Assembly (NCBI RefSeq): GCF_030548295.1
Contig: NZ_JAUOSB010000009.1
Coordinates: 62,001-126,000 of the forward strand
Length of the DNA: 64,000 nt
Reading direction: 5' to 3'
Origin: Wenyingzhuangia sp. 2_MG-2023
GTDB taxonomy: Bacteria > Bacteroidota > Bacteroidia > Flavobacteriales > Flavobacteriaceae
Part shown: positions 1 through 64,000 of the stretch, piece by piece
Numbering within the stretch: position 1 is the stretch's first letter
How the letters are laid out: each line of letters starts with the position of its first letter
Program-made: the position numbers and the translations under genes
Notes under the pieces: model-generated
Told to the model about the DNA's origin: nothing
Databases searched by the model: none
What the model saw: the letters and a program-made list of their open reading frames with translations, nothing else

Positions 1-1319
1 TGAGCATCTGTGAGTTTTACATACGTATCTTTTATTCTAGACTTGTACCATTTAGCAAGCGTTTCTTGCTCTTTTTTCTTCATAGCCAATTCTTGAATTT
101 TCACATAATCTTTTACCAAGTCAGCTTGATGAGCATCTGTTCTCTGACTCACTTTGATAATCTTATACATTTTTTCTCCTCCATTTGCTTCTTCATAGAA
201 AACATCTGTAAGCTCATTTTGTTTTAATTTATCTACTCTAGAGAATAATTTGGCATCCATTTTATTCAATTCAAACTTAGAGTCATTTGTATATGGATTC
301 ATTAATTTCCCTTTGTTTAATCGTGTTGCTAAATCGTCAGAATATTTAGTTACTGCATCGTCAAAAGTAATTTCACCTGCTACAATTTGAGCTCTTATAG
401 ACTCTAACTTTTCTTTTGCAGATTCTAACTTAGCTTCTTCAATTTTAGGTTGCATCAATATGTGTCTTACCACTCTTAGCTGTCCTTTGATTTTTTCTAC
501 TTGCAATATGTGATACCCAAATTGAGATTCAAAAGGCTCAGAAACCTCACCTTCTTCCAAACTAAAAGCAGCTTCTTTAAATTCTTTTACAAATTGGCTT
601 TCTCTCGTAATTTCATACTTCCCTCCGTTTTGCGCTACTCCTGGATCTTCAGAATACAAGATAGCTTTTAAACGCATGCTATACCCACCTTCTATATCTT
701 CCTTAATTTTTTTCAATTTGTCTAACACTTCTTTTACCGCTTCTTCTGTAGGTTGAGCTTCAATTGTGATTTGAGACAACTCTACCTCAATACCAAAGTT
801 TGGCAAATCTCCCTTGGTTTTTAAATCACTGTAAAAAAACCTTACTTCTTCTGGAGTTACAACTACATCTTTTATTACATCTTGTCTTTCTCTCTGAATC
901 AATAAATTTTCTCTTTCAATTCTTGTCAACTCAGATCTTAAGTCTTCTAAATCATCAAACCCGTATAGTTCAACAACCTTATTCATATCCCCAACTTGCT
1001 TTTTGAAATGTGCTAAAGTACGCTCTACACCAGCATCTACTTCTGCATCGGCAACCAAAACACTATCAATAACCGCTTGATGTGCCAATAATTTTTGTGA
1101 CATAATGTCTTCCATAATTTCACAATCATCAACATCTACCTTTCCTCCAGATTGAGATTCTATCTCTTGTTTGTATTTGACGATATCTGAATCTAAAATA
1201 ATTTTATCTCCTACCACGGCTGCAACACCATCAATTTTAATCCTTTGCTGAGCATAAGTAGTGCTACTAAAGCTTAATAGGATTAACCATAACGCATGGT
1301 AACTTTTAATGAACTTCAT
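1..1319 (-). CDS. SurA-like periplasmic peptidylprolyl isomerase, C-terminus cut by the window edge
   Basis: The reading frame is open from ATG at 1319 to the left edge (439 codons visible). It starts with a signal peptide of about 23 residues ending in TTYAQ, then a SurA_N-type segment (IDGVAAVVGDKIILDSDI). Two parvulin-like regions follow, at about residues 175-270 (ending FGYHILQVEK) and 275-380 (VRHILMQP, FDDAVTKYSDD). The family escorts outer-membrane proteins through the periplasm and isomerises prolyl bonds. The start overlaps the end of the upstream lipoprotein gene by 14 bases, so the genes are probably translationally coupled. The first domain lacks the usual HI(L/V) opening (LSQITI), so only one domain may be catalytically normal. 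Confidence 0.88.
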   Translation of the reverse strand, partial: MKFIKSYHALWLILLSFSSTTYAQQRIKIDGVAAVVGDKIILDSDIVKYKQEIESQSGGKVDVDDCEIMEDIMSQKLLAHQAVIDSVLVADAEVDAGVERTLAHFKKQVGDMNKVVELYGFDDLEDLRSELTRIERENLLIQRERQDVIKDVVVTPEEVRFFYSDLKTKGDLPNFGIEVELSQITIEAQPTEEAVKEVLDKLKKIKEDIEGGYSMRLKAILYSEDPGVAQNGGKYEITRESQFVKEFKEAAFSLEEGEVSEPFESQFGYHILQVEKIKGQLRVVRHILMQPKIEEAKLESAKEKLESIRAQIVAGEITFDDAVTKYSDDLATRLNKGKLMNPYTNDSKFELNKMDAKLFSRVDKLKQNELTDVFYEEANGGEKMYKIIKVSQRTDAHQADLVKDYVKIQELAMKKKEQETLAKWYKSRIKDTYVKLTDA

Positions 1320-2145
1320 ACTTTTGTTGTTTTACTGCATCCTCAATCAAAATTTGTTCCATTTGATTGAAAAATTGAATCTTATTTTTGTGTAACAATA
1401 TATTTTTAATAGTAGGCTCTATGTACTCTATTGGAGCAACATCCCCTTCATTCAAAACATCTTTTATATAAATATAATAAATACTTCTATCCGCAACTCT
1501 TATTTCTATCAATCCGTTTTGTCTGGTCAACTGATAATTACTCAGTACAGGAAAATCTGGCCTGTTACTGTATACTCCTTTTAATGCAATCCATGTAGAA
1601 TCATTAAAATAGTAATCATCGTAATTTGAGTAATCTGACAACAGCTTTTGCTTATCTTCAAAATCGTTAGATTGAAATAACTTTTTTATTTCGTACCTGT
1701 TTTTACTTTCAGCATCCAAATGTATGTATTTAAACTTTACCAAAACTTCATTTAATTTAAAGTTTGCCTGGTTGTGAACATAAAAGCTGTCAATTTCACT
1801 TTTAAAAACTAAGGTATCTAATTTTTTGTTTACTAGCGCATTTTTATAATAAGACACGTACAATTCTTCTTTATACTTATCTATCATCTGATCCAATTCT
1901 TCTGTATTGTCTAGATTGATCAATGCATTTCTGTATAACAATTTCTGTTTTGCCCAACGCTGAATGTATTGTTGAGTAACTTTTAAACTATCTACAATAG
2001 ATGTTGTTGTGGGCACATTTTGTTTCAACTCTTCTTTTGTCAACACAAATTCGTACACTTTTGCCACTACATTCTTTGCAGGAGCTGTATTAGAATTACA
2101 AGCTATAAAAATGCTAGCTAAAAAAGCTATGTATCTTTTTTTCAT
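1306..2145 (-). CDS. Lipoprotein, SurA N-domain-like putative chaperone without a rotamase domain
   Basis: This 279-residue protein has a lipoprotein signal (lipobox SIFIAC, Cys16), so it is membrane-anchored. The rest is largely helical and charged, with a stretch near residues 30-75 that resembles the N-terminal chaperone segment of SurA/PpiC proteins (helix with QYIQRWAKQKLLYRNA). I see no parvulin signature such as HIL or GYH. It sits between two parvulin genes, sharing one base with the upstream gene and overlapping the downstream one, so a joint role in outer-membrane protein assembly is likely. The function is inferred from position and weak similarity; it is commonly annotated as hypothetical. 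Confidence 0.7.
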   Translation of the reverse strand: MKKRYIAFLASIFIACNSNTAPAKNVVAKVYEFVLTKEELKQNVPTTTSIVDSLKVTQQYIQRWAKQKLLYRNALINLDNTEELDQMIDKYKEELYVSYYKNALVNKKLDTLVFKSEIDSFYVHNQANFKLNEVLVKFKYIHLDAESKNRYEIKKLFQSNDFEDKQKLLSDYSNYDDYYFNDSTWIALKGVYSNRPDFPVLSNYQLTRQNGLIEIRVADRSIYYIYIKDVLNEGDVAPIEYIEPTIKNILLHKNKIQFFNQMEQILIEDAVKQQKYEVH

Positions 2146-3737
2146 TACTCGTATGTTTTCTTAATTTTTTTCACGGCTCTTTTCTTGAATTTTATTTTTC
2201 TATGCTCTCTCAATCCTTTTAGCCATTCTTTTTCTATTTTATCTTGATAATCACTTTCTACATATCCTTTTACCTCTTCAAAAGTTGTACCTTTATCTTT
2301 ATAGTCCTCTATATGTTGCTTGTAAAATTCAGCTACTTTTTCGGATTCTTCTTTTGGAACATCCCAAATGTGCAACTTCATCAATTCAAAAATCATCAAA
2401 CCTTTTTTATAGGTTCCAATTGTTTCTCTGAATTTTTCATTTTCCTCTTCCAAATGATCAACCATGTATTCTTTGATCTTTTCTTTTTTGTATTCTTCAA
2501 AATAGTCTAGAGGAGATTTTGATTTTTTATATTTTATGTAATCCAAATAACTTTCTTGTAAATACGGTTGTTCATTGATAGATATAAACACATTTTGCAA
2601 ACTATCTTTCGGGTATTTATATACTTCTTTACTCTTAAAAATGCGTTTTGCTGGTTCAAAAACCTGTACTTTAAATTTTGCCTCTAATCTTTCAAAAGCA
2701 ACTTCTTTTGGTTTTGTTCCTCTATCACTACTCAAAACTTTTCTCTTTAATTCCTCTTTCACATCTACAAAATCAGGAACAAGTTCTACACCTTTGTATT
2801 TTACAATATGCCATCCGTAAGAAGTTTTAAATGGTTTTGAATAGCTATTGATTTCTTTCATAGAAAACACAACATCTTCAAAAGGTTTTGGCAAATCACC
2901 TCTAGAAAAAGGCTTCAAATCTCCACCTTTCTGACTTGTACCTTTATCGTCTGAATATTGTTTGGCCAACAAATCAAAATCATCTCCATTTATTAGTTTT
3001 TGATACACACTGTCAATTCTTTGTTTCTTAGCAGTACCTAAACCAGCTACCATAATATGGGCAGATTTCACTTTTCCTTTAACCTTTTCTTTATCTTCTA
3101 TTTTTAACAAATGATAACCAAAACTAGTTTTTACTATTTCTGAAACTTGTCCTACAGGAGTATTGTATGCAGCAGATTCAAAAGGATATACCATTCTAAA
3201 AGCAGAAAAATAGCCCAAACTCCCTTTGTTTGTTGTCACACTTTTATCTTCAGAATATTTTACTGCCAGCGTAACAAAATCAGCACCGTTGTTTAATTGT
3301 TCTTTGATGTCTTTTACTTTTTGGTAAGCTGCAACAGTATCATTACCCTTTGCTAGAATTAAAATATGGCTCGCTTTTACTCTTTCTAACGTTCTATTAT
3401 AAGCCTCTTGTAGCAAATTTTGTAACGTAGCCTCGTCTGTTAAATAAGGTGCAGCCAAGTCTGCTTTGTAGGTGTTCAATTCCTTTTTAATAGACGGCAA
3501 GGTATCCAAACCTTCTAATTTTGCTTGCATTAACTTCAACTTGTAGTTGACCATCAAATCTAAATTCTCTTCAAAACTAGCACTGCTAATAGAAGCTTTG
3601 TCTGGCTTAAACAATTCTTGAAACTCGGAAACATACGTAGGTTCTCCATCAATTTTAAATAAAACTTTTTGTTTTTTCTGAGCCGAAGCACTCAAACAAA
3701 CAAAAACGACAATACTTCTTAAAATACTTTTTTTCAT
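2145..3737 (-). CDS. Periplasmic parvulin-type peptidylprolyl isomerase with two rotamase domains
   Basis: 530 residues. A signal peptide (residues 1-19, cleavage after SASA) is followed by a SurA_N-like helical region and two parvulin domains at about 120-214 (KASHILILAK to FGYHLLKIED) and 223-316 (KSAHIMVAG to YGWHIVKYKG). The C-terminal 200 residues are rich in Lys and Glu and probably helical. The expected role is prolyl isomerisation and chaperoning of outer-membrane proteins in the periplasm. It heads a three-gene set on the minus strand with the lipoprotein and the SurA-like gene; the one-base overlap with the next gene supports an operon. Confidence 0.9.
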   Translation of the reverse strand: MKKSILRSIVVFVCLSASAQKKQKVLFKIDGEPTYVSEFQELFKPDKASISSASFEENLDLMVNYKLKLMQAKLEGLDTLPSIKKELNTYKADLAAPYLTDEATLQNLLQEAYNRTLERVKASHILILAKGNDTVAAYQKVKDIKEQLNNGADFVTLAVKYSEDKSVTTNKGSLGYFSAFRMVYPFESAAYNTPVGQVSEIVKTSFGYHLLKIEDKEKVKGKVKSAHIMVAGLGTAKKQRIDSVYQKLINGDDFDLLAKQYSDDKGTSQKGGDLKPFSRGDLPKPFEDVVFSMKEINSYSKPFKTSYGWHIVKYKGVELVPDFVDVKEELKRKVLSSDRGTKPKEVAFERLEAKFKVQVFEPAKRIFKSKEVYKYPKDSLQNVFISINEQPYLQESYLDYIKYKKSKSPLDYFEEYKKEKIKEYMVDHLEEENEKFRETIGTYKKGLMIFELMKLHIWDVPKEESEKVAEFYKQHIEDYKDKGTTFEEVKGYVESDYQDKIEKEWLKGLREHRKIKFKKRAVKKIKKTYE

Positions 3738-3741
3738 TTGA

Positions 3742-4023
3742 TTATAATGAGATTAACCCTTCAATATTTTCTACTAAATAATAATTTTTAATCACCTCGT
3801 CAGAGTCTTTTACTCTAATCAGAACAGAAACACTCACGTACTTCCCTGTCTTAGAAGCTCTTTTGGTAATTACTTTTTTTTGATTTAAAAACACATCTTC
3901 TACCTCTTTTACTTGATTTTTGGTAGTCGGTACTATAAATTTGTATAGATAATCTGAAGGAAATTCAGTGTTGTTGTCTAATTTCTCTTTCAAATCTTTA
4001 TAAAACGCTTCTTTTTTTGTCAT
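3742..4023 (-). CDS. DUF493 family protein (YbeD-like)
   Basis: A 93-residue protein matching the small DUF493/YbeD family by length and layout: an N-terminal helix, the FPSDYLYKFIVP strand and a C-terminal strand with VSVSVLIRV. The YbeD fold resembles an ACT-like regulatory domain, but its role is not settled. It lies four bases upstream of the two-domain parvulin gene on the same strand and may be co-transcribed with it. The 88-base gap to the divergent ATPase gene should hold both promoters, but I could not pick out a convincing pair. Confidence 0.8.
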   Translation of the reverse strand: MTKKEAFYKDLKEKLDNNTEFPSDYLYKFIVPTTKNQVKEVEDVFLNQKKVITKRASKTGKYVSVSVLIRVKDSDEVIKNYYLVENIEGLISL

Positions 4024-4111
4024 ATTTAAGGTATCAGATAGAATATCAAGCTACAAAACTATAATTATTTCTTATTTTTACTTATTTAGTATTCAATTTT
4101 ATTTTTATTAT

Positions 4112-4666
4112 ATGCCACTAAAAATAGTGCTCACTGGTGCCCCTGGAACTGGTAAATCTACCATTATTAATTTATTACTCTCTAAAGGTTTCTTCTGCAT
4201 GGAAGAAATTTCGAGAGAAATTATAAAAAAAGCGGAAAAAGAAGGTAAAAAAAATCTTTTTCTTTCAGATCCTATTCTGTTTAGTGATGCGATTTTAAAC
4301 AAACGTATTGAACAATTTGAAAAATGCAATACGCAAAATACTTCCATTTGTTTTTTTGACCGTGGAATTCCAGACGTTACAGCGTATTTAAACCATGTTA
4401 AAACTCCTTACCCAGAAGAATACCATAAGGTTTTACAAAAGCACACATACGATGTAATTTTTATTTTTCCACCGTGGAAAGAAATTTACACCAATGATAG
4501 TGAACGTTTTGAAAGTTATGAAGAAGCAGTCAAAATAGACAAGTCTATTGTAAAAGAATACCAAGACAAACATCCAAAGATCATCAATGTCCCTATTGGA
4601 ACTCCGCAAGAAAGGCTTGCATTTATCCTAAACAAATGCCATGCAATACAACCCTGTGGTTCTTAA
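4112..4666 (+). CDS. AAA family ATPase/kinase-like protein (AAA_28 type)
   Basis: 184 residues with a clear Walker A motif near the N-terminus (GAPGTGKST, residues 8-16). A FFDRGIPDV segment resembles the Walker B/lid region of small NTP-binding proteins related to the NadR ribosylnicotinamide-kinase domain and Ttd14-like ATPases. It is probably a cytosolic single-domain P-loop protein that phosphorylates or binds a small ligand; the substrate cannot be told from sequence. Its last 26 bases overlap the start of recQ, which suggests coupled translation, not a shared reaction. The family call is good; the function is unknown. Confidence 0.75.
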   Translation: MPLKIVLTGAPGTGKSTIINLLLSKGFFCMEEISREIIKKAEKEGKKNLFLSDPILFSDAILNKRIEQFEKCNTQNTSICFFDRGIPDVTAYLNHVKTPYPEEYHKVLQKHTYDVIFIFPPWKEIYTNDSERFESYEEAVKIDKSIVKEYQDKHPKIINVPIGTPQERLAFILNKCHAIQPCGS

Positions 4667-6545
4667 AGAAACACTTCAAAAATACTGGAACCATGCTTCT
4701 TTTAGACCTCTACAAGAAGCAATTATTACAGATGTAATGCATCAAAAAGATGTACTTGCCATTTTACCTACGGGTGGTGGTAAGTCTATTTGTTACCAAT
4801 TACCAGCATTGCTATTAGAAGGAACTTGTATTGTTATTTCTCCACTAATTGCATTGATGAATGACCAGATAGCTTCTTTAAAAAACAAAGGGATTGAAGC
4901 TCTCACCATTCCAAGCAATTCCTCTCAAGACGATATCATTCGATTGTTTGACAATATTCGTGTCAAAGAAATTAAAATGATTTACTTGTCTCCTGAGCGA
5001 TTTTCGCAACCGTTGATTCAGGAAAAACTAAAACAATTGACACGTTCTTTTATTGCTATAGACGAAGCTCATTGTATTTCTCAATGGGGACATGATTTTC
5101 GTCCGTCTTATTTAAAAATCGGAAATCTTAAAACGCTTTTTCCAAACACTCCAATACTTGCTGTTACTGCTACTGCAACCACCAAAACACAAGAACAGAT
5201 TGTAGCGTTGTTGCAACTAAAAAATGTGCAAAAACACATCGGTTCTTTTTATCGAGAAAATTTAGCTTATCAGATTTACAAAACTCCTCAAAAATTTGAT
5301 TTGCTGACAAAAATTCTTTCCAAAAGAAAAATTGTTACCATCATTTATTTACAAAACCGATTGGCGGTGATGGAACTTGCCAAACGTTTGGAAAAATTAG
5401 GACACCAAGCCACCTACTATCATGCTGGACTTACTGCGAAAGAAAAAGAAAAAAATTATTCCGATTGGTTGTCTGAGCATAAAAACATTATGATTGCTAC
5501 CAGTGCATTTGGAATGGGAATTGATAAAAGCAATGTACGCTTGGTTGTTCATTTAGAAATTCCGAACAATTTAGAAAGTTATTTGCAAGAAGCAGGGAGA
5601 GCGGGAAGAGATGAACAAAAATCTTTTTCTTGTGTCATTTTAGCTCAAAACGATTATCTAAAGTACTCCAATCAAATTTTACACAACCAATTGACTTTTG
5701 AATTTGTTTCCAACATTTATCAAAAAATCAATCAACATTTTCAAATTGCCTTTGGAGAGCTTATTCAGGAAAAATTTGATTTTGATATAGAAAATTTTTG
5801 TAGCAAACATCAACTCAATGTTCAAAACACATCAAAAGCACTTCAACGACTAGACAATTACGGAATTTTAACATATCAAGATACTTTTCAAACACATACT
5901 TATATTAAAATATTGGGGAGCAATCGTCAACTTTTAGATTTTTGCAATACACAAAAAAAATACCGAATATTAATAGAATCTATCTTAAGGAATTACTCTG
6001 GTATCTTTGAAATTCAAAAAAAGATAAACATTGCTAGACTTTCTGAAAAAACAGAAATATCGATCAAAAAAATTCACAAGAAATTGGCCTACCTAAAAAG
6101 TATCCAGCTAATTGACTACGAAAAAAAAGAAAACAACCATTCTATTACTTTTCTAGTTCCTAGAGAAGACAAAATAACGTTGAACAAAATTAAACGAGAT
6201 CTTGTTATGTTAAATCAAATAGACATTCAGAAAAAAGAACTTACTTTGGCTTATTTCAAAAACGAAATGGTTTGTAGAAATCAACTTATTTTAAATTACT
6301 TTCAAGAAAGCACTCAAAAAGAATGTGGTATTTGCGATATTTGTCTTGAAAAAACAAAAGAACATAGTTGGGATGAACTTTGTAAAATTGTTCTAATAAA
6401 GTTAAAGAACAAACCTTTGACTTTTAATGAATTGATGGTGGCTCTTAAAAGCAACACCAACACTACTCAAAAAGTTCTGAATTATCTATTAGACGAAGAT
6501 AACATCTATCAAAACCTACAATTTTATCAATTAAAAAATGAATAA
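4641..6545 (+). CDS. recQ: ATP-dependent DNA helicase RecQ, short form without HRDC
   Basis: 634 residues. SF2 helicase motifs are intact: Walker A LPTGGGKS (42-49), DEAH (141-144) followed by CISQWGHDFR, and motif VI QEAGRAGRDE. The zinc-binding Cys cluster typical of RecQ is present near residues 545-575 (MVCRNQ, then CGICDIC), followed by a winged-helix-like C-terminus. The protein ends there, so the HRDC domain of longer RecQ proteins is absent. RecQ unwinds 3' overhang and branched DNA in recombination and fork repair. The start overlaps the ATPase gene by 26 bases; no later Met would keep the N-terminal motif. It overlaps fmt by eight bases. Confidence 0.93.
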   Translation: MQYNPVVLKETLQKYWNHASFRPLQEAIITDVMHQKDVLAILPTGGGKSICYQLPALLLEGTCIVISPLIALMNDQIASLKNKGIEALTIPSNSSQDDIIRLFDNIRVKEIKMIYLSPERFSQPLIQEKLKQLTRSFIAIDEAHCISQWGHDFRPSYLKIGNLKTLFPNTPILAVTATATTKTQEQIVALLQLKNVQKHIGSFYRENLAYQIYKTPQKFDLLTKILSKRKIVTIIYLQNRLAVMELAKRLEKLGHQATYYHAGLTAKEKEKNYSDWLSEHKNIMIATSAFGMGIDKSNVRLVVHLEIPNNLESYLQEAGRAGRDEQKSFSCVILAQNDYLKYSNQILHNQLTFEFVSNIYQKINQHFQIAFGELIQEKFDFDIENFCSKHQLNVQNTSKALQRLDNYGILTYQDTFQTHTYIKILGSNRQLLDFCNTQKKYRILIESILRNYSGIFEIQKKINIARLSEKTEISIKKIHKKLAYLKSIQLIDYEKKENNHSITFLVPREDKITLNKIKRDLVMLNQIDIQKKELTLAYFKNEMVCRNQLILNYFQESTQKECGICDICLEKTKEHSWDELCKIVLIKLKNKPLTFNELMVALKSNTNTTQKVLNYLLDEDNIYQNLQFYQLKNE

Positions 6546-7482
6546 ACTAAGAATTGTATTTATGGGAACTCCAGATTTTGCAGTGACCATTTTAGACCAT
6601 ATTATAAAAAAAGGATACAACGTTGTGGGAGTCATTACAGCTCCAGACAAACAGGCAGGAAGAGGACGAAAAATTCAACAATCCGCAGTAAAACAATATG
6701 CAGAAGCAAATCATTTAAATATTTTACAACCAACCAATTTAAAATCTCCCGAATTTCAAGCAACTCTTGAGGCTTTAGAGCCCAACTTACAAATAGTGGT
6801 TGCTTTTAGAATGCTACCGCAAGCAGTATGGAGCTTACCCGAGTTTGGTACTTTTAACTTGCACGCATCTTTGCTACCAGATTATCGTGGTGCAGCACCT
6901 ATCAACTGGGCTATTATGAATGGTGAAACAGAAACAGGAACCACCACTTTCTTTTTAGATGATAAAATAGATACAGGAGAAGTGATTTTACAAAACAAAA
7001 CTGAAATTGCACCTAATGAAACAGTGGGGGAATTGCATGACAAATTGATGCATATGGGAAGTGATTTGGTTATAGAAACCATTCAACTTATTGAAACTGG
7101 AAACGTAACCACTCAAAAACAAGCTGCCCATAGCAAGAAACTTGCCTACAAAATACATACGGATACGTGTAAAATAAATTGGAATTTACCAACCAAAACC
7201 ATACACAATCATATACGCGGATTGAATCCTTACCCAGCAGCATGGACAACCCTTGTAGACAACGAGCAAGAAATTAGTGTTAAAATTTATGACTGTGAAG
7301 CTATTTTAGAAAATCATGATTTACAACCAGGACAATTGGTAACAGACAAGAAAACTATCAAAGTAGCAACACAAGATGGTTTTTTAAAAATAAATAAGTT
7401 AAAATTAGCTGGAAAAAAATTAATGGACAGTGTTAGTTTGCTCAACGGATACTCTTTTAGCAATGCTTCAAAAATGCAGTAA
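6538..7482 (+). CDS. fmt: Methionyl-tRNA formyltransferase
   Basis: 314 residues, the usual length. It formylates Met-tRNAfMet using 10-formyl-tetrahydrofolate, for translation initiation. The catalytic triad of the family is visible: Asn107 and His109 in FNLHASLLPDYRG and Asp145 in DDKIDTG. The N-terminal Rossmann-like motif is RIVFMGTPDFA. The C-terminal OB-fold region begins near residue 205. The gene overlaps recQ by eight bases and so is probably in the same operon as the ATPase and recQ. Peptide deformylase, which removes this formyl group, is encoded separately at 46316. Confidence 0.97.
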   Translation: MNKLRIVFMGTPDFAVTILDHIIKKGYNVVGVITAPDKQAGRGRKIQQSAVKQYAEANHLNILQPTNLKSPEFQATLEALEPNLQIVVAFRMLPQAVWSLPEFGTFNLHASLLPDYRGAAPINWAIMNGETETGTTTFFLDDKIDTGEVILQNKTEIAPNETVGELHDKLMHMGSDLVIETIQLIETGNVTTQKQAAHSKKLAYKIHTDTCKINWNLPTKTIHNHIRGLNPYPAAWTTLVDNEQEISVKIYDCEAILENHDLQPGQLVTDKKTIKVATQDGFLKINKLKLAGKKLMDSVSLLNGYSFSNASKMQ

Positions 7483-7577
7483 TTACTAATATTGTACACA
7501 AAACAAGGTTTTTTAATTATCTTTATTAACAAAACAAAAAAGTTTTCAACAATTCAATGTTTTTAAGGGTTCATTAG

Positions 7578-7607
7578 TTGCACAAGCTATTATTCCTTAT
7601 ATATTTG
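7578..7607 (+). promoter_or_regulatory. Bacteroidota-type promoter of the HU gene
   Basis: A TTG at 7578-7580 and a perfect -7 element TATATTTG at 7600-7607 are 19 bases apart, which fits the Bacteroidota sigma-A consensus. The expected start would be near 7613, giving a leader of about 34 bases before the ATG at 7647. Confidence 0.7.
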
Positions 7608-7646
7608 TTACAAATAAACTTATTATAATTTAATAAAATACTAGTT

Positions 7647-7922
7647 ATGAACAAATCAGATTTAATCGATGCAATCGCTTCAGATGCAGGGATTTCAAAA
7701 ACTGCTGCTAAAGCTGCATTAGAATCAGTTACTAACAATGTTACTTCTACTTTAAAAAGTGGAGGAAAAGTTTCTTTAATAGGATGGGGAACTTGGTCTG
7801 TATCTAAAAGACCCGCAAGAGAAGGTAGAAACCCTCAAACTGGAGCAACTATTCAAATTGCAGAAAAAAACATCGTTAAGTTTAAGCCAGGTGCTAGTTT
7901 ATCTGACGCTGTAAACGAATAA
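7647..7922 (+). CDS. HU family DNA-binding protein
   Basis: A 91-residue HU/IHF-family protein. It begins MNKSDLIDAIA, has the conserved GWGTWSV turn and the DNA-binding arm with RPAREGRNPQTG, and ends with the VKFKPG motif and the short helix typical of HU. It acts as a dimer that bends and compacts nucleoid DNA. It is monocistronic: it has its own strong promoter upstream and a clear intrinsic terminator directly downstream. Confidence 0.95.
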   Translation: MNKSDLIDAIASDAGISKTAAKAALESVTNNVTSTLKSGGKVSLIGWGTWSVSKRPAREGRNPQTGATIQIAEKNIVKFKPGASLSDAVNE

Positions 7923-7943
7923 GAACACATTATTGTTTTTAGA

Positions 7944-7983
7944 AACTCCTTTATGTCAAACATTAAAGGAGTTTTTTTTATTC
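7944..7983 (+). terminator. Intrinsic terminator of the HU gene
   Basis: An 11-base inverted repeat (7944-7954 with 7965-7975, arms AAACTCCTTTA/TAAAGGAGTTT) with a 10-base loop is followed by a run of T. It starts 22 bases after the HU stop codon. Confidence 0.85.
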
Positions 7984-8018
7984 ATTTTTTTTATTAGCTT
8001 TATTCAAAAGCTGTGAGT

Positions 8019-8576
8019 ATGATTTTTCTAAAACCTTCAAAAGGAAGATTGTTGATTGCCGAACCTTCAATACTGGGAGATTTGTCTTTCAATCGCTCCA
8101 TTATTTTACTTACAGAGCACGACAAAGAAAGTTCTATAGGGTTTATCATCAACAAACCTCTAAAATATTCTTTACAAGACCTGATTCCAGAAATTAATTG
8201 CGATTTTAAAATATATCAAGGTGGTCCCGTAGATCAAGACAATCTTTATTTTATCCATAAAATTCCAGATTTATTACCCAATAGCATTGAAGTTACTAAA
8301 GGGCTTTATTGGGGAGGAGATTTTAAGGAATTGTCTCATTTATTAAACCAAGGTATTGTTAAAAATGAAGACATACGGTTTTTCTTAGGTTATTCTGGTT
8401 GGGGTAAGGGACAATTAAATACTGAGTGGGAAAGTGAATCTTGGTTGGTTGCAGAAAACAAATACCAAAATATTTTTAACACACAACACAAAACTCTTTG
8501 GAAAGAAAACTTAATGGAACTAGGTGGTAAGTATTTAATTTGGGCAAATGCCCCTGTAGATCCTAGCTTAAACTAG
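8019..8576 (+). CDS. YqgE/AlgH family protein
   Basis: 185 residues from the ATG at 8019. An in-frame GTG at 8013 would add two residues, but family members normally start close to the KPSKGRLLIAEP block. Conserved features of the YqgE/AlgH (DUF179) family are visible: SILGDLSFNRSIILL, GFIINKPL, YQGGPVDQDNLYFIH and a Trp-rich C-terminus (GYSGWGKGQL). The biochemical role is not established. The AlgH name derives from Pseudomonas and does not imply a link to the alginate locus here. Its last 14 bases overlap the convergent aminotransferase gene. Confidence 0.85.
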   Translation: MIFLKPSKGRLLIAEPSILGDLSFNRSIILLTEHDKESSIGFIINKPLKYSLQDLIPEINCDFKIYQGGPVDQDNLYFIHKIPDLLPNSIEVTKGLYWGGDFKELSHLLNQGIVKNEDIRFFLGYSGWGKGQLNTEWESESWLVAENKYQNIFNTQHKTLWKENLMELGGKYLIWANAPVDPSLN

Positions 8577-9381
8577 ACAACTCTTTAGACAATAATACTC
8601 CTATCTTATTATCAAATTTCTTTTTACGATAATTTGTAATTGGTTGAACTCCCACAATGGCATTGGTTAGAAAAACTTCATCTGCTTTCTGAATTGCAAA
8701 AGGTGAAATAGATATTTCTTCAAGCACATAATCTTGATTTTTAGAAATTATTTCTATCACATTCTTCCTAGCCACTCCTTTTACACAACCATCAGACAAA
8801 GGTGGAGTAGAAATTACATTCCCTTTAATGATAAAAATATTTCCGTTAGTAAACTCAACCACATTTTTATTACTATTTAACAATACACAATTATCCAATT
8901 GATTTTCTTTTGCAAAAATAGCAGCTAAAACATTGATGATTTTATTGTTTGTTTTAATGGTAGATAATAAATTTGGATTGATTGTAAAATCTTTGTACAA
9001 ATCTATTTGATAAATTTCTTTGGTATTTATTTCAACCTTAGATGCCTCTACTATATATGAAACATCATTTTTTACTGGATTATACAAACCTTCTGCATCT
9101 CTAAAAACAGTAAACCTTACTCTATTTTCATCACCTTTATTGGCATTGATTGTTTTTAAAATTTCAGTTTCAAAAAACTCTAGTGTAAAATGCATGGGAA
9201 TTTTCATACGCAACATACGCATAGAAGCCATCAATCTAAAATAATGATCTTCACAAAAAACAACAGCTTCATCTTTTATTTGTACGGTTTCAAACAAAGC
9301 ATCTCCATATTTAAAACCTCTATTATTATAATCTATTTGATTATCTGATTCAGAAATTATACTCCCGTTGTAATTGATCAT
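8563..9381 (-). CDS. Class IV PLP-dependent aminotransferase (PabC/IlvE-like)
   Basis: 272 residues of the aminotransferase class IV fold. It shows the RGFKYGDALFET motif near residues 21-32, a Lys143 in STIKTNNK that fits the PLP-binding lysine, and C-terminal FTNGNIFI and SDGCVKGVAR motifs. The family includes 4-amino-4-deoxychorismate lyase (folate synthesis), branched-chain aminotransferase and D-amino acid aminotransferase. Length and motifs favour the PabC-like branch but do not prove it. It is convergent with the AlgH-like gene and separated from the START-like gene by a terminator. Confidence 0.8.
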   Translation of the reverse strand: MINYNGSIISESDNQIDYNNRGFKYGDALFETVQIKDEAVVFCEDHYFRLMASMRMLRMKIPMHFTLEFFETEILKTINANKGDENRVRFTVFRDAEGLYNPVKNDVSYIVEASKVEINTKEIYQIDLYKDFTINPNLLSTIKTNNKIINVLAAIFAKENQLDNCVLLNSNKNVVEFTNGNIFIIKGNVISTPPLSDGCVKGVARKNVIEIISKNQDYVLEEISISPFAIQKADEVFLTNAIVGVQPITNYRKKKFDNKIGVLLSKELSSLS

Positions 9382-9407
9382 ATTCCAAAAAATTTGTGCA
9401 AATGTAA

Positions 9408-9440
9408 AATAAAAAAAGCTCTGATTTTCATCAAAGCTTT
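9408..9440 (-). terminator. Intrinsic terminator of the START-like gene
   Basis: An 11-base stem with one mismatch (9415-9425 with 9430-9440) and a four-base loop is followed on the minus strand by a T run. It lies 26 bases beyond the stop at 9466 and upstream of the aminotransferase gene. Confidence 0.75.
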
Positions 9441-9465
9441 ATTTCATATTGTCTAATTCAATTTT

Positions 9466-9846
9466 CTATGCTCCAATCAAGTGCTTTAATTCAGCAATTT
9501 GATTTTCCCATAACATTTTTGCTTCGTCCAACTCATCCTCTTCTGCAAAATCTGTAATAATCAAAGAAACATCTTTGGTAAGAGCATCAACTTGAATTTT
9601 GAATTCAAAAAACGCATTTTCATCCTCGTCATCTACCCAGTGAAACTTAGCTCTGTCATCGGCTTTATAACTCAATAACTTTGCCTGTTCTTCACTACCA
9701 TCCCACATGAAAGTAAACATTTCCCCTCTTGAATTTACATTATCTGCAAACCACTCACCTAATCCGGATGGAGTTGCAAAATATTGATACAACATTGCCG
9801 GAGAAGCGTGTATAGGAAATTCTATTTGGAATTTTTCTTTTGTCAT
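9466..9846 (-). CDS. START-like (SRPBCC fold) domain protein
   Basis: 126 residues, acidic, matching the Bacteroidota START-like family: FPIHASPAMLYQYFATPSGL near the N-terminus, then FTFMWDGSEEQAKLL and an acidic segment, and a C-terminal helix (MLWENQIAELKHLIG). The SRPBCC fold forms a hydrophobic pocket for a lipid or other ligand, but none has been assigned. It is followed by its own terminator. A 72-base gap separates it from the DUF4294 gene upstream. Confidence 0.8.
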   Translation of the reverse strand: MTKEKFQIEFPIHASPAMLYQYFATPSGLGEWFADNVNSRGEMFTFMWDGSEEQAKLLSYKADDRAKFHWVDDEDENAFFEFKIQVDALTKDVSLIITDFAEEDELDEAKMLWENQIAELKHLIGA

Positions 9847-9918
9847 GATTTCGTCTTCATTTTGATGGATGGCAAAGTAGTATTTTTTTTTTACTTAAAA
9901 AAAAATGTGCTTTCAAAC

Positions 9919-10611
9919 TTATTTCTTTTTTTCTATGTGAATTTTTTTGCTTGGAAAAATCATATTAGCACTGTCTAAAACAGAGGGTTCTTCTTTTAAC
10001 CTACCGTATTTAAATGCTTCTTGCAGAATAGATTCTATCATGTAATCTTCCATTTCTAACTCTGGATGGTACTCTAAACTCAACTTTATTTTAAAAAAAC
10101 TTGCAGAAAGTCGATACCAAAACGCTTTAAAATCACCTCTTTTGTCTTGAATATGCTCATTTACAGTCTGCCCTGTAAGTCTATGAATCAACTTTATTAA
10201 AATTCTACCTTCCGTTCTTGTAAGCTTTTTAATATCGTTGGTAAACTCTTTTTCAAAAAACTTTTGTTTCTCTTTGATGAATTTTTTTCTTTTCTTTTTG
10301 GATGAAATTTTTTGAATAGTATCGTTTAAAAAAACAATCTTCTCTTTAGCCAATACTGCGTAAGGATAAGCTTTGTATGTTTTTCTCCTAAACCAAATAT
10401 AATATCTTTTATCATAATTAGTTTCAAACTTAGGAGCAGGAAACAACACTACCGTATCCAATTCAACCTTTTGATTTGGATCTGTAATCAATTCATAATC
10501 TTTATACTCTTCTTTCAATTCATCGTTATCTTCTATTTGACCAACAAGACTAATGGGTAGTAAGAAAAAAATAAATAGAAATAAGTAAGACAATAGTAAT
10601 TTCATCGGCAT
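9919..10611 (-). CDS. DUF4294 domain protein, secreted
   Basis: 230 residues with a signal peptide (hydrophobic LLLSYLFLFIFFLLPISLV, cleavage likely near GQ). The basic mature protein contains the DUF4294 core: RRYYIWFRRKTYKAYPYA-like segment near residue 70, then LTRTEGRILIKLIHRLTGQT. This family is largely restricted to Bacteroidota and has no known function. Two Met codons compete: 10611 (MPM) and 10605; the second gives a more standard signal peptide. It is divergent from the M42 peptidase gene. Confidence 0.8.
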   Translation of the reverse strand: MPMKLLLSYLFLFIFFLLPISLVGQIEDNDELKEEYKDYELITDPNQKVELDTVVLFPAPKFETNYDKRYYIWFRRKTYKAYPYAVLAKEKIVFLNDTIQKISSKKKRKKFIKEKQKFFEKEFTNDIKKLTRTEGRILIKLIHRLTGQTVNEHIQDKRGDFKAFWYRLSASFFKIKLSLEYHPELEMEDYMIESILQEAFKYGRLKEEPSVLDSANMIFPSKKIHIEKKK

Positions 10612-10704
10612 AAAAATACATAAAAAAGCAACTTAAAAAACAACAAATCATATACCTAACATCTAAAATCAAAATAGTATTTTTGAGTTTCTTTAAAACG
10701 ATAT

Positions 10705-11817
10705 ATGATGAGTGAAAATACAATTTTAACTAAAAAATCTTTAGACTTTTTAGAACAATATTTAAACAATGCTTCTCCAACAGGTTACGAAAGTAAAGGA
10801 CAAGAAATTTGGATGGATTATCTAAAACCTTATGTAGATGAGTTTATTACAGATGCATACGGTACTGCTGTAGGTGTAATCAACCCAAAAGCCGAGTACA
10901 AAGTAGTAATAGAAGGACATTCTGATGAAATTGCCTGGTATGTAAACTACATTACAGACAACGGATTGATTCATGTCATCAGAAACGGAGGAAGTGATCA
11001 CATCATTGCCCCTTCAAAACGTGTAAATATTCATACCAAAAAAGGAATTGTAAAAGGTGTTTTTGGGTGGCCAGCTATACACACACGCTTAAAAGGAACT
11101 AAAGAAGACACTCCTAAAATAGAAAACATTACTATTGATGTTGGATGTGAAAATAAAGAAGAAGTTTTAGCTTTAGGTGTTCATGTTGGTTGTGTAATTA
11201 CATACCCTGATACTTTTCAAATATTAAACGGAAACAAGTTTGTATGTAGAGCTTTAGACAACCGAATGGGAGGTTTTATGATTGCTGAAGTTGCACGTTT
11301 GATTAAAGAACAAGGTATAGAACTTCCTTTTGGTTTGTATGTTACCAATTCCGTTCAAGAAGAAATTGGTTTGCGTGGAGCAGAAATGATTACACAAGCC
11401 ATAAAACCAAATGTAGCTATTGTTACCGATGTTTGTCACGACACGTCTACACCAATGATTAAAAAAGCCGAAGAAGGAGATACTCAAATTGGTTTAGGGC
11501 CTGTTATTTCTTACGCACCAGCTATTCAACACAACGTTCGTGAATTGATTATTGAAACTGCAGAAAAGAATGAAATTCCTTTTCAAAGACATGCATCTTC
11601 AAGAGCAACAGGTACAGATACAGACGCTTTTGCTTATAGCAATGGAGGTGTTCCTTCTGCGTTAATTTCTTTACCATTACGTTATATGCACACCACTGTA
11701 GAAATGGTTCATAGAAATGATGTAGAAAATGTTATCAAATTAATTTTTGAAACCATAAAACAAATTAAAGAAGGTGATGATTTTAACTACTTTAAAAAAG
11801 GTAGTTACACTATTTAA
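10705..11817 (+). CDS. M42 family metallopeptidase (glutamyl aminopeptidase type)
   Basis: 370 residues. Binuclear metal-site residues of the M42/M28 clan are visible: His in IEGHSDEIAW, Asp in CRALDNRMGG, the catalytic Glu pair in SVQEEIGLRGAE, Asp in VTDVCHD and His in RYMHTTVEMVH. M42 enzymes form large tetrahedral aminopeptidase particles that trim short peptides in the cytosol; some members were once called cellulases. The GTDTDAF motif is typical. A tandem ATG-ATG start exists at 10705/10708. The gene ends before a strong terminator and appears monocistronic. Confidence 0.92.
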   Translation: MMSENTILTKKSLDFLEQYLNNASPTGYESKGQEIWMDYLKPYVDEFITDAYGTAVGVINPKAEYKVVIEGHSDEIAWYVNYITDNGLIHVIRNGGSDHIIAPSKRVNIHTKKGIVKGVFGWPAIHTRLKGTKEDTPKIENITIDVGCENKEEVLALGVHVGCVITYPDTFQILNGNKFVCRALDNRMGGFMIAEVARLIKEQGIELPFGLYVTNSVQEEIGLRGAEMITQAIKPNVAIVTDVCHDTSTPMIKKAEEGDTQIGLGPVISYAPAIQHNVRELIIETAEKNEIPFQRHASSRATGTDTDAFAYSNGGVPSALISLPLRYMHTTVEMVHRNDVENVIKLIFETIKQIKEGDDFNYFKKGSYTI

Positions 11818-11836
11818 TCTTCTTACAACATACTTC

Positions 11837-11868
11837 AAAAATCCGTTTTCACAAACGGATTTTTTTTA
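11837..11868 (+). terminator. Intrinsic terminator of the M42 peptidase gene
   Basis: Arms AAATCCGTTT and AAACGGATTT with a four-base loop (TCAC, 11849-11852) are followed by a T run, about 20 bases after the stop codon. Confidence 0.88.
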
Positions 11869-11914
11869 TTTCTCCCCCCTTATAAAACATCTTAAAAAAT
11901 ATGTTACGAAATCG

Positions 11915-11945
11915 TTGTAGTAAATTAAAAAAGTTAGCATATTTA
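11915..11945 (+). promoter_or_regulatory. Weak candidate promoter of fbp
   Basis: A TTG at 11915-11917 is 20 bases from CATATTTA (11938-11945), which matches TAnnTTTG at four of six fixed positions. Position relative to the ATG at 11968 is right, but the -7 match is poor. Confidence 0.35.
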
Positions 11946-11967
11946 CAGTACACAAATCATAAGCTAT

Positions 11968-12975
11968 ATGTCATTTAAAAACAAAACTTTAGGGGAGTTC
12001 ATTAATGAAAACCAACATGCATTTAAGTATACCACAGGAGAATTATCCAGCTTAATCAATTCAATAAGACTAGCTGCAAAGGTAGTAAATCACGAAGTGA
12101 ACCAAGCAGGGTTGGTAGATATAACAGGAGCTGCAGGAGATACCAACATACAAGGTGAAGACCAACAAAAATTAGATGTTTATGCCAATGACATATTTAT
12201 AAGAACTCTAATCAATAGAAATATTGTTTGTGGTATTACTAGTGAAGAAGAAGACGATTTTATTGTAGTAAACAGTCAAGATGAAAACCACCAAAACAAA
12301 TATGTGGTACTAATAGACCCTTTAGACGGTTCTTCAAACATTGATGTAAATGTTTCTGTGGGAACCATATTTTCTGTTTACAGACGTATTACTCCTATTG
12401 GAACCCCTGTAACTATGGATGACTTTTTACAAGAAGGACGTCATCAAGTTGCTGCAGGTTACGTTATTTATGGTACATCAACCATGTTGGTATACACAAC
12501 CGGACACGGAGTAAACGGTTTTACACTTAACCCTGCTATTGGAACTTTTTACTTATCACACCCTGATATGGAGTTTCCTGAAGATGGTAATATTTATTCT
12601 GTAAACGAAGGAAATTATTTAGAATTCCCAGAAGGAATTAAAAAATACATCAAATATTGCCAAAAACTAGAAGAAGACAGACCTTATACTAGTAGGTACA
12701 TTGGTTCTTTGGCTTCTGATTTTCATAGAAATATGATCAAAGGAGGAATTTACATGTATCCAAAAAGCACAAAAAATCCAAAAGGAAAATTACGTTTGTT
12801 GTACGAATGTAACCCGATGGCTTTTATAGCTGAGCAAGCTAAAGGAAAAGCTTCTGATGGTTATACTAGAATCTTAGACATCAAACCAACAGAATTACAC
12901 CAAAGAGTACCTTTTATTTGTGGAAGTAAAAACATGGTGGAAAAAGCAGAAGAGTTTATGAAGGAATTTTCTTAA
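11968..12975 (+). CDS. fbp: Class I fructose-1,6-bisphosphatase
   Basis: 335 residues. It shows the class I FBPase signature: acidic metal ligands in TSEEEDDF (residues 91-98), DPLDGSS (117-123) followed by [15 protein letters not shown], and the C-terminal substrate region [11 protein letters not shown]. It hydrolyses fructose 1,6-bisphosphate to fructose 6-phosphate, the committed step of gluconeogenesis. This is useful when cells grow on uronic acids that enter metabolism as pyruvate and glyceraldehyde 3-phosphate, though a regulatory link to the adjacent alginate locus is not shown. A bidirectional terminator separates it from that locus. Confidence 0.96.
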
Positions 12976-13004
12976 ATTTTAAGTGCTACTAGATTAAATT
13001 AAGT

Positions 13005-13043
13005 AAAAAAGGCCTGTGAAATTAATTTTCACAGGCCTTTAAC
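13005..13043. terminator. Bidirectional terminator between fbp and the alginate locus
   Basis: A 14-base perfect stem (13008-13021 with 13027-13040, core GGCCTGTGAAA) with a five-base loop serves fbp on the plus strand. With the T run on the minus strand it also serves the SDR gene that ends at 13074. Confidence 0.88.
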
Positions 13044-13073
13044 TTTAAACTTAACTAATCAATAAAATATACA

Positions 13074-13826
13074 TTAACTGAAGGCCAATCCTCCATTAAT
13101 ATCAATATTATTTCCTGTAATAAACGAAGCCTCATCTGAAGCTAAATACGCTACAAGGTCTGCAACCTCAGAAGCAATACCTTCTCTTTTTAATGGAGTT
13201 GCTGCTGCAACTTTTTCACGAATTTCACCTTTTGTAAAATCATCATGAAACTTTGTTGCAATCATACCGGGGTTCACTGCATTTACTCTAATTCCTTCTG
13301 GTCCTAGTTCTTTAGCCATAGCACGAGTAAATGTTGAGACTGCTGCTTTGGAAGCTGCATACAAAGAAGCTCCAGGACCTCCACCATCTCTAACCGCTTG
13401 AGAAGCAAAATTTACAATAACTCCACTATTCACCAGATAAGGTTTGAATGCTTGGGTCATAAAAACACATGATTTAAAGTTTACATTCATCAGTAAATTG
13501 TAAAAATCATTATCTATTTCTTCTATAGATTTTCTTGCAAACAATCCACCAGCAACATTTACCAAAATATCAACCTTTTTACCAAAAGCAGCTACTGTTT
13601 TTTCTGCTAAATTGTTAATGTCCTCCAATTTGGTAGCATTACCCTGAACTAAAATAACCTCACCATCAATTGCTTTGATCATTTTTGCAGTTTCAATAGC
13701 ATCATTGTAGTTGTTAAAATAATTTACAACAATCATAGCTCCTTCTTTGGCTAATTTTAAGGATACAGCTCTACCAATATCTCTTGCTCCACCTGTTACG
13801 ACTGCTATTTTACCTTTTAACTTCAT
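13074..13826 (-). CDS. SDR-family reductase, candidate DEH reductase (basic G-loop, probably NADPH)
   Basis: 250 residues of the classical short-chain dehydrogenase family. The cofactor motif is TGGARDIG (11-18), and the catalytic Ser142, Tyr156 and Lys160 (YAASK) are all present. Arg15 inside the glycine loop and the absence of an acidic residue at the end of the second strand (VVNYFNNY) point to NADPH. As the last gene of an operon with an MFS transporter and a second SDR in an alginate locus, the likely substrate is 4-deoxy-L-erythro-5-hexoseulose uronate (DEH), giving 2-keto-3-deoxygluconate. The fold is certain; the substrate is inferred from context. Confidence 0.85.
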   Translation of the reverse strand: MKLKGKIAVVTGGARDIGRAVSLKLAKEGAMIVVNYFNNYNDAIETAKMIKAIDGEVILVQGNATKLEDINNLAEKTVAAFGKKVDILVNVAGGLFARKSIEEIDNDFYNLLMNVNFKSCVFMTQAFKPYLVNSGVIVNFASQAVRDGGGPGASLYAASKAAVSTFTRAMAKELGPEGIRVNAVNPGMIATKFHDDFTKGEIREKVAAATPLKREGIASEVADLVAYLASDEASFITGNNIDINGGLAFS

Positions 13827-13840
13827 TTTTTTAATCTCTA

Positions 13841-14602
13841 TTAAATACCTAAAGCTTGTCCTCCACCTATTTGAATGGTTTCAGCTGTAATAAAAGCAGC
13901 ATCTTTGCTCGCTAAGAAAGCAACTACACCAGCAACATCTTCTGGTTTACCTAACCTTCCTAACATAATACTATTTGCCCAAGAAGCAAAAACTTCTGGC
14001 TTAGTTGCCTTGATTTGTGCGTGGAAAGGAGTGTCTATAGTACCAGGAGATACAGCATTTACTCTAATTCCATATTCTGCTAAATCTTTTGCCAATGCTC
14101 TTGTTATAGCATTTACTCCTGCTTTAGAAGTTCCATAGATACCTGCACCAGGTCCTCCAGCATTCCATGCTGCATTTGAAGTATAGTTAATAATTGAAGC
14201 GTTTTCTCCTTTTTTTAAGAAGGGAATGGCTGCTCTTGAAGCAAAAAATGTTGAATCAAGGTTTAAAGCCATTACCGACCTATAAAACTCAGTAGTCATT
14301 TCTTCAAATCTAGATCTTCCACCTAAACCACCAGCATTGTTTACCAACACATCAATTTTACCATACTTTTCACCAATTTTATTAATGTTTGATGTTACAG
14401 CTTCCTCATCTGTTACATCAAATCCATAATATTCAGCAGTAATTCCTTCAGCTGATAATTCTTCTAACCTCTTAGCTCCAGCACCATCGTCTATACCATT
14501 TAAAATTACGGTATAACCATCCTGCCCTAATCTTTTTGCTACTTCAAAACCAATTCCTCCTGTTGCTCCAGTTATAACTGCTATTCTTTCTTGTGATTTC
14601 AT
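13841..14602 (-). CDS. SDR-family reductase, candidate DEH reductase (probably NADH)
   Basis: 253 residues, a paralogue of the next gene. The cofactor motif is TGATGGIG (11-18), with catalytic Ser142, Tyr156 and Lys160 at the same positions. The glycine loop has no basic residue, and the second strand ends in LNGIDDG, with an acidic side chain where NAD-dependent members usually hold the ribose. It is probably a DEH reductase or a related uronate oxidoreductase. It is 14 bases from the downstream SDR and 22 bases from the MFS gene, so one operon. The cofactor assignment is an inference from two short motifs. Confidence 0.83.
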   Translation of the reverse strand: MKSQERIAVITGATGGIGFEVAKRLGQDGYTVILNGIDDGAGAKRLEELSAEGITAEYYGFDVTDEEAVTSNINKIGEKYGKIDVLVNNAGGLGGRSRFEEMTTEFYRSVMALNLDSTFFASRAAIPFLKKGENASIINYTSNAAWNAGGPGAGIYGTSKAGVNAITRALAKDLAEYGIRVNAVSPGTIDTPFHAQIKATKPEVFASWANSIMLGRLGKPEDVAGVVAFLASKDAAFITAETIQIGGGQALGI

Positions 14603-14624
14603 CTTAATAATTGTTTTAATATAT

Positions 14625-15899
14625 TTATGTTAATTTTACGGGTTCTATTTTTTTTATCAATAAAAGTATGGATGCTACAGCCATAGGAGCTAATATTGCA
14701 ATTACAATAAATGCAGGTGTGTAAGACACCGAAGCTATTAGCGGAATTAATGTGTTCATAATAATAACAGACACTGCTGCTACTGTTCCAGCTAAACCTG
14801 CCAACGTACCTACAGACGGTCCACTAAACAAATCACTTGAAATAGTTTGGATGTTACCGATTGCAAACTGGAATCCGAAAAGAACTACAGAAACAATGTA
14901 AATAAACGTCATTGGGTTGTTTTCATTTACCAAGAAAATAATTCCTAACAATCCTAAGAAGATCAAAGCACCTCCTATAGAAATTGTTGTTTTCCTAGCA
15001 ACATCAACAGTTTTGGTTTCCATCAACTTACCAGAATACCATCCTCCAACAATACTACCTGCCATACCTCCTAAATAAGAAATCCAAATAGTAGCACCAA
15101 TTTCTTCAATACTAAATCCAAATTCAGAATTTAAATACAATGGCATCCATCCCACGAATAACCACCATATTGGCTCTATAAAAAACCTAGCTGCTAATAC
15201 TCCCCAAGATTCTTTGTGCTTTAAAATTTTAACAACAGACAATCCTTTTGGTTTTTCACCAGGTGCGCAAGTATCTTCTATTCTATCTTTCAAGATCAAT
15301 TTCTTTTCTTCGTCTGTAATCCATGGGTGAACTTCTGGTTTGGCTTTGTTTACAATTAACCACGGAATTACCCATAACAGTCCAATAGCTCCAATGATAA
15401 TAAACGTAGTTCTCCATCCAAAATGCCCGTACAAATAGGCAATCAATACAGGAGCAATTACACTTCCTAAAGAAGCTCCTGCGTTAAAGATACCTTGTGC
15501 AATGGCACGTTGTTTTATAGGAAACCATTCCCCATTACTTTTTACGGCTCCTGGCCAATTTCCTGCTTCTCCAAATCCTAAGAAAGCTCTCACAATTGTC
15601 AAACTAGCCAATCCACCAGCAAACGCGTGAAAAACCGAAGACAAAGACCACACTACAATAGACACTACAAATCCTAAACGTGTTCCTATTTCATCGTATA
15701 ACTTTCCCGAGAGAAATTTACCTCCCGCATAAGTGATCATGAAAATGTTTAGCATTACTGCATAATCAGATTCATCGAGTCCTAAATCTTTTCCCATTTC
15801 TGGCCACATAACTCCAAATGCGGTTCTGTCAATATAATTGATAACTGTTGCTAAACAAATCAACAAAATGACCCACCATCTTAATCCTTTAACCTTCAT
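14625..15899 (-). CDS. MFS transporter of the hexuronate (ExuT/anion:cation symporter) type
   Basis: 424 residues with about 12 hydrophobic segments. It carries the family signature VINYIDRTAFGVMWP in the first helix, the GxLYDEIGTRLG loop between helices 2 and 3 and GEAGNWPGAVK in helix 4, typical of the ACS/ExuT group that moves hexuronates, phthalate or phosphate with protons. In this locus it most likely imports unsaturated uronate or DEH across the inner membrane. It is followed by two SDR genes 22 and 14 bases apart. The 226-base gap upstream, to gntR, shows no obvious terminator or operator. Confidence 0.88.
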   Translation of the reverse strand: MKVKGLRWWVILLICLATVINYIDRTAFGVMWPEMGKDLGLDESDYAVMLNIFMITYAGGKFLSGKLYDEIGTRLGFVVSIVVWSLSSVFHAFAGGLASLTIVRAFLGFGEAGNWPGAVKSNGEWFPIKQRAIAQGIFNAGASLGSVIAPVLIAYLYGHFGWRTTFIIIGAIGLLWVIPWLIVNKAKPEVHPWITDEEKKLILKDRIEDTCAPGEKPKGLSVVKILKHKESWGVLAARFFIEPIWWLFVGWMPLYLNSEFGFSIEEIGATIWISYLGGMAGSIVGGWYSGKLMETKTVDVARKTTISIGGALIFLGLLGIIFLVNENNPMTFIYIVSVVLFGFQFAIGNIQTISSDLFSGPSVGTLAGLAGTVAAVSVIIMNTLIPLIASVSYTPAFIVIAILAPMAVASILLLIKKIEPVKLT

Positions 15900-16125
15900 A
15901 ATTATTTATTCAATACATTAATACTAATTATTTCTTTTTTAAATTTGGACGTAGAAGTCCTGCTATAGAATTTTCTATTGCTTTAACCTTTATAATACTA
16001 CCTGTTGAATCTAAAAAATGAAGATTAATTCGTGTTTTAGCTCTAAGAATAATACTTTAAATATGTTTCCCTTCAGTTTTTAAAAGCAATTACAAACGTG
16101 CACTTTTATAGTTACTTTTTATTTT

Positions 16126-16824
16126 TTAAATATTGTAACAATACTGATACAGAACTCCAAAATGAACTTTCATTTTTTCTTTAGCCATCTCTGTATCTTG
16201 GTTTTTAATTGCTTCAAATATATCTTGATGTTCTTTGATTCCTATATAAGCCTGATTTTTATCGCAGACATGGTATTTTTCAAAATTTGTAATTATTTTT
16301 GGTGTAATCATCAACATAAGGGTGTTCATAGTACTATTACAACTAGCTTGCGCAATAGCTAAATGGAACAATAAATCTTCTTGTACAGCATTTTCTCCAT
16401 TTAAAACTTTCTCTTTATAAGCTTCCAAAGCCCCTTCAATTTGACTCAAATGCTCTTCGGTTCTTCTTTGTGCTGCCAAACGAACAGTTTTCAACTCAAA
16501 CATAATTCTTGTTTCTACTAAAGATCTAAAGTCTGGATTCTCCAATCGTAAAATATCATCAATCATACCGTTCATAGCTATTTGGCCTATATCTGCTACA
16601 AAGGTTCCACTCTGTGGTTTTGATTTTAACAAACCATAAAACTCTAACAACTGAATCACCTCTCTTACACTACTTCTGCTTACTTCAAACTTTTCAGACA
16701 TCATACGTTCTGATGGTAATTTATCTCCTGGTTCAAGATTTTTTAGGTTTATCAAATCTCTCAACTTAGATATGATTTCATTCTGACTAGTTTGCTCTCC
16801 TTTTGACAATAACTCTAACTTCAT
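16126..16824 (-). CDS. FadR-subfamily GntR transcriptional regulator, likely controls the alginate locus
   Basis: 232 residues. The N-terminal winged helix-turn-helix occupies about residues 14-76 (PGDKLPSERMMSEKFEVSRS, SVREVIQLLE, SGTFVA). The C-terminal all-helical FCD ligand domain begins near residue 100 (ETRIMFELKTVRLAA) and holds His residues that may bind a metal and acidic sugar ligands. Regulators of this branch (UxuR, ExuR, KdgR-like) sense hexuronates or KDG. A perfect palindrome of the matching operator type sits 18 bases before the start codon, and related sites occur at the two main promoters of the locus. KDG or DEH is the probable inducer by analogy. Confidence 0.9.
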   Translation of the reverse strand: MKLELLSKGEQTSQNEIISKLRDLINLKNLEPGDKLPSERMMSEKFEVSRSSVREVIQLLEFYGLLKSKPQSGTFVADIGQIAMNGMIDDILRLENPDFRSLVETRIMFELKTVRLAAQRRTEEHLSQIEGALEAYKEKVLNGENAVQEDLLFHLAIAQASCNSTMNTLMLMITPKIITNFEKYHVCDKNQAYIGIKEHQDIFEAIKNQDTEMAKEKMKVHFGVLYQYCYNI

Positions 16825-16842
16825 AGAAACTTAGTTTTAATT

Positions 16843-16860
16843 AAATTGGTTAACCAATTT
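16843..16860. promoter_or_regulatory. GntR operator, perfect 18-base palindrome before the regulator gene
   Basis: AAATTGGTTAACCAATTT is a perfect palindrome carrying the TTGGTWWACCAA core typical of FadR-type GntR proteins. It lies between the second PL7 gene and gntR, 18 bases before the gntR start, so autoregulation is likely. I did not find a convincing -7/-33 pair around it. Confidence 0.8.
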
Positions 16861-16903
16861 TCACTTTATAAATATAACAAAAATATATAGAAAATTCCTC
16901 ATT

Positions 16904-17803
16904 TTAATGCGTAACATTTAGCTTATAATATTCCACTTTTGCACTTGCCCCTTCATCTCTAGTACTTAGATAATTACCAGCTTTGAAATAATTTTCAAAA
17001 ACACCCCATTTCTGAATATGTATATCATTATATACTTTTGAATTTCCATTCATTATCACTTCCATTCTACCTTCTGATACTTTTACTCCTAAAGTAAATG
17101 TATCAAAACCTACATATTCTGGAAAATTATAACCTGCATCATCTCCCCAAGCATCTGTGTGTAAAATTTCTTCGTCAGATGCATCTAAATCTTTCAATAC
17201 TTTAGTTTTCACTCTTATTTTACCATCTTCCCAATAAATTTTTAGCATTGGAGGTGCGTTGTTGTCATCTTCACCAATCAAATCACGTTGTGCATTGGTC
17301 AAACGTCCATGAATTTGCATGATAATCGTCCGATGATAATCCCCATCACTATCTTTGGTTATTTCTCTCATTGCCAACTCTCCTGTCATGGTTCCTCCTT
17401 CTGAAAATGTCCAATTTGTACTGTTATCTCCTACAACCATCTGTTCTCTTAATTCGGTTCTTGAGTAAGAGGTATTTGCTGTAGTAGCATCACTTGGATA
17501 CGTATAAAAAACTAGAGCTCCTTTGATTGAATCATTGTACATAAATGGCTTTAATATTTCGTTAGTTCCATACTCTAAAATTTCTGGAGAAGAAACTTCT
17601 GTTGGGTTTCCTATAGGTAATGTTACTTTCCAATGGCTTAAATCTATATTTGGTAATTTATATGTTACTTCAGGAGAGGTTTCTTCTTCAGTTTCATTAT
17701 CAATTTCAATATCAGGAAAATTCTCTTCACTAGTAGAACTACAACTTGTAAGTCCTACAATGAAAATAAACACAACCCATTTGTTGATAAATTTTGACAC
17801 CAT
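16904..17803 (-). CDS. PL7 alginate lyase, surface lipoprotein with acidic linker
   Basis: 299 residues. The lipobox is VGLTSC (Cys21). An acidic linker follows, with 10 Asp/Glu among residues 26-45, and then a PL7 jelly-roll domain. The three PL7 signature regions are present: RTELRE (116-121), QIH (164-166) and YFKAGNY (starting near 272), which supply the catalytic Arg, Gln, His and Tyr. PL7 lyases cleave alginate by beta-elimination; Ile in QIH is usually linked to activity on G-rich or mixed blocks. It is probably anchored at the outer membrane. It is the tandem paralogue of the next gene (16 bases apart) and the last gene of the susC operon. Confidence 0.93.
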   Translation of the reverse strand: MVSKFINKWVVFIFIVGLTSCSSTSEENFPDIEIDNETEEETSPEVTYKLPNIDLSHWKVTLPIGNPTEVSSPEILEYGTNEILKPFMYNDSIKGALVFYTYPSDATTANTSYSRTELREQMVVGDNSTNWTFSEGGTMTGELAMREITKDSDGDYHRTIIMQIHGRLTNAQRDLIGEDDNNAPPMLKIYWEDGKIRVKTKVLKDLDASDEEILHTDAWGDDAGYNFPEYVGFDTFTLGVKVSEGRMEVIMNGNSKVYNDIHIQKWGVFENYFKAGNYLSTRDEGASAKVEYYKLNVTH

Positions 17804-17819
17804 CTTGTTTTCTTATGTG

Positions 17820-18740
17820 TTATTTGTGACTAACCTTTAACTTGTAATAATTAACCTTAGCATAAGAACCTTCATCTCTAGATTGAAAATAATTACCTGC
17901 TTTGAAATAATTCTCAAAAATCCCCCACTTTTCCATGTGAATTCCTTTGTAAACCTTGTAATGAATGTTATTTAATACAATTAGCATTTTCCCTTCGGAT
18001 ATTTTAACCTCTAACGTGAATTTTTTATGTCCAACCTCTTGATCAAAGGTGTAACCTTCATCATCACCCCAAGCATCTTCATGTAACATCTCAATTGGTG
18101 TTGCCTCTAAGTTTTTAAGCTCTTTGGTTTTTACACGAATCTTTCCTTTGTACCAATAAATTTTTAAAATTGGAGGTGCATTGTTATCTTTTTGACCTAT
18201 CAAATCTCTCTGTTCATTTGTCAAACGCCCGTGAATTTGCATAATGATAACCTTATGCGGCTTCCCTTCTTTATCTTTAGAAATTTCATCTACTTTTAAA
18301 ACTCCTTTCATTGTACCTCCTTGTTTAAAAGTCCAATTCACATTGTTATTTCCAGGAACCATTTGTTCTCTTAACTCAGAGCGAGAATATTTTGTATTTG
18401 CAGTAGTTGCATTACTCGGATATGCATAAAACACCAATGCTCCTTTGATAGAATCATTGTACATGTATTTTTTTAACCTTTCATCTGTACCATAATTTAT
18501 AATCTCTGGTGGCTCAACATTCATTGCGCTTCCTTTGTGATTTAATTCTGGTGTTGTTACACTCCAATGGCTCAAATCAATTTTTGGTAATTTGTATTTT
18601 TTCTTCTTTTTTTTCTTTGTTTTTTTTACCTCAACTGATTTTTCCGTTTCTGAAACACTACTTGCCTTTTCTTGGCAAGTAGCATTTATAGAAACAAAAG
18701 TTATTAGTATTGCTAAAATTTCTTTATTAAAAAACCTCAT
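17820..18740 (-). CDS. PL7 alginate lyase with polylysine linker
   Basis: 306 residues. The N-terminal signal ends near INATCQ; the Cys22 context is a poor lipobox, so soluble secretion or an atypical lipoprotein are both possible. Residues 39-48 contain nine lysines, forming a strongly basic linker before the PL7 domain. PL7 motifs are intact: RSELRE (120-125), QIH (168-170) and YFKAGNY (near 278). It is well over half identical by eye to the lyase downstream, but its surface is more basic. It cleaves alginate, probably G-containing blocks judging from Ile in QIH. The lysine tract is encoded by two A8 runs. Confidence 0.92.
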   Translation of the reverse strand: MRFFNKEILAILITFVSINATCQEKASSVSETEKSVEVKKTKKKKKKKYKLPKIDLSHWSVTTPELNHKGSAMNVEPPEIINYGTDERLKKYMYNDSIKGALVFYAYPSNATTANTKYSRSELREQMVPGNNNVNWTFKQGGTMKGVLKVDEISKDKEGKPHKVIIMQIHGRLTNEQRDLIGQKDNNAPPILKIYWYKGKIRVKTKELKNLEATPIEMLHEDAWGDDEGYTFDQEVGHKKFTLEVKISEGKMLIVLNNIHYKVYKGIHMEKWGIFENYFKAGNYFQSRDEGSYAKVNYYKLKVSHK

Positions 18741-18762
18741 AATTAAACTAATATATAATTAT

Positions 18763-19617
18763 TTATTCTATCACTGATGAAGTAAACTCTTCAACATAAC
18801 CAGTTGCAGTACCTGTATTTTCTATATGTATAGAAATAGTACTATTACTACCAGAATTGAAAGAAACATCAACCGATTCAAAAGGAGTTTTACCTAATTG
18901 AACAGTACCAGTATGAGACTTTAAAGTTGCTCCTGCAATATCATCAGGACTAGTAACTGTACCTCCCAAGATTGAAACTGTAATTGAAGAAGCATCTCCT
19001 GTTTCTATAGAATATAAATATGAAATTATATAATCTGTATTTGGAGTTACTGCTATGTCTTTTTGATAAGCTACTCTTGCATCTGAAATATTTGGAAATT
19101 TAGCTGCTTTTGTACCAACAAAACTTGAACTAGTAGAAATCTGTATTGTTTTACCTAAATTAGAATCTACCCATGGAGATGTATATTTACCATCATCACC
19201 TGGTTCATCAAAACTAGGATTTAAAATTTTTGGAACAATTGCTAATGGTTCTTCTGGCTCTACCACAACAACTTCTAAAGAAGAAATGCTCTCCACTCCT
19301 AATTTATCAGATGCCGTTAAAGTAACTGTATAAGTTCCTTCTGCAGGAAAAGTGTTTACACCATCTACACCTGTAGATGTATTTCCATCACCATAGTTCC
19401 ACATATAATCAGTAGCACTTGTTGAAGCGTTAGCAAATGTATATGTTAAATAATCGTCTGTTACTGCTGCAGAAAAATTAGCTTCTGGAGGAGTTAAATC
19501 TTCTTTTGAGTTCGCTTCTGGCAATTCATACTCAAATGAATCACAAGAAGTTACTGATATCATCACCATTAAAATTAAAATAGTGATAGCGCTTTTGTAT
19601 TTATTTATTTTTTCCAT
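18763..19617 (-). CDS. PKD-domain surface lipoprotein, putative alginate-binding protein
   Basis: 284 residues. The lipobox is ISVTSC (Cys25). A PKD domain spans about residues 45-120 (YMWNYGDGNTSTGV, GTYTVTLTASD), followed by a beta-rich C-terminal domain (about 130-284) with the LNPSFDEPGDDG and VAYQKDI features of carbohydrate-binding jelly-roll modules. Third in the susC-susD operon, it occupies the position of the surface glycan-binding proteins of polysaccharide loci, so binding alginate or its oligosaccharides on the cell surface is the best guess. No catalytic residues are apparent. Confidence 0.8.
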   Translation of the reverse strand: MEKINKYKSAITILILMVMISVTSCDSFEYELPEANSKEDLTPPEANFSAAVTDDYLTYTFANASTSATDYMWNYGDGNTSTGVDGVNTFPAEGTYTVTLTASDKLGVESISSLEVVVVEPEEPLAIVPKILNPSFDEPGDDGKYTSPWVDSNLGKTIQISTSSSFVGTKAAKFPNISDARVAYQKDIAVTPNTDYIISYLYSIETGDASSITVSILGGTVTSPDDIAGATLKSHTGTVQLGKTPFESVDVSFNSGSNSTISIHIENTGTATGYVEEFTSSVIE

Positions 19618-19648
19618 GTTTTCTTGTTTAAATTAATTTAACACTTTT

Positions 19649-21082
19649 TTAGTAACCTGGATTTTGTTTCATTACTCCATTACTCAAATTGATTTCTCTT
19701 TGAGGAATAGGTAATAACAAATCAGAAGATGAATATTCTAACCCATTTGTTGTTGAAAATGTTGAAAGTATAGATTCAGCTTTTCCGAATCTAAGTAAAT
19801 CAAAGAATCTATGGTTTTCAAAAGCCAACTCTACTCGTCTTTCTAATAACAACTCATCTTTTGTAATTGTTCCATCAGCATCATCTGCTAAACCAGCACG
19901 ATTTCTTACTTCGTTAAAAGAATTTAGAGCATTGATATTGGTGGTTTGTGTACCTCCTGCCAAAATAGCTTCTGCGTGCATTAACAAAACATCTGCGTAA
20001 CGTAATACAATCCAATCGTTCCCTGCTAGCGTAGCATCATTGATAAATGTTTTTCCATTTGTTCCTCCATCTTCACCATTAGGCAAGTATTTTATTACTT
20101 GATTTTGTGTAGTTTGACTAGGATCTATTCTATAAGAATATTCAGTTCTATCACCTCCGTAAGTATCCAAAGCAGTGACTGCATCGGTAGTTACGTAATT
20201 TACTCCTGAGGTTCTACCCACACCATTCATCCATTCTGCTGAAAAGTTCTGACTATCATTTGAAGAGGCATTTTCATAACCTATAGCAAAAATAATTTCG
20301 TTGTTTCTTTCAGAATAAAAAACATCATTAAAATCAGGCATTAACGAAAAACCACTTACCATTACATCTTCCAATAAAACCTGTGCTTGTGTGTAATTAG
20401 GCTCCTCTAATGTTAAATATACTTTTGCCAACATGGTTTGAGCAGCAGCTTTTGATGCTCTGGTTGTATAGGTATTGTCTAAACCAGCTACTGCGGTAGT
20501 CAAGTCACTTACAATTAAATCATAAACACCTGATGTTGCAACTCTTGTGAACTGAACCTCTGTTTCTAATGGAGATACCACTCTATCAATCAATGGAATG
20601 TCTCCAAACAATCTTACTAGATTAAAATAAGCATACGCCCTTAAAAATTTAGCTTCAGCTTCAAAAGCAGCAGCAGTAGTTTCATCGTCAACCACATCTA
20701 AATTCTCTAAAACGATGTTTGCTCTATAAATCACACTATAAAAACTTGCGTAATAATCTGCTACAATTCCGTTTGTTGCTTGTACTGTGTAAAATTCAAA
20801 TTGAGCAGCCTCACCTTCTTGACTTTTAGTTCTGGTATTGTCACTTCGCATTTCTGTCAAATAGAACTCATACATAATTGCATGATTATCGTCAGTGTCT
20901 GTGCTATTCACACCTTGTATAGCATCGTAAATACTAATCAATCCTGTCTCTACTTCATCTGCAGTTTGGTAATATGAATCTGCAGTAATCCCTGAATCGG
21001 GAGTAATCTCTAAGTAATCACTACTACAAGAAGCAATTGTTACTCCAATTATTAGTAATACTATTAATTTTATGTTTTTCAT
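19649..21082 (-). CDS. susD: SusD/RagB family nutrient-binding outer-membrane lipoprotein
   Basis: 477 residues. The lipobox is TIASCSS (Cys19), followed by the SusD N-terminal motif DYLEITPDSGITADSYYQT. TPR-like helices contain FEAEAKFLRAYAYFNLVRLFGDIPL, the hallmark of SusD_RagB proteins. The C-terminus has RRVELAFENHRFFDLLRFG and ends in MKQNPGY, as usual. SusD caps the SusC barrel and binds the oligosaccharide for import, here presumably alginate oligosaccharides. It lies 22 bases after susC and 31 bases before the PKD lipoprotein gene. The symbol is used for the family, not for starch specificity. Confidence 0.95.
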   Translation of the reverse strand: MKNIKLIVLLIIGVTIASCSSDYLEITPDSGITADSYYQTADEVETGLISIYDAIQGVNSTDTDDNHAIMYEFYLTEMRSDNTRTKSQEGEAAQFEFYTVQATNGIVADYYASFYSVIYRANIVLENLDVVDDETTAAAFEAEAKFLRAYAYFNLVRLFGDIPLIDRVVSPLETEVQFTRVATSGVYDLIVSDLTTAVAGLDNTYTTRASKAAAQTMLAKVYLTLEEPNYTQAQVLLEDVMVSGFSLMPDFNDVFYSERNNEIIFAIGYENASSNDSQNFSAEWMNGVGRTSGVNYVTTDAVTALDTYGGDRTEYSYRIDPSQTTQNQVIKYLPNGEDGGTNGKTFINDATLAGNDWIVLRYADVLLMHAEAILAGGTQTTNINALNSFNEVRNRAGLADDADGTITKDELLLERRVELAFENHRFFDLLRFGKAESILSTFSTTNGLEYSSSDLLLPIPQREINLSNGVMKQNPGY

Positions 21083-21104
21083 AATATATATGTTTTTTTA
21101 AGTA

Positions 21105-24100
21105 TTAAAAATCTAGATTCAAACCAAAAGATATCGTTCTATAAATAGGAGATCCTGCTCTTTGGTAACCATAAGTAGTTGGACTTGTTCTATCGATAGA
21201 TTCTGGGTTAAACCCAGTATAATCAGCAGCAGTTAAATACATTAAGTTTTGTCCTGTAGCATAAACACGTAATCCTGAAATTCCATACTTAGATAATAAA
21301 CCTTTAGAAAAATTATACCCAATGTTTATATTACGTAAAGCCACATAAGATGCATCTTGTATGATGTCATTTGTGAATATTTTCTCTTTAATAAAATTTT
21401 GATTTGGTGTAGATGATATAAAATCTTGACCGCTATTAAAGTGATTGAAGATGTATTGATCTCCCATGTTTCTAATTTCTGCACCATGACTTCCTTGGAA
21501 CATGAAACTAAAATCTACGTTTCCAAATTTGAATTCATTTGAAACACTCCATACTAAATCTGGATAAGGATCTCCTAACGCAGCTTTATCTTCATCATCA
21601 ATAATTCCATCTCCATTTAAATCTTTAACATAAACATCTTGTGCTTCACCTCCAACTGGATGAAATGGATTTGCAAGGTATTCTACAGGAATATCTTTAT
21701 CTACAACCCATCCGTAGAATGTAGAAATTGGCTGTCCTTCTAAATTGATCCACTCTGCAGCTCTTTTAGAGTCAACATTTGTGATTTGCCCATTAGAATC
21801 TGCAAAATTAACCAACGTGTTTTTGTTCGTAGTAGCAATAATTGTAGAATTCCAACTAAAATGTTCGTTAGAAATATTTTTTGTTCTCAACTCAAATTCC
21901 CAACCTTCATTTCTAACTTCTCCTAAATTTACCAAAGCACTAGAAAAACCTGTTGTAGTTGATACTGGATTGTCTAAAAGCAATTGATCACTTGTTCTTT
22001 GGTACCAATCGATAGAACCTGAAATTCTATTGTTTAACAAACCAAAATCAATACCTGGGTTGATTTCTACCAATCGTTCCCATTTCAATTCAGGATTTGC
22101 AATATTTAAAGGTGCAAAACCAGACAATACAGCTCCGTCTACACTTGCCGTGTTAGACTGTAACAATGCTAAAGAAGGATAATAATCTACTAAAATATTA
22201 CCTGTACTTAAGCTACTAGTGCTACTGCTTGAATCTGGATCAATACTTCCTGTATTCAAACGGTCATTCCCTGTAACACCATAACTTGCTCTTACTTTTA
22301 ATCTATTTACAACACCACTATCCTCTAAAAATTCTTCATTAGAAATATTCCAACCAATAGAAGCAGCAGGGAAATTACCATACTTATAATCTGAACCAAA
22401 AATAGAACTTCCATCACGTCTAAAACTTAAAGAAGCAAGGTATTTATCATCATATGCATAGTTCAATCTACTCACGTAAGAGATTCCTCTTTTTTGCCAT
22501 TCAAAAGCATCTGCAGCACTAATTGTTGCCGCATTTGTAATTTGTTTTACAGCATCTGAAGTATACCCTGTACCAGAAATTGATGAGAAAAAGAAATTTC
22601 TAGACTCTATAGCCATACCTACAGTTGCACTTACATCATGAACATCTGCAATAGTTGTATTATAGTTAAAAAAGTTATCCGATATAATGTATGTTTCTCC
22701 TTGAGAAATTTCATTCATAGAAGCAGCAGAAGCTCCGTTTCTATTAGACTTTGTACCTTGCCATCTTGTACGTTTTGTATTTTGATAAGATCCTGATAAG
22801 GTTGTTTTAAAACTCAAATCATCTGTAATATTATAACCTGTATAAACACTACCAAACAACTTAAATTTATCATCGTAACGCTCACGCTCTAAAATTTTAG
22901 CAGCTGGATTTGTGTTTGATGTATTCCCTATATCAACCAAAGTACTACCATCTCCATACAAATCATAATTGTTAAAATGATATTGTAGCGCATAATCTCC
23001 AACTTCTACGTCTGGATATACAGTTCTATCTAAATATTGAATTGTATTTTCATCTTGATACGTTGGCAACCAGTTGGTTTGTCTTAAAATATCGTGCGTT
23101 GATCCGTCAAAACGTCTTCTGGTTGTAAAAGAAGGGCTTAAGTTAACTCCAACAGTAAACTTGTCATTCAACTTACTATCAACTTTTAACCTCATTCCGT
23201 ATTTTTCAAAGTTGTCTGTTAACAGAACTCCTTCATCATTTGCATAATTAATACTTGTAGCATATTTTGTTTTTTTGTTCCCCCCTCTTAAAGATAAAGA
23301 GTGACTAGTGATAGCTCCTCCATCAAAAATAACATCTTGCCATGAGCGATCAATACCAATTAATTGCTTGTACTTTGTTTTATCTGACAAATAGATTCCA
23401 CCATGTTCTTCTCTATGTCCTAAAGCAGCAAAAGCAGTAGGGTTGCTAATTTCTAAAGCTTTGTAATATTCACTTTCTGCAGCAGCAGTTTCTGCGATGG
23501 AAAAAGTATATGCATCACTCTGTCTTGCTTCTTTAAAACCAATATATGTACTGTAGCTAATTTTAGTATCTCCTTCAACACCTTCTTTCATCGTAATCAT
23601 TATGATACCGTTAGACCCTTTAGATCCGTAGATAGAAGACGATGCAGCATCTTTTAAAATTTCAAAAGACTCAACATCATTCATATTTAAAGATCCTAGA
23701 AAATCTGAATCTACAATAACTCCATCCACAACAATTAGAGGAGTAGAATCACCAGACATAGAACCAACACCACGTATGGTAATGGTTGGTGCAGCTCCTG
23801 CTTCTCCATCTGTAGCTTGGATATTTACACCTGATACTTGCCCTACCAAAGCATCATCTACCCTTGCCACTGCTATCTGATCTAATTTTTCATTTGTTAC
23901 CTTTGAAATAGCTCCTGTTAAATGTGATTTTTTCTGAGTACCATACCCTACAATTACAATCTCATCCAATTGAGAAGACTCTTCTTCTAAGGCTACCATT
24001 AGTTTTTTCTGATCGTTAATTACGATTTCCTTTGCCTTAAATCCTAAGTAGGAAACTACTAATACGTCTCCCTTTTTTACCGAAATTTGATAATTTCCAT

Positions 24101-24275
24101 CAAAATCCGAAATAGCTCCTTTTGATGTTCCTTTTACTATAATGTTTGCACCAGGAATTGGTGTTTTTTCTGCAGTAGACAAAACAATACCTGTCAGATT
24201 ATAATTCTCCTGAGCAAACAGAGCCATATTGAAAAACAACAAAGCCAATAGCGTTAAACTTTTCTTTAGTTTCAT
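21105..24275 (-). CDS. susC: SusC/RagA family TonB-dependent outer-membrane transporter
   Basis: 1056 residues. After a signal peptide (1-21, ending ALFAQ) comes a CarboxypepD_reg-like domain (about 25-105, NLTGIVLSTAEKTPIPGANI). Then follow the SusC signature LDEIVIVGYGTQKKSHLTGAIS and a plug domain with IRGVGSMSGDSTPLIVVDGV, and a large beta-barrel ending in ISFGLNLDF with the C-terminal Phe. It imports oligosaccharides using TonB energy, together with SusD. It is the first gene of the operon susC-susD-PKD-PL7-PL7. Its transcript should carry an unusually long leader (about 335 bases) under GntR-type operators. Confidence 0.97.
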   Translation of the reverse strand: MKLKKSLTLLALLFFNMALFAQENYNLTGIVLSTAEKTPIPGANIIVKGTSKGAISDFDGNYQISVKKGDVLVVSYLGFKAKEIVINDQKKLMVALEEESSQLDEIVIVGYGTQKKSHLTGAISKVTNEKLDQIAVARVDDALVGQVSGVNIQATDGEAGAAPTITIRGVGSMSGDSTPLIVVDGVIVDSDFLGSLNMNDVESFEILKDAASSSIYGSKGSNGIIMITMKEGVEGDTKISYSTYIGFKEARQSDAYTFSIAETAAAESEYYKALEISNPTAFAALGHREEHGGIYLSDKTKYKQLIGIDRSWQDVIFDGGAITSHSLSLRGGNKKTKYATSINYANDEGVLLTDNFEKYGMRLKVDSKLNDKFTVGVNLSPSFTTRRRFDGSTHDILRQTNWLPTYQDENTIQYLDRTVYPDVEVGDYALQYHFNNYDLYGDGSTLVDIGNTSNTNPAAKILERERYDDKFKLFGSVYTGYNITDDLSFKTTLSGSYQNTKRTRWQGTKSNRNGASAASMNEISQGETYIISDNFFNYNTTIADVHDVSATVGMAIESRNFFFSSISGTGYTSDAVKQITNAATISAADAFEWQKRGISYVSRLNYAYDDKYLASLSFRRDGSSIFGSDYKYGNFPAASIGWNISNEEFLEDSGVVNRLKVRASYGVTGNDRLNTGSIDPDSSSSTSSLSTGNILVDYYPSLALLQSNTASVDGAVLSGFAPLNIANPELKWERLVEINPGIDFGLLNNRISGSIDWYQRTSDQLLLDNPVSTTTGFSSALVNLGEVRNEGWEFELRTKNISNEHFSWNSTIIATTNKNTLVNFADSNGQITNVDSKRAAEWINLEGQPISTFYGWVVDKDIPVEYLANPFHPVGGEAQDVYVKDLNGDGIIDDEDKAALGDPYPDLVWSVSNEFKFGNVDFSFMFQGSHGAEIRNMGDQYIFNHFNSGQDFISSTPNQNFIKEKIFTNDIIQDASYVALRNINIGYNFSKGLLSKYGISGLRVYATGQNLMYLTAADYTGFNPESIDRTSPTTYGYQRAGSPIYRTISFGLNLDF

Positions 24276-24415
24276 TAGTGTTAGTATTAAGTTAATTTAA
24301 TAATAATAATGGGATTTTCCCACAGTGACCACCCTTTAACCCGCTATGACAAAGTGCGTCATATAACAAAGTCTTGGTTCACCTTAACACACTAGATACA
24401 TCGATAATTTTTTAT

Positions 24416-24530
24416 TACTTTTGTAAAAGAGTGTGTTGATTACAGTTCACATACTTTAGATATTACTTCCCTTCAGAATGAAGTAATCTTACCTATAAAG
24501 GATGGGCGTGCACCCGTCCTTTATTTTTTT
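24416..24530 (+). ncRNA. Candidate antisense small RNA opposite the susC leader
   Basis: On the plus strand a -7 element TACTTTTG (24416-24423) matches TAnnTTTG fully; the -33 position holds TAG at 24393-24395 (one mismatch to TTG) with 20-base spacing. An RNA starting near 24430 would contain a hairpin (ATTACTTC/GAAGTAAT, about 24462-24488) and end at a strong intrinsic terminator at 24497-24529, about 100 bases in all. It is fully complementary to the predicted susC leader. Cis-antisense RNAs at this position are known in Bacteroides polysaccharide loci. No expression evidence is available here. Confidence 0.45.
24497..24529 (+). terminator. Intrinsic terminator on the plus strand inside the susC leader
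   Basis: AAAGGATGGG and CCCGTCCTTT pair over ten positions (one T.G wobble in plus-strand RNA) around a six-base loop, followed by ATTTTTTT. On the minus strand the wobble becomes a C/A mismatch and no T run follows, so the structure is oriented for plus-strand transcription although no plus-strand gene precedes it. Confidence 0.75.
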
Positions 24531-24594
24531 GTCTAAATAATAATTTTCATAGTTCTCATCGTTGTTTATTTATAATAGTTAGTTCGTCTTCAAA

Positions 24595-24619
24595 CTGGTT
24601 TACCAATTTGGTTTACCAA
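24595..24619. promoter_or_regulatory. Tandem GntR operators at the susC promoter
   Basis: Two sites, CTGGTTTACCAA (24595-24606) and TTGGTTTACCAA (24608-24619), repeat with a 13-base period. On the minus strand the upstream site begins inside the -7 box TATATTTG, sharing its TTG, so repressor binding would exclude RNA polymerase. Confidence 0.78.
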
Positions 24620-24648
24620 ATATATATATTAGAATCATTATTCACAAA
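24617..24648 (-). promoter_or_regulatory. Bacteroidota-type promoter of the susC operon
   Basis: Reading the minus strand, TTTG (24648-24645) is 20 bases from a perfect -7 element TATATTTG (24624-24617). It lies between the kdgF terminator and susC and overlaps the first operator. Confidence 0.7.
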
Positions 24649-24699
24649 TAATAACCACTATTTATTAGATAAATCACAACAAAAACATAAATATATTAT

Positions 24700-24755
24700 C
24701 AAAATACCACAAAACAGCTTTGTAAACTATAAGATTACAAGCTGCTTTGTGGTAT
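24700..24755 (-). terminator. Terminator of the PL6-PL17-kdgF operon
   Basis: A long imperfect inverted repeat (24704-24725 with 24735-24755; arms starting ATACCACAAA) with a nine-base loop is followed on the minus strand by a short T run. It lies about 120 bases beyond the kdgF stop and just before the susC promoter, separating the two operons. Confidence 0.75.
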
Positions 24756-24873
24756 CAATACTACTTTTAGTGAAATGATTTTTTTTGCGAGGTCAAACAA
24801 ACGAATACATTATCTCCTACAGCAATCCTTTTTCATGCTGTTTTGTATTATTATCAACCCCAAAACTTCTTTT

Positions 24874-25224
24874 TTATTTCTCCATAAAATCCTCTCTAAT
24901 AGGACTAAACACATCTATCAACAAACCTGCTTCTCTACAAATAGCACCGTGCATTACGTGTGGTGGAATGTAAAATGAATCACCTCCTTTAACCATTTTT
25001 GTAACCTCTCCAATTGTCAATTCAAATGCTCCATCTACTACGTATGTTACTTGAGAATGGTAATGCTCGTGCATTTGTCCAATACCTCCTGTTTCAAATT
25101 TTGCTTTTACTAGCATGATTTTATCATCATACCCCATGATTTGACGTTGCACTCCTTCTGCTACTGTTTCCCAAGGTGTCTCGCTGTCGAATAAAAACTC
25201 TTTACTTGCTCCAAATGTTTCCAT
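24874..25224 (-). CDS. kdgF: KdgF-type cupin, 4,5-unsaturated uronate ring-opening enzyme
   Basis: 116 residues, a single cupin domain of the usual KdgF length. Expected metal ligands are visible: His52 and His54 in QMHEHYHSQ, Gln58, and His92 in IPPHVMHG. Asp104 in LLIDVFSP sits where the family has its catalytic Asp. KdgF converts the unsaturated monouronate released by lyases into the linear ketone DEH. It lies 12 bases after the PL17 gene, matching exolyase plus KdgF pairs in other alginate loci. A long terminator follows. Confidence 0.92.
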   Translation of the reverse strand: METFGASKEFLFDSETPWETVAEGVQRQIMGYDDKIMLVKAKFETGGIGQMHEHYHSQVTYVVDGAFELTIGEVTKMVKGGDSFYIPPHVMHGAICREAGLLIDVFSPIREDFMEK

Positions 25225-25235
25225 GTTTCTTTATT

Positions 25236-27482
25236 TTATTTGATTATTGAATAGTGATAAGGCCCCTTCCAGTTAAATACCTTATCGTTGATTATTAAAT
25301 TATGTTCTTTTAATTTTCCTGTATTTTTATTAGCAATGATCAATACTTTTTCATCTCCCCCAGTAAAGACAATGTTTATTGCAGTATAATCTTCATCATC
25401 ATAAATAACTTTTAAATTCTGAATATGAGTTTTAGCATCTACGGAAAATTCTGACACATGGCTATAACCTCCATGAGGTTCTATTACACTTGCAAATACA
25501 GTATTCTGTGCATTTCTTCTAATCATATATCCTGCATCTCTTCTTAAATTAAACTCAGGATCATTTGCTCCAATTCTTGTAAACAACAATTCGTCATTAG
25601 CATTAGTTGCTGTAGAAATAGTATAGAATACTTCGTTGTTTAAAAACGAAAATTGACTTACTTCTGACACAGGTTTTCCTTTAGCCTCTAACCACAAATG
25701 TTGATATCCATATTTTTCTCCTAATGTTTGCATTGTGTTATAAGTTGTGTAATCAAAATTAGTTTCAATTACCTGCCCTTTAAAATAAAACGGAAAATCA
25801 TATTGATTTTTTTGATTAGAAACCACTTTCATTACATCTAGCACTAAAGGTTTTTGAGCTTTTGAATTTTTTAGCATCACTAAAGTTCTCAGCAATAACG
25901 TTCCTGCATATGCATTTTCCTCTTTTGCGCTAATGATTTGAAAATCTTCTTTTGAAATATCAATAAAATTTAATGAAGAATGGTGTTTACTTCCAATTTC
26001 ATACTTACCATTATAATGAGAGCTTTCGTTTTGAATAACGGTATTATGCGCAATACTCTGCTTTGCCCAAGTTTTATTTTCTTTTAAATAATTACCTCCT
26101 CCTTTTTGCTCAATATTTACAAATCTTGCCAATCCGTAATCTTGAATTACTTCATTACCTTGGTTATACATGGAAAAAGATAGTTTGTCATAATGACCGT
26201 GACTCAAACCTTGTGCAGCATATTTAAAAACTAAGGTCAACTCCTCATTATCTGCTCTTAACACACCAACACCTCCTTGTTTTCCATCAGAACCATCTGT
26301 CAAGTTGATAGATTTTTTCTCAAAAGGTTTAGATTTTCCATCTCTTACAGCCAAAGCAACAGCTAATCCAGAATCATCTAACAAGACACCATTTTGCTTT
26401 TCTGCAATGCTTAACAATTGTGGATTCAGCCCTCCATAGTAATACGCAATATCTACAGCAGTTACCAATTCCCTAGAATAATAAGACATTCCTTTTTGAC
26501 CATCATTCAACGGAAAAAACTTTCCATCAGCATCTGTCAAATTCAACAAAGCATTTACTGACTTAAGTAAAACTCCTTTTTTATGTTCAAATATTTTTAA
26601 ATCTGGTCTTACGTTTTGCAATGCTTCTGCAAACACCAAAAAAGGATACATAGCATAACGCTGGTAATAAGGGCCTTCTGTGTAGTATCCGTCAGGTGAA
26701 AATGGTTCGTCAATATTTGCTAAAAATCCTGTTTGCTGACCTTCTTCTCTAATCAAGCCTCCATCATTGTCTTTTGCTCCTACTGGCAATCCATCATCTT
26801 GCAATCCATACAAAGCTCTTTCTATCAATTCGTCGTCTTGCATTACCAAACCAATCATTCCCACCGCTGCATTTCCCCAAGTACTATGATTGTGTACACG
26901 GTTAAAAAACTGTGGATTTTCTACAGAAATAAAATCAGCAAAAGGTTTGAATAGGTTTTTTTCTAATTTTTTTCTTTCTTTTTTAGACAGCCAATCGTAA
27001 ATACAGTCATACGCTTGACTTGTATACACCAACCAGTTAGAATCATTTAAACATTGCCAAAACAACTTCCCTCTAGCATATGATCTTGTTTGTGGATGTA
27101 CTGGCAAATCTTTATACATGGCTTCGTACTGAAACAGCATATTACGAATATACACAGCATAAGTTTCGTCCTTCAAAATCTGAAACAACACTCCTGCTTT
27201 TTGCATGATCAAAAAGTTTCTCTTGTGTTTTTCGTGTGTGTATCCTCCTGAAAAATCTTTGGGTATAGGTGTTTCAATTCCCAATGCTATTTCTGCATCT
27301 ACCTCAGCTTTTACTTTTTTTAGTGTAGCATCAAACAAAGGCACATTTCCTAATTCTTTTCTAATTTTTTCTACTCCTGATTGAGTCAAAATCAAACTAG
27401 GATGTTCTTGTGATCTAACCTCTAAACAAGAAATGAATCCGAGAAATGATAGAAATAATACGATGTTGTGTTTGATGCTCAT
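25236..27482 (-). CDS. PL17 oligoalginate lyase (exo-acting)
   Basis: 748 residues. The signal region is hydrophobic with Cys19 (GFISCLEV), so it is possibly a lipoprotein. The N-terminal (alpha/alpha) toroid, about residues 30-360, carries the PL17 catalytic region: Asn198-His199 in RVHNHSTWGN and the Tyr-rich SPDGYYTEGPYYQRY (262-275). The C-terminal beta-sheet domain is of the heparinase II/III type (YAAQGLSHGHYDKLSF, AHNTVIQNE). PL17 enzymes release unsaturated monouronate from alginate oligomers, probably in the periplasm. It is 26 bases downstream of the PL6 gene and 12 bases upstream of kdgF in one operon. Confidence 0.93.
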   Translation of the reverse strand: MSIKHNIVLFLSFLGFISCLEVRSQEHPSLILTQSGVEKIRKELGNVPLFDATLKKVKAEVDAEIALGIETPIPKDFSGGYTHEKHKRNFLIMQKAGVLFQILKDETYAVYIRNMLFQYEAMYKDLPVHPQTRSYARGKLFWQCLNDSNWLVYTSQAYDCIYDWLSKKERKKLEKNLFKPFADFISVENPQFFNRVHNHSTWGNAAVGMIGLVMQDDELIERALYGLQDDGLPVGAKDNDGGLIREEGQQTGFLANIDEPFSPDGYYTEGPYYQRYAMYPFLVFAEALQNVRPDLKIFEHKKGVLLKSVNALLNLTDADGKFFPLNDGQKGMSYYSRELVTAVDIAYYYGGLNPQLLSIAEKQNGVLLDDSGLAVALAVRDGKSKPFEKKSINLTDGSDGKQGGVGVLRADNEELTLVFKYAAQGLSHGHYDKLSFSMYNQGNEVIQDYGLARFVNIEQKGGGNYLKENKTWAKQSIAHNTVIQNESSHYNGKYEIGSKHHSSLNFIDISKEDFQIISAKEENAYAGTLLLRTLVMLKNSKAQKPLVLDVMKVVSNQKNQYDFPFYFKGQVIETNFDYTTYNTMQTLGEKYGYQHLWLEAKGKPVSEVSQFSFLNNEVFYTISTATNANDELLFTRIGANDPEFNLRRDAGYMIRRNAQNTVFASVIEPHGGYSHVSEFSVDAKTHIQNLKVIYDDEDYTAINIVFTGGDEKVLIIANKNTGKLKEHNLIINDKVFNWKGPYHYSIIK

Positions 27483-27508
27483 AGTTCAGTATTGTTGTTG
27501 CTGTATGT

Positions 27509-29836
27509 TTATTGAATTCCTAAATCTTGTCCGTTAGTTCCTTTATTTTTTAAGGATGATTTTTCTGACAACTTGAAACTTTCTCCATCAAACATTGGAT
27601 TCAACGTCCAAACATTTTGAACCGTATATTTTTGATCTCCTGTAATATTTAATTTCTCAGAATTGTAAAAATTATTGTTTAACACCTCTACTACTGGCTC
27701 TCCAACTACCAAGTGCATATCTACCCCTTTACTATCTTTAAAAATGTTATTTTTTACATCTATTTTTTGAACTCCATATAAAGAAATTGCTGATTTAGCT
27801 TTATTTCTTTTGTTATTCCCTACGTTGTCAAAAACTGAATTTTCTAATTCTAAGAAAGGACCATACGTACTTTCATCTGTACCTCCTCTATACAAATTCA
27901 ATACTGTACACCCAACATCTTTAAAACTATTATTTTTTAGAATTACATATTCCGCATTATAAATTCCAATATCATCTGTTTCTTTATCCAAAGCAACTAC
28001 AGAACCTGTTACGTCTTTAAAGTTTGAATTTTGAATGCTAATAGTATCTGCAAACGTATTTTTATAAACTCTGATAGCATCAAAAGCATAATTGATGTCT
28101 AAGTTGATAAAATCACAATTTTCAATAAACAAATTGTAATTGGTATTCATAGAATATTTACTGGTAGAAATCACGGAATTTCCATTATCATCTGGAGATT
28201 TTTTTCCATCAAATGTCAATCCTTCTAATTGTAACGCTCCATGATTTTGAATTTCAAAAAGTACTTTCTTCTCAAAAAGAACAATTGCTTTTTTTATTCC
28301 AGATGCTTTTACTGTTAACGGGTGGCTTACTGGAATTGTTTTGGTATTTCTATATACTTCTTCTGAACTCAACTCTAAAACATCACCAGGCTGCGAAGCC
28401 AAAGCAGCTTCAACCAATGTATTCAATCCTGCTTTTACCTGAATTGTTTTTCCAGAAGACAATACTACTTTTTTATCCGCTTTAGAATACCAAGAAGCTC
28501 CTGTATTCTCTTTGGTTGCTATTTCTGTTGGAATAGTAGCTCCAACTTTTAAGTTTTTATCCGTTGGCACCAGAAGACCCTTATCATTTAAACTTAAGGT
28601 CAATTTTTCTTTTACAAAACCATCCTTGGTTAACGCGGTAATATTTGGACTGATAAGATTATTTTTAAATGCAATTCCACTAATATCATCGTAAGCAGTA
28701 AACACATCATTTTTAACCTCATTGTAAAAAATATTATCTGCGACAACAGAGTTTAACGGTACTGCACTACGTTCTGCATCACTACCTGCACAAAGCTGTA
28801 CATTGTCACAGTTGATAAATGTATTGTTGGTTACTTTTGCATCTTTTACTTGGTGGTAACGGTTAATTGTAGAATTTGGAACTCCATTCATAATTACAAA
28901 AGCACCTCTAAATCTATTTCCTTTCAAACCAATAGCATAATTATTCACTACCGTTTGTTGGCCATTAATTACTCTAATTCCTCCAGTACATGGCTTATCA
29001 TTTCCAATAAACACATTTCCTTCTACCAAAGTTCCATTACCATGTCTCATGGTTAGTGTACCTCTACATTCATAAAAAACATTGTTTTTATAAATATTTT
29101 TACAAGATTTGTTTGAAATCGTTTCGTGTTCACCATCACATCTATCAAAAAAGTTTGCCTCTACAATTGTTTTAGAATCTGTTAATGAATAATGACTTGT
29201 TCCAATACGCAGTGTTTCACCTCCATTAGAACCTAAATTAGGTCTGGGTCCAAAATAATTATGATCTATTCTATGGTTGTTTTCTTGACTCTCTACACTA
29301 TTCAAACGCACAATCATAGTTACCCCTTTGGTGTTTTTACCTTCTAAATGATTATGATCTACTCTGTTGTTTTTTCCATAAACAGCCAACCAAGTTTCTG
29401 TATCGTGACGTTCTGGATTATTATACCCATCAATTACACACTCTGTTAACCTACAATTATTCGCCAATGTTTTGCTATCTTTTCTAAAAGAAATTACTTC
29501 TGCTGTTGGCGTAAAACCATTGTTAAAAACCAATCCTTTTACTACTAGGTAACTCCCTGAAATTCTAAGATTTGAATTTCCCTGAAGAAAAACCTTACCA
29601 CTTTCTTCTGCTCTTACCGTAATTGCTTTTTCTGCAGTTCCATTTCCCTGAAACAATAGTTCTGCGTTTTTCCAGACACCATTTGCCAACACAATTTCAT
29701 CACCTGGTTCTGCTTCCGCTACCTTTTGATGAAAAGCCTCTACCGTCTTTACATAATTTGAATTTTCTGATGTTTTTGAATTACATGCCATCACAAGAAG
29801 GCAAGCAAAGAGTAAAAGATGTTTGATTTTATACAT
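27509..29836 (-). CDS. PL6 alginate lyase, two-domain lipoprotein
   Basis: 775 residues from the ATG at 29836. A TTG eight codons upstream is in frame but lies within the operator region and spoils the lipoprotein signal, so I reject it. Lipobox LVMAC gives Cys18. The N-terminal parallel beta-helix contains the PL6 catalytic Lys243 (ISNKSCKN) and Arg264 (TMRHGNG). Their 21-residue separation equals that of the Lys/Arg pair in characterised PL6 enzymes. A second beta-helix domain occupies the C-terminal half (about 430-775), as in two-domain PL6 lyases. It degrades alginate, often G-rich. It is the first gene of the PL6-PL17-kdgF operon. Confidence 0.92.
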   Translation of the reverse strand: MYKIKHLLLFACLLVMACNSKTSENSNYVKTVEAFHQKVAEAEPGDEIVLANGVWKNAELLFQGNGTAEKAITVRAEESGKVFLQGNSNLRISGSYLVVKGLVFNNGFTPTAEVISFRKDSKTLANNCRLTECVIDGYNNPERHDTETWLAVYGKNNRVDHNHLEGKNTKGVTMIVRLNSVESQENNHRIDHNYFGPRPNLGSNGGETLRIGTSHYSLTDSKTIVEANFFDRCDGEHETISNKSCKNIYKNNVFYECRGTLTMRHGNGTLVEGNVFIGNDKPCTGGIRVINGQQTVVNNYAIGLKGNRFRGAFVIMNGVPNSTINRYHQVKDAKVTNNTFINCDNVQLCAGSDAERSAVPLNSVVADNIFYNEVKNDVFTAYDDISGIAFKNNLISPNITALTKDGFVKEKLTLSLNDKGLLVPTDKNLKVGATIPTEIATKENTGASWYSKADKKVVLSSGKTIQVKAGLNTLVEAALASQPGDVLELSSEEVYRNTKTIPVSHPLTVKASGIKKAIVLFEKKVLFEIQNHGALQLEGLTFDGKKSPDDNGNSVISTSKYSMNTNYNLFIENCDFINLDINYAFDAIRVYKNTFADTISIQNSNFKDVTGSVVALDKETDDIGIYNAEYVILKNNSFKDVGCTVLNLYRGGTDESTYGPFLELENSVFDNVGNNKRNKAKSAISLYGVQKIDVKNNIFKDSKGVDMHLVVGEPVVEVLNNNFYNSEKLNITGDQKYTVQNVWTLNPMFDGESFKLSEKSSLKNKGTNGQDLGIQ

Positions 29837-29848
29837 AACTACAATAGA

Positions 29849-29873
29849 TTGGTTTACCAAATTGGTTTACCAA
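29849..29873. promoter_or_regulatory. Tandem GntR operators at the PL6 promoter
   Basis: Two identical TTGGTTTACCAA sites at 29849-29860 and 29862-29873 repeat with a 13-base period, exactly as at the susC promoter. The upstream one (minus-strand sense) shares TTG with the -7 box; the other covers the expected transcription start. Confidence 0.82.
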
Positions 29874-29901
29874 ATATATTTATTTAAAACCACTAAACAA
29901 A
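29871..29901 (-). promoter_or_regulatory. Bacteroidota-type promoter of the PL6-PL17-kdgF operon
   Basis: On the minus strand TTTG (29901-29898) is 19 bases from a perfect -7 element TATATTTG (29878-29871). The leader before the ATG at 29836 would be about 30 bases. Confidence 0.75.
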
Positions 29902-30016
29902 AGAATATTCAATAAAATAGTTAATATTTTAAACAATCCTCATTTTAAACCTACATTAATTAAACAAAAAAGCTTTTAAACAACACCTATTGGGACAAAA
30001 TAAAAACTATGGAAAA

Positions 30017-30047
30017 CAAAAAAAGGTCGAAGATTTTCTCTTCGACC
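30017..30047 (-). terminator. Intrinsic terminator of the cca operon
   Basis: A perfect nine-base stem GGTCGAAGA/TCTTCGACC (30025-30033 with 30039-30047) with a five-base loop is followed on the minus strand by a run of eight T. It lies 27 bases past the stop of cca. Confidence 0.9.
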
Positions 30048-30073
30048 CATCACCATTTCTTAATTTGTATATT

Positions 30074-31501
30074 TTATAATTTTGGGGTCAACCCCAATTT
30101 TTTTCCTTTTAACAACATCAATTCAAAAGCTTGTTCGTAATTATTTTCTATACAACCGTCTAAAATAGATTCTTTTATGTGATCTTTTATTTGCCCTATT
30201 TCCCTACATGGTTTCAAATCAAATGTAGTCATGATTGTTTCACCAGAAATAGGAGGTTCAAAGTTACGAACTCTATCTCTCTCCTCAACTTCTTTAATTT
30301 TGTCTCTAACCAATTTAAAATTGCTATGGTAGCGTTTGAATTTGTTAGGGTTTTTAGTTGTGATGTCTGCTTCGCACAAAGTCATCAAACTTTCAATATC
30401 ATCACCCGCATCAAACACCAATCTACGAATTGCAGAATCTGTAACTTCTGAAGCCAATACAATAGGTCTAGAACTTAGCAAAACCATTTTCTGAACAAAC
30501 TTCATTTTGTTATTCAATGGCAATTTTGATCTTTTGAACAATTTGTACACCATTTTAGAACCAACAAATTCATGATTATGAAACGTCCATCCAACTTTTT
30601 TTGAAAAACGTTTGGTAGGTGCTTTTCCAATATCGTGTAACAAAGCAGCCCATCTTAACCAAACATCGTCTGTATTTTCAGAAATGTTATCAACAACTTC
30701 TAATGTATGGTAAAAATTATCCTTGTGTTTCTGTCCCTCTACTTCTTCTACTCCTTTTAAACTGGTCAACTCTGGTAAAATCTGAGTCAACAATCCTGTT
30801 CTTTCCAAATGTAAAAAACCTACAGAAGGCACAGGAGCTTCTAATATTTTATTGATTTCTACCATCACACGTTCTCGTGTAATAATTTTCAATCGTTCTG
30901 AGTTTTTAGTTATTGCAGACAAAGAGTCACTTTCAATAGTAAAATTCAACTGGGTTGCAAATCGAATCGCACGCATCATTCTTAGAGGATCGTCTGAGTA
31001 TGTAATGTCTGGATCTAATGGAGTTCTAATAATTTTAGCTTGCAAATCTTGTACACCATCAAACGGATCTAACAAAACACCTAACGAATTTGCATTCAAC
31101 GAAATGGCCAATGCGTTGATCGTAAAATCTCTTCTGTTCTGATCATCTTGTAAAGTTCCTTCTTCCACTTCTGGATTTCGACTATCTTCCGTATAAGATT
31201 CCTTACGAGCTCCCACAAATTCAACTTCTATATCTTGATACCTTAACATAGCCGTTCCGTAGGTTTTAAACACCTGAACTTTAGGCTTGTTTGGTAACAA
31301 TTCAGCAACTTTTAAAGCCAACTCAATTCCACTTCCTACAGCCACAATATCTACATCTTTGGCAGTACCTCGTTCTAAAATAAAATCACGCACAAAACCT
31401 CCTATCACATAAGCGTCCACTTGCAATTGTTTTGCTGCTTCTGTGATAAATTCAAAGATAGGATGTTGTATTGCTTGTCTGTAGTTTTCTAAAATTTGCA
31501 T
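30074..31501 (-). CDS. cca: CCA tRNA nucleotidyltransferase with HD domain
   Basis: 475 residues. The nucleotidyltransferase head shows GGFVRD (34-39), the metal-binding DVD (49-51) and the [10 protein letters not shown] motif near residue 125. An HD hydrolase domain follows ([10 protein letters not shown]). The enzyme adds or repairs the 3' CCA end of tRNAs; the HD domain in this class can have phosphatase activity. Its start codon overlaps the stop of the TsaC/Sua5 gene by one base, so the two tRNA-related genes are coupled. A strong terminator follows. Confidence 0.94.
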
Positions 31502-32034
31502 TAAGCTCTAATTACGGTTACCTGATTTTGATTTGTGATTTTAAGAATCGTAGATGATTTCTCACAAATTTTATCGTGGTGCAAATTTACTACATAATCT
31601 ACAGCTTGCAAAATGGCAGGGTTTATTTCCGAAAACTGTTTGGGAGTAGGGTCTCCGCTGATATTTGCAGAGGTAGAAACAATCGGTTTTCCAAAATCTG
31701 CAATCATTTTTTTGCAAAAATCATCCGAAGCAATTCGAATTGCAATTGTATTGTCTTTACCAACAGCATTTTTTGCCAAACCCATAGGATGCTCATAAAC
31801 GATGGTAGTTGGTTGAGTTACTTGGGATAAAATGTCTAATGCTTTTGAGGGTACGTTTTGAATATATTTCTGAAGCATTTCTAAAGAATCTACCAAAATA
31901 ACCAAACTCTTGGTTTCTTCTCTTTGTTTTATTTCATAGATTTTTGCTACCAGTTTTTCGTCGGTAGCATCGCAACCAATTCCCCAAACAGTGTCTGTAG
32001 GATACAAAATGGTTTTATTTTCTATTGAAAACAT
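31501..32034 (-). CDS. L-threonylcarbamoyladenylate synthase (TsaC/Sua5/YrdC family)
   Basis: 177 residues, the short YrdC-only form. Family motifs are [13 protein letters not shown] near the N-terminus, the [13 protein letters not shown] stretch with the ATP-contacting basic residues, [10 protein letters not shown], and [15 protein letters not shown]. The enzyme makes threonylcarbamoyl-AMP for the t6A37 modification of ANN-decoding tRNAs. It is coupled to cca (one-base overlap) and is 24 bases downstream of the ABC transporter gene, so all three could share a transcript. Confidence 0.93.
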
Positions 32035-32058
32035 CCTTCTTAATTTATCAAATCGTTG

Positions 32059-33906
32059 TTATTCTTCTATACCTAACACTTCCAAAGATTGCAAACTTAC
32101 TAGTTTGGAATACATTCCTCCCATGGCAATCAATTCCTGATGTGTACCTTGCTCAAGAATTCTGCCTTTTTTCATCACAATAATCAAATCGGCATTTTTT
32201 ACGGTAGACAACCTATGTGCAATAACAATAGATGTTTTGTTTACCATCATGTTTTCCAAAGCATCTTGTACTACTTTTTCTGACTCTGTATCCAATGCAG
32301 AAGTTGCCTCGTCCAAAATCATAATTGGCGGATTTTTTAAAACAGCTCTTGCAATAGCAACACGTTGACGTTGCCCTCCTGACAAAGAACTTCCTCCATC
32401 ACCAACATTGGTTTGATACCCACGTTCAAATTCCGTAATAAAGTTATGAGCATTCGCAATTTTTGCAGCATTCACAATAGCTTCTTCCGAAGCGTTGTCT
32501 ACTCCTAAAGAAATATTGTTAGCAATTGTATCATTAAACAAAATAGAATCTTGAGCCACAATTCCCATTTGATTTCTTAAAGATTCTGTTCTTACAGTTC
32601 TAATATCCATTCCATCAAAAAAGATATTCCCTTCATTTACATCATAAAATCTAGTCACTAAATTGGCTAATGTAGACTTTCCACTTCCAGATTCTCCTAC
32701 CAAAGCCACTGTTTTTCCTTTAGGAACGGTCAAACTAAAATCTTTTAGCACATATTCATTTTCGTATTTAAAAGAGACATTTTCAAATCTAATTTCTTTT
32801 TCAAAGCCTTGAATCACTTTTGCTCCTTCACTATCTTTTAATGGGTTTACCGCATCTAAAATAAAGCGTACTCTTTCTGATGCTGCGTTTCCACCTTGAA
32901 TAGCATGACTTGCTTTTGCCATTGCTTTTGCTGGAGTTAAAATTTGATAAGCCAATCCCATGTAAGTGATAAATGCCCCCCCTGTCAATGTTTCTTCTAA
33001 CAAAACCAAAGTTCCTCCGTAAACAAATAATATAGAAATAGTAAAAACTCCTAGGAACTCACTCAAAGGACCTGCCATTGCCATTCTGGCTCCAATCACA
33101 TTGTTCATATGATTGATTTCTTCTGATTGTGCTTTGAATTTATTTTTAAAAAATGCTTCTGCCGTAAAGTTTTTAATGATTTTAATTCCACCCAAAGTTT
33201 CTTCTATTCGCGAAAGTAAATTTCCTTCTAGCGCAAAAATATCTCCAGATATATTTTTGATTGTTCTACCCAATCTGGAAATTAAAAACCCTGCTACAGG
33301 TAAAAACACCAATACAAATATGGTCAACTTCCAACTGATCCAAAGCATTGCTCCTAAGGTAAACAATAACGTTAATGGCTCTCTACCAATCATCATTATA
33401 GCATTCATAAATGATGATTTTATCGTAGTAATATCTGCGGTCATTCTTGAAATCAAATCTCCTTTACGCTCTCCTGAGAAAAAAGACACGTGTAATGATG
33501 TTACTTTGTTGTAGACATCATTCCTTAAATCTTTTAAGACTCCGTTGTTTAAATAAGTCATGTATACCATAGACATATATGCAAACAAATTCTTTAAGAA
33601 AAAGGCAATAATCATAAATATCATCATCCATATCAATGTACTAAACGCTCCTTTATCTTGTGTATTGGATGTGATGAAATAATTCATAAACGCTTCTAAC
33701 GTTTCTTTATTTAAACTACTAAAACCATCAAAATTTGGCTTTTCATAAACCTTTTCTCCTTCTTTAAACAATACATTCATTACAGGCATTAAAGAAAGCA
33801 TAGACAATGCTGAAAATAATGAGTATAGAAAGTTAAAAACAACACTTAATGCAAAATTAAATTTGTAAGGTGTTAGGTATTTTATAAAATGTCTTAAGTT
33901 TTTCAT
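32059..33906 (-). CDS. ABC transporter, fused permease and ATPase (MsbA-like exporter)
   Basis: 615 residues. The N-terminal membrane domain has about six transmembrane helices (to about residue 320). The C-terminal ATPase shows Walker A GESGSGKST, the LSGGQRQR signature, and Walker B ILDEATSALD with the H-loop IAHRLST. Half-transporters of this type form homodimers that export lipids, including the lipid A core (MsbA), or peptides. Substrate cannot be read from sequence. Its position beside the surface-polysaccharide genes is compatible with a lipid-linked glycan, but the gene is common next to tRNA genes in related genomes. Confidence 0.88.
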   Translation of the reverse strand: MKNLRHFIKYLTPYKFNFALSVVFNFLYSLFSALSMLSLMPVMNVLFKEGEKVYEKPNFDGFSSLNKETLEAFMNYFITSNTQDKGAFSTLIWMMIFMIIAFFLKNLFAYMSMVYMTYLNNGVLKDLRNDVYNKVTSLHVSFFSGERKGDLISRMTADITTIKSSFMNAIMMIGREPLTLLFTLGAMLWISWKLTIFVLVFLPVAGFLISRLGRTIKNISGDIFALEGNLLSRIEETLGGIKIIKNFTAEAFFKNKFKAQSEEINHMNNVIGARMAMAGPLSEFLGVFTISILFVYGGTLVLLEETLTGGAFITYMGLAYQILTPAKAMAKASHAIQGGNAASERVRFILDAVNPLKDSEGAKVIQGFEKEIRFENVSFKYENEYVLKDFSLTVPKGKTVALVGESGSGKSTLANLVTRFYDVNEGNIFFDGMDIRTVRTESLRNQMGIVAQDSILFNDTIANNISLGVDNASEEAIVNAAKIANAHNFITEFERGYQTNVGDGGSSLSGGQRQRVAIARAVLKNPPIMILDEATSALDTESEKVVQDALENMMVNKTSIVIAHRLSTVKNADLIIVMKKGRILEQGTHQELIAMGGMYSKLVSLQSLEVLGIEE

Positions 33907-34073
33907 TCCAAATAATAAATATCGGGCAAAGTTAATACTTTAGCCCTAATAAAACCTTATTCTTTGTTTGTTCATAATTTTGTGAGCACAAAACAAAACA
34001 TTCCAATTAAATTTGTGATTTTTGAAAAAGAGTATCCATTTTTTCACGAGTCAATACCATATACTTTTATTCC

Positions 34074-35267
34074 ATGAAAATTTTATTCTTATCAGATGTT
34101 TTTAGACACCCTATTCATCATGCTCCTACAAATCATGATTGGCTTTTAAATTTATGGTTTCAAGGAGACGACTATGAAATTGTCAGAATCTGTGACTTAG
34201 TGATAAGTGACGATATCATCAACTTACTCCCCAAAACTCCCTACGCAACGGTTGAGGAAGAAAATATTTCCCCAATCACGGAGTATTTTAGAGAAATAAC
34301 AAAACCCTATGACGTTCTTATTGCTTTTGAGTGTACAGAGGAAACACGCAATATTTTAAATTCATTTCACAACAAAATTGTTTTTATATACTTTAGCCCT
34401 TTAAGATATTGTGATAGACAAACATTTTCTTTGAGTTCTAACGATCTTTTTTTGCAACAAAAATTAGAATCAGTATCTATAAAAGCCACGGAATACTATT
34501 ATCAGCAAGCTAATTATGTGAAAGAATTAATCAACAACAATTTTCCAAAATTAGAATATCCTAAAAACAGTACACTTCTTGTGGGTCAGGTTGAAGAAGA
34601 TTTGTCTGTTTGGAATGGACACACCTTTCTTTGCCTTGATGATTACTTAAGTGAGATTATAACATCTAGCTCAGAAAAAACATCTTTTTATTACAAAGCA
34701 CATCCCTTTTCAAAAAATAACAACCCAGAAATTAGAGCCAATCCCGTTATTCAAAATACAGACGAAGAAATATACAGGCTTCTAAGTTCTGATTCAATAA
34801 ACGAAGTTGTAACCACCTCATCTAGTGTTGCAGAAGAAGCTCATTTTTTTGGTAAAAAAGTAACGCAATTTTTACACTCTTACATTCCTGAAAATTCTAA
34901 AAACATACCTTATACGATGAGTATGTCTTTTTGGAATTATTTATTTGAAGAAACAAACACACTACAAACAAAAACACTAACTGTTGATTCTATAGATATT
35001 AGACCTATTCGAAAATTATACTGGGGTTATAAATCTATTCTGGAACTTCAATCTTTTCAAACAGAACAAATTTCTTCCATCAAACAATCAATTGATGAAT
35101 TTATTACCGAAAATGATAGAACAACAAATTCTTCCATAAGTATTCTTATCGATCAATTAATTTCAAAAAACACAGAACTTGAAAGACAAATTGTAAAACT
35201 TCAAAAAAGAAATATGATCTCTATTTTAAGTAATATCAAAAAAAGAATTAAAAAATCTATGAGATAA
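34074..35267 (+). CDS. Putative capsule-synthesis/glycosyltransferase-like protein with C-terminal coiled coil
   Basis: 397 residues, cytosolic. I do not recognise the family with certainty. The middle and C-terminal parts have features of CDP-alcohol/Kdo-type capsule transferases (KpsC/KpsS and polysialyltransferase-like GT-B proteins): LLVGQVEEDLSV, SFYYKAHPFSKN and the TTSSSVAEEAHFFGKKV loop, where Ser-Ser often contacts the nucleotide. The last 70 residues look like a coiled coil ending in a basic tail (KKRIKKSMR) that might touch the membrane. It opens the glycosyltransferase cluster. The substrate is unknown. Confidence 0.55.
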   Translation: MKILFLSDVFRHPIHHAPTNHDWLLNLWFQGDDYEIVRICDLVISDDIINLLPKTPYATVEEENISPITEYFREITKPYDVLIAFECTEETRNILNSFHNKIVFIYFSPLRYCDRQTFSLSSNDLFLQQKLESVSIKATEYYYQQANYVKELINNNFPKLEYPKNSTLLVGQVEEDLSVWNGHTFLCLDDYLSEIITSSSEKTSFYYKAHPFSKNNNPEIRANPVIQNTDEEIYRLLSSDSINEVVTTSSSVAEEAHFFGKKVTQFLHSYIPENSKNIPYTMSMSFWNYLFEETNTLQTKTLTVDSIDIRPIRKLYWGYKSILELQSFQTEQISSIKQSIDEFITENDRTTNSSISILIDQLISKNTELERQIVKLQKRNMISILSNIKKRIKKSMR

Positions 35268-35402
35268 AAATCTACTGACTATCAACAAAATACACACGTA
35301 TATTTTTACCTTTAAAATAGACTCTTAAAATCTAATTGTTTTTACTGAAAAAATCACCCAACGTTACCTCATTACAAACTCAAAGACTAGTCATTTTATT
35401 TC

Positions 35403-35410
35403 TATATTTG
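35403..35410 (+). promoter_or_regulatory. -7 element upstream of a GT4 gene
   Basis: A perfect TATATTTG lies 12 bases before the ATG at 35423, which would give a very short leader. No TTG occurs at the right distance upstream, so the promoter is uncertain. Confidence 0.4.
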
Positions 35411-35422
35411 TTTTAAAAAAAA

Positions 35423-36544
35423 ATGTTAGGAGTAAATTATATTGGTTATTTTAATGAACCTTGTGGATTAACTGAAGCTACTATTTCAAATGTAAATGCT
35501 TTAGAAAAATCTGGAATTGATGTTAATGTTGTTAGTTATCTCTTTAATCACAAAAGAGACTCCTACAACAACAGAGCTATTGAAGATTCTAAAAAACACG
35601 ATATCAATATTTTTCATATAAACATAGGTACCATAAAAAAATTCATTAAAGATTTAGGCAAATCTCAGTTTAAAAACAAATACAACATCGCTTTTTGGGT
35701 TTGGGAATTCATGGAAATTCCTAAAGAAATACTACCATATATGAGCCTGTTTGATGAAATTTGGACAGCAAGTGATTTCTGTGTAAAAATCTTTTCTCAA
35801 AAAGCGTTATGCCCTGTTATATGTTTCCCGCATCCGATAGAAATTTCTAATTCAAACCTCAATAGAAAAGAACTTGATTTACCCGAAGATAAATTTATAT
35901 TCTTAACCATTTTTGACTCTCATAGTGCCATATTAAGAAAAAATCCTTTTGCCGTAGTGCAATCGTTTAAAGATACTTTTGACAAAGACAACAACGATGT
36001 GCTGTTGTTGGTAAAGTGTATAAATTTGGATGATTTTCCTGAAGAAAAAAATAAATTTCACAATCTTATTAAAGACAACACCAATATTAAAATTCTAAAC
36101 GAACGTATTTCAAGAACAGAACTAACCGGGTTGATTCAAAACTGTGACTCACTTGTTTCTCTTCACAGATCTGAAGGATTTGGTTTGACAATGGCAGAAG
36201 CCATGTATTTTAAAAAACCAGTAATAGCAACGGGCTATTCTGGAAATATGGAGTTTATGAACATCAACAATAGCTTTCCTGTAAAATACACACTTAGTCC
36301 ACTCAAGAGCAGCCATGGTATGATAAAAAAAGGATTTATTGGTGCAGATGCAAGCGTTCAGGATGCAAGTATAAAAATGAAAGAAATATTTAAACAAAAC
36401 AATAAAGATGTTGCGTTAAATGCACAACAGACTATTATGAATGATTTGTCGTATTTAAAAATCGGTAATCTGATGAAAGAGCGACTACTTTATGCTAAGC
36501 AAAAAAAGAAAAAAACAATAGTCAACAAATTGTTTAGATTATAG
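35423..36544 (+). CDS. GT4-type glycosyltransferase
   Basis: 373 residues with a GT-B layout. The acceptor-side N-terminal domain contains GYFNEPCGLTEAT and a WVWEFMEIP segment. The donor-binding C-terminal domain contains the E-x7-E motif in SEGFGLTMAEAM (about residue 250) followed by KPVIATGYSGNMEF. Retaining GT4 enzymes use nucleotide sugars such as GDP-Man or UDP-Glc to extend surface glycans. The W-V-W-E-F segment is seen in glycosyltransferases of O-antigen-type clusters. Donor and acceptor are unknown. A bidirectional terminator separates it from the convergent GT4 gene. Confidence 0.87.
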   Translation: MLGVNYIGYFNEPCGLTEATISNVNALEKSGIDVNVVSYLFNHKRDSYNNRAIEDSKKHDINIFHINIGTIKKFIKDLGKSQFKNKYNIAFWVWEFMEIPKEILPYMSLFDEIWTASDFCVKIFSQKALCPVICFPHPIEISNSNLNRKELDLPEDKFIFLTIFDSHSAILRKNPFAVVQSFKDTFDKDNNDVLLLVKCINLDDFPEEKNKFHNLIKDNTNIKILNERISRTELTGLIQNCDSLVSLHRSEGFGLTMAEAMYFKKPVIATGYSGNMEFMNINNSFPVKYTLSPLKSSHGMIKKGFIGADASVQDASIKMKEIFKQNNKDVALNAQQTIMNDLSYLKIGNLMKERLLYAKQKKKKTIVNKLFRL

Positions 36545-36587
36545 AAGTTAACGAACAAATTAACTTCAGATCAAATCGTATTTATAC

Positions 36588-36624
36588 AAAAAGAGGTTGC
36601 TCAATAATGAACAACCTCTTTTCG
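36588..36624. terminator. Bidirectional terminator between convergent GT4 genes
   Basis: AAAAGAGGTTG and CAACCTCTTTT (right arm 36612-36622) form an 11-base stem with a 12-base loop, flanked by A and T runs on the two sides. It serves both the plus-strand gene ending at 36544 and the minus-strand gene ending at 36630. Confidence 0.8.
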
Positions 36625-36629
36625 TTTAT

Positions 36630-37727
36630 TTAAACTAACAAAGACTTGTATACTTCATAGTATTGATATGCCATCGTTTTGTAATCAAATTTTTTAGCTC
36701 TTGAAATTAAACTCTGAGAAAATGCTTCTTTCGTTTCTTCATAATCTTGCATCCCTTTTTTATACACATCAACCATATGTTTTGTTTTAAAATTATTAAA
36801 ATAAAAGGCAACATCTCCTCCTACTTCTGGCAGACTTGTTAATTTACTTAAGAATACTGGTTTTCCAAAACTCATGGCCTCTATAATCGGAATTCCAAAT
36901 CCTTCTGCTTTGGATGGTTGACACAAAGATGTGCAATTTTGAATCAATCCACATTTTACCTCTTCAGATATATTTTCACAAAAATGAACACGATGAGACA
37001 TGCCTAAAAAATCTATTTCAGACTGTATTTTTTTCATATAACACGCGTTTTGGTCAGAAACAACCAAAACCAAATCTTCATCTATAAAAGGTAACATTCT
37101 AATCAACGATAATTGATTTTTTTTAGGAAATAAAACACCAATATTTAAAATGTATTTTTTGTTTTTTAAATAGGTGTATTTTCCCAAATCGTATATTTTT
37201 TTAGATTCTGGAAAACGAACTCCGTTATAAATAACTTTAATTTGTGGCTCTTTACAAAATGAAAACAAGTGTTTATTTTCTATCAGATCATTTTTTGTAA
37301 ACTCTGAAATACATACAATAACATCCGCATTTTCAATGTTACGTTTTACTTTTTTCAACTCTTTTTTACCTTTCTTCTCAGAAATATTCTCATGTAAAAA
37401 ATTTAAATCATGTAGTGTCACTACTTTTTTCTGCCTAGGGCTTTTGTAATGAAAATAAGATGATAATTGGTGACTTGTGTGTATTATATTGTATCTAAAT
37501 GTATGTAACGGAATTATTTTATAAGAACTTCTCCTTTTTACAACAGAAAATCTAGTTTTTAAACTATTTACAGGCTCTAAGGGTCCAAACAAAAATATCC
37601 CCTTTTGTTCCACTTCTTTTATTTCAGACAGTCCTATTGCTAAATTCCTAAAAACGTTAGCAATACCTGAATTAAAATACCTCAACCTTTCTAGATCAAT
37701 TAAAATTTTCAATTCTCTTCCTTTCAT
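36630..37727 (-). CDS. GT4-type glycosyltransferase
   Basis: 365 residues. N-terminal Rossmann domain with LIDLERLRYFNSGIANV and VVTLHDLNFLH. The GT4 donor site has KVIYNGV, ILNIGVLFPKKNQ and the E-x7-E motif AEGFGIPIIEAM near residue 285, followed by KPVFLS and LPEVGGD. It resembles mannosyltransferases of surface-polysaccharide clusters such as the gene at 38988. It is the last of three minus-strand GT4 genes, separated by a 181-base gap from the one upstream, so it may have its own promoter. Specificity is unknown. Confidence 0.87.
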   Translation of the reverse strand: MKGRELKILIDLERLRYFNSGIANVFRNLAIGLSEIKEVEQKGIFLFGPLEPVNSLKTRFSVVKRRSSYKIIPLHTFRYNIIHTSHQLSSYFHYKSPRQKKVVTLHDLNFLHENISEKKGKKELKKVKRNIENADVIVCISEFTKNDLIENKHLFSFCKEPQIKVIYNGVRFPESKKIYDLGKYTYLKNKKYILNIGVLFPKKNQLSLIRMLPFIDEDLVLVVSDQNACYMKKIQSEIDFLGMSHRVHFCENISEEVKCGLIQNCTSLCQPSKAEGFGIPIIEAMSFGKPVFLSKLTSLPEVGGDVAFYFNNFKTKHMVDVYKKGMQDYEETKEAFSQSLISRAKKFDYKTMAYQYYEVYKSLLV

Positions 37728-37908
37728 TCCAGCATCATTTTTTTTTGCAAAAGTAGCTAATAAATGTCATTCTTAATACTTAAGACACTTCAAGAAAGTA
37801 TTTCCCTATAAAAAAACACAAACATTTAAAGTCTATTCTACAAACAAGACGTTAAAGATAGGTAAAGGTTGAGTTAAATAATATAAAGAAATACTGATAT
37901 TAGTATAT

Positions 37909-38985
37909 CTAGATTATTTCTAATAAATATTCCTCTACAGCTTTTTGATTAATTTTGGCATCAAAGTTTTGCATTACAAATTCACGCCCTTCTATTCCTA
38001 TTTTCTCTTTTAAATCTGGGTTATTTTTTAAAAAGAGTAGTTTTTCTGCCATTAAGTCTAAGGCATCTTTTGGCAATAAAAACCCAGTAATGTCATTCTT
38101 AACAATTTCAGGATTGCTGCTTACATTATAAGCTACAATAGGTTTTTGATGGTAAGAAGCCTCAGCTAAAACATAACCAAAACCTTCCCAATGTGACGGC
38201 AATACAAAAACATCTATTTGAGACATAAAACAGTTTACATTGGTAATATAACCTTGAAAATCTATAACATCATCTACTTTTAAATTTTTTGCTTTTTGTT
38301 TCAAATCGTGCATCAATCGACCATCTCCACCAATAAGAATTTTAAAATCTTGTATTTTCTCTTTGAGCAAAACAGCCAAATCGATCAATGCTGTTTGATT
38401 TTTTTGAAACTCTAATCTTCCTAAATTTCCGATCACAAAAGTGGTATCGTCCGTTTTACGATTCAGGTAGTATTCATTTAAATGCAAACCATTATAGATT
38501 ACTTTTATTTTGTCCTCAGGAAATAAATTGGGATTTTTTTCATTCACTGTTTTTTTAGTTGCTATAGAATTGGTCAACATATCTGTAACCACATGTTTAA
38601 AATACCACCTATTCAAAAAATTATCTTTAATTGGAATGGCACTTCCCCTTCTGTACACAATTTTTTTAACTCCCGCTAGTTTGGCTGCCAATGCTCCCGA
38701 TTTGATATCCTTAGAAATATTTAAGATCAATAAATCTGGATCGTCTTTTTGGAACAATGCCTTTAATTTTAGGATTGTATATGGGTTTAAAAAACTTAAA
38801 TTCCCAACATCAATAGGTCTGGTTTCAATTTTTTTAGCAATTGTTTTTTGATACAATTCTCCACCTTTTTGACAATACACAATTACGCGGTATTGCTCAT
38901 CATGAAGATAAGATGCCATTTCTAAATGCCATTTTTCTCCTCCTCCCCAAGCAGCAACAGAATTAAAAAAAACAATGGTTTTCAT
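37909..38985 (-). CDS. GT4-type glycosyltransferase
   Basis: 358 residues. The N-terminus FFNSVAAWGGGEKWHLEMA is the glycine-rich loop typical of GT4 enzymes related to lipopolysaccharide-core and teichuronic transferases. The donor domain has KVIYNGLHL, VIGNLGRLEFQKNQ, and the E-x7-E motif WEGFGYVLAEAS followed by KPIVAYNVSSNPEIV. It is expected on the cytoplasmic face of the inner membrane. It lies two bases after the GT4 gene at 38988, so the two are co-transcribed and probably act in series on one glycan. Confidence 0.88.
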   Translation of the reverse strand: MKTIVFFNSVAAWGGGEKWHLEMASYLHDEQYRVIVYCQKGGELYQKTIAKKIETRPIDVGNLSFLNPYTILKLKALFQKDDPDLLILNISKDIKSGALAAKLAGVKKIVYRRGSAIPIKDNFLNRWYFKHVVTDMLTNSIATKKTVNEKNPNLFPEDKIKVIYNGLHLNEYYLNRKTDDTTFVIGNLGRLEFQKNQTALIDLAVLLKEKIQDFKILIGGDGRLMHDLKQKAKNLKVDDVIDFQGYITNVNCFMSQIDVFVLPSHWEGFGYVLAEASYHQKPIVAYNVSSNPEIVKNDITGFLLPKDALDLMAEKLLFLKNNPDLKEKIGIEGREFVMQNFDAKINQKAVEEYLLEII

Positions 38986-38987
38986 TT

Positions 38988-40097
38988 TTACAAGCTTTTA
39001 TAAAGGTTTACCATTTTAGTTGCAATGGCTTTATCATTAAATTGCTGTACATATTCCCATCCTTTTTCTATCATATTTTTCTGCAACTCTTCGTTTTCTA
39101 ACACTAAAGATATTCTATCTCTAAAACCTTTACTATCTGTTGGGTTTACATACATACTAAAAGGACCACCTGCTTCTGCAAAACAACTTCCTGTAGATGA
39201 AATTACAGGTGTTTTAGAATACAAAGCTTCAATAATTGGGATTCCGAATCCTTCAAAAATACTAGGATACACAAACAAACTAGCCATTTTATAAATCATA
39301 GCCAACTCTTGCATCTCCACACCTTTTAAAAAGAAAACCCTATCCTCCATTTTATGTTTTTCTATGTAGTATTTTACTCTTTCTGCGTATTTGGTTTCTC
39401 TCCCCACTACAACCACAGAAACGTTTAAATCTCTAACGGATTTTAACAATGTAAGAACGTTTTTTCGTTCTTCAATAGTTCCTACATTTAAAATGTAGCG
39501 TTCCGGAAGTTTATATTTTTCTTTAACAAGTTCTAATTCTTTCTCAGAATAGTCTTGTTTAAAAGCTTGGTGACATCCTTGGTAAATTACTTTTACTTTT
39601 TCTTTGGACACACCTAAAAACTCAACAATATCTCTTTTGGTTTGCTCGCTAATCGCAATCACCACATCTGCAACATTAGCAGCATATTTAAACTTATTGA
39701 AATGTATTTTTTGATCTATTTTAGAATACAATTTAGGATATCTTACAAAAATCAAATCGTGAATGGTTACAACTGTTTTGATGTTAGTTTTTTCAATACC
39801 TCTAGGCAATTCATTTGTCAAACCGTGATAAATTTCAATATCATTACTCAACAAATCTTTTACAATGGGTTTCTGTCTCCAAATACTGCTAAATTTCTTC
39901 CAAATAAAAGAAGTAGGATGTACTATTTTCATAGAATCCGTTATTGTTAACCGATCTATTTTTCCTGGCTTAGGATTGAACAATGTATACACATGCTCAG
40001 GAAAAAAAGAAGCCAAAATTCGTACAGTATCTCTACTATAATTCCCCAAACCTGTTTGGTTGTGAAAAATTCTCTTGGCATCAAAACCTATCTTCAT
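38988..40097 (-). CDS. GT4-type glycosyltransferase (mannosyltransferase-like)
   Basis: 369 residues. N-terminal motif GFDAKRIFHNQTGLGNYSRD and VVTIHDLIFVRYP match GT4 mannosyl- or rhamnosyltransferases (WbpY/MtfB-like). The donor domain has KVIYQGCH, ILNVGTIEERKN and E-x7-E in FEGFGIPIIEAL, then TPVISSTGSCFAEAGG. It is the first gene of the minus-strand GT4 group and is divergent from the glycosyltransferase gene at 40281, with a 183-base intergenic region that should hold both promoters. The sugar is not deducible. Confidence 0.88.
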   Translation of the reverse strand: MKIGFDAKRIFHNQTGLGNYSRDTVRILASFFPEHVYTLFNPKPGKIDRLTITDSMKIVHPTSFIWKKFSSIWRQKPIVKDLLSNDIEIYHGLTNELPRGIEKTNIKTVVTIHDLIFVRYPKLYSKIDQKIHFNKFKYAANVADVVIAISEQTKRDIVEFLGVSKEKVKVIYQGCHQAFKQDYSEKELELVKEKYKLPERYILNVGTIEERKNVLTLLKSVRDLNVSVVVVGRETKYAERVKYYIEKHKMEDRVFFLKGVEMQELAMIYKMASLFVYPSIFEGFGIPIIEALYSKTPVISSTGSCFAEAGGPFSMYVNPTDSKGFRDRISLVLENEELQKNMIEKGWEYVQQFNDKAIATKMVNLYKSL

Positions 40098-40280
40098 CTA
40101 AAATTATTTTAAAAACGGTACCAAGGTACACACAAATCCTTAATCCTTAATTGTAAATATACAAAAAGACAAACATATTGCTCAAATTAGCACTTAAAGC
40201 CACAAAATAGAATATATAAACTAAATTTGCACCTATAAAATTTTATTTTAATTTTAGACAACTAACTAACTGTGCTATAA

Positions 40281-41291
40281 ATGCTTAAAGAATTACTTAT
40301 TTTTAACCTCCTTTACAAATGGCGGTACCTCTTGGCTATGGCCAAAAGTAAAGTTATTAAAACTACAAAAAACGCACCGTTTACAACCATTACCTATGTA
40401 GCTAGAGAAGTAGACAAAGAATGGATTTTTGGTGCAAAAGTAAAAAGATTGGCTAGCTTTTCAGACTTGGATGCTCAAGACTATTACCATAACAAGTTAA
40501 GGGAACTCCCCAATTCTGATGGTTATTTTTTTATTTTTCCCCAATATTTTTGTAGAGCTGTTAGGCACAATCCTCAAATATTACAAAAAAAGATTATTGT
40601 AATGTTTACGCATACCAACTGGACCTCTTCATTTTCTAAAACCCACATTATTTGGTGCCTAAACAAAGTAGACAAAGTGATTTGTTTGAATAACGACATA
40701 AAAAAACAATTAATAGAAGACGGTCTAAAACCTGAAAAAATTGAAGTAATTCACATAGCATCTTGTTCCGATTACTTCTATCCACACGAGCGAGTTACCG
40801 GAACAGTTGGTTTTTGTAGTGCATATGGTGAGCGAAAAAATCCAGAAATAATTTATGAATTGGTGAAAAATATGCCACATAGACACTTTTACTTGATTGG
40901 AAAAAATTGGGACAAGTTTGATAAATACGAAGAACTTATACAATTTAAAAATTTTACTTACTACAACAATCAAGATTACGAGAAATACCCAAGCTTCTAC
41001 AATTTAATTGATATTTTTGTTTCTCCGTCTATATTAGAAGGAGGTCCTGTACCTGTATTAGAAGCCATGCTTTCTAACTGTTTTCCTATTGCATCTCGTA
41101 CAGGTTTTTGTCCCGATTTGATCAATCACGGAGAAAATGGGTATTTATTCAATACAGATGCCGATTACAAAGAAGTAATGGATTTGATAGAAAAAGCAGC
41201 CTTGCAAACAACCAACGTAAGAGAAACGGTATTAGAACATACCTGGAAAAATTGCTCTAATAAAATAGACCAACTATTTTTAAACTTCTAA
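40281..41291 (+). CDS. Glycosyltransferase (GT4-like)
   Basis: 336 residues. The C-terminal donor domain is clear: KIEVIHIASCSDYF, VGFCSAYGERKNPEII, FYLIGKNW, and an E-x7-E motif in LEGGPVPVLEAM with a following GFCPDLINHGENGYLF. The N-terminal half is shorter and more divergent than in the neighbouring GT4 enzymes. An internal Met at codon 20 (MAKSKVIK) is an alternative start that would drop a hydrophobic N-terminus. A possible -7 box TAAATTTG is at 40222-40229. ruvX follows 10 bases downstream, so the two are co-transcribed. Confidence 0.83.
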   Translation: MLKELLIFNLLYKWRYLLAMAKSKVIKTTKNAPFTTITYVAREVDKEWIFGAKVKRLASFSDLDAQDYYHNKLRELPNSDGYFFIFPQYFCRAVRHNPQILQKKIIVMFTHTNWTSSFSKTHIIWCLNKVDKVICLNNDIKKQLIEDGLKPEKIEVIHIASCSDYFYPHERVTGTVGFCSAYGERKNPEIIYELVKNMPHRHFYLIGKNWDKFDKYEELIQFKNFTYYNNQDYEKYPSFYNLIDIFVSPSILEGGPVPVLEAMLSNCFPIASRTGFCPDLINHGENGYLFNTDADYKEVMDLIEKAALQTTNVRETVLEHTWKNCSNKIDQLFLNF

Positions 41292-41301
41292 AACAACTAG
41301 A

Positions 41302-41709
41302 ATGCCCAAAATACTCGCTTTTGATTATGGTACCGTAAGAATTGGTTTGGCAGAAACTGATGACTTAAAAATGATGGCTTTTGGTTTAGACACCATTCCT
41401 ACCAAAGAAATTTTTGTGTACTTAAATCAATATTTAAAGAACAATACCGTTGAATTATTTGTAGTTGGAGAACCTAAACAAATGGACGGTAGCCACAGCG
41501 AAAGTGAAGTTTTTATTCAAGATTTTATAAAAAAACTAGACAACACTTATCACATTCCTATACAAAGGTTTGACGAACGTTTTACCTCCAAAATGGCTTT
41601 TAACACTATGATTTCTAGTGGAATTAGCAAGAAAAAAAGACAAAACAAAGGCTTGGTAGATAAAATTAGTGCTACTATTATTCTACAAGAGTTTTTAAAT
41701 ATTTCCTGA
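41302..41709 (+). CDS. ruvX: Putative pre-16S rRNA nuclease / Holliday junction resolvase RuvX (YqgF)
   Basis: 135 residues, the usual size. RNase H-like fold: catalytic Asp8 in AFDYGTVRIGLA, Glu in VVGEPKQMDG, and FDERFTSKMA plus the C-terminal DKISATIILQEFL that carries the last acidic residue. The family is implicated in 16S rRNA 5' processing and was named for a RuvC-like fold. It is a housekeeping gene sitting between glycosyltransferase genes, which suggests that polysaccharide genes were inserted around it. Confidence 0.92.
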   Translation: MPKILAFDYGTVRIGLAETDDLKMMAFGLDTIPTKEIFVYLNQYLKNNTVELFVVGEPKQMDGSHSESEVFIQDFIKKLDNTYHIPIQRFDERFTSKMAFNTMISSGISKKKRQNKGLVDKISATIILQEFLNIS

Positions 41710-41731
41710 TTTTTAATGTCATCATAATTTT

Positions 41732-42796
41732 ATGAGTTTAAAAAACAACAAACCTAAAATTGCTATTATAGAATTTGATACTTCTCATGCAGAATGCATC
41801 TATAGCCAAATTTTATTTTTAAAAGACACATATAACATCACTGTTTTTATAAATAAAAACAGTCTTTCTATAATTCCTGACTTAGCCTATATCACTAAAA
41901 AACCTTTAGAATTAGATTCTAAAAAAGAAATAAAAAAAACTTCTATAGAGTTAAAACAGCAATTGATTTCAGGTAATTTTGTCAAAGTTATTATCAATTC
42001 TGCAGAAAGGAAAATTTTCAAGTTTTTATTGTTGTTTTTGTTCAATACAAAAATTTCCTTTTGGGGAATATTACACAATCCAAATCGATTAAAAAGCAGC
42101 CTGAAACAAAAAATAATTAGTAAAAAACTAAAAGGGTATTTTGTATTGAGTGATTTTATAAAACAAAACATTCAAAAAGAAAAGTTGACAAAAACCAAGA
42201 CAGAAAGCACGTATCTTATTTTTTTTGATGAAAAAGTGAGCTCAAATTCCAATGTAATAAAATCAGCTAATGAAACATGGATTTTAATTCCTGGTAAAGT
42301 GCAATCAATAAGGAGAGATTATTCCTTTTTACTTCAATTTCAAGAAGTTCCCAAAAACATAAAGTTTATTATTCTAGGAAATATAAATACAGAAGAAGGT
42401 ATCTCATTTAAAAAAGAATTATCCAAAACTTCTTATTCTGATCAATTTCACCTTTTTGAAAATCACGTACCTGATACTGATTTTTATGAATACATTGCTC
42501 TGGCAGATTTTATGCTACCTTTGGTACACCCAAACAACAAATTGTTTGAAAAATACATCAAATACAAAGTTACAGGTACTTATAACTGGGCTTATTCTTT
42601 TCAAAAAACTATGCTTTTGGAACAGCATTTTTCGCAAAACAAGGAATTTAAAGAGACTAGTTATTTCTATGATTTTAGAAACCCAAAAACCTTTTTTAAG
42701 ATTTTAGAAAATCCCAAAAAACAATATTCAAAAGAAAAGTGGAGTTTAGAACATCAAAAAAACAAGTATCTTAACTTTATAGAACAAACATTATGA
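41732..42796 (+). CDS. Divergent glycosyltransferase-like protein, function unknown
   Basis: 354 residues, basic. The sequence has a GT-B-like pattern: an N-terminal Rossmann start ([19 protein letters not shown]), SFWGILHNP, an [14 protein letters not shown] loop resembling the donor-domain start, and [13 protein letters not shown] followed by [23 protein letters not shown]. The last segment parallels the K-x-TGS-x-x-LA-F-KP region of some surface-glycan transferases, but there is no E-x7-E motif. It overlaps rmlA by four bases and so belongs to the rml operon. A rhamnosyltransferase role is only a guess from context. Confidence 0.55.
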
Positions 42797-43668
42797 AAGG
42801 AATTATACTTGCCGGAGGTTCAGGAACCAGACTGTATCCGTTAACAAAAGCGACAAGCAAACAATTGATTGCCATTTACGACAAACCCATGATTTACTAT
42901 CCGTTATCTGTGTTAATGTTGGCTGGCATCAAAGATATTTTAATCATTACCACTCCCGAAGATCAAATCCGATTTCAAAACTTACTGAGTGATGGATCCC
43001 AATTAGGAATACAAATTACCTATGCCATACAACCCAAACCAGAAGGGCTTGCCCAAGCTTTTATTATTGGTAAAGATTTTATTGGTACAGACAATGTAAC
43101 CTTAATTTTAGGAGACAATATTTTTTATGGACAAGGATTTACTCGTTTGTTGACAGATGCTATCAAAAGGTTAAAGGATGAAAACAAAGCTTCTATTTTT
43201 GGATACTATGTAAACAATGCCGAACGTTATGGTGTGGTAGAATTTGACTCTGACAAAAATGTGTTAAGCATAGAAGAAAAACCATCTCATCCAAAAAGTG
43301 ATTATGCCGTTTCTGGATTGTATTTTTATCCTAATGATGTCATTTCAATTGCAGAAAAAATCAAACCTAGCAAAAGAGGAGAATTGGAAATAACTACAGT
43401 AAACCAAACTTACTTGGAACGCAAACAGTTGCATGTAGAAATTATGGGTAGAGGTTATGCTTGGTTAGATACGGGTACTTGTGATTCCATGCTAGAAGCC
43501 TCTAACTTTATTCACACCTTAGAAAAAAGGCAAGGTTTAAAAGTAGCTTGTATAGAAGAAATTGCTTACGAAGAAGGTTATATTGACAAAAAACAATTGC
43601 TAATTTTGGGTGAAGAAATGAAAAACAATGAATACGGACAGTATTTAATTAGAAAAGCAACAAAATAA
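42793..43668 (+). CDS. rfbA: Glucose-1-phosphate thymidylyltransferase
   Basis: 291 residues, the family length. The N-terminal nucleotide-binding motif is [18 protein letters not shown], followed by [18 protein letters not shown], the metal-site LGDNIFYG and the [19 protein letters not shown] stretch. It makes dTDP-glucose from dTTP and glucose 1-phosphate, the first step of dTDP-L-rhamnose synthesis (rmlA). The ATG overlaps the previous gene by four bases, and rfbC starts immediately after its stop codon, showing tight operon organisation. Confidence 0.96.
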
Positions 43669-44241
43669 ATGAAGTATACACGTACCTCCATTCCAGAAAT
43701 CATTATTTGCGAACCCAAAGTTTTTGGAGATCATAGAGGTTATTTTATGGAATCTTACAAAGCCCTCTCTTTGAATGATTTTTTAGGACACAAAATAGAG
43801 TTTTGTCAAGACAATGAGTCTAGTTCTAAAAAAGGGGTTTTAAGAGGATTGCATTACCAAATAGGCGATTTTGCACAAACCAAATTGGTAAGAGTAGTGT
43901 ACGGAAAAGTTATTGATATTGCTGTAGATATTAGAGTGGGCTCTCCTACTTTTGGGCAGCATGTTGCTATTGAGTTGTCTGCTGAAAACAAAAAACAGTT
44001 GCTAATTCCTAAAGGATTTGCTCATGGATATATTGTCTTAAGTGATACGGCTATTTTTAGCTATAAAATAGATACACCCTATAGTTTTGAACACGAAAGA
44101 GGAATTGCTTATGATGATGCTACTTTACAGATTGATTGGGGATTAAAGCCAAGTGAGTTCATTTTATCAGAAAAAGATACCTTAAACCCTACTTTGCAAG
44201 AAGCTACTTTGTTTGATTACAATCTAAACTATTATGAGTAA
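43669..44241 (+). CDS. rfbC: dTDP-4-dehydrorhamnose 3,5-epimerase
   Basis: 190 residues, a cupin fold of the usual length. Signature residues: FGDHRGYFMESY, FCQDNESSSKKGVLRGLHYQ (His of the catalytic dyad), KLVRVVYGKVIDIAVDIR and GFAHGYIVLSDTAIFSYK (with the catalytic Tyr). It performs the double epimerisation at C3 and C5 in the dTDP-L-rhamnose pathway. It follows rfbA with no gap and overlaps rfbD by eight bases. Confidence 0.95.
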   Translation: MKYTRTSIPEIIICEPKVFGDHRGYFMESYKALSLNDFLGHKIEFCQDNESSSKKGVLRGLHYQIGDFAQTKLVRVVYGKVIDIAVDIRVGSPTFGQHVAIELSAENKKQLLIPKGFAHGYIVLSDTAIFSYKIDTPYSFEHERGIAYDDATLQIDWGLKPSEFILSEKDTLNPTLQEATLFDYNLNYYE

Positions 44242-45091
44242 TATCTTAGTTACTGGTGCAAAAGGTCAATTGGGTTCCGAAATTCAATTTTTAGCCTCTC
44301 AATACAACCAATATCATTTCTTTTTCACAAACACTCCTTATCTAGATGTTACAGACAAGGAACAGGTTCGTGTTTTTTGTTTAAAAAATAAGATACAAAC
44401 AATTATAAATTGTGCAGCTTACACCAATGTAGAAAAAGCTGAAGAATTTATAGACAGCTGTAATAACATCAATCACTTAGCTACAAAAAACCTAAGTGCA
44501 ATTGCCAAAGAACAAGATATTCAATTAATTCATATCTCTACAGATTATATTTTTGACGGGAAACAACATGTTGCTTATACGGAAACGGATACTCCAAACC
44601 CGCTAAACATGTACGGAAAAACCAAATGGTTAGGAGAACAAGCTTTGTTAGAAATCAATCCAAAAAATTCTATCATCATAAGAACTTCTTGGGTCTACTC
44701 TAGCTATGGAAATAATTTTGTAAAAAGCATGTTGAAATTGGCAAAAACAAAAGACGTTCTCAATATTGTTTCCGATCAAATTGGAACTCCTACCTATGCT
44801 GCTGATTTGGCAAAAACTATTTTAGACATTCTTCCTAAAATAGACAATCAGAACGTAGAAATTTATCACTACTCTAACGATGGTGTTTGTTCTTGGTACG
44901 ACTTTGCTTTTGAAATATTTCAACAACAAAAATCAACTTGTAAAGTATACCCTATTACTTCTAAAGAATATCCTACAACAGCCAAAAGACCTTTATTTGC
45001 TTTGTTGAACAAGTCAAAAATTAAAAACACCTTTGACATAGAAATTCCTCACTGGAAAACTTCTTTAGCAGACTGTATAAAAAAATTATAG
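44234..45091 (+). CDS. rfbD: dTDP-4-dehydrorhamnose reductase
   Basis: 285 residues. Extended-SDR motifs: GAKGQLGSE at the N-terminus, NCAAYTNVEKAEE, STDYIFDG and the catalytic YGKTKWLGE (Tyr and Lys). RTSWVYSSYGNNFV is also typical of RmlD. It reduces dTDP-4-dehydro-L-rhamnose to dTDP-L-rhamnose with NAD(P)H. It overlaps rfbC by eight bases. A 119-base gap with a repeat-like inverted sequence separates it from rfbB. Confidence 0.95.
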   Translation: MSNILVTGAKGQLGSEIQFLASQYNQYHFFFTNTPYLDVTDKEQVRVFCLKNKIQTIINCAAYTNVEKAEEFIDSCNNINHLATKNLSAIAKEQDIQLIHISTDYIFDGKQHVAYTETDTPNPLNMYGKTKWLGEQALLEINPKNSIIIRTSWVYSSYGNNFVKSMLKLAKTKDVLNIVSDQIGTPTYAADLAKTILDILPKIDNQNVEIYHYSNDGVCSWYDFAFEIFQQQKSTCKVYPITSKEYPTTAKRPLFALLNKSKIKNTFDIEIPHWKTSLADCIKKL

Positions 45092-45142
45092 CATAGACAT
45101 CAAAAAGTAATTTGTATAAATTTCTTAATTTAACCTTTAGTT

Positions 45143-45194
45143 CTCAACTACGTTCGAACACTGACAATAAAACGGGTCATCGAACGGAGTCGAG
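45143..45194. repeat. Degenerate inverted repeat resembling flavobacterial interspersed elements
   Basis: CTCAACTACGTTCGA (45143-45157) and TCGAACGGAGTCGAG (45180-45194) pair at 13 of 15 positions around a 22-base loop. The GAACGGAGTCGAGATG wording is like the short intergenic repeats common in Flavobacteriaceae genomes. It ends 16 bases before rfbB. Confidence 0.5.
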
Positions 45195-45210
45195 ATGTAA
45201 AAAACTATAA

Positions 45211-46227
45211 ATGAAAACAATATTAGTAACAGGAACCGCTGGTTTTATAGGCTCAAATTTTATCTATCATTTTATTGAATCTTATCCTGATTATAAATTG
45301 ATCAGTTTAGACAAATTGACCTATGCTGGAAGTTTAGAGAATTTAGCTGAAGTTGACACACATCCAAGACATACTTTTATCAAAGGTGATATTTGTGACA
45401 GGTCTTTGATTGAAAGAATATTTTCAGAAAATAAAATTCAAGGAGTCATTCATTTTGCAGCAGAATCTCATGTAGACAATTCCATCAACAATCCTGGCGT
45501 TTTTATAGAAACCAACGTAAATGGAACCTTCACACTCCTAGATGTGGCTTATAAACATTGGATGCTTCAACCCTTTTGCTACAAAAAAGAACATCTCAAT
45601 TCTCGCTTTTTACATATTTCAACAGACGAAGTATATGGAACATTAGAAGAAACTGGTTTGTTTACAGAACAAACACCGTACGCACCTAACTCTCCTTATA
45701 GCGCTTCTAAAGCGAGTAGCGATATGTTGGTAAGAAGCTATCATCATACCTATGGAATGAATACTATTATCACCAATTGTTCTAACAATTACGGGCCTCA
45801 GCAGCATGATGAAAAATTAATACCAACTGTAATTAGAAAAGCTATTAACGGAGAAAACATTCCAATATATGGAGATGGAAAAAACATTAGAGATTGGCTA
45901 TACGTTACCGACCATTGCAAAGGAATTGATCTTGCATATCACCAAGGGATTTCTGGAGAGGTCTACAATATTGGTGGTAGAAATGAACGAAACAACAATT
46001 ACATTGCTACAAATATTTGTGAAATTTTAGACCAAATACTCCCTAAAGAAACAGGAAGTTATAAAGAACAAATTAGCTATGTACAAGACAGAGCAGGTCA
46101 TGATAGAAGATATGCCATTGATGCAACCAAAATAGAAACAAACTTGAGTTGGAAAGCCGACGAAAACTTTGAATCTGGTATTGTAAAAACAATTGAATGG
46201 TATATAAACAAGTACAAAAAGCTATAG
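45211..46227 (+). CDS. rfbB: dTDP-glucose 4,6-dehydratase
   Basis: 338 residues. Motifs of RmlB: GTAGFIGSNFIYHFI for NAD+ binding, FAAESHVDNSI, STDEVYGTLEE (catalytic Asp-Glu), YSASKASSD (Tyr-x3-Lys) and TNCSNNYGPQQ. It converts dTDP-glucose to dTDP-4-keto-6-deoxyglucose, the second step toward dTDP-L-rhamnose. With rfbA, rfbC and rfbD the full pathway is present in the unusual order A-C-D-B, with rfbB set apart by a repeat-containing gap. Confidence 0.96.
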   Translation: MKTILVTGTAGFIGSNFIYHFIESYPDYKLISLDKLTYAGSLENLAEVDTHPRHTFIKGDICDRSLIERIFSENKIQGVIHFAAESHVDNSINNPGVFIETNVNGTFTLLDVAYKHWMLQPFCYKKEHLNSRFLHISTDEVYGTLEETGLFTEQTPYAPNSPYSASKASSDMLVRSYHHTYGMNTIITNCSNNYGPQQHDEKLIPTVIRKAINGENIPIYGDGKNIRDWLYVTDHCKGIDLAYHQGISGEVYNIGGRNERNNNYIATNICEILDQILPKETGSYKEQISYVQDRAGHDRRYAIDATKIETNLSWKADENFESGIVKTIEWYINKYKKL

Positions 46228-46315
46228 AAAGCAACTCTCTTTACTTTTTTCTTAGGACATACTTAAAACTCCAAGCTATTCTTTGTACTTTTGCACGGAA
46301 TTTTAGAAAAGCATT

Positions 46316-46903
46316 ATGATTTTACCCATTGTTGCCTACGGAGATCCTGTTTTAAGAAAAGTAGGACAAGAAATAGACAAAAATTATCCAGACTTATCCA
46401 CCTTAATTGCCAACATGTGGGAAACCATGGAAAACGCAAACGGTGTAGGTTTGGCAGCTCCACAAATAGGAAAATCAATACGTCTTTTTATTGTAGATGC
46501 AACTCCATTTGCCGAAGATGAAGATTTAGAAGCAGAAGAAAGAGAGGTTTTAGCTACATTTAGAAAAGTATTTATCAACCCTAAAATAGTAAGTGAAGAA
46601 GGAGACGAATGGGCTTTTGAAGAAGGTTGCCTAAGTATTCCGGATGTTAGAGAAGATGTTTGGAGAAACGAAACCATACATGTAACCTATCAAGATGAAA
46701 GTTTCAAGACTCACAAGGCTACTCTTAATGGATTGGCAGCAAGAGTTTTTCAACACGAATACGATCATATTGAAGGAGTTTTATTTACCGATAAAATTTC
46801 ATCCTTAAAAAAGAGATTGTTAAAAAGAAAATTAGCAAACATCTCTATAGGAAAAGTTGGTGCAGATTATAGAATGCGTTATTACAATGCAAAAAGAAGA
46901 TAA
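46316..46903 (+). CDS. def: Peptide deformylase
   Basis: 195 residues, type 1 length. The three family motifs are intact: GVGLAAPQIG, EEGCLSIP (metal-ligand Cys) and QHEYDHIEG (two metal-ligand His and catalytic Glu). It removes the formyl group from nascent proteins. It contains an acidic insertion around residues 62-80 (AEDEDLEAEEREVL), which is common in Bacteroidota. It is followed 17 bases later by DUF5606 and then mazG, a housekeeping trio that in related genomes commonly sits next to ruvX. Confidence 0.96.
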   Translation: MILPIVAYGDPVLRKVGQEIDKNYPDLSTLIANMWETMENANGVGLAAPQIGKSIRLFIVDATPFAEDEDLEAEEREVLATFRKVFINPKIVSEEGDEWAFEEGCLSIPDVREDVWRNETIHVTYQDESFKTHKATLNGLAARVFQHEYDHIEGVLFTDKISSLKKRLLKRKLANISIGKVGADYRMRYYNAKRR

Positions 46904-46920
46904 TTAAAAATAATTTAGAA

Positions 46921-47355
46921 ATGAGTTTAACAAAAGTGATCGCAATTTCTGGAAAGCCAGGATTGTATGAAATATTGGGACAGACTAAAGGAGGATTTAT
47001 CACCTCTTCTTTATTAGATGGTAAAAAAACTCCAGTTAAAAACACACAAAACGTAAGTGTGTTAAGCGATATTGGAATTTATACATACGAAACTGAAGTT
47101 GCTTTAGGAATTGTTTTCATAGCGATTCATGACAAATACGAAGGAAAAGCATCCATCAGTCACAAAGCTTCTGACAAAGAATTGGTAGCTTTATTCAACG
47201 AAGTGTTACCTGATTATGATGAAGAACGTGTATACGTTTCTAACATTAAAAAAGTGGTACAATGGTACAACATACTTGTAAATGCTGAGTTTGACTTTGA
47301 GACCATCAAAGAAGATTTAAAAAAATTAGAAGAAGCTCAAAACGCTCCTCAATAA
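46921..47355 (+). CDS. DUF5606 family protein
   Basis: 144 residues. It matches the Bacteroidota-specific DUF5606 family: N-terminal KVIAISGKPGLYEILGQTKGGFI, then LDGKKTPV and VSVLSDIGIYTYE, and a C-terminal acidic helix ending EEAQN. The N-terminal part may adopt a small beta-barrel. No biochemical role is known. It is located 17 bases after def and before a terminator, with mazG next. Confidence 0.85.
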   Translation: MSLTKVIAISGKPGLYEILGQTKGGFITSSLLDGKKTPVKNTQNVSVLSDIGIYTYETEVALGIVFIAIHDKYEGKASISHKASDKELVALFNEVLPDYDEERVYVSNIKKVVQWYNILVNAEFDFETIKEDLKKLEEAQNAPQ

Positions 47356-47376
47356 TTTTCTCTAAACAACACACTT

Positions 47377-47424
47377 AAAAGAGTTATAATTTCTAGTTTT
47401 ATAGAAAATTATAACTCTTTTTTA
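47377..47424 (+). terminator. Intrinsic terminator after DUF5606
   Basis: AAAAGAGTTATAATTTCTA (47377-47395) pairs with 47402-47421 with one bulged base, followed by T residues. It lies between the DUF5606 stop and the mazG start. Confidence 0.8.
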
Positions 47425-47434
47425 ATTTTATCTT

Positions 47435-48217
47435 ATGAACTCAAGAAAAGAACAACTGGCTGCTATTGATCGTTTGTTAACCATTATGGACGAGCTAAGA
47501 GAACAATGTCCATGGGACAAAAAGCAGACTATGGAGTCTTTAAGACATCTTACCATTGAAGAAACTTACGAATTGGCAGATGCAATATTGACCAATGATT
47601 TAGAAGAAATTAAAAAGGAATTAGGTGATGTACTTTTACACATTGTTTTTTACGCCAAAATAGGAAGTGAAACAAATACCTTTGATATTGCCGATGTAGC
47701 CCAAAGTATTTCTGAAAAATTAATTCACAGACACCCTCATATTTATGGTGATGTTGTTGTAGAAAATGAAGAAGAGGTAAAACAAAATTGGGAGCAATTA
47801 AAATTAAAAGAAAAAGGAAACAGCTCTGTTTTACAAGGAGTACCAAATTCGCTACCCGCCATGATCAAAGCCAACAGAATTCAAGAAAAAGTAGCTGCCG
47901 TAGGTTTTGATTGGGAACATCCAGAGCAAGTGTGGGAAAAAGTACAAGAAGAATTATCTGAACTTAATGTGGAAATTAAAAACGGAAGTCAAGAACGCAT
48001 AGAGGCGGAATTTGGAGATCTTTTATTTTCTATGGTAAACTATGCCAGACATATTGGAGTAAACCCAGAAAACGCCTTAGAACGAACCAATACCAAGTTT
48101 AAAAAACGATTTGAGTATTTGGAAGAAAACACGCTCAAAAAAGGAATTAATTTATCTGATTTAAGTCTTAAAGAAATGGATGTATACTGGGACGAATCTA
48201 AAAAAATATACAAATAA
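47435..48217 (+). CDS. mazG: Nucleoside triphosphate pyrophosphohydrolase MazG
   Basis: 260 residues with two tandem MazG domains. The first has CPWDKKQTMESLRHLTIEETYELADAI and the acidic EIKKELGDVLLH metal site. The second has EEVQEELSEL-like VQEELSELNVE and RIEAEFGDLLFSMVNYAR. The enzyme hydrolyses NTPs or dNTPs to monophosphates, as a house-cleaning function. The start is seven bases or so after the terminator poly-T, so the promoter may overlap the terminator region. The GT4 gene begins two bases after its stop. Confidence 0.95.
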   Translation: MNSRKEQLAAIDRLLTIMDELREQCPWDKKQTMESLRHLTIEETYELADAILTNDLEEIKKELGDVLLHIVFYAKIGSETNTFDIADVAQSISEKLIHRHPHIYGDVVVENEEEVKQNWEQLKLKEKGNSSVLQGVPNSLPAMIKANRIQEKVAAVGFDWEHPEQVWEKVQEELSELNVEIKNGSQERIEAEFGDLLFSMVNYARHIGVNPENALERTNTKFKKRFEYLEENTLKKGINLSDLSLKEMDVYWDESKKIYK

Positions 48218-48219
48218 AA

Positions 48220-49317
48220 ATGAAAGTATTATCTATTGGTGATTATAGTGGAGATTTAGGAGTCTACGAAGCACAATTGAAACAATTTATGGTAATGCAT
48301 CATAGAGGAGTTGATGTTACGATTCAAGGACATTTTTCAGAAGAGATTGAAAACTTATTGAAATCTAACAATATTCCCATCATTAAAGACAAGCCCATTA
48401 ATAAAAATGACGCTGATTTTATAAAACGTTTGAAAGAAAACACACTCAAAAATAATTTTAATATTGTCCATGTTTTTGGAGGAAGCAACACTAGTAATAC
48501 TTGTATTGCTTTAAAAAAACACAAGGCTGTAAAAATTATTGGATATATGGGATCAACTAGCGTGCATTGGCACGATCCATCAGCATACAAAACCTATCTT
48601 AATCCTAGAATAGATGCTATGATTTGTAATAGCGATGGAAATGCTATTCATTTTAAAAAACAACTATTCGGAAAAAACAAACGCAAAGTTCATAGAATAT
48701 ACAAAGGCTATAATCCCGATTGGTTTTCTAATTATGAAATGAATGATTTGAGTGATTGGGGTATAAAACCTGATTCAATTGTAATTACTTCGGTTGGAAA
48801 CAGACGAAAAGTAAAAGCAATGGATTTATTTGTAAAAGCAGCAAAACTTGTCAAAAACATCAAAGAATTAGATATCCATTTTGTATTGGTAGGAGACAAT
48901 ACCGATGATGATTATATGACTCAAATAAAAAACAACAGCCCTTTCCCAGAAAACATACATCTTTTGGGCTATAAAAGTGACATTAAAGAAATTCTAAAAC
49001 GTACAGACATCTATGTTCAAACTTCATTAAAAGAAGGCCTAGGAAGAGCTATTACAGAAAGTATGTGTCTAAAAAAACCAATTATTGTAACCAATGCTGG
49101 TGGCTGTGCAGAACTTGTAGATGAAGGTGTAAATGGATATATAGCAACTAATAAAAGTGTAGCCTCTATTGCCGAAAAAATAAACTTATTAACAGTCTCT
49201 AAAGAAAAAAGAGTTGAATTTGGAGAGAACAGTTTTCAAAGAATTCTGAATATTTTTAATATAGAAATAACAGTAGACCAAACTTTGGCACTTTACCATT
49301 CATTGTTAAAAAAATAG
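48220..49317 (+). CDS. GT4-type glycosyltransferase
   Basis: 365 residues. GT-B fold: N-terminal VLSIGDYSGDLGVYEAQL and IVHVFGGSNTSNT, then donor-side KVHRIYKGYNPDWF, ITSVGNRRKVKAMDLF, HLLGYKSDIKEIL, and E-x7-E in KEGLGRAITESM followed by KPIIVTNAGGCAELV. It has no strong specificity marker. Its start is two bases after mazG, so it is expressed with a housekeeping gene and not with the other glycosyltransferases. Its relation to the rml operon glycan is unknown. Confidence 0.87.
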   Translation: MKVLSIGDYSGDLGVYEAQLKQFMVMHHRGVDVTIQGHFSEEIENLLKSNNIPIIKDKPINKNDADFIKRLKENTLKNNFNIVHVFGGSNTSNTCIALKKHKAVKIIGYMGSTSVHWHDPSAYKTYLNPRIDAMICNSDGNAIHFKKQLFGKNKRKVHRIYKGYNPDWFSNYEMNDLSDWGIKPDSIVITSVGNRRKVKAMDLFVKAAKLVKNIKELDIHFVLVGDNTDDDYMTQIKNNSPFPENIHLLGYKSDIKEILKRTDIYVQTSLKEGLGRAITESMCLKKPIIVTNAGGCAELVDEGVNGYIATNKSVASIAEKINLLTVSKEKRVEFGENSFQRILNIFNIEITVDQTLALYHSLLKK

Positions 49318-49321
49318 AACA

Positions 49322-49362
49322 ACAAAACTAAGTATATTTACGTAAAAAACACTTAGTTTTGT
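49322..49362. repeat. 12-base perfect inverted repeat with a nested palindrome
   Basis: ACAAAACTAAGT (49322-49333) and ACTTAGTTTTGT (49351-49362) pair perfectly. The 17-base loop contains TTTACGTAAA, itself palindromic. No T run follows on the plus strand, so it is not a standard terminator. It sits between the GT4 and thioesterase genes. Confidence 0.6.
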
Positions 49363-49385
49363 GTCGTACAAAATCAAAATTGATT

Positions 49386-49943
49386 ATGATAAAAACTATC
49401 AAAAATTCAAAAGATTCTGAAGTAGAAATTACAGAATTGATGAAACCAATAAATTCTAATTTTAGTGGAAAAATTCATGGAGGTTACATTTTAAACCTAA
49501 TGGATCAAATAGCCTTTGCATGTGCTTCTAAATATTCTGGAAAATACTGTGTAACTGCATCTGTAAATACAGTAGACTTTTTAAACCCTGTTAATGTTGG
49601 AGATTTTTTAACATTAAAAGCACGTGTAAATTATGTAGGGAATACCTCTATGACCGTGGGGATTAGAGTGGAATCTGAAAACATTCAATCAGGTAAAAAA
49701 ACACATTGTAATTCTTCTTATTTTGTGATGGTTGCTAAAAATGAAGATGGTTCAAATGCGGAAGTTCCTAAATTACATTTGTACGAATCGGAAGATGTAA
49801 GACGTTTTATTCGATCAAAAAGCAGATTGGAAACCAATAAATTAAGAAAAAAAACCTATAGTCAAGAAAGTTTTGATTACAAAGAACACCTTGATGAATT
49901 GAAAAAATACAATGTACATATAGATCCTAAATTATTAGATTAA
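49386..49943 (+). CDS. Acyl-CoA thioesterase, hotdog fold
   Basis: 185 residues from the ATG at 49386. An upstream TTG at 49359 is in frame but falls inside the hairpin and is unlikely. The hotdog motif is SGKIHGGYILNLMDQIAFACA, followed by VTASVNTVDFLNPVNVGD and HCNSSYFVMVA, as in YciA/BACH-type acyl-CoA hydrolases. It hydrolyses acyl-CoA esters to free CoA and fatty acid in the cytosol; chain length is not predictable. A bidirectional terminator follows, facing carA. Confidence 0.88.
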   Translation: MIKTIKNSKDSEVEITELMKPINSNFSGKIHGGYILNLMDQIAFACASKYSGKYCVTASVNTVDFLNPVNVGDFLTLKARVNYVGNTSMTVGIRVESENIQSGKKTHCNSSYFVMVAKNEDGSNAEVPKLHLYESEDVRRFIRSKSRLETNKLRKKTYSQESFDYKEHLDELKKYNVHIDPKLLD

Positions 49944-49946
49944 ACA

Positions 49947-49985
49947 AAAAAACCATTCTAAAGTATTCTCTAGAATGGTTTTTGC
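49947..49985. terminator. Bidirectional terminator between the thioesterase gene and carA
   Basis: AAACCATTCTA (49950-49960) and TAGAATGGTTT (49971-49981) form an 11-base stem with a 10-base loop, with T runs on both strands. Confidence 0.88.
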
Positions 49986-50001
49986 TTTATGTAATGACAA
50001 C

Positions 50002-51102
50002 TTATTTTTTCATGTTGTCTATAAACTGATCAAATAAATAAGAAGCATCGTGTGGTCCAGGATTTGCTTCTGGATGATACTGTACCGAGAATACTTTTTT
50101 ATCTTTAATAGCAATACCTGCTACCGTATTATCGTTTAAATGTACGTGAGTAATTTCTACATTATTAGTCGCCTCAACATCTTCTCTACTTACATTAAAT
50201 CCATGATTCTGAGAAGTAATTTCTCCTTTACCAGTAATTAGATTCTTTATTGGGTGGTTAATACCTCTATGCCCGTTGTGCATTTTATAAGTAGCAATAC
50301 CTTGAGATAATGCAATAATTTGATGCCCTAAACAGATACCAAACAATGTTAACTCTTTATCAACAATCTCTTTTGCAACTTTTTGTGCAGACTCAAGAGG
50401 TTCAGGATCTCCAGGTCCGTTAGACAAGAAATAACCATCAGGGTTGAATGCTGCCATTTCTTCAAAAGTAGCAGTACAAGGAAATACCTTTACAAAACAA
50501 TCTCTTTTAGCTAAATTTCTTAAAATATTTTTCTTGATTCCTAAATCCAATGCAGAAACTTTATACGTTGCATTTTCATCTCCATAAAAATAAGGTTCTT
50601 TGGTGGAAACTACAGAAGCTAAATCTAAACCTTTCATGCTAGGAGCTTCAGCCAATTTTGCTTTTAAAGCATCTATATCATCAATTTCAGTTGAAATTGC
50701 AGCATTCATAGCTCCGTTTTCACGAATATAGCTTACAACAGCTCTAGTATCTACGTCTGTAATAGAAATCAATCCTTGTTTTGTAAAATATTCTTCTAAA
50801 GAACCATTAGATCGATCTCTAGAAAATTCAAAACTAAAATTTCTACATACCAATCCAGCAATCTTAATTCCATCAGATTCAACTTCATCATCGTTCACAC
50901 CGTAATTTCCGATATGAGCATTGGTTGCTACCATGATTTGTCCAAAATAAGAAGGATCGGTAAAAATTTCTTGATAACCAGTCATACCTGTATTATAACA
51001 AATCTCACCAATGGTTGTTCCTTCAACACCTACAGACTTTCCTTCAAAAATAGTTCCGTCCTCTAATAATAAAATTGCTTTTTTTAATTCTTTGTACTTC
51101 AT
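50002..51102 (-). CDS. carA: Carbamoyl-phosphate synthase small (glutaminase) subunit
   Basis: 366 residues from the ATG at 51102. A GTG 12 codons upstream (51138) is in frame, but family proteins start near KKAILLLEDGT. The glutaminase triad is visible: Cys in FGICLGHQ, and His/Glu in VQYHPEANPGPHD. The N-terminal domain has the GYQEIFTDPSYFGQI motif. It supplies ammonia from glutamine to CarB for carbamoyl phosphate in arginine and pyrimidine synthesis. carB is not in the window. It lies downstream of rplQ on the same strand, separated by a terminator. Confidence 0.95.
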   Translation of the reverse strand: MKYKELKKAILLLEDGTIFEGKSVGVEGTTIGEICYNTGMTGYQEIFTDPSYFGQIMVATNAHIGNYGVNDDEVESDGIKIAGLVCRNFSFEFSRDRSNGSLEEYFTKQGLISITDVDTRAVVSYIRENGAMNAAISTEIDDIDALKAKLAEAPSMKGLDLASVVSTKEPYFYGDENATYKVSALDLGIKKNILRNLAKRDCFVKVFPCTATFEEMAAFNPDGYFLSNGPGDPEPLESAQKVAKEIVDKELTLFGICLGHQIIALSQGIATYKMHNGHRGINHPIKNLITGKGEITSQNHGFNVSREDVEATNNVEITHVHLNDNTVAGIAIKDKKVFSVQYHPEANPGPHDASYLFDQFIDNMKK

Positions 51103-51182
51103 AAAAGTTGTTTTTATTGTTGGGTGGAGGTTTTTCACCTAAGCTTTCAACAAAGAATGTTTGTAAAAATATTTTTGCAAAT

Positions 51183-51219
51183 ATAAAAAAAGGATAAACT
51201 ATTAAATAGTTTATCCTTT
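51183..51219 (-). terminator. Intrinsic terminator at the end of the ribosomal protein operon
   Basis: AAAGGATAAACTA and TAGTTTATCCTTT form a 13-base stem around 51189-51219, followed on the minus strand by a T run. It lies 28 bases beyond the rplQ stop and marks the end of the long ribosomal transcript. Confidence 0.85.
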
Positions 51220-51246
51220 ATATATTTTACGAAATGTAAATCATCA

Positions 51247-51717
51247 TTACTCTTCAGTAGTTTCTGTAGACTCAGCTGCATCCACTTGAGGAGCATCAGC
51301 TTTTTTTCTAGATCTACGAGTCGTTTTCTTCTTCTTAGTTCCGTTTGGATTGTAGATTTCATTGTAATCAACCAATTCTACCATAGCCATAGGAGCATTA
51401 TCTCCTTGACGGTTTCCTAATTTGATGATACGAACGTATCCTCCTGGTCTGTCTGCTACTTTTACAGCAATCTGTTGGAATAACTCAGTAACTGCTTCCT
51501 TATTTCTTAAATAAGAAAAAGTAATTCTACGGTTGTGAGTAGTATCCTCTTTAGATTTTGTAATAATTGGCTCAACATACATACGTAAAGCTTTTGCTTT
51601 AGCTACTGTAGTATTGATACGTTTATGCTCAATTAATGAACAAGCCATATTTGCCAACATTGCACTTCTATGTGCTGTTTTTCTACCTAAGTGGTTGAAT
51701 TTTTTTCCGTGTCTCAT
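51247..51717 (-). CDS. rplQ: 50S ribosomal protein L17
   Basis: 156 residues. The conserved core is at the N-terminus: [17 protein letters not shown] and [18 protein letters not shown]. The C-terminal 40 residues are an extension beyond the E. coli protein, first basic ([14 protein letters not shown]) and then acidic ([12 protein letters not shown]), as usual in Bacteroidota. It is the last gene of the alpha-operon group, after rpoA, and is followed by a terminator. Confidence 0.97.
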
Positions 51718-51780
51718 TGTAAAATGATTTAGCTTTCATCTTGCATCTACCCACCTTGGGGAGCAAAATATGAAAGGGGT

Positions 51781-52773
51781 TTAGTCTTTATCTAATTTGT
51801 ATTTGCTTAAATCCATTCCGAAATGTAAATTTTTAACATTTACCAATTCGTCTAACTCTGTTAAAGATTTCTTACCAAAGTTTCTGAATTTCATCAAGTC
51901 ATTTTTGTTGAATGATACAAGATCACCTAACGTTTCAACTTCTGCTGCTTTCAAACAATTCAATGCTCTTACAGATAAGTCCATATCAACCAATTTGGTT
52001 TTCAATAGTTGTCTCATGTGTAGAGACTCCTCATCATAAGTTTCTGTTCTAGCAATTTCATCAGCCTCTAAAGTGATACGCTCATCAGAGAATAACATAA
52101 AGTGGTGAATCAATATTTTTGCAGCTTCAGTCAATGCATCTTTAGGATTGATAGAGCCATCTGTAACAATGTCAAAAACTAATTTTTCATAGTCTGTCTT
52201 TTGTTCTACACGGTAGTTTTCTACAGCATATTTTACATTCTTTATAGGAGTGTAAATAGAATCTGTAAAAATAGTTCCTAAAGGTACATTAATTTTTTTA
52301 TTTTCGTCCGCAGGTACAAATCCTCTACCTTTTTCAATAGTAATATCAAAACTCATAGCTACAGAGCTATCTAAGTTACAAATTACTAAATCTGGGTTTA
52401 AAACTTGAAATCCTGAAGTAAATTTTTGTATATCACCAGCAGTGATTTGGTTTTGACCAGATACCGATACTGATACAGACTCTTTGTCTGTGTCTTCAAT
52501 CTGTTGCTTAAAACGAACTTGTTTTAAGTTTAAGATGATTTCAGTTACATCCTCTACAACACCTTCCACAGTTGAGAACTCATGCTCAACTCCTTCGATA
52601 CGTAAAGATGTAATTGCGAAACCTTCTAAAGACGATAATAATACTCTTCTCAAAGCATTACCTACAGTTAAACCAAAACCTGGCTCTAACGGTCTGAATT
52701 CGAATTTACCTTCAAAATCAGTAGATTCGATCATGATAACTTTGTCTGGTTTCTGAAAATTTAATATTGCCAT
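51781..52773 (-). CDS. rpoA: DNA-directed RNA polymerase subunit alpha
   Basis: 330 residues. N-terminal domain for assembly: [32 protein letters not shown]-terminal domain: [38 protein letters not shown], which contacts promoter UP elements and regulators. It lies between rpsD and rplQ as in most bacteria. The gap to rplQ is 63 bases and contains no obvious terminator. Confidence 0.98.
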
Positions 52774-52794
52774 AGCTAACTGGTGTCTTAATTA

Positions 52795-53400
52795 TTATTT
52801 CGAGTACAACTCGACGATTAATTGCTCTTTGATGTTTTCTGGAATCTGAATTCTTTCAGGTACCGCAACAAACGTTCCAGTTTTAGTATCAGAGTTCCAA
52901 GTTAACCACTCATAAACAGCAGAAGAAGCAGCCAAACTACTCTCTATCACTGTTAGTGATTTAGATTTCTCTCTTACACCTACAACATCACCTGGCTTTA
53001 ATTGGTAAGAAGGAATGTTAAGGATTTCTCCGTTAACAGTTACGTGTCTGTGAGATACTAACTGGCGTGCTCCGCTTCTTGAATTAGACAATCCCATACG
53101 GAATACAGTGTTGTCCAAACGAGATTCACACAATTGTAATAATACCTCTCCAGTAATACCTTTACTAGAAGATGCTTTCTTAAATAAGTTAGAGAATTGA
53201 CGCTCTAAAATACCATAAGTATACTTTGCTTTTTGTTTCTCTTGTAATTGTAAAGAATACTCAGAACGTTTTGCTCTTTTCTTCGCCTGTCCGTGTTGTC
53301 CAGGAGGATAATTACGTTTTTCAAAAGACTTATCATCTCCAAAAATTGCCTCACCAAATTTACGAGCAATTTTAGTTTTAGGTCCATTATATCTTGCCAT
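52795..53400 (-). CDS. rpsD: 30S ribosomal protein S4
   Basis: 201 residues. Primary 16S rRNA binder with an S4 domain ([35 protein letters not shown]). The N-terminus is [21 protein letters not shown]. No zinc-type Cys cluster is present in the N-terminal region, so it is the zinc-free form. In many bacteria S4 represses the alpha operon; I could not identify the target structure here. It is 21 bases upstream of rpoA and 90 bases downstream of rpsK. Confidence 0.98.
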
Positions 53401-53490
53401 AATAAAATATTTAAAATCAGCAGTTATGAATTAAGGCTTAGTCCTTCGATAACTTTGTGTTTGCCAATTTAACGTTAATAATAAATTTAA

Positions 53491-53883
53491 TTAGATTCTT
53501 CTTCTCTTAGGAGGACGACATCCGTTGTGTGGTAATGGAGTAACATCAATAATTTCTGATACTTCAATACCTGCATTATGAATCGTACGAATTGCAGATT
53601 CTCTACCATTTCCTGGTCCTTTTACATAAACTTTAACTTTACGTAAACCTGCTTCGTGTGCTACAGCAGCACAATCTTCAGCAGCTGTCTGTGCAGCATA
53701 AGGAGTGTTCTTTTTAGATCCACGGAATCCCATTTTACCAGCAGATGACCAAGAGATTACATCTCCTTTTTTATTTGTTAAAGAAATGATGATGTTGTTA
53801 AATGAAGCAGTAATGTGCGCTTCACCAACAGACTCAACAATAACTTTACGCTTTTTAGCGGTCTTTGTATTAGATTTAGCCAT
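53491..53883 (-). CDS. rpsK: 30S ribosomal protein S11
   Basis: 130 residues. It has the S11 core [36 protein letters not shown] (quoted in part) and the C-terminal [17 protein letters not shown] that contacts the decoding platform. It is seven bases after rpsM in the alpha-operon order S13-S11-S4-alpha-L17. Confidence 0.97.
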
Positions 53884-53890
53884 AACTTAA

Positions 53891-54256
53891 TTATTTCTTT
53901 TTGTTCGCTACAGTTTTACGTTTTCCTTTTCTCGTTCTAGAGTTGTTTTTGGTTCTTTGACCTCTTAACGGTAATCCAGCTCTATGGCGGATTCCTCTAA
54001 AACAACCGATATCCATTAAACGTTTGATGTTTGTTTGGATTTCTGAACGCAATTCACCTTCAATAGTGAAAGTACCTGCTTGCTCACGAATTGCTCCAAT
54101 TTGATCATCAGTCCAATCTTGAACTTTGATGTTCTCATCTACTCCAGCATTTGCTAAAATCTCTTTAGCTCTAGTTTTACCAATTCCAAAAATATAAGTC
54201 AACGCGATTACACCACGTTTGTTTTTTGGAATGTCAATACCTGAAATTCTTGCCAT
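53891..54256 (-). CDS. rpsM: 30S ribosomal protein S13
   Basis: 121 residues. Begins [26 protein letters not shown] and has the conserved [18 protein letters not shown] segment and a basic tail ([12 protein letters not shown]) that reaches the P-site tRNA. It follows rpmJ by two bases. Confidence 0.97.
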
Positions 54257-54258
54257 AA

Positions 54259-54375
54259 CTAACCTTGTCTTTGTTTGAATCTAGGATTCTTTTTATTGAT
54301 TACATATAATCTGCCTTTTCTACGCACAATCTTGCACTCGGCACTTCTCTTTTTTATTGATGCTCTAACTTTCAT
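54259..54375 (-). CDS. rpmJ: 50S ribosomal protein L36, zinc-free form
   Basis: 38 codons plus stop, read directly from the minus strand: it starts [15 protein letters not shown] and ends NPRFKQRQG. Only one Cys (residue 14) is present, so the four-residue zinc site of the C+ form is missing; this is usual in Bacteroidota. It lies between infA and rpsM, 11 bases after infA. Confidence 0.95.
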
Positions 54376-54386
54376 CGTATGATATT

Positions 54387-54602
54387 TTAGTATCTATAAG
54401 TAATTCGAGCCTTAGATAAATCATAAGGACTCATTTCTAACTTAACTTTATCTCCTGGTAACAACTTAATGTAATGCATACGCATTTTACCAGAAATGTG
54501 TGCAGTAACTATATGACCATTTTCTAACTCAACTCTAAACATTGCGTTAGATAATGCTTCAGTAATAGTACCGTCTTGTTGTATTGACGCTTGTTTTGCC
54601 AT
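54387..54602 (-). CDS. infA: Translation initiation factor IF-1
   Basis: 71 residues, a single OB-fold: [39 protein letters not shown] (quoted in part) and a C-terminal KARITYRY. It binds the A site of the 30S subunit during initiation. Two bases after secY; this secY-infA-rpmJ-rpsM order is standard. Confidence 0.97.
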
Positions 54603-54604
54603 AA

Positions 54605-55942
54605 TTAAATTGTCGCTTTCCTTTTTGTTCCAGTTTTCATTAAACCGTCATAATGTCTGTTTAACAAGTATGAGTTAATTTGCTGGATAGTATCTATTGC
54701 AACACCTACCATAATGATTAACGAGGTACCTCCATAAAACAAAGCCCAATTTTGTTGAACACCGAAATGAATAACAATCGCTGGAAAAACAGCCAGCAAA
54801 GCTAAGAAAATAGATCCAGGTAACGTAATTTTTGACAAAATACTATCTAATTTTTCTGCAGTCTCAGTTCCTGGGCGGGTTCCGGGGATAAATCCACCGC
54901 TTTTTTTCAAGTCATCTGCCATTTTATTTGTTGGAATTGTAATTGCCGTATAGAAATAACTAAACACAATGATCAAAACACAGAATAAAATATTGTAACC
55001 CCATCCATTAAAATCAGACAATGCATTAAAAACTGTTTGCAAAGTTCCATCTGAATTTCTAGCAATCAATCCTGGTACAAACATAATTGCTTGTGCAAAG
55101 ATAATTGGCATAACTCCAGCTGAGTTTAACTTTAAAGGAATGTACTGTCTTGCTCCTTGAGCATCTTCAATACTTCCTACAACTGTACGTCTTGCATACT
55201 GTACTGCTATTCTACGAACTGCAGTTACTAAAAGTATACTTGCTAAAATAATTGCAAACCATACAATAATCTCTAAAAGAATCATCATCAATCCACCAGC
55301 TGCATCTCCTGAAACTTTAGAAATAACCTCTTGTGCAAATGCTCCAGGGAATCTTGCAATAATACCAATCATAATCAATAATGAAATTCCATTACCAATT
55401 CCTTTCTCAGTAATACGCTCTCCCAACCACATTGCAAAAACTGTTCCAGCAGTTAATAAAATCATCGAAGATATCCAGAACCATCCTCCTTGACCTAACA
55501 AGTAGGCTTCAGTTGGTATACCTAATGTTGGTAAACTTGTTAGATACGCACCACCTTGAACGATTGTAATACCTATTGTTAACCAACGAGTGATTTGATT
55601 GATTTTATTTCTTCCACTTTCACCATCTTTCTGTAATTTCTGCAAATAAGGAACCGCAATTCCCATTAACTGTACTACAATAGATGCTGATATATAAGGC
55701 ATAATCCCAAGAGCCATAATCGAAGCTCTTGAGAATGCACCTCCTGTAAATGCGCTTAATAAACCTAAAAGTCCATCTGAAGTTGAGTTACCCAATGCTG
55801 TTAGCTGTTGAGGATCAATACCAGGTAATGTAACCTGAGCCATAAATCTGTAAACTATCATCAACCCTAAAGTCAATTTTATTTTACCTTTTAACTCATC
55901 AATAGACCAAATGTCTTTTATAGTTTGGATAAATTTCTTCAT
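54605..55942 (-). CDS. secY: Preprotein translocase subunit SecY
   Basis: 445 residues with ten predicted transmembrane helices. Early motif [27 protein letters not shown]; plug-region [27 protein letters not shown]; the cytoplasmic loop [16 protein letters not shown] and the C-terminal [11 protein letters not shown]. It forms the protein-conducting channel with SecE and SecG. It lies between rplO and infA in the spc operon. Confidence 0.98.
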
Positions 55943-55955
55943 CTAGTTTATTAAA

Positions 55956-56405
55956 TTATAATGTTACAGCTTCTCCTCCAGCAGCTTCAATAGCAGCTTT
56001 AGCAGTTCCTGTAAATTTGTGAGCAGTTACTTGTAATTTAGCTGTCAATTCACCACCACCTAGTATTTTTACTAAGTCGTTTTTTCTAGCCAAACCGCTT
56101 TCAACCAATACAGCTAAATTAACTGTATCTGTAACAATACCTTTATCAACTAAAGCTTGTAACTTGTCTAAATTAATTCCATTGTATTCCTTACGGTTTA
56201 CATTGGTAAATCCAAACTTAGGTACTCTTCTTTGTAATGGCATTTGCCCTCCTTCAAATCCTACTTTTCTAGAATATCCAGAACGAGATTTTTGACCATT
56301 ATGACCTCTAGTAGCTGTACCACCGTGACCAGATCCTTCTCCTCTAGCAATTCGCTTACCACTTTTAACAGAACCCTTGGCAGGTTTTAAATTGTTTAAA
56401 CTCAT
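55956..56405 (-). CDS. rplO: 50S ribosomal protein L15
   Basis: 149 residues. The Gly/Arg-rich N-terminal extension is typical (GSVKSGKRIARGEGSGHGGTATRGHNGQKSRSG, quoted in part), followed by FEGGQMPLQRRVPKFGF. It is a late assembly protein of the large subunit. 11 bases after rpmD. Confidence 0.97.
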   Translation of the reverse strand: MSLNNLKPAKGSVKSGKRIARGEGSGHGGTATRGHNGQKSRSGYSRKVGFEGGQMPLQRRVPKFGFTNVNRKEYNGINLDKLQALVDKGIVTDTVNLAVLVESGLARKNDLVKILGGGELTAKLQVTAHKFTGTAKAAIEAAGGEAVTL

Positions 56406-56416
56406 CTTTTTATAAC

Positions 56417-56599
56417 TTATTTAATTTCTTCAACAGAAATTAAGTGTTGAACTTTATTAACCATTCCTATAATTGAAGGTGTAGCATCGTGTTCTACTAC
56501 CTTACCAATTTTAGTCAAACCTAATGCCTCTAATGTTCTTTTTTGAACAAGAGTACGGTTTATTTGGCTCTTTACTTGTGTTACTTTAATTTTTCCCAT
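56417..56599 (-). CDS. rpmD: 50S ribosomal protein L30
   Basis: 60 residues from the ATG at 56599 (MGKIKVTQVKSQINR). A TTG three codons upstream is in frame but less likely; 60 residues is the usual size. The conserved LEALGLTKIGKVVEH segment is present. It follows rpsE by 11 bases. Confidence 0.95.
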   Translation of the reverse strand: MGKIKVTQVKSQINRTLVQKRTLEALGLTKIGKVVEHDATPSIIGMVNKVQHLISVEEIK

Positions 56600-56610
56600 G
56601 GTATCCAATA

Positions 56611-57132
56611 TTAACCGTTAAATACTTTATCTAAAGAAATACCTCTTTCAGCAGCAATTGCTTGTGGGCTTCTCAATTGTAATAAAGCATCAAAAGTTGC
56701 TTTTACTAAGTTGTGAGAGTTTGAAGATCCTTGAGACTTAGATAATACATCATGTACACCTACAGACTCTAATACCATACGCACAGCTCCACCAGCAATA
56801 ACTCCGGTACCATGTGATGCAGGTAGTAATAATACTTTAGATCCACCAAATTTACCCTTTTGTTCATGAGGTAAAGTTGCGTTTAACAATGGAATACGAA
56901 CCAAGTTTTTCTTAGCTTCTTCAACTGCTTTTGCAATAGATGATGCTACGTCTAATGACTTTCCTGATCCATAACCAACAACTCCTGCTCCATTTCCTAC
57001 TACAACAATAGCAGAAAATCCAAAAGTACGCCCTCCTTTAGTAACTTTCGTTACACGGTTAACTGACACTAAGCGATCCACTAACTCTAATCCGCTTGGC
57101 TTAACTCTTTCTATGTTTTTATATCCTTGCAT
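56611..57132 (-). CDS. rpsE: 30S ribosomal protein S5
   Basis: 173 residues. Double-stranded RNA-binding-like N-terminal domain with [20 protein letters not shown] and the C-terminal [25 protein letters not shown]5 contributes to decoding fidelity. It is 12 bases after rplR. Confidence 0.98.
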
Positions 57133-57144
57133 AATATAATTTTC

Positions 57145-57498
57145 TTAAAATTTTAAACCAGCTTCTCTAGCTGCTTCCGCTAATGATTTCACTCTACCGT
57201 GATACAAATAACCATTTCTATCAAAAGCAACAGTTTCTATTCCAGCAGATTTTGCTTTTTCACCAATAGATTTCCCTACCAATGCAGCAACTTCAACTTT
57301 ATTTCCTTTTGCTTCGATTTCTTTATCTCTTGACGACACAGATACTAAAGTAATTCCTGTATTGTCATCAACTAATTGAGCGTAAATTTCTTTGTTACTT
57401 CTAAATACAGACAATCTAGGTCTAGCTGCTGTACCCACAGAAATTTTTCTAATTCTACGCTTAATTCTTTGTCTTCTTTCAAGCTTTGATAATGCCAT
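57145..57498 (-). CDS. rplR: 50S ribosomal protein L18
   Basis: 117 residues. Motifs [28 protein letters not shown] and the C-terminal [21 protein letters not shown]. Binds 5S rRNA together with L5. 11 bases after rplF. Confidence 0.98.
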
Positions 57499-57509
57499 AA
57501 TACTATAAA

Positions 57510-58055
57510 TTATGCAGATTTACCTGCTTTTCTTCTTAATTCTTCACCTACAAACTTAATTCCTTTTCCTTTGTACGGTTCAGGTCTACGGAAAGAACGA
57601 ATCTTTGCAGCTACTTGACCTACCAATTGCTTATCGAAAGAAGTAAGTTTTATGATTGGATTTTTTCCTTTATCAGAAACTGTTTCAACTTTAACCTCTG
57701 GTGCAATATCCAACACAATGTTGTGTGAAAAACCGATAGCTAAATCTAATACATTTCCTTGATTAGATGCTCTGTATCCTACCCCTACTAACTCTAATTC
57801 TTTAGACCATCCTATAGATACTCCTTGAATCATATTGTTAACTAAGGCTCTATACAAACCATGTTTTGCTCTATGCGTTTTTGATTCCGATGAACGATCT
57901 AACGTTAAAACTCCATCTTCTTCTTTGATACTGATACCATCAGTAATCTCTTGAGTTAATTCTCCTAACTTCCCTTTCACTGTAACTGTGTCTCCGTTAA
58001 TAGTAACAGTAACACCAGCTGGAATTGCGATTGGGCTTTTTCCTATTCTTGACAT
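57510..58055 (-). CDS. rplF: 50S ribosomal protein L6
   Basis: 181 residues. N-terminal [17 protein letters not shown] and C-terminal [24 protein letters not shown] motif that binds 23S rRNA near the sarcin-ricin loop. It is 13 bases after rpsH. Confidence 0.98.
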
Positions 58056-58068
58056 ACTATTCTATTTT

Positions 58069-58467
58069 TTAATAAACGTGACAAATTACTTCTCCACCTA
58101 CTTTTTCTGCTTTAGCTTGCTTAGATGTCATCACTCCTTTAGAAGTAGACACAATTGCAATACCTAAACCATTTAAAACTCTTGGTAAATCCTCAACCCC
58201 AACATACTTACGTAATCCTGGTGTAGAAATACGTTCAATTTTTTTAATAACTGATTCGTTAGTGATTGGATTGTACTTTAAAGCTATTTTGATAACACCT
58301 TGCACAGCATTCTCTTCAAATTTATAACTTAAAATATACCCTTGGTCAAACAAAATCTCTGTGATTGCTTTTTTAACCTTTGATGCAGGAATCTCCACCA
58401 CTCTGTGTCCTGCTAAATAAGCATTTCTTACTCTTGTTAAGTAATCTGCTATTGGATCTGTATACAT
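58069..58467 (-). CDS. rpsH: 30S ribosomal protein S8
   Basis: 132 residues. N-terminal [27 protein letters not shown] and C-terminal [22 protein letters not shown]. In E. coli S8 represses the spc operon by binding an rplE-region structure. A 76-base gap upstream, before rpsN, carries a small repeat hairpin. Confidence 0.98.
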
Positions 58468-58494
58468 AATATTTGTATTGGTTATAGATTATCA

Positions 58495-58513
58495 CCCTGA
58501 AACAAGTTCAGGG
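58495..58513. repeat. Short repeat-like hairpin inside the spc operon
   Basis: CCCTGA and TCAGGG (58495-58500 with 58508-58513) enclose a seven-base loop AACAAGT. The wording CACCCTGAAACAAGTTCAGGG matches a short interspersed sequence often seen between genes in Flavobacteriaceae genomes. It sits in the only long gap between rpsN and rpsH. Confidence 0.5.
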
Positions 58514-58543
58514 CTAGCATCTAAAATTAATTCTTAAAAATTT

Positions 58544-58813
58544 TTACCAACTTGCTTTGGTTACACCAGGAATTAATCCTTGGTTTGCCATCTGACGGAA
58601 AGTTACACGAGAAATTCCAAACTGACGCATATATCCTTTTGGTCTTCCTGTTAACTTACAACGATTGTGAGTACGAACTGGAGAAGCGTTTTTAGGCAAC
58701 TTCTGTAATCCTTCGTAATCACCAGCTTCTTTTAAAGCTTTACGTTTTTCAGCGTATTTGGCAACTGTTTTAGCTCTTTTTCTCTCACGAGCTTTCATTG
58801 ATTCTTTAGCCAT
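58544..58813 (-). CDS. rpsN: 30S ribosomal protein S14, zinc-free form
   Basis: 89 residues, the longer C-minus version: it lacks the CxxC pairs of the short zinc form. N-terminal [15 protein letters not shown] and C-terminal [24 protein letters not shown] (quoted in part) are typical. Two bases after rplE. Confidence 0.98.
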
Positions 58814-58815
58814 GA

Positions 58816-59367
58816 TTAGTTCTTTTTAAATGGTAACCCTAATTCTGTTAATAATGATTTAGCTTCTTTATCAGTAGGTGCAGACGTTACAAAAGTAATA
58901 TCCATACCACCAATTTTTTTCACTTGATCAATATTAATTTCCGGGAAAATAATTTGTTCAGTAATTCCTAAATTATAATTTCCACGTCCATCAAAACCAG
59001 TAGCTTTAATACCGTTAAAATCTCTTACACGTGGTAAAGAAGCTGTAATTAATCTATCTAAGAATTCGTACATTTTAATTCCACGTAAAGTTACTCTTGC
59101 CCCAATTGGCATACCTTTACGTAATTTAAATGTAGCGATATCTTTTTTAGATAAAGTTGCAACTGCTTTTTGTCCTGAAATAGTAGTCAACTCTTCAACA
59201 GCGTAGTCTACTAATTTCTTGTCAGCAATAGCAGCACCTACACCTTTAGAGATCACTATTTTCTCTAATTTAGGCACTTGCATAATATTGCTATATCCGT
59301 ACTCTTCAGTTAAGGCAGCCTTAACTCTGTCATTGTACTCTTGCTTAAGTCTTGGAATATAACTCAT
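58816..59367 (-). CDS. rplE: 50S ribosomal protein L5
   Basis: 183 residues. N-terminal [20 protein letters not shown] and central [22 protein letters not shown], with [11 protein letters not shown]. Carries 5S rRNA into the large subunit and contacts the P-site tRNA. One base after rplX. Confidence 0.98.
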
Positions 59368-59368
59368 C

Positions 59369-59677
59369 TTAAATAGCTTTTTCTGATTTTTTAGAAATAC
59401 GCACTTTTTTACCGTCTTCTACTTTAAAACCAACTTTAGTGATGTTACCATCTTCTAAAATAGCTAAGTTAGAAATAGGTAAAGCAGCTTCTTTCTTTAC
59501 AATTCCACCTTGAGGGTTTTGAGCACTTGGTTTAGTGTGCTTAGAAACTAAGTTTACACCTTCAACAATTGCTTTGTTTTTATCAGTAATAATTTTTACT
59601 ACTTTCCCTTCTTTTCCTTTATGATCTCCAGCAATTACTCTTACTGTATCTCCTGATTTAATTTTAATCTTTGCCAT
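59369..59677 (-). CDS. rplX: 50S ribosomal protein L24
   Basis: 102 residues with an N-terminal KOW motif ([20 protein letters not shown]). It initiates large-subunit assembly. It follows rplN by 12 bases. Confidence 0.98.
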
Positions 59678-59689
59678 TTTTTACAAATA

Positions 59690-60058
59690 TTAAAGCACCT
59701 CAGGTGCTAATGATACAATTTTCATGAATTGCTTATCACGAAGTTCTCTTGCAACAGGTCCAAATACACGTGTTCCAGACATTTCTCCAGCCGCATTCAA
59801 CAACACACAAGCGTTGTCATCAAAACGAATGTAAGAACCGTCTTTTCTTCGTACTTCTTTAGAAGTACGAACCACTACAGCTTTAAATACCTGACCTTTT
59901 TTAGCGTTACCATTAGGAGTTGATGACTTTACAGTCACAACAATTTTGTCTCCTAATGAAGCATAACGTTTTCCAGTCCCTCCTAAAACACGGATCACTA
60001 AAACTTCTTTAGCCCCAGTGTTATCTGCTACGTTTAATCTTGATTCTGTTTGTAACAT
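59690..60058 (-). CDS. rplN: 50S ribosomal protein L14
   Basis: 122 residues. [27 protein letters not shown] at the N-terminus and [28 protein letters not shown] at the C-terminus (both quoted in part by family signature). One base after rpsQ; first gene of the classical spc group, continuous with the S10 group here. Confidence 0.98.
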
Positions 60059-60059
60059 A

Positions 60060-60317
60060 TTATTTCGCTCTTTCTAGGATTTCTACTAATCTCCAACGTT
60101 TAGATTTACTTAAAGGTCTTGTTTCCATGATTCTTACAGTATCTCCTATATTGCAGTCGTTTTGCTCATCGTGTGCAACGTACTTTTTCGTATTCAATAC
60201 GAACTTTCCATACATTGGGTGTTTCACTTTCTTTACCTCAGCTACAACAATAGACTTATCCATTTTGTTACTAGATACAACACCAATTCTTTCTTTTCTA
60301 AGATTTCTATTTTCCAT
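60060..60317 (-). CDS. rpsQ: 30S ribosomal protein S17
   Basis: 85 residues, OB-fold. [19 protein letters not shown] and the signature [20 protein letters not shown]. 12 bases after rpmC. Confidence 0.97.
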
Positions 60318-60329
60318 CTTGTAAAAATA

Positions 60330-60515
60330 CTATTGTCTGTTAGTTAACTCAGTAGCTACTCTTGCTACAGTTTTTCTAAGCGCTCTCACCTGTAAAGGAT
60401 TCTCTAAAGGAGAAATAGCATGAGCCATCTTAAGATCAGTATAGCTTTTCTTAAGAGAAACTAATTTCTCTTGTAACTCAGCTACTGATAATTCTTTAAT
60501 TTCTGATTGTTTCAT
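60330..60515 (-). CDS. rpmC: 50S ribosomal protein L29
   Basis: 61 residues, two-helix hairpin: MKQSEIKELSVAELQEKL and LRKTVARVATELTNRQ. Located at the peptide exit tunnel rim, where signal-recognition and trigger factors dock. 12 bases after rplP. Confidence 0.96.
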   Translation of the reverse strand: MKQSEIKELSVAELQEKLVSLKKSYTDLKMAHAISPLENPLQVRALRKTVARVATELTNRQ

Positions 60516-60527
60516 TTCTCTTAGATA

Positions 60528-60956
60528 TTAAGCGTTATCATAATCTCTCGCAACAACGAACTTAGTTTTAACTGGCATTTTTTGAGCTGCTAAGCGTAAT
60601 GCTTCTTTTGCAACACCGAAAGATACTCCTCCGATTTCAAACAATATTCTACCAGGCTTTACTACGGCTACGAAATATTCAGGAGCTCCCTTACCTTTAC
60701 CCATACGTACCTCTAAAGGTTTCTTTGTAATAGGCTTGTCTGGAAAAATTTTAATCCATAACTGACCTTCCCTTTTCATATGACGTGTCGCAGCAATACG
60801 ACCTGCTTCTATTTGTCTAGAGGTAATTAAGGCTTGTTCTAGAGATTTAATTCCGAACATTCCAAAAGCTAACTGATTCCCTCTTTGAGAATCACCGCTC
60901 ATATTACCTTTACCTTTCTGTACCTTACGGTACTTTACTCTTTTAGGCTGTAACAT
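60528..60956 (-). CDS. rplP: 50S ribosomal protein L16
   Basis: 142 residues. [52 protein letters not shown] and [19 protein letters not shown] (family signatures, quoted in part). It organises the A-site tRNA region. 26 bases after rpsC. Confidence 0.98.
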
Positions 60957-60982
60957 TTCTAAATTCTAATTTTTGTGAAAAA

Positions 60983-61705
60983 TTATTTTCTTTTACGAGG
61001 TCCTCTCTTTGGCCCTGAATTTCCACCATTATTTCCAGCAGACTTTTTAGCCATACCTACTAATGGAGATAATTCACGTTTACCATAAACCTCACCTTTC
61101 ATAATCCATACTTTAACTCCCAGTCTCCCGTAAGTTGTATGGGCTTCAACCAAAGCATAATCAATATCAGCTCTAAAAGTAGACAAAGGAATTCTACCTT
61201 CTTTATAGTGCTCTGAACGTGCCATTTCAGCACCATTTAAACGACCTGAAATTTGGATTTTGATCCCTTCAGCATTCATACGCATTGTTGCTGCAATAGC
61301 CATTTTTATTGCACGTCTATATGAAATTCTATTTTCAATTTGACGAGCAACACTTGAAGCAACTAGATGTGCATCTAATTCTGGGCGTTTAATTTCAAAA
61401 ATATTGATCTGTACATCATTTCCAGTCAACTTTTTCAACTCCTCTTTTAACTTGTCTACCTCTTGTCCACCTTTCCCGATAATAATACCTGGTCTAGCAG
61501 TAGTGATAGTAACGGTTACAAGTTTAAGAGTACGTTCAATGATGATTCTAGAAATACTAGCTTTGTATAATCTTGCATTTAAGTACTTTCTTATCTTATC
61601 GTCTTCAGCAATTTTATCACCGTAGTCGTTACCTCCGTACCAGTTTGAGTCCCATCCTCTGATGATTCCTAAACGATTTCCTATTGGATTAGTCTTTTGT
61701 CCCAT
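60983..61705 (-). CDS. rpsC: 30S ribosomal protein S3
   Basis: 240 residues. KH domain with [20 protein letters not shown] and the C-terminal [23 protein letters not shown]; basic tail KRGPRKRK. It lines the mRNA entry channel. 12 bases after rplV. Confidence 0.98.
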
Positions 61706-61717
61706 TTCTACTTATGA

Positions 61718-62125
61718 TTATTTACTTTCAACGTTTTTACTTCCCAACACAATAGTTACGTGATTAGAACGCTTACGAATTCTATGTGCACGACCTTGTG
61801 GAGCTGGTCTTAATCTCTTTAACATTGCTGCAGAATCTACAGTAATTGTTTTTACATATAAATTAGCTTCTTCAATACTAGCGTCTTCATTTTTTGCTTG
61901 CCAGTTGGCAATAGCAGACAATAATAACTTCTCAATATTGATAGATGCTTCTTTAGAGCAAAATTTCAAGATTTGTAAAGCTTTTTCAACCTCTACTCCT
62001 CTTACTAAATCAGCCACCAATCTCATTTTTCTTGGTGATGTAGGACAACCAGTCAATTTAGCGAAAGCAACATCTTTCTTTGCTTCCTTGATCTGTTTTG
62101 CCATATTATGTTTACGAACTCCCAT
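61718..62125 (-). CDS. rplV: 50S ribosomal protein L22
   Basis: 135 residues. Motifs [17 protein letters not shown] and the beta-hairpin near [23 protein letters not shown] that lines the exit tunnel and is a known site of macrolide-resistance changes. An alternative Met at codon 8 (MAKQIKEAK) exists; both starts are plausible. Six bases after rpsS. Confidence 0.96.
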
Positions 62126-62131
62126 ATCCTA

Positions 62132-62413
62132 CTATTTTTTTCCTTTATTTTTCTTGTCTGCACCGTGACCTCTAAAGGTACGTGTTGGTGAAAACTCTCC
62201 TAATTTATGACCTACCATGTTTTCTGTAACATATACTGGTACAAATGTTCTTCCGTTGTGAACTCCAATAGTTTGTCCAACGAAATCTGGAGTAATCATA
62301 GAAGCTCTTGACCAAGTTTTTATAACTTCTTTACTACCTGCTTCTGCATTTGCTATAACTCTTTTCTCAAGTCTATGAAAAATGAAAGGTCCTTTTTTTA
62401 ATGAACGTGCCAT
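62132..62413 (-). CDS. rpsS: 30S ribosomal protein S19
   Basis: 93 residues. [42 protein letters not shown] and [15 protein letters not shown] (family signatures, quoted in part). Located in the small-subunit head. Six bases after rplB. Confidence 0.98.
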
Positions 62414-62419
62414 GTCTTC

Positions 62420-63247
62420 TTATTTTTTTCTACGTTCTAAAATATACTTATTACTCGCTTTTGTCTTAGATCTAGTCTTGTATCCTTTAGCAGGTATACC
62501 ATTTCTAGATCTTGGGTGACCTCCTGAAGAACGTCCTTCTCCACCTCCCATTGGGTGATCAACTGGATTCATTCTAACAGCGTTTGTTCTTGGTCTTCTA
62601 CCTAACCATCTAGATCTACCAGCTTTACCAGAAACTAGTAATTGGTGATCTGAGTTTGAAACAACTCCGATAGTCGCGATACAAGTCAACAAGATCAATC
62701 TTGTTTCACCTGACGGTAATTTAACAGTAGCATACTTTCCTTCTTTTGCCATTAACTGAGCAAAAGAACCTGCAGAACGTGCCATAACAGCACCTTGACC
62801 TGGTCTTAATTCAATACAACAAATTGTTGTACCTAAAGGAATGTTTGCCAAAGGCATTGCATTACCAACATCTGGAGTAATTGCTTCGTTGTTACTTACA
62901 ATAGTTTGACCTACTTGCAAACCTGCTTGAGCAATAACATATCTTTTTTCTCCATCAGCATATTCTACTAATGCAATAAATGCAGTACGATTTGGATCGT
63001 ACTCAATTGTTTTTACAGTTGCTTCAACACCGAACTTATCTCTATTAAAATCGATAATACGGTATCTTTTTTTATGACCACCACCTACGTAGCGCATTGT
63101 CATTCTACCACTGTTGTTTCGACCTCCAGATCTTTTATTCGGTGCCAATAATGACTTCTCCGGCTTATCAGTAGTAATGGCGTCGAACCCATTTACTACT
63201 CTAAAACGCTGACCTGGTGTGATTGGTTTTAATTTTCTAACTGACAT
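62420..63247 (-). CDS. rplB: 50S ribosomal protein L2
   Basis: 275 residues. Signature [23 protein letters not shown] (quoted in part) near the C-terminus with the conserved His required for peptidyl-transferase centre structure, and [17 protein letters not shown]. 26 bases after rplW. Confidence 0.98.
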
Positions 63248-63273
63248 GTTAAAATTTAAAAATTATTTATTAA

Positions 63274-63564
63274 TTAAATATTGCTATATAAGTCAATATT
63301 CTCTCCTTCAGCTACCTCGATGATAGCCTTTTTATATGCAGAAACTTTCGATTGAACAACACCTTTTTTGGTGAATTTAGTCGAACGTTTTACTGGATAT
63401 ATCATTGTTCTTACTTTCTCAACTGAAACACCGTAAGTCGCTTCAATAGCTTCTTTGATTTCAATTTTGTTAGCTTTCATACTCACAACAAAAGCATAAC
63501 GGTTCAATAACTCGCTATCTTTAGTTGCTTTTTCTGTAATAATAGGTTTTATTAAAATACTCAT
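63274..63564 (-). CDS. rplW: 50S ribosomal protein L23
   Basis: 96 residues. MSILIKPIITEKATKDSE and NKIEIKEAIEATYGVSVEKVRTM. It is the trigger-factor and signal-recognition docking protein at the exit tunnel. Nine bases after rplD. Confidence 0.97.
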   Translation of the reverse strand: MSILIKPIITEKATKDSELLNRYAFVVSMKANKIEIKEAIEATYGVSVEKVRTMIYPVKRSTKFTKKGVVQSKVSAYKKAIIEVAEGENIDLYSNI

Positions 63565-63573
63565 ATCTGTACC

Positions 63574-64000
63574 CTATTTACTTAAATTAGCTTCAATATC
63601 TGCAATTGCACCCTCTAACAAAACAACTTTCCCAGCATTCAATACTTTGTAAGTGTTTAATTCTGAGGTAGTTACAACTTCAGACCCTTTTAAATTTCGT
63701 GAAGACAAATATACATTATTATTTGATTCACCCAAGACAAATAGAGATTTTTTATTATCTAACTCTAAAGCTTTCAATACGTTAATGAAATCTTTGGTCT
63801 TTGGAGCTTCAAAATTGAAGTCTTCTAAAACGATAATATTAGCATCTTTTGCTTGTAAACTGAAAGCAGATTTTCTTGCCAATCTCTTTAAGTTTTTATT
63901 CAATTTGAAAGAATAATCTTTTGGTCTTGGTCCAAAAATTCTACCTCCACCTCTAAAAACTGGAGATTTGATAGATCCTGCACGAGCAGTACCTGTTCCT
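63574..64000 (-). CDS. rplD: 50S ribosomal protein L4, N-terminus cut by the window edge
   Basis: The frame is open to the right edge, so the Met at 63903 is internal. Visible upstream residues include GTGTARAGSIKSPVFRGGGRIFGPRPKDY (quoted in part by family signature), the tunnel-loop region of L4. The C-terminal globular part has KNLKRLARKSAFSLQAKD and NVLKALELDNKKSLFVLGE. About 142 codons are present; the first third of the protein lies outside. In E. coli L4 represses the S10 operon. Confidence 0.95.
   Translation of the reverse strand, partial: GTGTARAGSIKSPVFRGGGRIFGPRPKDYSFKLNKNLKRLARKSAFSLQAKDANIIVLEDFNFEAPKTKDFINVLKALELDNKKSLFVLGESNNNVYLSSRNLKGSEVVTTSELNTYKVLNAGKVVLLEGAIADIEANLSK

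Follow-up and report, generated by a model that had tools for sequence, protein, structure and literature searches.

A conserved plus-strand RNA element opposite the susC leader of alginate loci in Flavobacteriaceae: a candidate cis-antisense small RNA

Introduction

The Flavobacteriaceae rank among the major degraders of alginate from brown algae. The known control of this process is exerted by the GntR repressor AusR, which in Zobellia galactanivorans binds operators present in one, two or three copies (PMC7874173). Several groups of small RNAs have been described at the susC homologues of Bacteroides. The DonS family comprises cis-antisense RNAs of 78–128 nt, which are divergent from susC homologues and lower their expression (PMC7366714); DonS itself belongs to an N-glycan PUL, and its mechanism is given as unknown in the source (PMC11697453). 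FopS of B. thetaiotaomicron, with 14 paralogues, acts on susC homologues in trans (PMC11697453), and 32 PUL-associated antisense RNAs have been reported in the same species, with both negative and positive correlations (PMC10994844).

In the present study we analysed a 64,000-nt stretch of the genome of Wenyingzhuangia sp. 2_MG-2023 (the window), for which an earlier note had proposed a DonS-type antisense RNA of about 100 bases opposite the predicted susC leader of an alginate locus. A literature search by titles and the opening parts of abstracts, with most subscription papers outside its scope, revealed no report of such an RNA at alginate loci.

Results

The alginate locus and its RNA element

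The minus strand of the window carries a row of alginate genes encoding an SDR protein, an MFS protein, a GntR/FCD regulator, two PF08787 lyases (PL7), a PKD protein, SusD, SusC, a cupin, and PL17-like and PL6-like proteins. These were identified with Pfam, except for the SusD, PL17-like and PL6-like proteins, which we take to be such by our own assignment. From the position of its promoter box, the susC leader is predicted to be about 337 nt long and to enclose the small RNA entirely, as the earlier note had suggested for an RNA of about 100 bases. The coordinates of the features are given in Table 1.

Table 1. Features of the RNA element and the surrounding alginate locus (positions in the window)
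Feature	Sequence or size	Position	Strand	Remarks
Promoter box of the small RNA	TACTTTTG (TAnnTTTG)	24416–24423	+	no TTG at −33
Predicted small RNA	~103 nt	24428–24530	+	model match 24430–24527, 105 bits; start deduced from the box
Hairpin 1 (5′)	AGTGTGT with ACATACT	24430–24436 with 24449–24455	+	covarying
Hairpin 2	ATTACTTC with GAAGTAAT	24462–24469 with 24480–24487	+	stem nearly invariant; loop CCTTCAGAAT
Hairpin 3 and U tract (intrinsic terminator)		stem 24495–24524, T run to 24530	+	
SusC-like TonB-dependent transporter	1056 aa	21105–24275	−	TIGR04056, 761.6 bits; head to head with the RNA
GntR/FCD regulator, AusR-like		16126–16824	−	Pfam; same gene row as susC
Presumed AusR-like GntR operators (two palindromes)	TGGTTTACCA	24596–24605, 24609–24618	either	
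Promoter box of the susC operon	TATATTTG	24617–24624	−	position 342 of the region starting at 24276
TGGTNNACCA site upstream of gntR (one)	TGGTNNACCA	16847–16856		
TGGTNNACCA sites upstream of susC (two)	TGGTNNACCA	starting at 24596 and 24609		
TGGTNNACCA sites upstream of the PL6-like gene (two)	TGGTNNACCA	starting at 29850 and 29863 (to 29872)		

The five TGGTNNACCA sites of the window compare with 0.73 expected. The three promoters that carry them (gntR, susC and the PL6-like gene) probably form an AusR-like regulon, in which the RNA accompanies the susC promoter alone; a model search detected no RNA at the gntR and PL6-like operators, and a single copy in the whole home genome.

The complete TAnnTTTG box noticed earlier is present, as is the plus-strand terminator, whose 12 stem pairs are the most among 16 sites in 14500–34400 (expected 8.2, sd 2.8). 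The second hairpin placed between them also exists, and is preceded by a 5′ hairpin (hairpin 1) not listed before. Because the corresponding box of Flavobacterium psychrophilum lies at −12 to −5 (PMC9723704), the RNA is predicted to start at the base of hairpin 1, near 24428, which gives a length of about 103 nt. This segment folds at −31.3 kcal/mol (z −4.80), a value equalled by none of 200 shuffles. The weakness acknowledged in the earlier note, an imperfect −33 element (TAG), is real, and TTG near −33 was likewise not enriched in 64 relatives aligned on the box.

As had been claimed, the region lacks a plus-strand gene: no plus-strand ORF of at least 80 aa in the window overlaps the RNA. 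A small peptide was also rejected, since closed frames inside the RNA reach at most 22 aa and their length is scattered across 85 loci. Rfam returned nothing above the gathering cut-off at 24270–24720, where three matches fell far below it (E 2.3–5.2), and a known RNA family was therefore dismissed. The sole Rfam match above the cut-off in the window was the S4-Flavobacteria ribosomal protein leader (RF03141; 53422–53454, minus strand).

Distribution of the RNA in Bacteroidota

A blastn search of 149 genomes (own included) with the leader as query gave 12 loci in other genomes whose alignments cover the RNA wholly or in part: three in the same genus (76–77% identity) and nine in other genera (68–81%). 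Most of the remaining matches were short chance or operator matches, and one further genome (G050) aligned at 66%. Thirty blastn loci (L009–L038) were checked for SusC, of which 18 (own included) were retained and 12 dropped. Box, hairpin 2 and T run occurred in this order in all 18, a selective count, since the nearest upstream box was taken. Seven of the 18 were excluded from alignment A2 on account of unequal loops or arms.

A covariance model (R2) applied to 397 Flavobacteriaceae genomes gave 86 matches at E ≤0.01 in 83 genomes, each with one copy except for G032, G300 and G312 (two each). The carriers span 65 of the 237 genera sampled. A further model (R3) yielded 15 matches in 395 genomes of the phylum, where about four chance matches are expected at the cut-off used. 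The six at E <1e-4 (own included) all belong to Flavobacteriaceae; of the nine weaker ones, three lie inside this family and six outside it, the latter without an adjoining alginate-locus gene.

A second set was collected with a 24-base terminator pattern alone, which retrieved at least 116 stretches from named genomes, partly overlapping the numbered ones. Among the matches listed, R3 recognised all 116 stretches (58/58 and 58/58; one is cut by the stretch end), and these include Zobellia uliginosa, Z. russellii, Z. amurskyensis and Kordia algicida. The following counts cover the 103 of the 116 listed stretches that could be oriented, the other 13 having failed the orientation rule yet matching R3. 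Among these listed stretches, the exact box stands at the expected distance in 87 of 103, and an operator with an opposing promoter box in 100 of 103; susC is head to head with the RNA in 95, the other eight being seven that end within 350 nt and one with gntR.

Genomic context in relatives

The context was analysed in 88 loci, i.e. the window and 87 fetched regions of about 12 kb each (85 from the search of 397 genomes and two from blastn), in which the model matches span 79–119 nt. In 83 of the 88 the RNA is head to head with susC, on the predicted strand and opposite the susC leader, which bears out the placement proposed earlier. Beyond the RNA, an operator and an opposing promoter box were found in 85, the exceptions being L144, L147 and L148; L144 and L148 are weak matches that lack the usual layout. 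The last operator begins 24–99 nt (median 82) past the model end, and 82 susC loci carry either two (43 loci) or three (39 loci) operator copies. The distance from the susC start codon to the RNA start is 44–169 nt (median 129; 83 loci).

In three loci (L076, L108 and L132) the module of RNA, operator and promoter fronts gntR-MFS-SDR instead of susC. The RNA is, in refinement of the earlier proposal, part of an operator/promoter/leader module. G300 carries both kinds of module, namely L076 (the gntR type) and L111. A different arrangement was seen in L147 and L280, which come from one genus: a divergent RNA-like match lies between susC and an upstream gntR, and the usual operator is absent.

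With the window excluded, the neighbouring SusC shares at least 44% identity with that of the window in 51 loci and is more distant in 31. The likeness of the RNA to that of the window did not follow this division (median 62.6% beside close SusC, 41 scored; 64.2% beside distant SusC, 26 scored). The independence of the two likenesses led us to regard the module as maintained separately from the gene that follows it.

Covariation, conservation and strand

Alignment A4 holds 71 distinct sequences from the 88 loci; of the 17 left out, 16 had E >1e-6 and L124 (E 1.4e-9) was removed by hand for its long insert. In A4, 95.4% of the cells pair and 14 of 25 pairs have changed on both sides, a level reached by none of 500 shuffles (which do not preserve relatedness), in an alignment whose fitting to the model favours the structure; sliding of the partners reduces pairing to 44–59%. 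Both-side changes affect all six modelled pairs of hairpin 1 and seven of the 11 of hairpin 3.

The hairpins differ in what is conserved. In the arms of hairpin 1 the commonest base reaches frequencies of 0.56 and 0.65, i.e. the pairing is kept and the letters are not, as against 0.91–0.93 in the arms of hairpins 2 and 3 (0.93 and 0.91 in hairpin 2). The spacing of the hairpin 2 arms varies, being 10 nt in 48 of the 71 sequences, 9 nt in six and 8 nt in 17.

The RNA strand is the plus strand, because both the G-U versus A-C asymmetry and the U tract point to it. G-U cells number 200 on the plus strand as against 19 if the element is read on the minus strand (89 rows, one locus twice). At least seven T in nine positions follow the terminator core on the plus strand in 75 of 76 loci, and on the minus strand in two; this score covers 76 of 85 loci, L144, L147 and L148 having been excluded beforehand. 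Weaker R3 matches on the opposite strand occurred in several loci, as is expected of inverted repeats.

In 64 of the 88 loci the 25 nt upstream of the RNA include an exact box, compared with 2.9% of shuffles; the other 24 loci lack it. The earlier note had made its proposal depend beforehand on conservation of box and terminator; every locus kept has the terminator, and most loci here, like most of the listed stretches of the second set, have the exact box. The observation is confirmed, and was understated. Conservation and covariation also led us to reject a chance hairpin combined with a chance box.

Association with PL7 lyases

PL7 (PF08787) occurs in 99 of the 397 genomes, i.e. in 78 of the 83 carriers of the RNA as against 21 of the 314 non-carriers. 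With five genomes that have the RNA only and 293 that have neither, the odds ratio is 218, uncorrected for ancestry. The five carriers without PL7 are G017, G218, G292, G407 and G446; that of G407 (L148) is probably a false match, and in the other four a PL17-like gene lies close to the RNA. Of the 21 genomes with PL7 only, 17 gave some R3 match at E ≤1. Five of these matches lie at susC with an operator (L273, L275, L276, L279 and L281) and one (L280) at susC without it, the remaining fetched ones not being at susC.

Hairpins at other susC genes of the home genome

In a survey covering 30 of the 46 SusC matches of the home genome, terminator-like sites were seen on the antisense strand at nine of 30 susC genes and on the sense strand at six of 30, counts that stand without a shuffled control. 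Upstream of two of these genes (L306 on contig C122 and L318 on C1) the antisense strand carries strong terminator-like hairpins that share the core AATCGGAA.ATG ... CAT.TTCCGATT; identity between the two regions is 73% over 81 aligned bases. They may represent a second family of antisense RNAs.

Discussion

The alginate RNA resembles DonS in being divergent from a susC homologue and overlapping its predicted leader (head to head in 83 of 88 loci), and its predicted length of about 103 nt falls within 78–128 nt. The two differ in that repression by DonS was established by experiment, whereas repression by the alginate RNA is deduced, and in that DonS-type RNAs belong to PULs for host or mucosal glycans, whereas the alginate RNA lies in a PUL with PL7-, PL17- and PL6-type lyases and a GntR operator. 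Strong matches to the RNA model were confined to Flavobacteriaceae among the 395 genomes of the phylum. The alginate RNA is laid out like DonS but probably forms a sequence family of its own. The link to susC homologues is shared with FopS, but instead of a set of paralogues there is one copy per genome (two in three of 83), opposite its presumed target. The locus is of the same kind as that controlled by AusR in Z. galactanivorans, and the loci with the RNA also carry two or three operator copies; the RNA would probably add a further layer of control in the same leader.

We consider it reasonably likely that the element encodes a cis-antisense RNA against the leader of the AusR-controlled alginate operon, which lowers leaky expression of the susC operon. 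This antisense interpretation is supported by (i) conservation of the RNA in 83 of 397 genomes, its head-to-head position and the operator with opposing promoter beyond it, (ii) the G-U cells and U tract of the plus strand, the compensatory changes, the upstream box and the tie to PL7, and (iii) the presence of the RNA in all 116 of the stretches listed that were found by their terminator alone, and a layout and length as in DonS. It is weakened by the lack of an exact box in 24 of 88 loci and in 16 of 103 listed stretches, by a −33 TTG that is not kept, and by the three loci that front gntR instead of susC. Repression, moreover, is not a given, since the PUL antisense RNAs of B. thetaiotaomicron include positively correlated pairs.

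The sequence comparisons establish the element with its strand, fold and position; transcription, pairing, repression and timing are predictions. In the proposed mechanism, the small RNA would have a TAnnTTTG promoter of its own, from which it would be transcribed opposite to the long leader of the AusR-repressed operon, ending before the operator and promoter of that operon. By pairing with the leader it would bring the leaky expression of susC and the following genes lower than AusR repression does by itself. Strong induction by alginate would then outrun the RNA, or silence it by transcription through its promoter. As the RNA starts 44–169 nt from the susC start codon, covering of this codon seems unlikely, and the RNA would rather act via leader decay, premature termination or collision. 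The small RNA probably tunes the timing of alginate digestion in many marine Flavobacteriaceae.

Antisense pairing with a perfect complement works whatever the letters. Hairpins 2 and 3 keep letters that such pairing does not need, so they are probably read in some other way, by a protein, by another RNA or by the sense leader. A dual RNA, i.e. a cis-antisense RNA to the AusR-controlled leader that would also interact with an RNA-binding protein or a second mRNA through its nearly invariant hairpins 2 and 3, is a possibility that we put forward tentatively. The same near invariance, next to a hairpin 1 that keeps its pairing alone, would suit an RNA acting mainly in trans, in which an RNA-binding protein or another mRNA is the partner of hairpin 2 and of the hairpin 3 loop, and the position merely couples expression to the locus; the independence of RNA and SusC likeness (medians 62.6% and 64.2%) and the repression of susC in trans by FopS RNAs of B. 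thetaiotaomicron (PMC11697453) point the same way. We nevertheless regard a mainly trans-acting RNA as unlikely, since 85 of 88 loci have it in the leader of a promoter that carries an operator, complements of the conserved loops elsewhere in 85 loci number 5, 5, 9 and 0 as against permuted means of 9.1, 3.9, 8.1 and 1.5, and a 12-mer complement occurs at no second place in the home genome. Counts near the permuted means in the 85 loci also led us to reject in-locus trans sites for the loops.

The remaining alternatives dispense with the RNA product or with its strand. The opposed promoters are about 200 bp apart (24416 and 24624), which would allow polymerase collision on the susC leader to be what matters; however, a product with covarying and nearly invariant hairpins makes it improbable that antisense transcription acts without its RNA. 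More doubtful still is an element that acts on the minus strand as a structured susC leader or attenuator, without an antisense transcript. Hairpins are present on both strands, the sense leader has a fold z of −2.10, and weaker R3 matches occur on its strand in several loci, but the asymmetry of G-U cells (200 vs 19), the restriction of the U tract to the plus strand, the plus-strand box in 64 of 88 loci and the stronger plus-strand fold (z −4.80) argue against it. Least credible of all is an element working at the DNA level, for instance an insulating terminator or a binding site: in the DNA, hairpin 2 forms an almost perfect inverted repeat, but the spacing of its arms varies (10, 9 or 8 nt), no plus-strand ORF of at least 80 aa requires termination, and hairpin 1 covaries as RNA. 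The variable arm spacing also led us to discard a DNA operator.

If the cis-antisense reading is true, an unrecognised layer of control acts on the central alginate transporter operon in 65 of the 237 genera sampled, and antisense control of susC extends beyond gut Bacteroides. If the RNA is dual, this second layer would be family-wide and would turn alginate use into a sharp, possibly bistable switch. The nearly invariant hairpins 2 and 3 offer a direct handle for the identification of an RNA-binding partner in marine Bacteroidota.
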